From NCBI RefSeq assembly GCF_022712115.1, contig NZ_JALAHB010000169.1:1-35124 (forward strand): a stretch of 35,124 nucleotides of DNA, given 5' to 3'. Under the pieces are notes generated by a model that ran no database searches, was not told the DNA's origin, and was given only the letters and a program-made list of their open reading frames with translations. This document shows, one piece after another, positions 1 to 35,124 of this stretch. Positions within the stretch are counted from its first letter, which is position 1, and every line of letters starts with the position of its first letter. Position numbers and translations under genes: made by a program. This DNA is from Brevibacterium sp. Lineage in GTDB: Bacteria > Actinomycetota > Actinomycetes > Actinomycetales > Brevibacteriaceae.

Positions 1-1
1 C

Positions 2-409
2 TTCACCTTCTACACAATCGTCATGGTGCCGTTCGTGGTGCTGTGAATCGCCTATGCCATGGGGCTGCTGTGGGGACGGTGGCCGGAGAGCGGCACTGCC
101 GCCGAGGCCGGGGACAGTGCCGGCGTGGCCGGGAATGGTGCGGCTGTGGCCGGGCGCGATGCCGCCGAGGCCAGGGCGGGCGCTGTCGGCAAGAGCGCCG
201 GCGAAAATGCTGCCGACGGTGCTGGAGGCCCGGCCGGAGGTGCCGTCACCGCCCGCCCGGACAGCGCTCTCGCGCTCCGCCGTGTGCTGGTGGGCGTGGT
301 GCTCGCCGCAGCGGTCATGGCGTTCGCGTTCTTCTGGCCGGTGTGGACTGCCACGTGGATCCCGCGCGAGGCCTGGGAGCTGCGCATGTGGAACCCCACC
401 TGGATCTGA
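2..409 (+). pseudogene. pmt: Protein O-mannosyltransferase C-terminus interrupted by an in-frame TGA
   Basis: The open frame entering at base 2 reads FTFYTIVMVPFVVL, then hits TGA at 44-46, then continues in the same frame as IAYAMGLLWGR to a second stop ending at 409. The downstream part has an Ala/Gly-rich loop of about 65 residues, a last membrane helix (LRRVLVGVVLAAAVMAFAFF) and the tail WELRMWNPTWI. From memory this matches the end of actinobacterial Pmt (GT39, C-terminal four-helix PMT domain), a membrane enzyme that moves mannose from polyprenyl phosphate to secreted proteins. The homology runs through the TGA without a frame change, so this looks like one gene with a nonsense mutation or a sequencing error. 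Re-initiation at the ATG at 59 would make only a 116-residue C-terminal fragment. The start lies outside the window. Moderately sure of the family. Confidence 0.65.
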
Positions 410-518
410 GCGGCAGGTCTGCGCTCTGAACCGTAGAGAGGCCTGCGCCGCGCGGTTCAGGCCGACTGCTCGTGCCGCACCCGGGTCTGCTCCACGACGT
501 TCGGAGTCCCCTCCCCGA

Positions 519-570
519 GTGATCACTTCGCCCGGCCATAACTGCGATCCCGGCTGGGCGAAGTGATCAC
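519..570. terminator. Strong inverted repeat, possible bidirectional terminator or operator
   Basis: The arms at 519-533 and 556-570 are perfect 15-bp complements, and GGCC against GGCT extends the stem to about 19 bp with one G-U pair. The loop is about 14 bases. There is no T-run on either side, but actinobacterial terminators often lack one. It sits 110 bp after the pmt remnant and 102 bp before the FAD monooxygenase. The arms also contain the 8-bp palindrome GTGATCAC, so a regulator site is the alternative. Confidence 0.45.
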
Positions 571-671
571 ACGAGCGGGAGTCTGCTGGGCCGGTCCACT
601 CGTCTCACGCGGCCCCCCTTCGTCCTCGTCCTTCCCGTCATCCCGGCTTCAGCACCCGGTAGATTCGGACC

Positions 672-1709
672 ATGACCACCGTGCACATCGTGGGCGCCGG
701 GATCGCCGGACTCGCCCTCGCCTCGCAGCTGCCCGCCCGCTGGGACGTCCACCTGCACGAGGCCGCATGGCAGGAGCCCACGGTCCCCACGCTGTTCGCC
801 CTCCAGGCCGGCGGGCGGCGGGCCCTGGAGAGGCTCGGCCTCCTCGAGGAGTTCCGCCGCCGCTGCGTCACGGTCACCGGCGGGATGCTCGCGGACGGTC
901 AGGGCCGGCCTCTGGTGCGGATGAGCGGCGTGGAGATCACGCTCCTCCCCCGCCCGGAGCTGCGCGATCTCCTCCGCTCCGTCCTCCCGCACTCGGTGCA
1001 GGTGCACCGCCACTCCGTGCACTCGGTGACGGGACTGCACGCGGATCTGGTCGTGGGCGCCGACGGCGTGCACAGCACGGTGCGCCGGGACTTCTGGGGA
1101 CCGGCCTCGGCCGCTCGGCGGCTGGGCGCCACGGTGATCCGCGGCGTCATCGACGCCGACCCTGTCGAGGGCCGCTTCCAGGAGGTGTGGCGGCCGGACG
1201 GGATCTTCGGGATCACCCCGCGGCCCGGCGGCGTCAACTGGTTCTCCACCGTCCCGGCACAGCGCTTCGACTCGCGGGCCCACGCGCTGCGACATCTGCG
1301 CGAGCGGTGGGAGGGCCATGCCGAGGACCCACAGCGGGTCCTCGCCCATGCGACCGAGGCCCAGACCCTCGTGAACGACGTCTGGGTCTCGCGCTGGCCT
1401 CGGCGGCTGGTGCGGTCCGTACCACTCCGCGGTGCCGAGCGGCACGCGGTGCTTCTGGGCGACGCCGCCCACGCGATGGCGCCCAACCTGGGGCGCGGGG
1501 CGAACGAGGCCCTCATCGACGCCGTCGCGCTCGCGCGATTCCTCCGCGAAGACGGCTCGCTCCCCCGCGCCCTGCGGCGCTACGAGACCGCCCGGATGCT
1601 CTCCCCGCAGGTCATGCGCGTGGGCTCCACCCTCATGCACCGTCTCTCCGCCACGCGCCGCGACCGTCTGCGCAACGCGCTCCTCTCCGCCGTGCCCGCG
1701 CGGGGGTGA
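672..1709 (+). CDS. FAD-dependent monooxygenase (PHBH-fold, group A)
   Basis: 345 residues. The N-terminal Rossmann motif GAGIAG lies at residues 8-13, right after the start. The GADGVHSTVRR segment (D131) is the DG motif that contacts FAD and NAD(P)H, and LLGDAAHAMAPNLGRGANEA (G263, D264) is the GD motif that binds the FAD ribityl/pyrophosphate. This order is diagnostic of flavoprotein aromatic-type hydroxylases. At 345 residues it is slightly short for the class, so it lacks a C-terminal extension. No substrate can be read from the sequence. It stands alone between a hairpin and a long intergenic region, with no neighbouring catabolic genes, and is probably not part of the polymer locus. 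Substrate calls such as 6-hydroxynicotinate or salicylate hydroxylase would be guesses. Confidence 0.85.
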   Translation: MTTVHIVGAGIAGLALASQLPARWDVHLHEAAWQEPTVPTLFALQAGGRRALERLGLLEEFRRRCVTVTGGMLADGQGRPLVRMSGVEITLLPRPELRDLLRSVLPHSVQVHRHSVHSVTGLHADLVVGADGVHSTVRRDFWGPASAARRLGATVIRGVIDADPVEGRFQEVWRPDGIFGITPRPGGVNWFSTVPAQRFDSRAHALRHLRERWEGHAEDPQRVLAHATEAQTLVNDVWVSRWPRRLVRSVPLRGAERHAVLLGDAAHAMAPNLGRGANEALIDAVALARFLREDGSLPRALRRYETARMLSPQVMRVGSTLMHRLSATRRDRLRNALLSAVPARG

Positions 1710-1711
1710 CG

Positions 1712-1782
1712 CCCCGGCAGGCATGAGTCCCCGGCGGGCACAGCGGCCCCGGCGGACGCAGCGACCCCCGCAGGCACAGCGG
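1712..1782. repeat. Degenerate 17-18 nt tandem repeat, about four copies
   Basis: Four C/G-rich units lie end to end: 1712-1728, 1729-1746, 1747-1764 and 1765-1782. The last three are each 18 nt and follow the pattern CCCCGGCGGGCACAGCGG with a few changes. The array begins directly after the stop of the FAD monooxygenase. The rest of the 334-base gene-free stretch (1710-2043) shows no convincing gene. It presumably holds the promoter of the neu-type operon near its right end. Confidence 0.5.
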
Positions 1783-2029
1783 CCGCGAGGCGTTGCGGCC
1801 GCGCAGGAGGGAGCATCGGCGGAACAGAGACCCGCGCCTGTGTTCTCCGCTGAGGCCGTCCGCAGACACAGCACCGGCGCAGCCGCCACACCTGTTCCCC
1901 ACACGGAACCCGGCCTGCAGGCGACTCCCCGGCGTACGGATCACGGCCCCCGGGTGAACACCGGATGACAACACCCGAACCTTGCGCTGCCGCCGCCTTC
2001 CGTTCACCTGGCGGCCACACTCACCGCCC

Positions 2030-2035
2030 TACAGT
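2030..2035 (+). promoter_or_regulatory. Candidate -10 element for a leaderless neu-type operon transcript
   Basis: TACAGT ends 8 bases before the ATG at 2044, and no Shine-Dalgarno sequence lies between them. A TANNNT box at this distance from ATG is the usual layout for leaderless actinobacterial transcripts. No good -35 element was found. Low confidence without 5'-end mapping. Confidence 0.35.
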
Positions 2036-2043
2036 GGCCGCCT

Positions 2044-3381
2044 ATGACAGCTCCTACCACCGGGACGGCGCCGCCGCGCACCGCAGCGAACGCCGCCTCC
2101 CGCACCCCGCACCTCGGGAATCCGCAGAAGCCCCTCGAGGCCCCGCACACGGCCGCCGCACAGCGCACGGTCGCCATCATCCCGGCCCGAGGCGGGTCCA
2201 AGGGGATCCCGCTGAAGAACCTCCAGAAGGTGGCGGGCAAGAGCCTGCTGACGCGTGCCATCGAGTCCGCACAGCACGCCCAGCGGATCGACCACGTGGT
2301 CGTTTCCACGGACCATGACGGCATCGCCGAGGAGGCCCGTGCCGCCGGCGCACAGGTCATCCGGCGCCCCTCCGACATCTCCGGCGACCACGCCACCAGC
2401 GAGTCGGCGCTCCTGCACGCCCTCGCGGAGCTCGGCACCCCCTACGCCATCACGGTCTTCATCCAGTGCACCTCCCCCTTCACCGACGCGGCCTCGCTGG
2501 ACAACGCGGTGGACCGCGTCGCCTCGCACTCCGCGGACGTCGTCTTCTCCGCGGTCGCGGACCACTCCTTCCTCTGGAAGCTGGGACCGGACGCGGCGGC
2601 GGAGGCCGTGGGGCACGTCGCCTCCCACCGGCCGCGGCGCCAGGACCGCGAGCCCCACTTCAACGAGACCGGGGCCTTCTACGTCATGCGGACCGAGGGC
2701 TTCCTCGAGCACCGGCACCGGTTCTTCGGCCGCATCATGATCGAGGAGGTGCCGGAGGAGCACGCCCGCGAGATCGATTCGATGAGCGACCTGACCCTGG
2801 TGCGCTCCATCGCCGCGCAGCAGGACGCGCACCCCCTCCTGGACGTGCAGGCGCTCGTCACGGACTTCGACGGCGTGCACACGGACGACTCCGTCCTCGT
2901 CGCGGACGACGGCCGCGAGGTCGTCCGGACCCACCGCGGCGACGGCCTGGGCGTCGGCCGCCTCGTCTCCGCCGGGTTCCCGTTCCTCATCCTCTCCAAG
3001 GAGCGCAACCCCGTCGTCAGCAGGCGCGCGGAGAAGCTGCGGACGGAGGTGCTCCAGGGCATCGACGACAAGGCCGCCGCACTGGAGGCCTGGATGGCCT
3101 CCAAGGAGGTCGACCCGCAGAAGGTCGCCTACGTGGGCAACGACCTCAACGATCTGCCCGCCTTCGGGGCGGTGGGCTGGCCCATCGCCGTGGCCGACGC
3201 CCATCCCAAGGTCCTCGCGGCCGCCCGGGTCGTCCTCTCGAGACCCGGGGGCCACGGCGCCGTCCGCGAGGTCTGCGACCTCATCCCCGATTCCGCGCTC
3301 CCGGCGCGCACCCCCGACCTCACCTCGTCCCCCATCGCCTTCGCGGCCCCGCACACCCACAAGACCAAGGAGTTCGCATGA
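2044..3381 (+). CDS. neuA: CMP-nonulosonic acid (sialate/Kdn) synthetase fused to a KDO8P-phosphatase-like HAD domain
   Basis: 445 residues. After about 40 low-complexity residues comes a cytidylyltransferase domain with the CTP-binding motif IIPARGGSKG (45-54). It runs to about residue 260, with TSPF and NETGAFYVM as further family-like segments. The second half is a C0-type HAD phosphatase domain beginning VTDFDGVHTDDSVLV, with D274 and D276 as the expected nucleophile and acid/base pair. It also has a LSKERN segment (motif II position) and YVGNDLNDLPAF (motif III). The fused enzyme should activate a nine-carbon sugar acid to the CMP form, and its HAD part may remove the 9-phosphate first, as separate enzymes do in Kdn synthesis. 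Animal CMAS has a similar fusion in which the HAD part is not a working phosphatase. First gene of the operon; its stop overlaps the next start (ATGA). A likely -10 box lies 8 bases upstream. Confidence 0.9.
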   Translation: MTAPTTGTAPPRTAANAASRTPHLGNPQKPLEAPHTAAAQRTVAIIPARGGSKGIPLKNLQKVAGKSLLTRAIESAQHAQRIDHVVVSTDHDGIAEEARAAGAQVIRRPSDISGDHATSESALLHALAELGTPYAITVFIQCTSPFTDAASLDNAVDRVASHSADVVFSAVADHSFLWKLGPDAAAEAVGHVASHRPRRQDREPHFNETGAFYVMRTEGFLEHRHRFFGRIMIEEVPEEHAREIDSMSDLTLVRSIAAQQDAHPLLDVQALVTDFDGVHTDDSVLVADDGREVVRTHRGDGLGVGRLVSAGFPFLILSKERNPVVSRRAEKLRTEVLQGIDDKAAALEAWMASKEVDPQKVAYVGNDLNDLPAFGAVGWPIAVADAHPKVLAAARVVLSRPGGHGAVREVCDLIPDSALPARTPDLTSSPIAFAAPHTHKTKEFA

Positions 3382-4316
3382 TCCAGACGCTCGCACCCCG
3401 CACCGCACCCTCCGCCGCGACACGCACCTCCGCAGCGCCCTCCTCCGCGCCCGCACCCGTGCGGATCGGGGAGCACTCGGTGGGCGCCGGGCAGCCGGTC
3501 TACATGATCGGCGAGATCGGCATCAACCACAACGGCGAGGTCGAGCTCGCCAAGCGGCTCATGGACGTGGCGGCGGAGGCCGGCGCGCAGGCGGTGAAGT
3601 TCCAGAAGCGGAACCCGGACGTGGCCGTGCCGGAGGCGCAGAAGTCCAAGATGCGCGAAACGCCCTGGGGCACCATGACCTACCTCGAGTACAAGTACCG
3701 CGTGGAGTTCGAGCGCGAGCAGTACCGGGAGATCGACGCGCACGCCAAGCAGCTGGGCCTGCAGTGGTTCGCCTCGCCGTGGGACACGGATTCCGTGGAC
3801 TTCCTCGAGAACGAGTTCGATGCGCTCACCTACAAGGTGGCCTCGGCCTCCCTCACGGACTTCGAGCTCCTCCGCGCGATCGCCGCCACCGGAAAGCCGG
3901 TGCTGTGCTCCTCCGGGATGTCCGACTGGGACATCCTGGACGCCGCGGTGGAGGTCTTCGACCGCGAGAACCTGGTGCTCATGCACGCCGCCTCCACCTA
4001 CCCGCTGCCGCCGGAGGAGGCCAACCTCCGGGCGATCCCGGCGATGGAGAGGCGCTACGGGGTCCCGGTGGGCTACTCCGGGCACGAGATCGGCACGGAG
4101 ATCTCGCTGGCCGCCGTGGCACTGGGCGCGGTGACGGTGGAGCGCCACATCACGCTCGACACCACCATGTGGGGCTCGGACCAGTCCGCGTCCATGGAGC
4201 CGGACGAGTTCATCGCGCTCTGCCGCGGCGTGCGCGTGCTGGAGCGCGCCCTGGGCGATGGTGAGAAGCGCATCATGCCCGGCGAGGAGTCCAAGATCGC
4301 CTCGCTGCGCAAGTAA
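3378..4316 (+). CDS. neuB: N-acetylneuraminate/Kdn synthase family protein lacking the SAF domain
   Basis: 312 residues, a TIM-barrel synthase condensing phosphoenolpyruvate with a hexose substrate to give a nonulosonic acid. Visible motifs are GEIGINHNGE (N50, H51, N52), KFQKRNPD, FASPWD, SGHEIG (H236) and ERHITLD (H257). H236 and H257 have the 21-residue spacing of the two metal-binding histidines of Neisseria NeuB. The first 30 residues are Ala/Pro/Thr-rich and probably disordered. The protein stops at SKIASLRK, just where the C-terminal SAF (antifreeze-like) domain normally follows, so it is about 40 residues shorter than usual even with the N-terminal extension. The next frame shows no SAF remnant, because a GT2 gene starts 20 bases later. 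Start ATG 3378 overlaps the stop of the preceding gene, suggesting translational coupling. Whether the substrate is ManNAc, mannose-6-phosphate or another sugar cannot be read here. Confidence 0.9.
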   Translation: MIQTLAPRTAPSAATRTSAAPSSAPAPVRIGEHSVGAGQPVYMIGEIGINHNGEVELAKRLMDVAAEAGAQAVKFQKRNPDVAVPEAQKSKMRETPWGTMTYLEYKYRVEFEREQYREIDAHAKQLGLQWFASPWDTDSVDFLENEFDALTYKVASASLTDFELLRAIAATGKPVLCSSGMSDWDILDAAVEVFDRENLVLMHAASTYPLPPEEANLRAIPAMERRYGVPVGYSGHEIGTEISLAAVALGAVTVERHITLDTTMWGSDQSASMEPDEFIALCRGVRVLERALGDGEKRIMPGEESKIASLRK

Positions 4317-4336
4317 CGGCGGGAGAACACGCACCA

Positions 4337-5431
4337 GTGACCACGTCCCCCAGGCTCTCCGTCATCGTCCCCGCCAAGGACGCCGAATCCTACATCGCGG
4401 AATCGCTCACCTCCCTCACCCTTCAGGGGCTCCCTCCCGAGGACATGGAGGTGGTGGTGATCGACGACGGTTCGGAGGACCACACCGCGGAGATCGCCGG
4501 GCGGTTCGCGGACCGGTTCGGGGCATTCCGCCTGCTCCGCAATCCGCAGCCCACCGGCGTCTCCGCGGCGCGCAACGCGGGGATGCGCGCCGCGACCGGC
4601 ACCGGCATCACCTTCCTCGACAGTGATGACTGGTACGCCGACGGGCACCTCGCGGTGATGCTCGAGGCCTTCGAGCACCTCGAGGTGGACTCGGTGCGGA
4701 CAGACATCATCCTGGCGGCGGGCAAGCACCGCACGCTCAAGTCCGCCCCGGTGTACCTGCGGAACACCCGTCTGCGGACCGCCGACCACACGGTGCGCGG
4801 ATTCGACCAGACGATGGTCGACTACCCCAATCCGCCCACGGGCCTCTACCACCGCAGGCTGCTGGAGCGCGGGCTGCTGTACTTCGACGAATCGCTGCGC
4901 AGCGCGGAGGACCGCGAGTGGAACTGGCGGATCATGCTCCGGTCCGAGACCTTCGCGGTGGTCACCACACCGGGTGCCTACTACCGGCGCGGAGTGGGCG
5001 GTTCGCTCACGGCGGTCTACAACGAGACGCAGCTGGACTTCATCCGCAGCTGCGAGAAGACCCTCGCGCTCACCCGGGAGCTCTCCGGCGGGGCGGAGGG
5101 CGATCCGCGGACCCTCAAGGCCGCGCACAACCTCTTCGCGCTGGCGGACATCCACCTGCAGCGCCGCGCGGAGATGACCAGGGGCCTGCGCACGCAGCTG
5201 GTCTCCGAGCTCACGCGCGTGGCGGAGGGACTCAGCGAGGCGGAGCTGGGGACACTCGTGGACACCTTCAGCCGCAAGCGGCGCGACCATCTCCGGCCGG
5301 TGCTCCGCGCACTCAGCAGGCGGAAGGCCGCGCGTTCCTCTGCCGGCGCCCGCGCCCCGCAGAATTTCCGCGCCCCGCAGAACCTCCGCACCCCGCACAA
5401 CCCCCGCACCGCAGGAAGGACCATGCCGTGA
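4337..5431 (+). CDS. GT2 family glycosyltransferase
   Basis: 364 residues. The GT-A fold is clear at the N-terminus: LSVIVPAKDAESYIAESL, then VVVIDDGSEDHT, then NAGMRAATG, then the metal/nucleotide-sugar motif DSDDWY (D95, D97, D98). A WNWRIMLR segment with an upstream ED pair fits the acceptor/catalytic region. The last 35 residues are Ala/Arg/Pro-rich and include three six-residue repeats of the RAPQNF type. The start is GTG 4337 with a GGCGGGAG ribosome site about 10 bases upstream. The stop overlaps the next GTG start (GTGA). In context it should add a hexose or similar residue to the nonulosonate-containing polymer. Donor and linkage are unknown. Confidence 0.85.
   Translation: MTTSPRLSVIVPAKDAESYIAESLTSLTLQGLPPEDMEVVVIDDGSEDHTAEIAGRFADRFGAFRLLRNPQPTGVSAARNAGMRAATGTGITFLDSDDWYADGHLAVMLEAFEHLEVDSVRTDIILAAGKHRTLKSAPVYLRNTRLRTADHTVRGFDQTMVDYPNPPTGLYHRRLLERGLLYFDESLRSAEDREWNWRIMLRSETFAVVTTPGAYYRRGVGGSLTAVYNETQLDFIRSCEKTLALTRELSGGAEGDPRTLKAAHNLFALADIHLQRRAEMTRGLRTQLVSELTRVAEGLSEAELGTLVDTFSRKRRDHLRPVLRALSRRKAARSSAGARAPQNFRAPQNLRTPHNPRTAGRTMP
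5351..5404 (+). repeat. 18-nt tandem repeat, three copies, in the end of the GT2 gene
   Basis: Units at 5351-5368, 5369-5386 and 5387-5404. The first two share the first 14 bases exactly (CGCGCCCCGCAGAA); the third is diverged. In frame they encode RAPQNF, RAPQNL and RTPHNP. A slippage-prone, probably disordered tail. Confidence 0.6.
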
Positions 5432-7017
5432 AGCAGGTGTTCGCCGTGTCCTCCTGGCTGCAGCTCGCCAGTCTCGCCGCCGCCATGGACTCCGGGCTGC
5501 TCGAGGAGGCGCAGGAGCGCGTCCTCCTCGTGTCCGACAACCGCGTGGTCAACGAGGTGGGTCCGTCGTTCGCCCAGAGGCCGGAGGCCGCGCCCCTGCT
5601 CACGCGGTTCGACAGGGTGATCAGCCTCAACGAGTGGATCTGGCCGATGCATCCGGCCCAGTGGGGGCCCAAGGACATCGAGCGCACGATGTGGTCCAAG
5701 CTGTTCACCCGCGCCTGGGAGCTGGAGAGCGCGGACGGACGCGTGCAGCTCTTCCTCGAGTCCGTGCAGTCGAACCCCGGCCGGGCGCTCGCGGCCGTGT
5801 TCCTCGAGGCGGAGCTCTTCGTGCACTCGGACGGCCTCATGGGCTACGGCCCCACCCGCAACCGGCTCTCTCCGCTGCTGTGGAACCGTCTGCGGGGCTT
5901 CGTCTATGTGGACCTCGTGCCGGGTCTGCGACCGCTCATGCTCTCCGAGTTCGAACGGGTGGAGCACCTGGTGGTGCCGCCCGAGGCCGTGCGCGCCGCC
6001 ATCGGCGAGGTGGCGGACAGCGCTGCGGTGCAGCTCCCGGAGGAGCGGGAGGGGACGGCGCTCATCATCGGGCAGTACCTCTCCGACATCGACCTCCTCA
6101 CCCACGAGCAGGAGACCGAGGTCTATGCCGCCATGGTCAGATCCGCCCTGGATGCCGGCTGCACCTCCGTCGTCTTCAAGCCCCACCCGGCCGCTTCGTC
6201 CTCGGTCAGCAGTGTGCTGGCCGCACGGGCGGCAGAGGCCGGCGCGGCCTTCGAACTGGCGCCCTCGTCCGTCCCGCTCGAACTCTGCCTGGACCGGATG
6301 CGGCCGGCCGCGGTGTACAGCTGCTTCTCCACCGGCATGGTGACGGCCTGGCGGCTCTACGGGGCGAAGGCCCGGTCGCTGGGCACGGATCTGGCTCTGG
6401 AGGCGTTCGCACCCTATGAGAACAGCAACCGCATCCCCGTGACCATCTGCCGGTACCTCTTCGACGACGCTCACGGCGCGGAGGCCGCTCACACTTCGGA
6501 GAGCACCCACAGCGCCGAGGCAGCTCACGGCCCCGAGGCAGCCCACGGCGGAGCGCAGGGTGGGGCCTACGGCGATCGGGCGTTCTCGCTGCAGGAGCTC
6601 ACGGACGCGGTGGGCTACTGCATGCAGTCGCGCATCTACCCGCATCTGCGGGACTCGGCACAGGCCTTCCTGACCGCTCACTACTCTGCCACGCCGGAGT
6701 ACTTCAAGCGCCGCCGGCTCACCAAGCTCGGGCTTCCCGGCGGCCTCCCTCCCCGTACTCGCACAGTGCTGGACCGGGCACGGAGCACCGTGGCTCAGAC
6801 CCTGCCGGAACCCGTCGCAGCCCGTGTGCGACCGCTGGCGGCGAAGGTCAGGAGCGTGCTGAACGCGCGCGTCCCGCGTGCCGCCGCACCCGCACCCGCC
6901 TCTCCCACAGTCGCGCCGTCGGTTCCCGCACCCGCGCCCGCGCCCACAGCCGCGCCTTCGTCACGCACAGCCGCCTCGCTCATCCCCACCGCCACAGGCA
7001 CCGGGAGCCGCCGATGA
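5428..7017 (+). CDS. Polysialyltransferase-family (GT-B) glycosyltransferase
   Basis: 529 residues. The layout resembles the bacterial polysialyltransferase and related sialyltransferase families. An early SDG (HSDGLMGYGP, residues 133-142) sits at the place of the D/E-D/E-G motif. A KPHPAAS segment (H253, P254) gives the HP motif that binds CMP-sugar, and YSCFSTGMV gives the small Ser/Thr motif. It is expected to use the CMP-activated sugar from the first gene, on the cytoplasmic face. A His/Ala-rich insert lies at about residues 348-380, and the last 75 residues are Pro/Ala-rich, with no membrane helix. The GTG start at 5428 overlaps the previous stop and has GGAAGGA 8 bases upstream. The stop overlaps the next ATG. 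It could also be a relative acting on another CMP-sugar. Family fairly sure, linkage unknown. Confidence 0.7.
   Translation: MKQVFAVSSWLQLASLAAAMDSGLLEEAQERVLLVSDNRVVNEVGPSFAQRPEAAPLLTRFDRVISLNEWIWPMHPAQWGPKDIERTMWSKLFTRAWELESADGRVQLFLESVQSNPGRALAAVFLEAELFVHSDGLMGYGPTRNRLSPLLWNRLRGFVYVDLVPGLRPLMLSEFERVEHLVVPPEAVRAAIGEVADSAAVQLPEEREGTALIIGQYLSDIDLLTHEQETEVYAAMVRSALDAGCTSVVFKPHPAASSSVSSVLAARAAEAGAAFELAPSSVPLELCLDRMRPAAVYSCFSTGMVTAWRLYGAKARSLGTDLALEAFAPYENSNRIPVTICRYLFDDAHGAEAAHTSESTHSAEAAHGPEAAHGGAQGGAYGDRAFSLQELTDAVGYCMQSRIYPHLRDSAQAFLTAHYSATPEYFKRRRLTKLGLPGGLPPRTRTVLDRARSTVAQTLPEPVAARVRPLAAKVRSVLNARVPRAAAPAPASPTVAPSVPAPAPAPTAAPSSRTAASLIPTATGTGSRR
6465..6570 (+). repeat. Imperfect AEAAHG-type repeat inside the polysialyltransferase-like gene
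   Basis: About five short imperfect repeats encode alternating Ala, Glu and His, for example GAEAAH, SAEAAH and GPEAAH. They end in a Gly-rich run. The insert lies between FDDAHG and the conserved-looking FSLQELTDAV segment, so it seems to be a loop expansion and not a domain. Confidence 0.55.
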
Positions 7018-8015
7018 CCGCACGCGCCCTCGTCGAATCGCCCTTCCAGTTCGTCTCCGCCCTGGAGGCGCTGCGCGGCACGGAGGAGGCAGTGGTGCAC
7101 GCGCGGCCGGACGCACGCGGGATGGAGCAGTTCCTGCGCCAGCTGCCGGAGGGCTGGCTGCCTCCCGGCGTGACCGTCTCCACGCGCCCGCCGTCGTACG
7201 CACCGCAGGCACGGACCACACGTCTGCTGGTAGGCGACCTGTGCTCAGGACGGATCCAGCGGACGGTCTCGCAGAGCTACCTGCTGTCACTCCTGCCGGA
7301 GCTCACGATCCTCGACGACGGCCTCGCGACCCTCAGCGTGGTGGAGCAGCTGGTCTCCGGCACCGGTCCGCTGAGCCGTCCCCGCCAGCGGCTGAGCCCG
7401 GTGCGCAGCAGGCTCTCCGCGTTCTTCGCCGCTCGGCTGCGCGGCCTCGCACGGAAGGGACGGGTCGACTGGTTCACGGCGCTGCGCCCCGGTCCTGAGC
7501 TGCGGGCGAGCGCCGCCGCGCGCAGTGTCCGCATCCGCGAGCACCGCTTCGAGCACGCCCGCAGCGTGGGAAGCGGTGAGGCACCGGAGTCCGAGGCCGT
7601 GGTGATCGGCTCCGCGATGGCCGCGGACGGGCTCATCCGGCCGGCGGCGTACCTCGACTGGGTGCGCGGTGCCGCGGGCCGCGGCACCGGCCTCTCCGCC
7701 CGTTCCACGACCTACTACCCCCACCGCCGCGAGTCGCCGGACTTCCTCGCGCGCGTCGCTCAGCTCGAGGGCGTGCGCGTGGCCGAGCCCGGGCTGCCCC
7801 TCGAACTCCGGCTCTCCTCGCTCCCACCCGGCGTCCACGTGCTGAGCCTGCCCTCGACCGCGGTGGTGAGCCTGGCGACGATGAACCCGGAGGCGGTCTT
7901 CGCGGTGACTCCCGTGGAACCGGCCTGGTGGACGGATGCGGCACCCGCGGAGTTCCGGGCGAGCACCGCGCGGAACGGGAAGGCGCTGCGGGAGTGGACG
8001 AGGCAGACATGCTGA
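7014..8015 (+). CDS. GT52/polysialyltransferase-like glycosyltransferase
   Basis: 333 residues, beginning ALVESPFQFVSALEAL, which resembles the N-terminal strand-helix of GT52 and polysialyltransferase-type enzymes. The three motifs of this superfamily are present in order: DDG at 101-103 (TILDDGLATL), a PH pair at 236-237 (TYYPHRRES), and Ser/Thr at 281-282 (LPSTAVVSL). It should be a second CMP-nonulosonate transferase in the same operon, probably making a different linkage or acting as initiator or elongator with the preceding protein. ATG 7014 overlaps the upstream stop by four bases. It lacks a signal peptide or membrane segments. Family assignment is by motif recognition only. Confidence 0.65.
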   Translation: MTARALVESPFQFVSALEALRGTEEAVVHARPDARGMEQFLRQLPEGWLPPGVTVSTRPPSYAPQARTTRLLVGDLCSGRIQRTVSQSYLLSLLPELTILDDGLATLSVVEQLVSGTGPLSRPRQRLSPVRSRLSAFFAARLRGLARKGRVDWFTALRPGPELRASAAARSVRIREHRFEHARSVGSGEAPESEAVVIGSAMAADGLIRPAAYLDWVRGAAGRGTGLSARSTTYYPHRRESPDFLARVAQLEGVRVAEPGLPLELRLSSLPPGVHVLSLPSTAVVSLATMNPEAVFAVTPVEPAWWTDAAPAEFRASTARNGKALREWTRQTC

Positions 8016-9244
8016 TGCGGGGCTCGGCGGCGCCCAAGATCCTCGCCGTTGCCGATTCGGAGTCGTACCTCAAATGGGCAGCGCATCTGCTGGCGGGCCT
8101 GCAGGGCGCGGGGACGGCAGATTTCCGCACCGAGCTCCTGCTCCTCGACACCCCGCTGCTGCCGGTGCCGGAACAGCGGAGCGCGGCACTGACCGGCACA
8201 CGGTGGGAGGGGCGCTCCCCCGGTGTCGTGACGCGCAGAGCTCTGCGCGGGGAGCTCGAACGCCTGCGGCCGGACATCGTCCTGGCGGCGGCCACCGGTC
8301 CCGTCGTGCAGCAGATCCACTCCACCGCCGCCCGCGTGTCACCGCGCCCGGCGCTGCTCTCCGGCCTGCCCGGGGTGGGTCTGCCGGCGACCACGAAGGG
8401 GGCCCGGTACAGGCGCCTCGGCGACGCCTTCGTCACGCATTCGCATGCGGAGGCCGCCGCGTACCGCAGGGTGTACGGCGCGCTCCGGTACCCGGCGGAC
8501 ATCCTCGTGACCCGCCTGCCGATGCTGGCTTCAGCGGCACCGCCGGAACCTGTGCGGGGCGGTGGGCGGGTGCACCGGATCGTGTTCGCCCCGCAGGCCA
8601 AGGTCCCGCCGCTGCGCAGCCAGCGTCTGCAGATCCTGCGCGCCCTGGACGACTGGGCGCGGGCCGAGGCCGGACGGACGGTGGCGATCAAGCTCCGTTC
8701 GCGGGAGGGTGAGCAGGAGACCCACCACGAGCATGTGCCGTACCGCGAGCTGCTGGGGCGGATGCACACCTCCGGCGAGGCGAGCGCGCGGATGCGGCTG
8801 GAGTACGGGCCGATGGCCGAGTTCCTCACTCCCGGCACGGCGCTGGTGACGGTCTCCTCCACCGCCGCACTGGAGTCGCTGGACCGGGGCCTGCCGACGC
8901 TCGTCGTCTCCGACTTCGGGGTGAACGAGGAGATGCTGAACGCGGCGTTCTCCGGCTCCGGGCTCGAACGCACCCTGGAGCAGCTGCGCGCCGGTGACTT
9001 CCCGTTCCCCACGCGGGACTGGCTGCGGGAGAACTACTTCCACCCGCCGGAGGACTCCTTCGAACGCGCCCTGGTGCTGCTGGCCGCACGCTCCCGCCAG
9101 GCGCAGCTCACGGACCTGGGGCGGCAGGCGCTGGCACAGGATCTGCGAGGTGTGCGGGCGGAGCTCCGCACCCTCGCACCGGCGCCGGTCGTGAGCGCCT
9201 ACCGCAGCGGTGTCACCGCGCTGCGCAGGATCCGCAGCCGCTGA
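8009..9244 (+). CDS. DUF6716-like putative glycosyltransferase
   Basis: 411 residues. The start KILAVADSESYLKWAAHLL and the general layout match what I recall of actinobacterial proteins named DUF6716 putative glycosyltransferase, which occur beside sialic-acid genes. A late VTVSSTAALESLDRGLPTLV segment resembles the Ser/Thr-rich sugar-nucleotide region of GT-B enzymes. Start choice: ATG 8009 has GGACGAGG 6-7 bases upstream and overlaps the previous stop by seven bases. ATG 8015 (TGATG overlap) is an equally coupled alternative two codons later. An open frame reaching back to 7928 is rejected because it would overlap the upstream gene by 88 bases. Last gene of the operon. The exact reaction is unknown; likely another step on the same polymer. 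Confidence 0.7.
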   Translation: MLMRGSAAPKILAVADSESYLKWAAHLLAGLQGAGTADFRTELLLLDTPLLPVPEQRSAALTGTRWEGRSPGVVTRRALRGELERLRPDIVLAAATGPVVQQIHSTAARVSPRPALLSGLPGVGLPATTKGARYRRLGDAFVTHSHAEAAAYRRVYGALRYPADILVTRLPMLASAAPPEPVRGGGRVHRIVFAPQAKVPPLRSQRLQILRALDDWARAEAGRTVAIKLRSREGEQETHHEHVPYRELLGRMHTSGEASARMRLEYGPMAEFLTPGTALVTVSSTAALESLDRGLPTLVVSDFGVNEEMLNAAFSGSGLERTLEQLRAGDFPFPTRDWLRENYFHPPEDSFERALVLLAARSRQAQLTDLGRQALAQDLRGVRAELRTLAPAPVVSAYRSGVTALRRIRSR

Positions 9245-9312
9245 GCCGGGCAGCCGCACTGCGCAGGGCTCCGCCTCAGACGCTCCGCAGTTTCACCGCG
9301 GCTGAGCGCGGC

Positions 9313-9876
9313 TCACTCCACCACCTCGCGTGCGGCGCCGCGGTCCGGGAACACCCAGGTGCGGTAGGCCCAGAACCTGAAGACCATCGCGAGGCCGATC
9401 CCCACGATGTTCGTCGAGATGTTGTACGTGACCGGGTCGCGCATCTCCAGCAGGTACCACGTCATCCCCAGCGGTGCGACGACGATGACCATGCCGATCG
9501 CGTTCGCCACCGCGAACTTCCAGATCGTGGAGAACTCGGAGCCGGAGTCGCGGCCGCCGTAGGTGAGGAATCGGTTGCCCAGCCAGGCGACCGCCACGGA
9601 GACGAGGGTGGAGACCACCTTGGCCTTGATGGGGCTGCCGTCCAGCAGAGCAGGGATGCCGGCGAAGCCGAACAGCAGCAGATTCGAGAGCCCCACGTCC
9701 ACGATGTAGGAGATGCCGCCCACGGAGAGGAAGGACAGGACCTCACGGACGAAGCGGCGCAGCCGCACCCAGCGGGAGGCGCGCTCCGCGTCCGCGGCGC
9801 CGGCCTCGGCAGCCGCCGGCTGCGGACCGTCCTGCTCGGCGAGCTGTTCGGCGGTGTCCAATACGCGAGTCCTCAA
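9313..9876 (-). CDS. GtrA family membrane protein
   Basis: 187 residues with four predicted membrane helices, starting near FLSVGGISYIVDVGLSNLLL, and the conserved-looking WLGNRFLTYGG and FRFWAYRTWVF ends of GtrA/DPMS-associated proteins. The family helps move or make polyprenyl-phosphate-linked sugars for decoration of surface polymers. The stretch before the first helix (about 40 residues) is charged and Ala-rich. The start is uncertain: TTG 9876 gives the longest frame without a clear ribosome site, while TTG 9861 has GAGG nine bases upstream. It lies on the opposite strand, convergent with the nonulosonate operon (68-base gap), and downstream of the acyltransferase gene. It may serve the cell-wall polymer, but no partner polyprenyl-phosphate glycosyltransferase is next to it. 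Confidence 0.85.
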   Translation of the reverse strand: MRTRVLDTAEQLAEQDGPQPAAAEAGAADAERASRWVRLRRFVREVLSFLSVGGISYIVDVGLSNLLLFGFAGIPALLDGSPIKAKVVSTLVSVAVAWLGNRFLTYGGRDSGSEFSTIWKFAVANAIGMVIVVAPLGMTWYLLEMRDPVTYNISTNIVGIGLAMVFRFWAYRTWVFPDRGAAREVVE

Positions 9877-9927
9877 TCCGGGTGGGGCGCGCTGAGAGCA
9901 GCGGGCCCGTGGTGACGGTCATCCACT

Positions 9928-10998
9928 CTACGACCGGTGGCGGAGTGAGGATGCCTCCGACACCGCAGACTTGCTGGGGATCACCTCAGAACCAGAGCCC
10001 GGCACACGTCGCATCACGGCCGCGGCGAGCCGCTTGGAGGGTTCGGAGACGAGCCAGTGCAGCGGCCGCAACGACAGCACCTGAGCCAGCGCCCATGCGA
10101 GCAGCGCGCACAGCACCACGGCGCCCACCTGGACCCGCCGGTCGTACCCGCCGTCGTAGATCGAGGCCAGAGCCGGTGTGAGCACGATGACGGCCAGACC
10201 GTGAAGCAGATAGACCGAGAGCGAGCGGGCGCCCATCGTCGTCACCACGGTGCTCCGGGAGGGAACGCCTGCGAGGAGCGCGACGATGACCAGCAGGGAG
10301 ATGAGATAGAGGCAGAGCCGGACGAGGATGCCGTGGAGCGTGCCCACCTCGAGCCATTCGTAGTTCCGGCTGCCGTAGAGCCACTCGCGCTGGAGGTCTG
10401 CGATGAAGAGTGCCAGCAGCGGGCACATCGCGGCGAAGGCCAGACCCAGCTTGGTCCACAGCGGCATGGCGGACAGCCATGAGAGGGCGCAGGACCCGTA
10501 GACCTTGCCCAGGACGAACAGGGGCCAGAACACCAGCATGCGCGAGAGCGAGAACTCGTAGTCGGCGGCGGGAACCGCTCCGGCGAGCAGGCCGGTGGCG
10601 ACGGAGACCACGGCCATGATCCGCGGGACCCTCTCGATGAGCGGCACCGTGAGGTACCAGGCGATCATCGCGAAGAGGAACCACAGGATCCAGTGTGGTC
10701 TGATCCAGCTCCACTCGAAGGGATCGCCGGCGAACCGCTCCACGACGTAGTAGACGAGCTGTGCGGCGAGGAGCGTGAGGAGGAGGTTGAGGACCCGTTC
10801 GCCCAGCCGCTTCGACTTGGCGGTGATGCCCGCGAGGAACACGAAGGCCGGCATGTGGAACGCGTAGATCGAGGTGAGCACGAGGCGCCCGAGGCCGTCG
10901 TCCCACCCGGAGCTCAATCCCTCGAGCAGGTGCCCGAGAACCACGAGCACGATGAGAGCGCCCTTGGCGTTGTCGATCCGTCCGTCCCTCACAGGCAT
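9928..10998 (-). CDS. Acyltransferase-3 family integral membrane O-acyltransferase
   Basis: 356 residues with about ten hydrophobic segments. It begins DGRIDNAKGALIVLVVLGHLLE, the typical first helix of acyltransferase-3 enzymes with the His used in catalysis, followed by FHMPAFVFLAGI, another family hallmark. IRPHWILWFLFAMIAWYL is the usual third region. Such proteins O-acetylate wall polymers, capsules or glycolipids from a cytoplasmic acyl donor. The overall form resembles the fucose 4-O-acetylase type more than OatA, since no extracellular SGNH domain follows. The ATG at 10998 is clear, but no good ribosome site was seen. It could acetylate the nonulosonate polymer or teichoic acid of this locus; the true substrate is unknown. 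Confidence 0.85.
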   Translation of the reverse strand: MPVRDGRIDNAKGALIVLVVLGHLLEGLSSGWDDGLGRLVLTSIYAFHMPAFVFLAGITAKSKRLGERVLNLLLTLLAAQLVYYVVERFAGDPFEWSWIRPHWILWFLFAMIAWYLTVPLIERVPRIMAVVSVATGLLAGAVPAADYEFSLSRMLVFWPLFVLGKVYGSCALSWLSAMPLWTKLGLAFAAMCPLLALFIADLQREWLYGSRNYEWLEVGTLHGILVRLCLYLISLLVIVALLAGVPSRSTVVTTMGARSLSVYLLHGLAVIVLTPALASIYDGGYDRRVQVGAVVLCALLAWALAQVLSLRPLHWLVSEPSKRLAAAVMRRVPGSGSEVIPSKSAVSEASSLRHRS

Positions 10999-11264
10999 CG
11001 GGACAAACTAGCATCCGCTTCTGCACTTCCCCCGAACTCGCCTCATCATCCGCTCATACTTCTGTCAGGAAACGCAGAGCATTCATTCCGTGAATCGCAG
11101 AATCACCGCGGTCAGGGGATTCCCACTCGGCCCCATTCCCCCTTCAAGGCGCTTTCTTGAAACCGAGATGTACAGTGCGACAGCAGGAGAAAGAGAATCC
11201 GATGGCGAATCATCGAATTCCGACAATTACGCTTCACGGCATTTCCCCGACGCAGGAGACCTCG
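10999..11264. other. AT-richer intergenic region between divergent polymer genes
   Basis: 266 bases between the divergent acyltransferase and TagF-GT4 genes. The line at 11041-11100 is about 50% GC, far below the surroundings. It must hold the promoters for both directions. A TTCAAG...CTTGAA inverted repeat lies at 11143-11161, and TACAGT at 11171-11176 could be a -10 box. No gene was recognised. Confidence 0.4.
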
Positions 11265-13796
11265 ATGGCACAGCTTTCCTTCAGGAGTCGCGCGCACAGG
11301 CGCCTCGTCGCGGAGACGGTGGCCCGGTCCCGCCGCCTCCCCGTCAGGAAGAACACCGTCCTCTACGAGGCGAACTCCGGACGGGGAGCGGTCTGCAACC
11401 CTGAAGCGATATTCCGTGCACTCATGGCAGCACCGGACATGTCCCACCTCAAGCACCTCTGGGTGCTCGAGGAGGACTGCCTGAACGATCCGATCGTCGC
11501 GGAGTTCGAGAAGGCGAAGAATGTGCGCTTCATCGAGTACAAGTCCCTCGAGTACTACTACGCACTCGGAACGGCCGGCTATCTCGTCAACAATTCGACT
11601 TTCCCGCCGGAACTCTCCAAGAGACCGGAGCAGACCTACATCAACACCTGGCACGGCACGCCGCTCAAGCGGATGGGCTACGACGTCGAAGGCGGGGGCC
11701 CTGACACCCGGAACATCATCAAGAACTTCCTGGCAGCAGATTGGATTCTGTCGCCGAACCCCTTCACCACAGAGACCATGCTGCGCAAGGGCTATCGCCT
11801 CGACGGGATCTTCCGCGGGAAGATCGCCGAGGTCGGCTATCCGCGCGTCGACCACCAGTTCCAGGGCCCCCTGGGCCGCAAGCAGACACTGGAGCGTCTT
11901 CGCGCAAGCGGGACCGTGGTGCCCGCCGGTGCGAAGATCGCCCTGTACGCCCCCACCTGGAAGGGCGCGTCCTTCTACGATCCGCTCGACGAGATGGCCT
12001 CCACGGCGGAGTTCGTCACGGAGCTCCAGGAGCGCCTCGGTCCCGGCTGGCGGGTTCTCCTCAAGGTCCATCAGCGCGTCCTCGCGCAGGCGGATGCGCA
12101 TCCTGAGCTCCGCGACCGGCTCGTGCCGAACCACATCCCCGCCAATACGGCGCTCGCGGTCTCGGACGCACTGATCACGGACTACTCGAGCATCTTCTAC
12201 GACTACCAGGCCCTCGAACGGCCGATCCTGTTCTACATTCCCGACTACGACTCCTACTCCGGCTACCGCGGCCTCTACCAGGAGCCCGCGGACTGGCCCG
12301 GCCCCATCGTCACCACTGTCGAGGCCGCGGCGGAGGCTCTCCTCGCAGCTCCGGACGAGGCCGTGACGGACCGCCTCCGCGCCGCGCGGCAGACCTACAA
12401 CCCCCACGACGACGGACGAGCCTCGCAGCGTGTGGTGGACCTCGTGTTCCGCGGCAAGGACCCCGGCGGGACCGTGATCTCCGACTTCTCGGACGGGCGG
12501 ACGAGCCTGCTGCTCTATCCCGGCGGCCTGCTGCCCAACGGCATCACGAGTTCGTGCGTCAACATGCTCAACTCCCTGGACTTCGACCGCTTCGACGTCT
12601 CCGTGGCGTACGGCCACAGCACCAAGCCGGATGCGCTCAGCTTCCTCAGCCGGATCGATCCCCGCATCCGCCTGCTCCCCCGCATAGGCCGCTTCACCAC
12701 GGGCAAGAAGCCGCTGGAGCAGGTGCTCGGAGCCGAATTCCCCTGGGGAGACGACGCCCGCGCGCCCCGCGCCCGGAAGGACTTCCACGACGAGTGGCGG
12801 CGCTGCTTCGGAGACGCCCGCTTCGACCACGTCATCGACTTCTCCGGGTACGGACCTCTGTGGGCGGGGATCTTCGCCGCCGCGCCCTCGGGCGTGAAGT
12901 CCATCTGGCAGCACAACGACATGGTCTCCGAGGTGTCCAAGGAGATCAACGACTCCACGCCCCACGAACGCCGCCTCAAGCAGGTCTTCGACCTGTACAA
13001 CGACTTCGACACAGTGGTCGCCGTGTCGCCCAGCCTCTGCGAGCTCAACCGTGCCGGGCTCCAGCACTACGCGCCCCACACCGCCTTCACCTACGCGCGG
13101 AACCTCATCGACGGCGAGGCGGCTCTCGCCCGAGCCCGCCCGCGGTTCGAACTGCAGCGGCCCCAGGCAGAGGCTCCGCAGGGCGCGGATCTGCGGACGC
13201 AGGTCCGCCTGCTCACCGATGCGTACGGCGGCGAGGCCGTCGCCCAGGCGGTGGAGTTCGAGACCGTGCTCTCGACGTTCCTGCCGCCGTCCGAGGACAC
13301 CACCTTCCTCACGATCGGCCGGATGAGCCCGGAGAAGAACCAGGCGAGGATGATCCGCGCCTTCGCACAGGTGCACCGGGAGAACCCGGCCACGCGTCTG
13401 GTGATGGTGGGCGACGGCGTCCTCCGCGAGAGTCTGCGATCGCTGGTGCAGAGCCTGGGGCTCGGGGATGCGGTGGCACTCACGGGCCAGGTGTCCAATC
13501 CCTTCCCGCTGTACGAGGCAGCCGACTGCTTCGTCCTCTCCAGCGACTACGAGGGGCAGCCGATGGTCATCCTCGAGGCGAGGGTTCTCGATCTGCCCAT
13601 CGTGTCCACGCGGTTCGCCTCCGTGACGGATGCGCTCAGCGACGATCAGGGGCTCATCGTCGATCGCTCCGACGACGCGCTCGCCGAGGGCATGCGCGCC
13701 TATCTCGCGGGCGCCGTACCGCAGCAGGCGTTCGACTGGAAGGCGTACAACGCCCAGGCGCTCGGCGAGTTCCTCTCCGCGGTGAGGGCCGCGTGA
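11265..13796 (+). CDS. TagF/TagB-type CDP-glycerol glycerophosphotransferase fused to a GT4 glycosyltransferase
   Basis: 843 residues with two catalytic halves. The first, residues 20-395, is a CDP-polyol phosphotransferase domain: NTWHGTPLKRMGY with the catalytic-type H130, LYAPTWKG, KVHQRV and TDYSSIFYDY with D306. The second, residues 405-843, is a GT-B/GT4 glycosyltransferase with LLYPGGLLPNGITSS, a donor motif GRMSPEKNQ (R686) and the EX7E pair E763/E771 in DYEGQPMVILEA. It may build polyol-phosphate chains and glycosylate them in one polypeptide. Start choice: ATG 11265 has AGGAG six bases upstream. The in-frame ATG 11202 and TTG 11157 are possible but add an unconserved-looking lower-GC leader. 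The stop overlaps the next GTG. No membrane helix. Confidence 0.85.
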   Translation: MAQLSFRSRAHRRLVAETVARSRRLPVRKNTVLYEANSGRGAVCNPEAIFRALMAAPDMSHLKHLWVLEEDCLNDPIVAEFEKAKNVRFIEYKSLEYYYALGTAGYLVNNSTFPPELSKRPEQTYINTWHGTPLKRMGYDVEGGGPDTRNIIKNFLAADWILSPNPFTTETMLRKGYRLDGIFRGKIAEVGYPRVDHQFQGPLGRKQTLERLRASGTVVPAGAKIALYAPTWKGASFYDPLDEMASTAEFVTELQERLGPGWRVLLKVHQRVLAQADAHPELRDRLVPNHIPANTALAVSDALITDYSSIFYDYQALERPILFYIPDYDSYSGYRGLYQEPADWPGPIVTTVEAAAEALLAAPDEAVTDRLRAARQTYNPHDDGRASQRVVDLVFRGKDPGGTVISDFSDGRTSLLLYPGGLLPNGITSSCVNMLNSLDFDRFDVSVAYGHSTKPDALSFLSRIDPRIRLLPRIGRFTTGKKPLEQVLGAEFPWGDDARAPRARKDFHDEWRRCFGDARFDHVIDFSGYGPLWAGIFAAAPSGVKSIWQHNDMVSEVSKEINDSTPHERRLKQVFDLYNDFDTVVAVSPSLCELNRAGLQHYAPHTAFTYARNLIDGEAALARARPRFELQRPQAEAPQGADLRTQVRLLTDAYGGEAVAQAVEFETVLSTFLPPSEDTTFLTIGRMSPEKNQARMIRAFAQVHRENPATRLVMVGDGVLRESLRSLVQSLGLGDAVALTGQVSNPFPLYEAADCFVLSSDYEGQPMVILEARVLDLPIVSTRFASVTDALSDDQGLIVDRSDDALAEGMRAYLAGAVPQQAFDWKAYNAQALGEFLSAVRAA

Positions 13797-16294
13797 GTCC
13801 CCGCCGCGCGCGCCGTGCACTCACTGCGCTGGGACAACGCCTCACCGCACGGCTGCGGCCGGACGGACAGGAGAGGACGGCCTCACGTGCAGAGAGGGCC
13901 GGGAGCCCAGAGAGTGCGACGGGGACTACGGCCTCCGCTGCGGCCCCGGTGGCCTTCGGACCCGTGCACGGTGTGAGAGCTGATCTGCGCGCCGTGCACT
14001 GGGAGGGCCCCGAACTCCATGTGGAGGGGTGGGTGACGGTGGACGGCCGTGCGCGGAAAGCACCCCCGGTTCTCCGCGTGTTCATGGTCCCCGCCGGCGA
14101 CGAGCAGTCGTTCGACGATGCCGCGACCCTCCTGGCGGCCGGAACGGAGCTGAGGACGGAGCCCGCTCCCTGGCTCGACGTCAACGGCTTCGTGGACAAG
14201 AATCACGATCTCTCCTCCGCGGCCTTCCGCGCCGTGTGCCGGGTACAGGATCTCTGCGATTCCCCGCACGGCCGGGTGCAGCTGGTCGTGCAGTACGACC
14301 GGAAGGCCGCGCAGGTGACCTCCTTCACGCACAGGTACGGCTGGGGTTCGGCAGGCCATCTGCAGGCGCTCGTCGTCTCCGGCCGGCGCCTGGCACCGGA
14401 GTGGAGCGGGGAGCGCGGCCTGTGCCTCGTCCGGTCCTCACCCGCGGCCTTCGCGGACGGGCCGCCGCAGGCGCAGGGAGAGCAGATCGTGGTGCCCCTC
14501 CGGCTCGTTCCGGACTTCGTGCCGGTGAGCGCCGGGTGGAGCCTGGAGAAGGCCTCGTGCCCGGTGCCCCTCGACCTGTCCCGCAGTGCTGACGGCCGCA
14601 GCGAGCTGCGGATCGGCGCAGCCGGGCACACCCCTGCCTCAGGGTCCTGGGCCATCGCGCTGACCGGCGGCGACGGTGCGCGGCGGCACGTGCACTGGAA
14701 CAGCACGGACTGGGAGTACGTGCCTGTCTCCGGCGGCGCTCTCGAGAGAGGGACGGGCGGTCTGGTCCGGCTCACCCGTGCACCCCGTCGCTGCCCGGCG
14801 GCGGAGGTGACGCTCTCCGACGGGCGTCTCGCGATCACCCTGGCTGCGACGGCACCGGACTCCGTCTCGCATCTGCTGCTCCGCGGCGCACGCACGGAGC
14901 TCCGCGGTGAGCGCGCGGAAGCGTCGCGCTTCAGCATCCCCCTGGCACACCGCGCGTGGCAGGCGGAGGTGGACGCACCGCCCTCCGGCGGGTATCGCGC
15001 CTGGGCCGTGCTCGAGGACGGGGACGAGGTCCCCGTGGTCCTCACCGGACCGCTGAGCGCCCGGACTCCGCTCCCCCTGCAGGATCCCTCCGCCGCCATC
15101 CGCGCAGAGCATGCGCCGGACGGACAGCTCTACTTCGACTTCGCCGCGCCGCTCGGCCCCGACGAGAGGGGGCGCAGCAGCCGCAGATCGCTGGCCTCGG
15201 CCTGGACCGGCCCCGGCAGGCCCTCCCCCGCCGGCGGTGTGTTCCTGGAGTCCTGGTACGGCAAGACCGTCTCGGACAACCCTCCGGCCCTCCTCGAGGC
15301 GCTGCAGGCGGAGGGCGTGCCCGGCCCCTACTACGTCACGGTGGCGGACCGCTCGGTGGAGTACCCGGCCCAGGCGGAGCCGGTCATCGCGGGCGGCCGC
15401 GCGTACTGGCAGGCACTGGGCGCCAGCAGACTGGTCGTCTTCAACACCTGGCTGCCGGGCGGGTTCCGGAGGCACAGGGACCAGTACATCGTCCAGACCT
15501 GGCACGGCACGCCCCTCAAGGCCCTCGGTGCGGACGTGCCCCACCGGCGCGGCAAACCGGAAGCGGTGGAGCGGCTGCGGAAGGGCTCCCGCGAATGGGA
15601 TCTCCTCCTCTCCCAGAACCCCTACTCCACGGAGATCCTCCGCCGCGCCTACGCCTTCGAGGGCGAGGTCGCGGAGACCGGGTATCCGCGCAACGACCGT
15701 CTGAGCGGCAGCGGACGGAATGCGCTGCGTGCGCGTGCCCGTGCGGACCTGGGCCTCTCCCCCGAGGCCGCGGTGGTCCTCTACGCCCCCACGTTCCGCC
15801 CGGAGGCCAAGGGCAGCCTCGGCCCCCTGGACACGGCGGGGCTCATGGCGCGCCTTCCCAAGGACGCCGTGCTCCTCGCCCGGGGCCACAGCGTCACCCT
15901 GCGGCGGGGGAAGGACCTCAGGAGCGACCGGGTGGTGGATGTGACCTCGTATCCGGAGCCCGCGGACCTCATGGCCGCGGCCGACTGCCTGGTCACCGAC
16001 TACTCCTCCATCATGTTCGACTTCGCCGTCACGGGCAGGCCGATCCTGTACTTCACCCCCGACTACGAGGACTACCTGGAGACGGGCAGAGGCGGGTACT
16101 TCGATCTCGCCGCTGAGGCTCCAGGGCCGCTGCTGCGCACGGAGAGCGCGCTCGCGAAGGCGCTCACGGACACCCTGTACGGAGGCTGGGCCCCGTCCGA
16201 GGCCTACAGACGCTGGCAGCGGGAGTTCGTTCCCCACGACGACGGGGAGGCCGCCCGCAGACTGGCCGCCCGGATCTCCGCGGCGCTGCGCTGA
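13793..16294 (+). CDS. CDP-glycerol glycerophosphotransferase (TagF-like) with a long N-terminal extension
   Basis: 833 residues. The C-terminal third is a TagF/TagB catalytic domain: VQTWHGTPLKALGADV with H571, LLLSQNPYSTEIL, GYPRND, VLYAPTFRPE and VTDYSSIMFDF with D736, then YFTPDYEDYLETGRGGYFD. These fit a peripheral-membrane enzyme adding glycerol phosphate, or another polyol phosphate, from the CDP form to a lipid-linked wall polymer. The first 450 residues contain no catalytic motif. They look like two or three beta-rich segments (for example LHVEGWVTVDGRARKAPPVL), which other actinobacterial TagF proteins also carry. The first 60 residues are basic and Ala-rich. GTG 13793 overlaps the upstream stop (GTGA), so it is probably coupled to the TagF-GT4 gene. 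The ORF extends upstream to 12554 in frame, but that part lies inside the previous gene and is rejected. Confidence 0.85.
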   Translation: MSPRRARRALTALGQRLTARLRPDGQERTASRAERAGSPESATGTTASAAAPVAFGPVHGVRADLRAVHWEGPELHVEGWVTVDGRARKAPPVLRVFMVPAGDEQSFDDAATLLAAGTELRTEPAPWLDVNGFVDKNHDLSSAAFRAVCRVQDLCDSPHGRVQLVVQYDRKAAQVTSFTHRYGWGSAGHLQALVVSGRRLAPEWSGERGLCLVRSSPAAFADGPPQAQGEQIVVPLRLVPDFVPVSAGWSLEKASCPVPLDLSRSADGRSELRIGAAGHTPASGSWAIALTGGDGARRHVHWNSTDWEYVPVSGGALERGTGGLVRLTRAPRRCPAAEVTLSDGRLAITLAATAPDSVSHLLLRGARTELRGERAEASRFSIPLAHRAWQAEVDAPPSGGYRAWAVLEDGDEVPVVLTGPLSARTPLPLQDPSAAIRAEHAPDGQLYFDFAAPLGPDERGRSSRRSLASAWTGPGRPSPAGGVFLESWYGKTVSDNPPALLEALQAEGVPGPYYVTVADRSVEYPAQAEPVIAGGRAYWQALGASRLVVFNTWLPGGFRRHRDQYIVQTWHGTPLKALGADVPHRRGKPEAVERLRKGSREWDLLLSQNPYSTEILRRAYAFEGEVAETGYPRNDRLSGSGRNALRARARADLGLSPEAAVVLYAPTFRPEAKGSLGPLDTAGLMARLPKDAVLLARGHSVTLRRGKDLRSDRVVDVTSYPEPADLMAAADCLVTDYSSIMFDFAVTGRPILYFTPDYEDYLETGRGGYFDLAAEAPGPLLRTESALAKALTDTLYGGWAPSEAYRRWQREFVPHDDGEAARRLAARISAALR

Positions 16295-16313
16295 GACCGA
16301 TCAGGGAGGAAGC

Positions 16314-18266
16314 ATGTCGACCATCGTCAATCTCGTTCCCAATCCCGGCTTCGAGCAGACCGCTCCCGGTTCCCGCGGCCGCTCGGACTTCGAGCTGCCC
16401 TATGCGGAGGGCGGCCTCTACACGCACGTGCACAACACCGCCCGCGCCTCGACCGCCTGGTGCGCCGGCGGCCGGCAGTCGGTGTTCGTGGAGGGGACGA
16501 GCCGCAGCAACGACACCCACATCGCTCCGGGAGGGCGGAACGAGGAGGGCACCTTCCGCCTGGGCATGCGCCCGGGCGAGACATACACGGCACAGGTCAC
16601 CGTCCACCTCGAGGAGCGGCTCCGGGGCGCGCTGCACAAGGACGCCCTCACCATCGCGCTCGGCTGCGTCATGGGAGGGAGGACGGACTGGCGGGTCGCG
16701 GTCTCGGAACCGGCGCCCAACAGGCCGGGGACACGGCAGCTGACACTCACCTTCACCGTTCCGGCGGAGGCCACCGCCGCCTGGAACCGCCTGGTGTGCG
16801 GCATGAGCGCAGGCGCAGGCGGAGTGCACTGGGACGACGTCATGCTCACACAGTCGCCGGGCGCCCTCCCCTATTTCGACGGAGACACACCGGAGGACGC
16901 CTGCTTCACCTACGGCTGGACCGGAGCGAGGCAGCTCTCCCCCTCCACGCGGACGCTGAAGGACCCGGACCTGCTGCTGCGCGATCCCGGGACGCGGGAG
17001 CCGTTGGACGAGGAGCAGCTGCAGGACGTCTGCCGCCTGCTCGCGGAGGCGGGCACGGCGGAGGAGCTCGCGCTCGTGTCGGAGCACATCAGGCGGCTGC
17101 CGACGCTCACGGAAGAGACGGCGAGGCCGCTCACGGCGATGCTCGGGGAGGCTCAGGAGCGCATGGAACGGAGGCGCGCCCGGGTCTCGGCCTCGGCCGG
17201 TCTGGACCGCGTGCCGGAGCACCACGTGCAGAAGGCCCGCGCGCTGCTCAACGAGCGGCGGTGGCGCTCCGCCGCGGCCGCCTATGAACGGGCTGTCGCC
17301 CTCGCTCCGGAGGACGCGCAGCTGCGGTACGAGCTCGCCGAGGCTTACGACCGGGTGCGCGACGACGCCTCCAGCCTGCGGGTGTGCCGGGAGGCGGTCG
17401 CGCTCGACGCCCCGCTGCCGTTCGATGCGCTCGCCGCGCTGGAGACCTACCCGCGGGCATTCCGGGCGAGGAGGACCACGGGTCTCTTCGTGGCGGAGCG
17501 GCTCGCGGAGATCAGGCGCCGAGCGGATGCCGCCCCGGGAGGGGAAGGGAGCGTGGGCGACCCGCTCCCGGTCTTCAGCTACTGGGCACAGGGCAGGGCC
17601 GCAGCGCCGCCCCTGGTGCAGCGCTGTCTCGCACGGATCGAGGAGGCCGCGGAGGGCAGTGCGCACGTGCTCAGCGATGCGGACCTCCCCTACTATGTGA
17701 GCATCCCCCGGAATATCGAGGCCGCGGTGGGGGCGAACAAGACGTACTTCTCGGACATCCTCCGGGTCGAACTGCTGCACCGCTACGGAGGCGCCTGGCT
17801 GGACTCCACCTGCTGGCTGGGCACGGCGGCGGCGCCGTTCCTGGACCGTTGCCTGACGGCCGGTTTCACCGCCCCGAGCTACACCGGGCCGCGCATCTCG
17901 AGCTGGTTCATGGCGGCGCGGCCGGGCAGCCGGATCGTCGCACTCCTCCGCTCCGCGCTGCACCTGTGGTGGGAGGAGCGCCCGTACCTGCCGCACTACT
18001 ACCACCTGCATCACGTGTTCGAGATGCTCTACCGGCTCGACGAGGAGTTCCAGCAGGAGTGTGATGCGGCATACGCCCCTTCGTCACAGGCCGCGCACGC
18101 GTTCCACGCACGGCTGCTGGAACCGCGCAGCGGTGTGGACGTGGAGGCGATCCTCCGCCGCTCTCCCGTGCAGAAGCTCCGCTACAAGTACGACCCCGCG
18201 GCGGTGACGCCGGACCTGCTCGTCGCACACCTGGTGCGCGGCGAGGCCTCCCTCGTGCTGCGCTGA
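16314..18266 (+). CDS. Capsular polysaccharide synthesis (GT32-like) protein with binding-module and TPR domains
   Basis: 650 residues, three regions. Residues 1-190 begin MSTIVNLVPNPGFEQ, the usual first strand of jelly-roll carbohydrate-binding modules, and end with VHWDDVMLTQ, also typical of those modules. Residues about 300-385 are helical with a TPR-like repeat (ARALLNERRWRSAAAAYERA, then YELAEAYDRV). The C-terminal part is a Caps_synth/GT32-like glycosyltransferase: VFSYWAQGRAAAPPLVQRCL, a SDILRVELLHRYGGAWLDST segment with the DxD-like WLDST, and later HYYHLHHVFE. No signal peptide is seen, so the binding module should be cytoplasmic. ATG 16314 has GGGAGG five bases upstream. It follows the TagF-like gene by 19 bases and ends one base from the convergent fhs stop. 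It probably adds a sugar to the same polymer. Confidence 0.75.
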   Translation: MSTIVNLVPNPGFEQTAPGSRGRSDFELPYAEGGLYTHVHNTARASTAWCAGGRQSVFVEGTSRSNDTHIAPGGRNEEGTFRLGMRPGETYTAQVTVHLEERLRGALHKDALTIALGCVMGGRTDWRVAVSEPAPNRPGTRQLTLTFTVPAEATAAWNRLVCGMSAGAGGVHWDDVMLTQSPGALPYFDGDTPEDACFTYGWTGARQLSPSTRTLKDPDLLLRDPGTREPLDEEQLQDVCRLLAEAGTAEELALVSEHIRRLPTLTEETARPLTAMLGEAQERMERRRARVSASAGLDRVPEHHVQKARALLNERRWRSAAAAYERAVALAPEDAQLRYELAEAYDRVRDDASSLRVCREAVALDAPLPFDALAALETYPRAFRARRTTGLFVAERLAEIRRRADAAPGGEGSVGDPLPVFSYWAQGRAAAPPLVQRCLARIEEAAEGSAHVLSDADLPYYVSIPRNIEAAVGANKTYFSDILRVELLHRYGGAWLDSTCWLGTAAAPFLDRCLTAGFTAPSYTGPRISSWFMAARPGSRIVALLRSALHLWWEERPYLPHYYHLHHVFEMLYRLDEEFQQECDAAYAPSSQAAHAFHARLLEPRSGVDVEAILRRSPVQKLRYKYDPAAVTPDLLVAHLVRGEASLVLR

Positions 18267-18267
18267 C

Positions 18268-19995
18268 TCAGAACAGCCCGGTGATCTGTCCCTCGGCGTC
18301 GACGTCGATCCGCTCTGCGGACGGCGAGGCGGGCAGGCCCGGCATCGTCATGATGTCACCGCAGATCGCGACGATGAACCCCGCTCCGGCGGAGAGGCGG
18401 ACATCGCGCACCGTGAGCGTGTGGCCCTCCGGTGCACCGCGCAGCGAAGGATCCGAGCTCAGCGAGTACTGGGTCTTCGCCACGCACACGGGCAGCTCCC
18501 CGTAGCCCTCCGCGACGAACCGCCGGAGCTTCGCGGCGACGGAGGAAGGGATGTCCACTCCACCTGCCCGGTAGATCCGGGAGGCGATCTTCCGCAGCTT
18601 CTCCTCCGGGCTGTCGCTGAGCTCGTAGGAGCGCCGGGGCGTCCTGTCCTCTCCGGAACCGGACTCGCGTTCGGCGGCCGCGGCGATGACGGCATCGGCG
18701 AGGTCGAGAGCGCCTTCACCGCCGTGCGCCCAGTGCTCGGCAGGGACCGCTCGCACCCCGAACTCGCGGAGATGCGCGACCGCGGCCGCCACCTCGGCGT
18801 CCGTGTCGCTGGGGAAGCGGTTGAGGCTCACGACCGGGGTGAGCCCGTAGACCTCCCGCAGAACGGTGAGGTGGTGCTCGAGGTTCGCCATGCCGGCGAG
18901 CATCGCCTCGACGTTCTCCGTCTCCAGATCCGCCTTCTCCACCCCGCCGTGGTACTTGAGCGCCCGCACGGTCGCGACGACGCAGACGACGTCCGGCCAG
19001 ATGCCGGCCGACCGGGTCTTGATGTCGAGGAACTTCTCCGCGCCCAGATCTGCTCCGAAGCCGGCCTCCGTCACCGCCCAGTCGCCCAGTGCCATCGCCG
19101 CACGCGTGGCGAGGACGCTGTTGCAGCCATGGGCGATGTTGGCGAACGGCCCGCCGTGGATGAATGCCGGGGTGTGCTCGAGGGTCTGGACGAGGTTGGG
19201 GGCGAGGGCGTCGCGGAGCAGCGCGGTCATGGCGCCCGCCGCGCCGATGTCCGCGACCGTCACCGGCTTCCGGTCGCGGGTGTGCGCGAGGACGATGCGC
19301 GAGAGCCGTTCGCGCAGGTCCGCAAGACTGGTGGCGAGACAGAAGATGGCCATCACCTCACTGGCGACGACAATGTCGAAGCCGTCCTCCCGCGGCACTC
19401 CCCCGTTCAGCCCGCCCAGGCCGATCGTGGTCCCCCGCAGCGCGCGGTCATTGAGGTCGACGACCCGCTTGATGTGGATGCGGCGCACGTCCACGTCAAG
19501 GGAGTTGCCGTGGTGGATGTGGTTGTCCAGCATCGCAGCGGCGAGGTTGTTGGCCAGGGCGATGGCGTTGAAGTCCCCGGTGAAGTGGAGGTTGATGTCC
19601 TCCATGGGCACCACCTGCGCGTATCCGCCGCCCGCGGCGCCGCCCTTCATCCCGAACACCGGGCCGAGGCTGGGCTCACGGAGCGCGAGGACCGCGTTGC
19701 CCGTGGCGGGCTCGCCGGCCGCCGCGCGCCGCCTGTTGCGTTCGTTGAGGCCGTCCGCGAGGCCGATGCTGGTGGTGGTCTTGCCTTCACCCGCCGGAGT
19801 GGGGCTCATCGCCGTGACGAGGACGAGCCGACCGGGAGTGCGTTCCTGCTCGATCCGTTCGAGAACGGGGAGCGGGACCTTCGCCTTCGTCCAGCCGTAG
19901 GGGACGAGATCCTCCGTGGGCACTCCGACGGACTCCGCGATCTCCGTGATCCGCTTCAGCGACGCTGCCTGTGCGATCTCCAAGTCGATGCTCAT
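18268..19995 (-). CDS. fhs: Formate--tetrahydrofolate ligase
   Basis: 575 residues, close to the family's usual 556-570. It starts MSIDLEIAQAASLKRITEIA, the standard N-terminus, and has the ATP-binding loop SPTPAGEGKTTTSIGLADGL plus conserved-looking LREPSLGPVFGMKGGAAGGG and DINLHFTGD segments. The cytosolic enzyme makes 10-formyltetrahydrofolate from formate, ATP and tetrahydrofolate. An in-frame GTG 12 codons upstream (20031) is rejected because the family begins at the ATG. It has no link to polymer synthesis and sits as an island between two polymer blocks, convergent with the Caps_synth gene and divergent from the TagB/TagF-like gene at 20116. Confidence 0.97.
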   Translation of the reverse strand: MSIDLEIAQAASLKRITEIAESVGVPTEDLVPYGWTKAKVPLPVLERIEQERTPGRLVLVTAMSPTPAGEGKTTTSIGLADGLNERNRRRAAAGEPATGNAVLALREPSLGPVFGMKGGAAGGGYAQVVPMEDINLHFTGDFNAIALANNLAAAMLDNHIHHGNSLDVDVRRIHIKRVVDLNDRALRGTTIGLGGLNGGVPREDGFDIVVASEVMAIFCLATSLADLRERLSRIVLAHTRDRKPVTVADIGAAGAMTALLRDALAPNLVQTLEHTPAFIHGGPFANIAHGCNSVLATRAAMALGDWAVTEAGFGADLGAEKFLDIKTRSAGIWPDVVCVVATVRALKYHGGVEKADLETENVEAMLAGMANLEHHLTVLREVYGLTPVVSLNRFPSDTDAEVAAAVAHLREFGVRAVPAEHWAHGGEGALDLADAVIAAAAERESGSGEDRTPRRSYELSDSPEEKLRKIASRIYRAGGVDIPSSVAAKLRRFVAEGYGELPVCVAKTQYSLSSDPSLRGAPEGHTLTVRDVRLSAGAGFIVAICGDIMTMPGLPASPSAERIDVDAEGQITGLF

Positions 19996-20115
19996 GGGGC
20001 CATTCTGCCTGAGAAGCGGAAGGCGGATCACCTCCGCAGAAGCGCTGCTGCGCGACTGCGGGCGACCATTACATAGGATGGATCCGGTTGAACGATAAAC
20101 ATCCGGAGGAACAGC

Positions 20116-21390
20116 ATGCAGGACTGGCTACGCAGGCAAGCGCGATCGCTTGTGCGTTCACGCCCCTGGACAACCGTGAGCCAGTGGATACGCGGGGGTG
20201 CACGCGGACCGGCGGCGGGACACGAGATCCACGGCGTACCGGTTCCGGGGCAGGTGGTCGCCTACTTCGGCGACAACGCGGACAAGATCTACCAGCTGAC
20301 CCAGTGGCTTCCGATCCTGGAGCAGCTCAATCAGCATCACCCCACCCTGCTGGTGTTCCGAAAGCTCAACGCGCTCCGCGCAGTCAAAGGAATGACGAAG
20401 CTCCCCATGGCGTTCGTTCGACGGTTCGACGACCTCGCCACTCTGTACTACGAGAACGACTACAGACTGGTCCTGTATGTCAACAACGGCGTGACGAACT
20501 TCCAGTCGCTTTCATATGCACCAGCGGTCCATGTGCACATCAACCACGGCGAGAGCGACAAGCTCAGCATGGTCTCGAATCAGGCCAAGGCATACGACAA
20601 GACCTTCATTGCAGGACCAGCCGCGCTCGAACGCCACAGGGCAGCACTCCTGGACTTCGACGAGAGCAAACTTGTCCCTGTGGGCCGCCCTCAGCTTGAC
20701 ATAGATCGAGAACCAGCTCTTCCCCCTTCCCGCGGTCGCACCCTCATGTATGCCCCTACCTGGGAGGGTGAGAACGACACCAACAACTACACGTCCATCG
20801 ACAAGTACGGCGTCGCCATCATCAAGGCACTTCTGGAGATCCCGGATTCGAGGATCGTCTACAAGCCTCATCCACGCGTGGAGGAGACCGACGACGAAGC
20901 GATGGCTGCAGCCGATGCGCAGATCAGGGAGCTCATCCAGAAGTCGAATGCCGACAGAGCGCATGATCGCCACCTGATCATGATGTCGGGCGACATCCTC
21001 GCCATGTTCAGCCAGGTGGATCTGCTGGTGACCGACATCTCCAGCGTCGGCCTGGACTTTCTCTACCTGCGCCCGGAGAAGCCGCTGATCCTCACGGATC
21101 GCCGGAACGATCGAAGGGCGCTCAACCTCGAATCACCGATAAGCAGAAGCACGCCCATCATCGACGGCTCCTCCGTGTCGCGTACTGCTGCACTCGTCGA
21201 GGAGGCACTGGCCTCCGACAGGCATGCCGAGGAGAGAGCGCACCAAAGAGCCTTCTACTTCGGTGAACGAGAGATCGGTTCCTCGACCGCGGACTTCCTC
21301 AGCGCAGTGGACAGGCTGATCGAAGAGCGCGCCGAGAATCTCTCCGCCTTCGTCCGCCACCAGGGAACCAACATGGAGGCGGCGGACTGA
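20116..21390 (+). CDS. CDP-glycerol glycerophosphotransferase family protein, HGES-type
   Basis: 424 residues. It has the GT-B layout of TagB/TagF but with HINHGESDK (H144) where the canonical enzymes have TWHGT. YAPTWEGEND, VYKPHPRVEE and VTDISSVGLDFLYLRP supply the remaining donor-site motifs, and GRPQLD takes the place of GYPR. It is clearly related to the protein at 27558-28829, which shares YVN, NFQ, HGES and SMVSN segments. The role is probably transfer or priming of a polyol phosphate. ATG 20116 has GGAGGAA upstream with ideal spacing. A possible -10 (TAGGAT, 20074-20079) precedes it. This gene opens the lower-GC block (about 60% in a counted line against about 75% at 15 kb), which suggests separate acquisition. 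Confidence 0.8.
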   Translation: MQDWLRRQARSLVRSRPWTTVSQWIRGGARGPAAGHEIHGVPVPGQVVAYFGDNADKIYQLTQWLPILEQLNQHHPTLLVFRKLNALRAVKGMTKLPMAFVRRFDDLATLYYENDYRLVLYVNNGVTNFQSLSYAPAVHVHINHGESDKLSMVSNQAKAYDKTFIAGPAALERHRAALLDFDESKLVPVGRPQLDIDREPALPPSRGRTLMYAPTWEGENDTNNYTSIDKYGVAIIKALLEIPDSRIVYKPHPRVEETDDEAMAAADAQIRELIQKSNADRAHDRHLIMMSGDILAMFSQVDLLVTDISSVGLDFLYLRPEKPLILTDRRNDRRALNLESPISRSTPIIDGSSVSRTAALVEEALASDRHAEERAHQRAFYFGEREIGSSTADFLSAVDRLIEERAENLSAFVRHQGTNMEAAD

Positions 21391-21429
21391 ACTCCTCCGC
21401 CTCCCCACTCCGGGCGGGGCGGGAGCCGT

Positions 21430-23322
21430 TCAGCCGACCCGCGCGCTGAGATTCCCGTGCACTGTCGCATACAGCTCGAGATTCCCGCCCGGCCGCTCTG
21501 CAGCAGCCGCGTCGATTGCGCCCTCCGCCAGGCTCAGACGAACACGCCGTGAACGGCCCACGGTCGTCAGCCAGAAGTCGTAGATGGCGCTTGCCGCCGT
21601 GAAGCGGGAGAGAGGGATCTCAACGGCAAAACGACGCTCTCCGCCGTCGATGCCCTGCGCCACCTCCACGTCGAAGCCGAAACGACGGTTCCGGCTTGAA
21701 GCACGGAGCCGCATCTCCGCAGAATCCTCCGTCCAGTCTCCCAGCAGCTGCCCGCAGAGAGAGACAACGGGTTCGTCGGCAACTTCGTCCAGATGCGCCC
21801 GCGTCACCACTGCACCGCTGCCCACCTCAGCTCCCGCCGGCCGGGAGGCGGCCAGCTCTGCGCATACGTCAGCCCACATCTGGGAAACCGTCAGATCATC
21901 GAAGCTGCGCGCCTTGCGCTGAGCCGCAGCCCTCATGGACGCCAGCCGGTCCTCATCCATCGTCACCACCGACCTGATGGCGTCGGCAAGGGCGCGGTGA
22001 TCTCCCTCCGGAACCACCAGACCGTCCACCCCATGAGTGATGACATCGCGCGGCCCGTACCTCACGTCGTAGGCGATGGGGATGCAGCCTGCAGCCATCG
22101 CCTCGACGAGCACCAGAGGCAACCCCTCGTACTTGCTGCTGAGCACGAGGAACGAAGCTTCGGCAAGCTTTGCGGAGGCATCCGGATCGTACCCCTTCAG
22201 CTCGATCCGGTCGCCCATCTCCACGCGTTCGATGAGCGCTGCGATGTCCTCCTCCAGAGGACCGGACCCGTACACGTCGATCTTGACTCGTGCCGCAGGG
22301 TCCGCATCGTCGAACTCCGCGACAGCCTTCACCGCATGATCGACCTGCTTCTGCTCGCTCAGGCGGGCCAGCATGACCCCACTCGTAGCCGGGCGAGCTT
22401 CCCGGGGATCCGGCAGAACGTCCGCGATGTGCCGGGAATTCGGCACCACAAACGTCCCGGACTTTCTCGCAAAAGCCGCCAGGAAGTCTTCCCGCTGCCG
22501 ATCTGTGAGAAATGCCAGACCATCAAATGACTCATGCTCGAGTATGATATCCGATCTGGACTTCGTGAACGGCCCGTAGGGAGTCACTGCGTCACCGGAC
22601 AGGTGGGGATTGTGAAACACTTGGACGGTCTTCACATGAGAACGGCGATAGTATCGGAGGAAGCTGCCTGCGAACTTGGAGTCATTCACCAGTACAGTCG
22701 GCTGATCGCCTACAACAGAATCAATCCACCTCAGATAGAAGTCCCGCGCCTTTGACCAGTGCGCCACGGGCGCTCCCCGCCGATTCAGGAGAATGAGACC
22801 GCCCCCGGACTTCCTCTCATCCCGAATATAGACACTGCCATCGGCTCGCAGGTGCTCGATGCACCGCACTTCACCTTCGTCGTCGACGAGCGTACGGCGC
22901 CTGGAGCTCTCACTCGAAACGGACAGTCCCGCACTTCCGCTGGAATCCGACGTGGTCTGAGCTGAAGCTCCGGCGAAGACCGACAGCTGCCGATCGGTCA
23001 TCACCGCCACCTCGGACCAACAGTTCCGCAGGGAAACGCCGTCTCCCAACCTGCCTGCGCTCTTCAGCTCGGCGGCCTTGGCCGTGATGTCCAGTGAGGA
23101 ATCGAATGTCAGCAGCGGGATGGAAAGGGCTCCAAGTTCCGCAAGCTTCGACGAGCGGCGGAGAAGCACGCTGGTCAGACCGCCGAAGTCTTCAGGTATG
23201 CCCCACGTCATTGCCACATATCTGACCGGAGGAAACGACACCACGGGACTGGCTGCGGGTTCGCGTCGCACCATACGGGACAGACGCTGCCTGAAGGCCT
23301 TCATCAGTCCCTCTGACGCCAT
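21430..23322 (-). CDS. TagE/TarM-like teichoic-acid glycosyltransferase (GT4)
   Basis: 630 residues. The first half carries the accessory region of poly(polyol phosphate) glycosyltransferases. It has a VDDEGEVRCIEHLRADGSVY segment that mirrors the DxDG-type strands of TagE/TarM, and VLVNDSKFAGSFL with QVFHNPHL later. The catalytic C-terminal half has GVMLARLSEQKQVDHAV, KIDVYGSGPLEEDI and the EX7E motif in SSKYEGLPLVLVEAMAAG. About 130 residues follow the GT4 domain and look beta-rich (RFAVEIPLSRF), possibly a small binding domain. It likely adds glucose or N-acetylhexosamine to a teichoic-acid chain. Start ATG 23322 is chosen because GGAGG lies seven bases upstream; the GTG at 23328 would leave one base of spacing. 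Convergent with the gene at 20116 and divergent from the pyruvyltransferase gene. Confidence 0.8.
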   Translation of the reverse strand: MASEGLMKAFRQRLSRMVRREPAASPVVSFPPVRYVAMTWGIPEDFGGLTSVLLRRSSKLAELGALSIPLLTFDSSLDITAKAAELKSAGRLGDGVSLRNCWSEVAVMTDRQLSVFAGASAQTTSDSSGSAGLSVSSESSRRRTLVDDEGEVRCIEHLRADGSVYIRDERKSGGGLILLNRRGAPVAHWSKARDFYLRWIDSVVGDQPTVLVNDSKFAGSFLRYYRRSHVKTVQVFHNPHLSGDAVTPYGPFTKSRSDIILEHESFDGLAFLTDRQREDFLAAFARKSGTFVVPNSRHIADVLPDPREARPATSGVMLARLSEQKQVDHAVKAVAEFDDADPAARVKIDVYGSGPLEEDIAALIERVEMGDRIELKGYDPDASAKLAEASFLVLSSKYEGLPLVLVEAMAAGCIPIAYDVRYGPRDVITHGVDGLVVPEGDHRALADAIRSVVTMDEDRLASMRAAAQRKARSFDDLTVSQMWADVCAELAASRPAGAEVGSGAVVTRAHLDEVADEPVVSLCGQLLGDWTEDSAEMRLRASSRNRRFGFDVEVAQGIDGGERRFAVEIPLSRFTAASAIYDFWLTTVGRSRRVRLSLAEGAIDAAAAERPGGNLELYATVHGNLSARVG

Positions 23323-23501
23323 CTCCACACCTCCGATATACGAATTTCAGGGCAGTTGAACCTTATCACCCGCCACGGCGACCGCGGGCACGTCGCCCGC
23401 CTCCCCGTCCTCGTTCAGCTCGCACACCGGTAGCATTGAGGCCGACAGTCTCAGGAGCCGGCCCAGAATGCCCTCCTCGAACCGGCGAAGGAACCCACCG
23501 C

Positions 23502-24959
23502 ATGGCAGACATCCTCATCCGAGCCACGCCCTCTCCGCTCGAAGCGGTCGGCCCCAGCGACATCTGGAAGCTCAACGCATATCACAACAACAGCGGAAAC
23601 GTCGCATTCCCCTTCGGGCTCTTCCGGCATCTCACCACCGGCGACAGAAATGTCGTCTCCGACTGGTACGGAGCACGACTGCCCGAACCGGAAGAAGTCA
23701 ACGAACGCTTCGACATGTACGTCCTGCCGATGGCCAACGACTTCGGCGGACACTTTGCCGGCGAGATGCTGCGCATGGCGAAGTTCATCGAGAAGCTGAA
23801 GATCCCGGTGGTGGTCGTCGGCATCGGGGGCGCATTCGGCATCGATGACAGCTTCGACAGTCCGAAGCCCTTCGACGACACCGCTCGGCGCTTCATCAAT
23901 GCCGTCCTCGAGCGTTCCTCGAAGATCGGCCTTCGCGGGGAGATCACCGGACGCTACCTGACCTCCCTGGGATACAAGGAAGACAGGGATTTCCAGGTCA
24001 TCGGCGATCCGACGCTCTACAACCTCGGGTCCACCCTGAAGATCAAGCCCTTCAGCTACCACCCTGACATGCGCATTGCCTACAACATGACGCCCAAGGC
24101 CCCGCAGGCCGCGCTCCGTTTCCTCAACTCGATCCCGGACAACTTCGAGAACACACTGTATGTCCCTCAGGACCTCGGTGATTTCTCCAAGCTCTATGCG
24201 GGCATGATGGATGTGAACGCGAATCCCCATCGTGACACCGTCGACAACTACCCCAATTCCCTGACAGACTCCCCTTTCCGCACGGGAAGAATGAGCTTCT
24301 TCACGAATGCCCCTTCCTGGATCGAGGAGATGAAGGGGTACGACCTCTCCATCGGTACGCGCATTCACGGGAACATCCTGCCCACCCACGCCGGAACTCC
24401 GTCCCTGACTCTCATGTACGGATCACGCTTGAAAGAGCTCGCAGACTACCACCATCTTCCGCGCAAGATGGCTGACAGCATCGACCCGGACATCTCGCTG
24501 GAAGAGCTCGTCAGCGACGTCGACTTCCACGAGCCGGAGAAGTTCCACGCAGAGAACTTCGCCCGCTTCGTCTCGTTCCTCGATGAGAACGAGATGACGC
24601 ATTCCTATCGCCAGGCGGGCACCAGCGCAGAGCTGCCCTTCGATGCCGCTCTGAAGCAGGTTGAGGTGCAGGCTCCCATTGGCCCGGTGACGGCACTGAA
24701 TGATCTGGAAGAGATACGCTCGCGCCTGGCACTGGGCCACGACATTTCGCGCGAGAAGGTCATTGCGCAGAAAGCTCGCTTGAAGCGCATGATGGCGGAG
24801 ATCCAGCATCTCAAGGCCGAGAACAAGTCCCTCAAGGACGAGAAGAAGACCCTCAAGGCCGAACGCCGCGAGGCCCTCCGCCTGGCTGCAGCGAGAACCC
24901 CCCGAGGCCTGGCCGGTCGCGCGAAGAGGAAGATCACCAAGGCTCTGCGTATGAGCTAG
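23502..24959 (+). CDS. Polysaccharide pyruvyltransferase family protein with C-terminal coiled coil
   Basis: 485 residues. The core shows the CsaB/GumL-type fold: NNSGNVAFPFGLFRHLT at the start, VVVVGIGGAFG, a GLRGEITGRYLTSLG segment with VIGDPTLYNLG after it, and the hallmark SIGTRIHGNILPTHAGTPSL. Such enzymes move pyruvate from phosphoenolpyruvate to a sugar or polyol as a ketal. The last 75 residues are Lys/Glu-rich with heptad-like KAENKSLKDEKKTLKAE, a probable coiled coil, and a basic tail that may touch the membrane. ATG 23502 has AAGGA ten bases upstream; an in-frame start 22 codons earlier is rejected. GC is about 60%. With TagD and the glycerophosphotransferases it suggests a pyruvylated teichoic acid, as reported for Brevibacterium (inference). 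A strong terminator follows. Confidence 0.85.
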   Translation: MADILIRATPSPLEAVGPSDIWKLNAYHNNSGNVAFPFGLFRHLTTGDRNVVSDWYGARLPEPEEVNERFDMYVLPMANDFGGHFAGEMLRMAKFIEKLKIPVVVVGIGGAFGIDDSFDSPKPFDDTARRFINAVLERSSKIGLRGEITGRYLTSLGYKEDRDFQVIGDPTLYNLGSTLKIKPFSYHPDMRIAYNMTPKAPQAALRFLNSIPDNFENTLYVPQDLGDFSKLYAGMMDVNANPHRDTVDNYPNSLTDSPFRTGRMSFFTNAPSWIEEMKGYDLSIGTRIHGNILPTHAGTPSLTLMYGSRLKELADYHHLPRKMADSIDPDISLEELVSDVDFHEPEKFHAENFARFVSFLDENEMTHSYRQAGTSAELPFDAALKQVEVQAPIGPVTALNDLEEIRSRLALGHDISREKVIAQKARLKRMMAEIQHLKAENKSLKDEKKTLKAERREALRLAAARTPRGLAGRAKRKITKALRMS

Positions 24960-24976
24960 CCGCCTGGAACGTTCCG

Positions 24977-25020
24977 AGCTGCCTATCGGAGGGAGGAAAG
25001 ACCATCCGATAGGCAGCTTT
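24977..25020 (+). terminator. Intrinsic terminator of the pyruvyltransferase gene
   Basis: A perfect 14-bp stem (24977-24990 with 25005-25018) closes a 14-base loop and is followed by TT and CC. It begins 17 bases after the stop. A 10-bp perfect palindrome GGAACGTTCC (24966-24975) sits just before it. Confidence 0.65.
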
Positions 25021-25041
25021 CCATGTTCCGACTTCTTTCAC

Positions 25042-25062
25042 GAAGATCGCGACACGATCTTC
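25042..25062 (-). terminator. Hairpin terminator of the minus-strand teichoic-acid operon
   Basis: An 8-bp perfect stem (GAAGATCG/CGATCTTC, arms 25042-25049 and 25055-25062) with a five-base loop overlaps the stop codon of the GT2 gene. With the plus-strand hairpin beside it, each of the two convergent units has its own stop signal. Confidence 0.55.
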
Positions 25063-26248
25063 AGATGATCGGCGGTCGGCCCTGGATCGACATCATCAGC
25101 AGCCCCCGCCCGGAGAGCTTCTTCTGTTCCTCGTCAGCACTCCACGGATCCAGACGCCAGCCGTCCCTCCAGCCGGTGAACCATGCGCGGAGCTGCTGCG
25201 GCTTCTTCGCCCACCGCAGGCACTGCACAAGGGTCCACGAGCCCACGTAGGCCCAGCTGATGGGGAACGGCAGATTCCTCCGCGCGAGCCACACGCGGTT
25301 GCGCGCGTTCATGTAGAAGTACTCGTCGTGGCGCTTGGGGTCGATCACCGGGTGGGCGACCTGGATGTCCCCCCGGTACCAGACCTGGTAACCGGCGTCC
25401 CACACCCGCCAGGCGAGTTCGATGCCCTCGTGCGCGTACCAGAACGGCGCCGGCCAGCCGCCGGACTCGTCGAACGCCCTCCGCTGCAGGCAGATCGCCC
25501 CCTCCCAGACGGAGAAGACCGTCGAGGAATGCTCCGGGGACCCCTTCCGCAGGCGCGGTATCCACCGAAGCGGCGCATCGTCCCTGCTCGGATCCGTCAC
25601 CTGCGGCTGGATCAGTCCGATCTCCGGCTTCGCCCGCATCATCTGCGCCATACGGAGAAGGGTCGTGTCGTCGGGCAGCCACGCGTCGTCGTCGAGGAAG
25701 AAGAGGAACTCACCGCGCACGTGCGGCACACCTTCGTTCCTGCCGGCAGGAATGCCCAGGTTCTCCGGAAGCGCCAGGGTGCGCACTCCGTCGGGCATGC
25801 CGACGGGTTCCCAGCCGTTGCCCACGCAGATGACGTCGAGCTCCACGCCTCGCTGCGCGAGCAGCGAACGGAACCCTCGGTCCAGATCCTCCGGGCGCTT
25901 GCCCTGGGTGAGAACCACGACGCCGAAGGTGTAGGGAGTTCCCGCGGAGGCCTCAGTGACGGCCGGCGATGTGGATGCACGCTTCCCGACGCCGCGCACC
26001 GGCAGGGCCTCGCCGTCCACGGACGGCACAACCTCGAACGCCTGCGCGGACTCCGCAGTCTCCGCATCACGGAGGACATGGGCGTCCCGGCGCAGGCGAT
26101 CCTCGTCTGCGTGACCGCCGGCCCCGTGCTCGATCAGCATGGAATCCGGCAGTGTGCCCTCCGGTTCGCCTCCGGGTGAAGGGCCATCGGCCAGCAGGCG
26201 CGTGCGGGAGCCGCTGGGGTCCGCGGAGCGGCGACGACGCGGACTCAT
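25061..26248 (-). CDS. GT2 family (rhamnosyltransferase-like) glycosyltransferase
   Basis: 395 residues. The first 105 are polar, Arg/Glu/Ala-rich and probably disordered. The GT-A domain starts at about residue 107 with TFGVVVLTQGKRPEDLDRGF, then VICVGNG, ENLGIPAGRNEG and the metal motif FLDDDAWL (D186-D188). The acceptor region is ESGGWPAPFWYAHEGIELAW, where HEGIELAWR is the family's ED-like catalytic stretch. The C-terminus has hydrophobic FPISWAYVGSW that may sit on the membrane. Start ATG 26248 overlaps the upstream stop by four bases and has GGAGG five bases before it, so the longer frame to 26305 is rejected. It is last in the tagD operon and likely decorates that polymer; the sugar is unknown. 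Confidence 0.85.
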   Translation of the reverse strand: MSPRRRRSADPSGSRTRLLADGPSPGGEPEGTLPDSMLIEHGAGGHADEDRLRRDAHVLRDAETAESAQAFEVVPSVDGEALPVRGVGKRASTSPAVTEASAGTPYTFGVVVLTQGKRPEDLDRGFRSLLAQRGVELDVICVGNGWEPVGMPDGVRTLALPENLGIPAGRNEGVPHVRGEFLFFLDDDAWLPDDTTLLRMAQMMRAKPEIGLIQPQVTDPSRDDAPLRWIPRLRKGSPEHSSTVFSVWEGAICLQRRAFDESGGWPAPFWYAHEGIELAWRVWDAGYQVWYRGDIQVAHPVIDPKRHDEYFYMNARNRVWLARRNLPFPISWAYVGSWTLVQCLRWAKKPQQLRAWFTGWRDGWRLDPWSADEEQKKLSGRGLLMMSIQGRPPII

Positions 26249-27084
26249 CCGAGCCTCCTCGACGCCATGATCGCAAGGAAGTGCCCGGCTGTGGAGAGCG
26301 CGCACAGAGGCACCAGCGCGAGGATGAGGAACCGGTCCGCGGAGATGCCGATGTCAGGCACCAATCCCACCACCGCGGCCAGCACCGCGAGGATCGACAT
26401 CTCCACGGAGTGATAGATCCGGTGGAAGGGAACGAAGCGGGCGATGGCCTTCGCCTTGGCCAGCGCTCCTACGGAGATCGCCGTGGCCTGTGCCGTGTCC
26501 GGCAGCTTGTCCAGCCCGTTGAAGGCACGGGCCACATGGACCATGTCGTTGAGCGCCTTGTTCAGCAGGACGAACCAGCCCAGTGCCAGCCCCGCGACCA
26601 CGTAGGGATACGCACTCCCGGGATCCGTGCGCAGCTGCGTCAGATCGCCCACGGCGCGGAAGCCGAGCGCCACCGCCACAGCGCCCTCCGTGGTGTAGTG
26701 ACCCACCTTGTCGAGGAAGACGCCCTTGGCCGACCTGGTGCCGCGCCAGCGTGCCACCTCACCGTCACAGCAGTCGAAGTACAGCTGCAGCTGGGAGAAG
26801 AAGAGTGCCAGCAGGGCCCCCCAGATCCCCGGGATGAAGAGTGCTGCGGCGATGGCCCAGCCGGAGAGAATCATGAGGCCGGTCACGCCGTTGGCGGTGA
26901 TGGGCGTCCTCACCAGGAGCGCGGTGAAGTAGATGGAGATGTGCCGCAGATAGAGTTCAGCGGTCCAGTGCTCGGCGTTCTTGCGCGACCTCACCTCGGG
27001 AGGCTGCGCAACCGCCCTCAGCTCCTCCAGAGTAGGTGCCGTTCTGCCCACTGCCACCGCTCTCAGCCCCTTCTCTGCGCCCAC
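26245..27084 (-). CDS. CDP-alcohol phosphatidyltransferase family membrane protein
   Basis: 279 residues with about six membrane helices. The family motif is visible as D104-CC-D107-G108-EV-A111-R112, then G121, D125 and H129. The fourth aspartate of the usual DxxDGxxAR...GxxxDxxxD pattern is His here (LDKVGHY). These enzymes use CDP-glycerol, CDP-ribitol, CDP-inositol-type or CDP-diacylglycerol donors inside the membrane. Directly downstream of tagD it may attach glycerol phosphate to a lipid acceptor or make a lipid anchor. The residue change warns that the substrate may differ. The GTG at 27084 is the longest start; GTG 27057 is a possible shorter one. The stop overlaps the GT2 start. Function within the class is unsure. 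Confidence 0.85.
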   Translation of the reverse strand: MGAEKGLRAVAVGRTAPTLEELRAVAQPPEVRSRKNAEHWTAELYLRHISIYFTALLVRTPITANGVTGLMILSGWAIAAALFIPGIWGALLALFFSQLQLYFDCCDGEVARWRGTRSAKGVFLDKVGHYTTEGAVAVALGFRAVGDLTQLRTDPGSAYPYVVAGLALGWFVLLNKALNDMVHVARAFNGLDKLPDTAQATAISVGALAKAKAIARFVPFHRIYHSVEMSILAVLAAVVGLVPDIGISADRFLILALVPLCALSTAGHFLAIMASRRLG

Positions 27085-27101
27085 CGTGCCCTGCGGCCGG
27101 T

Positions 27102-27497
27102 TCAGGCGGTCCGGGAGCCGAGGTCGTTCTTGATCTGCGTCGTGGAGATCTCAGGGGTCCGCGGAAGGTAGACGACCTCCACCTGGTCCTTGAGGAAGTC
27201 GAACTCACCGGTCCAGTCGTCGCCCATCACGAAGGTGTCGATGTGGTACTTCTCCATGTCAGTGGTCTTCTGCTCCCAGTTCTCCTCCGGGATCACGAGG
27301 TCCACGTACCTGATCGCCTCGAGCATGTTCTTGCGGTCCGCGTAGGGGAAGTAGCACTTCTTGCCCTTGCCCTCGTTGAATTCATCCGTGGAGAGCGCCA
27401 CCACGAGATAGTCGCCCTGCGCCTTGCACCGCTGCAGCAGGCGGATGTGACCGTAGTGGAGCAGATCGAAAGTACCGTAGGTGATGACGCGACGCAT
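27102..27497 (-). CDS. tagD: Glycerol-3-phosphate cytidylyltransferase
   Basis: 131 residues, the family's normal length. MRRVITYGTFDLLHYGHIRL carries the HxGH nucleotide-binding motif (H14, G16, H17), with WEQKTTDMEKYHIDTFVMGD in the middle and RTPEISTTQIK near the end (RTxxISTT). The cytosolic enzyme makes CDP-glycerol from CTP and glycerol-3-phosphate, the donor for the glycerophosphotransferases here. The start ATG 27497 matches the family N-terminus. The four-codon longer frame (27509) is rejected. It lies 17 bases before the CDP-alcohol phosphotransferase and has its own promoter in the 60-base gap behind the transferase gene at 27558-28829. Confidence 0.95.
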   Translation of the reverse strand: MRRVITYGTFDLLHYGHIRLLQRCKAQGDYLVVALSTDEFNEGKGKKCYFPYADRKNMLEAIRYVDLVIPEENWEQKTTDMEKYHIDTFVMGDDWTGEFDFLKDQVEVVYLPRTPEISTTQIKNDLGSRTA

Positions 27498-27532
27498 AGG
27501 TGGTTCCATTCAGTTCACAGATGGGCTCACTC

Positions 27533-27561
27533 ATGTTATCCCCGCGTTCACATCGCTTCAA
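27533..27561 (-). promoter_or_regulatory. Sigma-70-type promoter of tagD
   Basis: On the minus strand TTGAAG (27561-27556) and TAACAT (27538-27533) are separated by exactly 17 bases. This would start transcription near 27526 and give a leader of about 30 bases before tagD. The -35 box overlaps the stop codon of the upstream transferase gene. Confidence 0.55.
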
Positions 27562-28829
27562 TCCGAAGTGAGCCGTCTCTCGCGCTCCTCAGCCACCGCA
27601 AGGACCGCACCGATGAATCTCTCAATCTGCCGTCCGGGTGCGGTGTCCCCCAGATAGCGGCCCGCGACCTCGGCCGTTCCCGCGGCGAGATCGACGAGCG
27701 CCGTCCGCATCGCGGCAGCCCCCGCCTCGGCGGCATCGAACGAGGGCACCCGGTCGAAGAGGCCGCCTGCCTGAACCGTCGCCCGGGGATCCGAGGGCCG
27801 GATGAGGACGAGGGGCTTACGGGTCGTCAGCCAGTCGAAGGCCACGGACGACATCTCCGCGATGCACCCGTCTGCGGCCTGGAACTGCCAGCCCACGCGC
27901 GGCGTCGAATCGACGAAGCCCCCTGCCTCACGCACTGCCGTGCGGATCTCCTCGTCCGCTTCCTTGAACGACTTCTGCAGGTAGCCGGTGCGAGGGTGTG
28001 GACGGTAGATGATCCGGGCATCCGCCTCCGTGAGGGCTCGGACGATGCGCGGACCGGATTCCGGCAGCGTGCCGTAGGCCATCGCCGGAGAATCGCCCTC
28101 CCACGTGGGCGCCCAGAAGACGACCGGTCCGCGCTTCACCGGACTGCCCGCAAGGTGGTCCTGCCACTCCTGGGGGACGGGCGCGGGAGCGTCGAGCTGC
28201 GGCCGGCCCACGTCGATCGTCTTCTCCGGCCCGAACCCGATGAGCTGCGTCATCAGCCTGTCCCGTGCCGCCTGTCCGGCGGTCAGCACATAGTCGTAGC
28301 CCTTCAGCTTGTTGGAGACCATCGAGGACTTCTCGCTCTCCCCGTGGGAGAGATGCACGTGCGCAGGCCGCGCATAGTCGAGGGCCTGGAAGTTCTGCGT
28401 GGCCTGATTGACGTAGAGGACGCAGCGCACAGTGTCATTGCCCAGCAGCGCGTCCACCTGCGCCATCCATCGCCCAAACCGCACGGGCAGATCTGTGAGC
28501 CGGGCGATCCGCTCCGCAGTCCTCGCTCCACGGCACAGGATCCCCACCGAGGTGTGCTGCGCCAGCTGCTCGAGCGGCCACAGCCACTGCTCCAGCTGAT
28601 ATGCGGACGCCGCGTCGCCGGCGAAGTGCACGACCACGGTGAAGCGGTCGTCCGGGCGAGGAGCGAGAGACTTGGAGACCTTGGGAGCGGCCAGCCGGTC
28701 CGATGCGATCTCGGCGACCTTGCGGGACACCGTGCCCGCACGCTCCACGGCAGAAGAGACCGTGCGGACGATGCCACTGCGCCGCACTGAGGAAGGGCGC
28801 TGAGCAGACGGGGGACGCTGAGCAGACAT
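27558..28829 (-). CDS. CDP-glycerol glycerophosphotransferase family protein, HGES-type paralogue
   Basis: 423 residues. Motifs in order: FTVVVHFAGDAASAYQLEQW, CVLYVNQATQNFQALDY, HLSHGESEKSSMVSNKL (H162), VGRPQLD, VFWAPTWEGDS, IYRPHPR and the Ser-rich AEMSSVAFDWLTTRKPLV. It is a clear relative of the protein at 20116-21390 and would likewise transfer a polyol phosphate at the membrane. The second donor motif begins EMSS here where the other has TDISS, a weak point for full activity. Start ATG 28829 is chosen because the region before it has a different reading style. The frame is open upstream to 29465 into a broken Nudix gene, which I regard as accidental. No convincing ribosome site was seen. 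The first 65 residues are polar and repetitive (AQRP). Confidence 0.8.
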   Translation of the reverse strand: MSAQRPPSAQRPSSVRRSGIVRTVSSAVERAGTVSRKVAEIASDRLAAPKVSKSLAPRPDDRFTVVVHFAGDAASAYQLEQWLWPLEQLAQHTSVGILCRGARTAERIARLTDLPVRFGRWMAQVDALLGNDTVRCVLYVNQATQNFQALDYARPAHVHLSHGESEKSSMVSNKLKGYDYVLTAGQAARDRLMTQLIGFGPEKTIDVGRPQLDAPAPVPQEWQDHLAGSPVKRGPVVFWAPTWEGDSPAMAYGTLPESGPRIVRALTEADARIIYRPHPRTGYLQKSFKEADEEIRTAVREAGGFVDSTPRVGWQFQAADGCIAEMSSVAFDWLTTRKPLVLIRPSDPRATVQAGGLFDRVPSFDAAEAGAAAMRTALVDLAAGTAEVAGRYLGDTAPGRQIERFIGAVLAVAEERERRLTSD

Positions 28830-28956
28830 GCCTAGTAGGGTGCCACATCCTCTTGTCTGGACCACACATACGCCTGCGTCTCTCCACCTGCCCGGATGCG
28901 TACCGGCCTCGACCTCCACGAACCCGGACTCGCCTGTCCGTGCTCGGCGATGCACC

Positions 28957-30065
28957 TCAGGGCGAACTGAGAACTGCAGGATTCGGCTCCATGGCCTCCT
29001 GCAGCAGCTGAAGGCCAGCGGCACACTCATAAGTGGGATGTGCTCACACGTCTCATCGAACAGCGAGCCCAGAGGGCACCAGAATGAGCTTCGCGTATAG
29101 ATCGCCTCATCCCCGGCAACCCTGGACCGCAGCCGGTCCGTCTCGTCAGCAGTGGAGCGCAGCAGGGTGAGGCCGAAGAACTCCGGCTTTGCGCCTCGCT
29201 CCAGCCAACGGCCGAACCCCAGCAGCAGCGAGCGGCTGATCTGTTCCCGGGGAACGCCGGTCTCCTCAAGGAACTCGCGATTCGCCCCATTGAGCACAAA
29301 GGACTGCAGATCGCAGTCCGCACCCTCTGAGCCCATGAAGTCGCGGAGTTCGAGGCTGTCGGAACCGGAAGGAGCGAGGAGCCCCCTGCTTGAGTGATTG
29401 TCGGGACTCTGCCGGACGATGAGGACCTGCCCGCTGCTGAACACTGCCAGCGCGGAGACGCCCACGACGTTCGCGAGCTCCCTGCTGGCCAGCGGATAGA
29501 GGCCTCAGTCCCCGTCGTACAGGTACTCCCGGCGGACGCCCCATGACTGCCCGTCCGGTGCGATCTCCCATCGCATGAGCTCGTTGGAGCACAGGTGGCC
29601 GAAGAAGCCGGCAGGCTGAAAGGGGGTGATGTGACTGCCGTCCTCCCGCAGGTCGCCGAGCATGCGTACGCAGGGGCCGTTGAAAGGCATGGATCCGTCC
29701 GTCGTCTTCCGGAGGATGTAGGGAGCGGTTTCCCGCAACCGCTGCGGCAGCCTGTAGCCCTATGCCCGCATGCGTGCGCTCCACGTCTTCCCTGACAGCA
29801 TCTGCCGATTGAGGTCCCGGCTGTGGAGCCTCGTTCCCCTTGCATGCGGACTGCTGTCCGGAAGATCCCGATCCACGGGACGCGGCCCGGTGAACACCGG
29901 ATTGCGCTCAACCAGCTCCGAGTCACGGAATCTGCCTCGCAGACCCACCCATTCCTGGAGCACGGCAACCACGCCGAAGAGCAGCCCTGCCACACCCAGC
30001 CCCAGGAGAGCGATGTCAGGGAGCCACGGGATGGGCGCGATGGCTCCCACGATCGCACCGAGCAT
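28957..30065 (-). pseudogene. Broken membrane/Nudix-domain gene with two in-frame stops and a likely frameshift
   Basis: One frame runs from ATG 30065 with two N-terminal hydrophobic segments (PWLPDIALLGLGVAGLLFGV region), a TAG at 29760-29762 after SARMRA, then GYRLPQRLRETAPYILRKTT. A TGA follows at 29505-29507 after YLYDGD, then GLYPLASRELANVVGVSALAV and a Nudix-like domain. The Nudix box is recognisable as NGANREFLEETGV (pattern REUXEEXGU). Near 29020 the likely continuation switches frame to LQLLQEAMEPNPAVLSSP and ends at 28957, so a one-base loss there is likely. The segments join with no overlap and only these stops, as expected for a decayed or mis-sequenced gene. The intact protein would be about 365 residues. 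The native role is unknown; a membrane-tethered nucleotide hydrolase or sensor is possible. It is not a polymer-synthesis enzyme by any motif seen. Confidence 0.6.
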
Positions 30066-30151
30066 GCGCTGCGCTCACAGCGCAGGGCAGTGGAGCGGTC
30101 AGTCTAGCGACCGGCCCCGTGCGGCGGCTGCCTCAGCGGAACTCGCACCCC

Positions 30152-30536
30152 TCAGAACCCGTACGCGGCCTCCTTCTCCTCCCGGATCTGGGAGTAGGTG
30201 CGGGTGAGCACGAGGGTGTCCTCGACGAGGCGGTCGATGCGCTGGATGACGTCCTCACTGACGATCTGGTTCCGGTGCAGATCCTTCTCCTCCACGAAGA
30301 CGTAGGGCGAGACCACCTGGGCCTTCATGTACGTGAGGATCGGCAGGAGGTGCTGCTGCGGGATGAGGTAGTGCTTGGCGGATCCCGCCGTCGCTGAAGA
30401 CCATGTCCGCCTCGGCGAGGTCGATGAGCGTGACGTCCACGGACGGGTCCTGGGCCATGACCGCCCGGGTCGCGCAGTCCATGACGGTGCGCGTCTTCGT
30501 CCCGACGTTCGAACCGGAGAGGACGACGAGTCTCAC
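30152..30536 (-). pseudogene. NADPH-dependent FMN reductase (CE1759-type), internally deleted and frameshifted
   Basis: The N-terminus MRLVVLSGSNVGTKTRTVMD and the DMVFSDG segment are those of the NAD(P)H:FMN reductases paired with CE1758-type oxidoreductases. After GAC GGC at about 30390 the frame breaks. In another frame the genuine C-terminus resumes as TAGSAKHYLIPQQHLLPILT and continues through KAQVVSPYVFVEEKDLHRNQ to KEAAYGF and the stop at 30152. About 80 central residues, which hold the FMN-binding loops, are missing, and the junction lies in a short GACGGCGGGATCC run. The product would not be functional. GTG 30536 directly follows the stop of the LLM gene, consistent with a two-gene operon. 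Confidence 0.8.
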
Positions 30537-31616
30537 TCAGGCCGCCTCCTTCGCGGTGTACTTCTTCACGGCCGGGATGATCTCCGAGCCGATCGTCTCG
30601 ATCTGCTTCATCACCCTCGCGTAGGGCATGCCGCCGAAGTCGATCTGCCCGAGGTAGCGCTGGTGACCGAAGACCTCGTGCTGGTGGAGGATCTTCTCCA
30701 CGATCTGCTGCGGACTGCCGATGTTCACGATGCTCGCCGGATCCACGCTTTGGGCGAAGAGCTGCTTGGGCATGCCCTGCCCGTTGGTCCGCTTCATCCC
30801 CTCGTTGATGTGCGGGTAGAGCTCACGCAGCGCCTCCTGCGAGGTGGGAGCCGTGTAGAGGAATCCGACCGTCGAGAGCGGAAGGGAAGCGGGATCGAAC
30901 CCTCGGTGCCGCGCCGCCTCGCGGTAGGCCTCGACGGTGGGCCTGAATGACGAGGTGGTCCCTCCCAGGTGCGCCATCATCATCGGCACCCCGGCGAGGC
31001 CGGCCTTGACCGCGCTCGCCGGGGCGCCGCCCACCGCGCGCCAGATCGGCAGGGGGTCCTGCGCAGGGCGAGGGAGCACCTCGGCGTCATTGAGGGGCGC
31101 CCGGAACTGCCCCCGCCAGGTGACCCGCTGCTCCTCACTGATCTTCAGCAGCAGCTCGAACTTCTCCTCGAAGAGCTCTTCGTAGTCGCGCAGGTCGTAG
31201 CCGAGGAGTTCGAAGAGACCGATGCGGGAGGCGCGGCCAGCCACGAGCTCGGCGCGGCCTCCGGAGAGGTGGTCGATCGTGGCGAAGTTCTCGAACACCC
31301 GCACCGGATCCGAGGTGCTGAGGATGGTCGAGGTGCTGCCGATGCGGATGGAGGACGTGGCCTGCGCGATGGCACCGAGGATGACGGCATGGGCCTGCGA
31401 GGCGAAGTACTCCTGGTGGCTCTCCCCCAGACCGAAGAAGTCGAAGCCGGCCTCTTCCGCCGCCTTCGCGTAGCCGACGAACTCGCGGATGCGCTCGCCC
31501 GGGCCCACGCGGGAGCCGTCGCTCGGATCGGGCAGATGATCACCGAGGCTGTACATACCGAACTGCAGCCCCTTGCCGGGGTCGATTCCAGCGCTCTTCA
31601 TCAGGCTCTCGCTCAT
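30537..31616 (-). CDS. LLM-class flavin-dependent oxidoreductase (CE1758 family)
   Basis: 359 residues, an F420/FMN-type TIM-barrel luciferase-like protein: LQFGMYSLGDHLPDPSDG at the start, ERIREFVGYAKAAEEAGFDF, GLGESHQEYFASQAHAVIL, ILSTSDPVRVFENFATIDHL and LVAGRASRIGLFELLGYDL. The last carries the usual GR-S-I substrate/FMN-binding region. It needs reduced FMN, which the downstream reductase gene would have supplied, but that gene is deleted here. ATG 31616 has AGAGGGA a few bases upstream; an in-frame start at 31679 is rejected. The MarR gene lies upstream on the same strand and may control it. The substrate is unknown. It could still work with reduced flavin from another reductase. Confidence 0.92.
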   Translation of the reverse strand: MSESLMKSAGIDPGKGLQFGMYSLGDHLPDPSDGSRVGPGERIREFVGYAKAAEEAGFDFFGLGESHQEYFASQAHAVILGAIAQATSSIRIGSTSTILSTSDPVRVFENFATIDHLSGGRAELVAGRASRIGLFELLGYDLRDYEELFEEKFELLLKISEEQRVTWRGQFRAPLNDAEVLPRPAQDPLPIWRAVGGAPASAVKAGLAGVPMMMAHLGGTTSSFRPTVEAYREAARHRGFDPASLPLSTVGFLYTAPTSQEALRELYPHINEGMKRTNGQGMPKQLFAQSVDPASIVNIGSPQQIVEKILHQHEVFGHQRYLGQIDFGGMPYARVMKQIETIGSEIIPAVKKYTAKEAA

Positions 31617-31667
31617 GGTCCCTCTCAGTGACGGGAGACCGCCCGGGGGCGACCCCACAACTCTCAT

Positions 31668-31679
31668 TTGCCATGTCAA
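31668..31679. promoter_or_regulatory. Candidate MarR-type operator upstream of the LLM oxidoreductase
   Basis: TTGCCATGTCAA is a near-perfect palindrome (10 of 12 bases) in the 104-base gap between the MarR stop and the LLM start. On the minus strand its reverse complement begins TTGACA, a consensus -35 box, though no good -10 follows at the right distance. GTCAACTGAC overlaps it as a second short inverted repeat. A MarR protein binding here would cover the promoter. Confidence 0.35.
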
Positions 31680-31720
31680 CTGACAGATCGCGAGAACTAT
31701 TCCTCAGTGATCCGAGAGGC

Positions 31721-32200
31721 TCAGGAACCCGCTGCGTCCTCCGGGGATGCCTCGCCGCTCTCCACCGCGGGCCGGCGGACGCGGCTGTGCTCGTAGAGCT
31801 TCTTCATCAGCCGGTGCAGCTGGCGCTGTTCCTCTTCGTCGAGGACATCGTCGAAGAGCGCCGCCTGCTGCCGGAGCTGGGAGGGGAAGGCTCGCTCGAG
31901 GAGGTCACGGCCGGCCTCGGTGAGGGAGATGTGCTTCGTCTTCCAGTCCGGCTCGCGGACGATCAGGCCCTCACGCTCCAGCCGGGAGAGCATCCTCGAG
32001 ACTCCGCCGTCGCTGACGGTGAGGCCCCGGGCGAGCTCCGACTGGGTGATGGGCTGGAAGTTCCGGATGTGGGCGAGCGCCTCGAACTGGGCGACGGTGA
32101 GGCCGAACCGGCGGAGGTGGCTGTTGGAGATCTGGTTGCTGTTCTGGACGAAGCGGGCCATCCGCAGCCAGATCAGCGTGCTCAGAGACAGATCCTCCAC
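31721..32200 (-). CDS. MarR family transcriptional regulator
   Basis: 159 residues of winged-helix type. LTVAQFEALAHIRNFQPITQ begins the DNA-binding part, SELARGLTVSDGGVSRMLSR is the recognition-helix region, EREGLIVREPDWKTKHISL gives the wing, and the flanking helices form the dimer. It lies upstream of the LLM/FMN reductase genes on the same strand and should repress them in the absence of a small-molecule ligand. The GTG start at 32200 is chosen because GGGAGGG lies six bases upstream; ATG 32242 would add 14 residues with no ribosome site. It is divergent from galE, separated by 174 bases that hold both promoters. Confidence 0.88.
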   Translation of the reverse strand: MEDLSLSTLIWLRMARFVQNSNQISNSHLRRFGLTVAQFEALAHIRNFQPITQSELARGLTVSDGGVSRMLSRLEREGLIVREPDWKTKHISLTEAGRDLLERAFPSQLRQQAALFDDVLDEEEQRQLHRLMKKLYEHSRVRRPAVESGEASPEDAAGS

Positions 32201-32374
32201 GCCGCGCCCTCCCTGCATTCCCTGCACCGATGTGGCGCTCATGTTACCGACGCACAGGACAGTCCCAGCCCTCGCGGGCGCGGAAACATGCGCGGGAACC
32301 TCCGTGCTCGCTACGCTGAGCGGGTTCGCCGCACAGGCTCTCCGACCACCGTCCACGCGTAAGAGGATCCCACC

Positions 32375-33334
32375 ATGAAGCTTCTCGTCACCGGAGGCGC
32401 CGGCTACATCGGCTCCGTCGTCACCTCCCAGCTCCTGGACGCCGGCCATGAGGTCACCGTCCTCGACGACCTCTCCACCGGGCACCGGGAGGCCGTCCCG
32501 GAGGGTGCGGAGTTCGTCCAGGCGCGCATCCACGACAGCCGGGACCACGTCCTCGGGCGCGGGTACGAGGGCGTGCTGCACTTCGCCGCGAAATCGCTGG
32601 TGGGCGAGTCCGTGTCATCCCCGGAGCTGTACTGGGAGAACAACGTCGCCGGCACCTTCTCCCTGCTGGAGGCCCTCCGCGAGGCGGGCGTACCCCGGAT
32701 CATCTTCTCCTCCACCGCCGCTACCTACGGCGAGCCCGAGGCCTCCCCCATCACGGAGCAGACTCCGGCGAACCCGGTGAACGCCTACGGCGCGTCCAAA
32801 CTCGCGGTCGACCACATGCTCAGCTCCTACAGCCGCGCGCACGGCCTGGCGGCGACCTCTCTGCGCTACTTCAATGTGGGAGGAGCCCGCGGACCCTTCG
32901 GTGAGAAGCACTCCCCGGAGACCCATCTCATCCCCAACCTGCTCAGGGTCGCCGCCGGCAGCTCCGACTCCTGCCGGATCTTCGGCACGGACTATGACAC
33001 CACTGACGGCACCGCGCTGCGCGATTACCTTCACGTCGTGGACCTGGGCCGGGCGCACCTCCTCGCCTTGGACACCTCGGAAGCGGGCACGCACCGGATC
33101 GTCAACCTGGGCACCGGCAACGGCTTCACCGTCCGCCAGGTGCTCGAGGCCTGCCGCACCGTCACCGGCCATCCCATCCCCGCGGTCGAGGAGGACCGGC
33201 GGCCGGGCGACCCCACCTCGCTCGTCGCCTCCAACCGCCGCGCGCAGGAACTGCTGGGCTGGCAGCCGGAGCTGGGCCTCGAGGAGATCGTCGCGGATGC
33301 CTGGCGGTTCATGCAGGAGACCGGCGCGGCCTGA
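32375..33334 (+). CDS. galE: UDP-glucose 4-epimerase
   Basis: 319 residues, an extended short-chain dehydrogenase. GGAGYIGS binds NAD, FAAKSLVGESV follows, STAATYG holds the catalytic Ser/Thr and YGASK gives the Tyr/Lys pair. SLRYFNVGGA and DYLHVVDLGRAH are the usual substrate-domain features. It interconverts UDP-glucose and UDP-galactose, and possibly the N-acetylated forms. It could feed the locus's glycosyltransferases, but it stands alone in the transcript order. ATG 32375 has AGAGGA about seven bases upstream. At 319 residues it is about 20 shorter than E. coli GalE, as is usual in actinobacteria. Confidence 0.93.
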   Translation: MKLLVTGGAGYIGSVVTSQLLDAGHEVTVLDDLSTGHREAVPEGAEFVQARIHDSRDHVLGRGYEGVLHFAAKSLVGESVSSPELYWENNVAGTFSLLEALREAGVPRIIFSSTAATYGEPEASPITEQTPANPVNAYGASKLAVDHMLSSYSRAHGLAATSLRYFNVGGARGPFGEKHSPETHLIPNLLRVAAGSSDSCRIFGTDYDTTDGTALRDYLHVVDLGRAHLLALDTSEAGTHRIVNLGTGNGFTVRQVLEACRTVTGHPIPAVEEDRRPGDPTSLVASNRRAQELLGWQPELGLEEIVADAWRFMQETGAA

Positions 33335-33423
33335 AGCCCCACCGAAGCGCTGGCCGCGGGACGATGCTCTCACAGAAGCAAGGTGTCTTGAAAAATCAGT
33401 CGGCATGTCCCACTCTGAGAGGG

Positions 33424-33447
33424 CGCATATGCACGCCCGCGTATGCG
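33424..33447. promoter_or_regulatory. Inverted repeat upstream of the Cys-rich protein gene
   Basis: CGCATA (33424-33429) and TATGCG (33442-33447) are complementary with a 12-base spacer. The site lies 28 bases before the start of a probable metal-binding protein, so it could be an operator for a metal-sensing repressor. No direct proof. Confidence 0.25.
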
Positions 33448-33474
33448 TTCGTCCAGCAGAGCACAGGAGGAGAC

Positions 33475-33708
33475 ATGGCAGTCTGCGACACCTGCGGAAA
33501 CGACTACGAGAAGTCCTTCACCCTCACGCGGGCCGGGCAGTCGAAGACCTTCGACAGCTTCGAGTGTGCGATCCACGCGATGGCACCGCGCTGCGCCCAC
33601 TGCGAGTGCATCATCCTGGGTCACGGGGTGGAGTCCGAGGACTCCACCTTCTGCTGCTCGCACTGCGCCAGGGAGGCCGGCCACGTGCAGGCGCGCGACA
33701 AGGTCTGA
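33475..33708 (+). CDS. Small Cys-rich (zinc-ribbon-like) protein
   Basis: 77 residues with eight Cys and several His. They form an N-terminal CDTCG pair, a central FECAIHAMAPRCAHCEC cluster and a C-terminal FCCSHCARE cluster. The spacing suits one or two zinc ribbons or a metallothionein-like fold, and similar short proteins are widespread in actinobacteria under hypothetical names. ATG 33475 has GGAGG four bases upstream. A frame extending back to 33364 is rejected because the ribosome site and the start of the Cys-rich pattern both fit 33475. It is a single-gene unit with a terminator about 50 bases after its stop. It could store or sense zinc or another metal; the role is not established. 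Confidence 0.75.
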   Translation: MAVCDTCGNDYEKSFTLTRAGQSKTFDSFECAIHAMAPRCAHCECIILGHGVESEDSTFCCSHCAREAGHVQARDKV

Positions 33709-33760
33709 GGCCGCAGCCGCACATCCGCCCGGCCTACCCGCACACGCAGCGCAGGAAGAT

Positions 33761-33787
33761 GTACCGCCCTCCACGGCGGTGCATTTT
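33761..33787 (+). terminator. Intrinsic terminator after the Cys-rich protein gene
   Basis: GTACCGCC and GGCGGTGC form an 8-bp stem including one T-G pair (arms 33761-33768 and 33775-33782) with a six-base loop. It is followed by ATTTT, a rare T-run in this GC-rich window. Confidence 0.55.
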
Positions 33788-33801
33788 CCGGTTTTGCGCA
33801 C

Positions 33802-33807
33802 TAGACT
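33802..33807 (+). promoter_or_regulatory. Candidate -10 element of the 226-aa/XRE-ImmA pair
   Basis: TAGACT lies 22 bases before the ATG at 33830, just after the terminator of the preceding gene. No clear -35 element was found. Confidence 0.3.
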
Positions 33808-33829
33808 GAGGGCAGCGGAAGGAGCTCCC

Positions 33830-34510
33830 ATGATCCCCGAGCAGCTTGCAGATGCCCGATGCACCACGGACCAGCAGACCGTCGCCGCGCTCGAGGCGGT
33901 GGGCCTGACGGCCGAGGACCTCACCTCGGCAGTGGCCGCGGGAGTGCGGGCGGCGGGACGGATCACCGCAGACCACCCGGTCACCGCTCCCGGCTTCACG
34001 CTGTGGTCGGAGACTGTCGCGCACCTGCGCCACACCCTCGGCGAACGCGGGTGGAAGCGCGTGAACCCGGGGAACTCGCCGCAGGTCGTCTCCCCCGACG
34101 GCCGCATCGCGCTCATGCCCGTCCGCGGCAACCATGCCACCGGCGTCTCACCGGATGTGGAGCCCTCCACCTTCCGCCACCGCGGCCCGGCCACGGTGGA
34201 CGCCGTCCGCCGCAATGCCCAGACCGGCCTCTCCCTGCTCACCCCGGAGACCGGACCCGCGGACGCCGCCACACCCCACACCTGGTTCCTCCTCTACCAC
34301 TGGTTCGAGGACAGCCCGGAGTTCCGTGCAGAGCTCTCCCTGCCCCTCCTCTCCGGCAGCAGCGACGACGAGCCCGAGGCCGTGGTCTTCTCCCGGTGGC
34401 GGCGACGCATCCTCCTACCCCCGGTGAACACCTCAGACTTCGAGGTGCCCATGAACCCGCGCCGTCACGACGAGGACGACGTCGCCTTCGACATCGACGA
34501 GATCGCGTGA
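33830..34510 (+). CDS. Unrecognised 226-residue protein coupled to an XRE/ImmA gene
   Basis: 226 residues and no family recognised. It has an Ala-rich N-terminal helix region and LWSETVAHLRHTLGERGWKR, then SPDGRIALMPVRGNHATG, a hydrophobic TWFLLYHWF, and a very acidic end (RHDEDDVAFDIDEIA). There is no signal peptide or clear transmembrane helix. AAGGAG lies six bases before ATG 33830, and the stop overlaps the GTG start of the XRE/ImmA gene by four bases, so the two are co-translated. Pairs of this shape are often toxin-antitoxin or repressor-protease units in mobile DNA; here it could be the partner or target of the peptidase. That is inference from gene order only. Confidence 0.75.
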   Translation: MIPEQLADARCTTDQQTVAALEAVGLTAEDLTSAVAAGVRAAGRITADHPVTAPGFTLWSETVAHLRHTLGERGWKRVNPGNSPQVVSPDGRIALMPVRGNHATGVSPDVEPSTFRHRGPATVDAVRRNAQTGLSLLTPETGPADAATPHTWFLLYHWFEDSPEFRAELSLPLLSGSSDDEPEAVVFSRWRRRILLPPVNTSDFEVPMNPRRHDEDDVAFDIDEIA

Positions 34511-35124
34511 GACTCGAACCCACCCGCATCACCCTCGCCCGCACCCGCGCCGGACTCACCAAGGCGGCGCTCGCGCAGAAGCTGGGGGTGGGGCCGCGCT
34601 CCCTCACGAACTACGAGACCGCCGGAGCGCCGGAACGCCTCGCCCCCGCTCTCGCGGAGGCCACCGGATTCCGCCCCGGCTACTTCTCCCGCGAGGAGGT
34701 GGAGCCCCTCGACGAGGACCGCGCCTTCTTCCGCGCCCGGCGGCGGACCTCGGCGCGCGTCCTCCACTCCGCCGTCGCCGCGGGCCGGACCGGGACGGAG
34801 CTGTACTCCCTCATCACGGAGAGGTTCCGCCTCCCCCGGCTGGATCTGCCCGATCTGAGCGGCATGGAGCCGGAGAGCGCGGCCGTCACCATCCGCGCCC
34901 ACTGGGACCTGGGCGTCATGCCGGCACCCAACCTCATCCAGCTGGCGGAGTCGAAGGGCGTGCGCGTCCTGGGGCTGCCCGGCTCCACCTCGGACGTGGA
35001 CGCCTTCAGCGTGTGGGACGGCGGGGCGCCCTTCGTCTTCCTGTCGCGGCAGAAGACGGCGGAGCGCGCCCGTTTCGATCTCGCCCACGAGCTCGGCCAT
35101 CTGCTGCTCCACTCCAGCTCCGGC
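34507..35124 (+). CDS. XRE-type HTH with ImmA/IrrE metallopeptidase domain, 3' end cut by the window
   Basis: At least 206 residues are seen. The N-terminus is a Xre/Cro helix-turn-helix: ITLARTRAGLTKAALAQKLG, then GPRSLTNYETAG. After a linker comes an ImmA/IrrE-type domain with FDLAHELGHLLLH, in which H194, E195 and H198 form the zinc HExxH site. Proteins of this class cut a repressor or bind DNA in response to damage or other stress; ImmA from ICEBs1 and IrrE from Deinococcus are the named examples. The start GTG 34507 overlaps the previous stop. The end is missing, so the full length and any toxin domain cannot be seen. As the partner of the 226-residue protein it may form a stress-response or toxin-antitoxin unit. 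Confidence 0.88.
   Translation, partial: MRLEPTRITLARTRAGLTKAALAQKLGVGPRSLTNYETAGAPERLAPALAEATGFRPGYFSREEVEPLDEDRAFFRARRRTSARVLHSAVAAGRTGTELYSLITERFRLPRLDLPDLSGMEPESAAVTIRAHWDLGVMPAPNLIQLAESKGVRVLGLPGSTSDVDAFSVWDGGAPFVFLSRQKTAERARFDLAHELGHLLLHSSSG

Follow-up and report, generated by a model that had tools for sequence, protein, structure and literature searches.

A six-gene operon of Brevibacterium sp. probably synthesises CMP-Kdn and incorporates the sugar into a wall polymer free of phosphate, a teichulosonic acid. We infer the enzyme activities, the polymer and its regulation from what was observed here: the gene content, the absence of other routes, the presence of ManA, the synthase clade with its signature, and the predicted folds. 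The operon lies in the window, by which we mean the whole stretch of 35,124 nucleotides that was analysed, and comprises:

g1, 2044-3381, forward strand: 445 amino acids, CMP-transferase and KdsC-type HAD domains in one frame
g2, 3378-4316, forward strand: 312 amino acids, NeuB-family synthase with no SAF domain
g3, 4337-5431, forward strand: family 2 glycosyltransferase (GT2; PF00535, 111.5 bits)
g4, 5428-7017, forward strand: polysialyltransferase-like protein (PF07388, 94.8 bits), predicted CMP-Kdn-using transferase with an Ala/Pro-rich tail
g5, 7014-8015, forward strand: orphan family, predicted CMP-Kdn transferase with a bacterial sialyltransferase fold
g6, 8009 (or 8015)-9244, forward strand: DUF6716 GT-B protein, predicted hexosyltransferase and partner of g5

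Gene content and the proposed route to CMP-Kdn

The borders (2044-9244) and the six tightly packed genes of the sequence-only reading were confirmed. The pairs g1/g2 and g4/g5 overlap by ATGA and g3/g4 by GTGA, g5 and g6 share 7 bases (or 1), and 20 nt separate g2 from g3. In loci from named genomes g1 and g2 occur together in 79 of 80 cases (the 80th, L034, begins near a contig end) and the complete g1-g6 order is kept in 32 of the 80, which implies that the arrangement is not due to chance. A scan for sigma-70 promoters gave none, and one terminator-like site was found against 1.1 expected.

The genome is 99.48% complete (276 contigs), and NeuC (PF02350) had no match anywhere in it, in agreement with the earlier statement, made from the window, that a UDP-GlcNAc 2-epimerase is missing. 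The whole genome likewise gave no match to NanE (PF04131) or AGE (PF07221), so that a search of these three families revealed no source of ManNAc or ManNAc-6-P for a Neu5Ac route. No full-length DegT aminotransferase of the PseC/LegC type was found in the genome; six partial PF01041 matches (20-34 bits with a Pfam cut-off of 19.8, covering at most 174 of 360 positions) are read as belonging to other PLP enzymes. A type I mannose-6-phosphate isomerase (ManA, E 5e-28) is encoded elsewhere in the genome and would supply mannose-6-phosphate from fructose-6-phosphate. Since NeuC, NanE, AGE and a full-length aminotransferase were not found and ManA is present, Kdn synthesis from mannose-6-phosphate is the only known nonulosonate route for which all parts were found: a NeuB-family synthase, a KdsC/Kdn-type HAD phosphatase and a CMP-transferase occur together, the set that had been taken for that of Kdn synthesis when only the window was read.

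We propose that g2 converts mannose-6-phosphate and PEP to Kdn-9-phosphate, that the HAD half of g1 would then remove the phosphate, and that the CMP half would turn Kdn into CMP-Kdn. Synthase, HAD phosphatase, CMP-transferase and a predicted start from mannose-6-phosphate are shared with the Kdn pathway of Bacteroides thetaiotaomicron, reportedly described by Wang and co-workers in 2008 (cited in PMC6200933); here, however, phosphatase and CMP-transferase are a single protein and polymer transferases are found in the same operon.

The synthase and the fused CMP-transferase/phosphatase

The g2 protein matches the NeuB profile PF03102 (252.5 bits, E 5e-75) and is, judged by its sequence, a predicted Kdn-9-phosphate synthase acting on mannose-6-phosphate and PEP. 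It stops after the barrel and lacks the C-terminal SAF (antifreeze-like) domain of canonical NeuB, PseI and LegI; only 7-14 amino acids follow the barrel in 80 of 80 synthases from named genomes, a count to which L191 contributed no full-length NeuB. A profile search of the whole genome found one NeuB gene in this strain, and the sole SAF match sits on another contig, in what its neighbourhood leads us to read as a CpaB-like protein.

A class-wide sample of 100 neighbourhoods with 100 NeuB genes, drawn from about two thirds of 147 strong PF03102 matches (weak matches and about one third of the strong ones lie outside it), separates the two kinds of synthase. Near the 55 SAF-less genes a HAD gene was found in 49 cases, fused to the CMP-transferase in 47, with neither NeuC nor an aminotransferase nearby in any; near the 45 SAF-bearing genes there was no HAD and no fused CMP-phosphatase, and NeuC occurred in 4 and an aminotransferase in 21 (Fisher test, HAD 3e-22 and NeuC 0.04, kinship ignored). 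The absence of NeuC from the genome was rejected as a marker of the clade, PF02350 being equally common in genomes with SAF-less (26/52) and SAF-bearing (20/45) synthases.

In a tree of 33 SAF-less rows (a random 30 of the class-wide sample plus the window, L014 and L057) and 41 SAF-bearing rows, the SAF-less synthases form one side of a branch with support 100/99. Among 130 distinct SAF-less rows the residues K77, R78, G235, E237 and W265 are present in 129, 129, 129, 129 and 130, compared with 4, 4, 4, 0 and 0 of the 41 SAF-bearing ones (41 of 45 rows kept, four with extensions of more than 300 amino acids being excluded). In the pooled counts six loci duplicated the NeuB of another (five genomes of the class-wide sample that recur in the named set, and the pair L052/L053), and the distinct-row counts exclude these. 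The SAF-less synthases, g2 included, are an actinobacterial clade with its own active-site signature.

The sequence-only reading had g1 as a cytidylyltransferase fused to a KDO8P-phosphatase-like HAD domain, and both parts were recovered in one frame: PF02348 at residues 43-174 (86 bits; the PseF model spans 43-252) and a KdsC-type HAD domain at residues 267-414. Among curated models PseF (120.6 bits, cut-off 205.7) and KdsC PRK09484 (112.3 bits) both score under their own cut-offs, as does the Kdn-9-phosphatase model NF058599 (80.6 bits, cut-off 180). Judging by its name, NF058599 was built on the Bacteroides enzyme. From that enzyme the HAD domain of g1 is distant (3e81, 70 bits), and its nearest solved relative in a PDB sequence search is 3mmz. 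E320 and K331 of the HAD domain are invariant in 125 of 125 rows (119 rows once duplicates are removed), whereas the KdsC chains 3ij5, 3n07 and 7t35 carry R at the first position and T, A and T at the second. The specificity pair of the Bacteroides Kdn-9-phosphate phosphatase BT1713 is reportedly Glu56/Lys67, the spacing of which equals that of E320/K331; the two pairs are likened by this spacing, not by alignment.

For the CMP part the nearest solved relative is 9t4z "PpNeuA" (121.8 bits), which from its name we take to be the Prymnesium parvum enzyme; among solved structures the CMP-Kdn synthetase of P. parvum would then probably be the closest to g1. That synthetase yields CMP-Kdn and not CMP-Neu5Ac, and P. 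parvum also has a Kdn-9-phosphate synthetase acting strictly on mannose-6-phosphate (PMC6200933). It differs from Brevibacterium in being a eukaryote, for which no phosphatase and no polymer locus is described (PMC6200933). We predict g1 to be a CMP-Kdn synthetase fused to a Kdn-9-phosphate phosphatase.

Transferases, related systems and alternatives

Bacterial sialyltransferases of families GT38, GT52 and GT80 carry D/E-D/E-G and HP motifs (PMC2169525). In g4 the second is present as H253-P254 and the first only as D135-G136, preceded by S in the window; D135, G136, H253 and P254 are found in 101, 102, 96 and 97 of 102 rows, duplicates kept, and a PDB sequence search with g4 matched nothing. 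No Pfam or NCBIfam family matched g5, for which the fold of bacterial sialyltransferases is predicted; its D101-D102-G103 is invariant, with P236-H237 in place of H-P, so that the two motifs do not occur together. By fold comparison g6 is predicted to be of the GT-B type, the fold of NeuC, and our search of the open-licence literature found no publication on DUF6716. The predicted sialyltransferase-like fold of g5 and its pairing with g6, to which it is fused in 6 of 96 distinct loci, suggest a newly proposed Kdn/hexose polymerase in which g5 (from CMP-Kdn) and g6 (from a UDP-sugar) would most likely act in turn, extending a chain of hexose and Kdn. The capsule polymerase of Neisseria meningitidis serogroup W also has two activities and is likened to g5 and g6 by analogy, not by sequence, with Neu5Ac as donor where Kdn is predicted for g5 (PMC6048754). 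As a second transferase pair, g3 and g4 might serve a primer, a second linkage or a branch.

The operon is most likely the counterpart of a Streptomyces region for which a link to this kind of polymer was known; several of the enzyme roles are proposed here for the first time. SCO4873-SCO4882 of S. coelicolor has been named a teichulosonic acid cluster, with reference to Ostash et al. 2014 (PMC13011467), and so has SLI_5146-5156 of S. lividans (PMC8003754). The Kdn teichulosonic acid pathway of the sequence-only reading is supported as a pathway; its statement that it knew of no characterised genes for these polymers overlooked the genes just named, and it counted three transferases where there are four (g3-g6). 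SCO4880 is the synthase, SCO4879 and SCO4882 are hypothetical, and neuAB lies inside SCO4873-81 (PMC13011467, PMC2267785, PMC8269224). Both regions have a synthase and a neuA-type gene with hypothetical genes on both sides and a GT2, and the S. coelicolor region is PhoP-dependent; the core genes match SCO4879-4882 by order and annotation, not by sequence comparison. In Brevibacterium, unlike S. coelicolor, all six genes run in one direction and in a different order. Genus g37, taken for Streptomyces, has the order g5-NeuB-HAD/CMP-g6 with divergent g3-g4.

That Kdn teichulosonic acids occur in actinobacterial walls, as had been stated, holds for the type strain of Promicromonospora citrea, whose polymer is ->6)Glc(1->6)Glc3S(1->4)7,9Pyr-Kdn(2-> (PMC6801904). 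The P. citrea locus L057 has g1, g2, g5 and g6 together with an APS kinase (E 3.6e-60) and a pair of ABC transporter genes; a further match, to a pyruvyl transferase, falls slightly short of its cut-off. Kdn wall polymers are chemically known in several Actinobacteria, and a step-by-step enzyme assignment was not found in the open-licence literature. A SAF-less NeuB adjoining a CMP-HAD fusion offers a gene-level marker for likely Kdn-polymer makers, and the g5 family and DUF6716, two transferase families without known function, are named as polymerase candidates. More tentatively, and with rather less confidence than for the operon itself, we suggest that the SAF-free synthase (K77-R78 binding the phosphate of mannose-6-phosphate), the phosphatase/CMP-Kdn fusion and a new two-part g5/DUF6716 polymerase form a widespread actinobacterial Kdn system for a phosphate-free wall chain under low phosphate; if so, a role could be assigned to DUF6716 and the g5 family, and the switch to a phosphate-sparing wall would reach from Streptomyces to Brevibacterium.

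CMP-Kdn might be made and yet be destined for a capsule, a glycolipid or a protein glycan, given that the six genes hold no ligase and no exporter and that g4 belongs to a capsule-enzyme family. We consider this unlikely, as the surroundings of the locus carry four PF04464 (teichoic-acid-type domain) proteins, a pyruvyl transferase and a CDP-alcohol transferase, and the Streptomyces counterpart is tied to a wall polymer. The HAD domain implies a 9-phosphate intermediate, which is common to the Kdn and the animal-type Neu5Ac routes, and human NANS presumably shares KFQK and GYSGHE with g2. An unrecognised epimerase could furnish ManNAc-6-P for conversion to Neu5Ac by g2 and the HAD; the human synthase accepts both substrates (PMC6200933, Table 2). 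Such a route is quite improbable, however: NanE, AGE and PF02350 are all absent from this genome, 26 of the 48 genomes whose sampled synthases are all SAF-less lack PF02350 and a strong NanE match alike, and Kdn is the sugar reported by chemical work on related taxa.

Neu5Ac could also arise by way of a hidden NeuC if g6, which shares its fold, were a UDP-GlcNAc 2-epimerase giving ManNAc to g2; the GT-B fold is, however, common to many transferases, and a ManNAc route to Neu5Ac has no use for a HAD. Profile comparison of g6 with 18 PF02350 proteins (two of 20 stretches had no usable frame) was weak (31.6%, E 5e-4), and in this low-confidence alignment P98 (30/30 rows), R113 (27/30) and A127/T128 occupy the places of the catalytic Asp, Glu and PEE. 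The human enzyme requires the equivalent catalytic acids (PMC4793188), and with these acidic residues missing the proposal is very unlikely. The same low probability is given to the synthesis of Pse, Leg or a novel nonulosonic acid from a different hexose. PseF is the best-scoring model of the CMP part, albeit below its cut-off, and the SAF-bearing loci with an aminotransferase nearby indicate that other Actinobacteria probably make Pse or Leg; such an aminotransferase is missing near the SAF-less genes and, in full length, from this genome. Moreover, Pse and Leg synthases act on unphosphorylated sugars, so the HAD would stand idle.

Upstream repeats and probable PhoP control

Two repeats resembling the PHO box consensus of S. 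coelicolor precede the predicted Kdn operon:

1949..1970, reverse strand: PHO-box-like direct repeat, 20/22 positions, 73 nt before g1
2002..2023, forward strand: second, weaker PHO-box-like repeat, 17/22 positions

Nowhere else in the 35 kb window does a site match with 3 mismatches or fewer as the first does, although shuffling the window gave at least one such match in 31 of 100 trials; mononucleotide shuffling of the 200 nt upstream, done 200 times, gave a site as good as the second in 4% of cases. PhoP would probably raise expression under phosphate shortage. The region upstream of g6 in g37, taken as a control for the PHO box, gave a weak result (in 12 of 20 loci the best score on either strand is no higher than that of the coding control), and PhoP control in Brevibacterium is therefore argued mainly from GTTCAC[CT], which occurs in the 230 nt preceding the CMP gene at 27 of 36 Brevibacterium loci and in 0 of 36 coding controls, duplicate loci included.

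Gene content of the operon and of its genome

Six genes, all in one direction, occupy 2044-9244 on the + strand, with ATGA overlaps at g1/g2 and g4/g5, a GTGA overlap at g3/g4, an overlap of a few bases at g5/g6 and a gap of 20 nt between g2 and g3.

g1, + strand, CMP-transferase fused to a KdsC-type HAD phosphatase
g2, + strand, NeuB-family synthase
g3, + strand, family 2 glycosyltransferase
g4, + strand, PF07388 polysialyltransferase-like protein
g5, + strand, orphan
g6, + strand, DUF6716, 'putative glycosyltransferase'

By family, g2 and g1 match the NeuB-type synthase and the cytidylyltransferase/HAD fusion of the sequence-only reading, which counted three transferases where four (g3, g4, g5, g6) are present. 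The g4 protein carries a His/Ala/Glu-rich insert (6484-6564) and a Pro/Ala-rich C-terminal tail (6868-7014), and in an alignment of 102 relatives most columns of both are gaps (in 92-100 rows where listed).

The genome (3.68 Mb, 276 contigs, completeness 99.48%) encodes one NeuB. The lack of NeuC noted in the operon was followed through the rest of the genome, in which no PF02350 (NeuC/WecB), NanE or AGE was found. Six partial matches to the DegT aminotransferase family (20-34 bits, above Pfam's low cut-off; the longest covers 174 of 360 positions) are read as probable other PLP enzymes, and a type I mannose-6-P isomerase is present. The Neu5Ac route is incomplete because a ManNAc source is missing from the genome, and the Pse and Leg routes because the aminotransferase is missing; judged by gene content, Kdn from Man-6-P is the complete one among the known bacterial routes. 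A phosphatase is required by the Man-6-P route and superfluous to the ManNAc route. Genome content, comparison and the chemistry of relatives lend good support to the predicted Kdn product.

SAF-less synthases and their neighbours

Compared with named genomes, g2 is closest to Brevibacterium album (90%). Of 149 loci from such genomes 80 were kept, 39 of them from Brevibacterium and the others from Sediminivirga, Isoptericola, Promicromonospora, Thermobifida, Nonomuraea and further Actinobacteria; the synthase is short (SAF-less) in 80/80, the CMP-HAD fusion occurs in 77/80 (exceptions L034, L039, L069) and NeuC was found near none of the 80. A class-wide search covered 394 genomes of at least 95% completeness, PF03102 matching in 223, often weakly, with 147 strong among the matches listed. 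The 100 neighbourhoods taken up, 20 of them from the large genus g37, cover roughly two thirds of the strong matches and gave 100 readable NeuB genes (one locus yielded none, one yielded two). By the length of what follows the barrel, this sample divides into short proteins (4-32 aa; 55 of them) and long, SAF-bearing ones (at least 62 aa; 45). A HAD lies near 49/55 short and 0/45 long synthases, in one frame with the CMP-transferase in 47/55 short; g4 and g6 relatives each accompany 43/55 short and 0/45 long, whereas NeuC (0/55 vs 4/45) and an aminotransferase (0/55 vs 21/45) are found only near long ones. Contrary to what was expected, genomes with a short synthase carry PF02350 somewhere no less often (26/52) than those with a long one (20/45). 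Both PF02350 and a strong NanE match are lacking in 26/48 genomes having only short synthases in the sample, so the pathway can do without them; the same holds for 25/41 genomes with only long synthases, many of which carry the aminotransferase instead. No HAD was found near the SAF-less synthases of L131 and L132 (both genome G112), L125, L193 and L204; their phosphatase may lie elsewhere in those genomes.

In a tree of 74 rows a branch with support 100/99 separates the 33 short synthases from the rest, where several branches are long. Their sister group is four SAF-bearing proteins (L173, L174, L175, L212), near which no HAD, NeuC or aminotransferase was found. These share K77, R78 and G235 with the short clade, but not E237 and W265, a pattern suggesting that some signature residues arose before SAF was lost. 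With duplicates removed, K77, R78, G235 and E237 are each present in 129/130 short proteins and W265 in 130/130, vs 4, 4, 4, 0 and 0, respectively, of 41 long ones. Position 158, which we take to align with the active-site glutamate of meningococcal NeuB (presumably Glu134), is S in 120/130 short and E or D in 41/41 long proteins. In meningococcal NeuB a SAF-domain arginine contacts the N-acetyl group of ManNAc, so a substrate that carries no N-acetyl would fit with SAF loss; K77-R78, next to the KFQ strand of the active site, is a candidate binder of the 6-phosphate. As the PDB contains a SAF-less chain of 290 residues (6ncs), a missing SAF domain is not in itself a novelty.

The HAD and CMP-transferase halves of g1

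The HAD half keeps its DxD and GND motifs (D274, D276 and G365-N366-D367, invariant in 125/125 rows). Its closest solved structure is 3mmz (172 bits), a HAD without an assigned function and presumably from Streptomyces; 3e81, which we take to be the Bacteroides Kdn-9-phosphatase, scores 70 bits against the g1 HAD half. That enzyme has Glu56 and Lys67, at a spacing equal to that of E320 and K331, which are invariant in 125/125 rows where three KdsC chains have R and T/A/T. Two variants of 3e81 score lower than it does, 4hgq by 2.7 and 4hgr by 5.5 bits; if they are, as we assume, mutants of the Glu56/Lys67 pair, this agrees with E320/K331 as its possible counterpart. The CMP part is closest to 9t4z 'PpNeuA' (121.8 bits), followed by 1qwj (99) and 1eyr (87). 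In the excerpts of PMC6200933, the Prymnesium parvum synthetase yields CMP-Kdn, not CMP-Neu5Ac, and the Kdn-9-P synthetase of this species has 100% activity with Man-6-P and 0 with ManNAc-6-P and five other sugars.

Known Kdn polymers, possible regulation and surroundings

L057, the genome of Promicromonospora citrea ATCC 15908 (presumably the type strain), holds the fused CMP-HAD, the SAF-less synthase, g6 and g5. Around them lie an APS kinase (15767-16528), an ABC transporter pair (13475-15662) and a pyruvyl-transferase match of 23.8 bits, just below the cut-off of 25.3. The polymer of P. citrea 665T is given in part of PMC6801904 as ->6)-Glc-(1->6)-Glc3S-(1->4)-7,9Pyr-Kdn-(2->, and the L057 neighbours fit the sulfate and pyruvate on the type-strain polymer. 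The main wall glycopolymer of S. coelicolor is described, in sections of PMC7831098 and PMC11481543, as a Gal-Kdn teichulosonic acid. The supposition that no genes for such polymers were known is wrong: extracts of PMC13011467 and PMC2267785 assign teichulosonic acid to SCO4873-4882, PhoP-dependent, and SCO4880 appears in a portion of PMC8269224 as sialic acid synthase, flanked by hypothetical SCO4879 and SCO4882. In g37, taken for Streptomyces, the order is g5-NeuB-HAD/CMP-g6 with g3-g4 divergent (L113, L116); g5 was not found in g37 locus L127. The system belongs to a known kind, and what is new are the enzyme roles predicted for the fused g1, for the synthase lacking SAF and for g5 and g6.

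Putative regulatory and wall-polymer features around the operon
1949-1970, - strand, PHO-box-like repeat before g1
2002-2023, + strand, PHO-box-like repeat before g1
11157-16294, 20116-21390 and 27558-28730, downstream, four proteins with PF04464 (TagF/TarF-like) domains
11157-13796, one of these four PF04464 proteins, a fusion with a GT4 domain
23508-24959, polysaccharide pyruvyl transferase (PF04230, 60.6 bits)

In the 230 nt before the CMP gene, GTTCAC[CT] occurs in 27/36 Brevibacterium loci (equal-length coding control 0), 20/41 other named loci (control 0) and 12/32 class-wide loci (control 1), counts in which related species are not independent and a few loci stand in two sets. The g37 control is weak. 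A CDP-alcohol transferase and GalE also lie downstream, and together with the PF04464 proteins and the pyruvyl transferase they place the operon in a wall-polymer island. Next to the six genes, the PF04464 proteins are predicted to form another wall polymer system, one whose polymer contains phosphate, and the phosphate-rich and phosphate-free polymers of the island may be alternatives. Pyruvylated teichoic acids are reported for walls of B. iodinum in an excerpt of PMC6801904.
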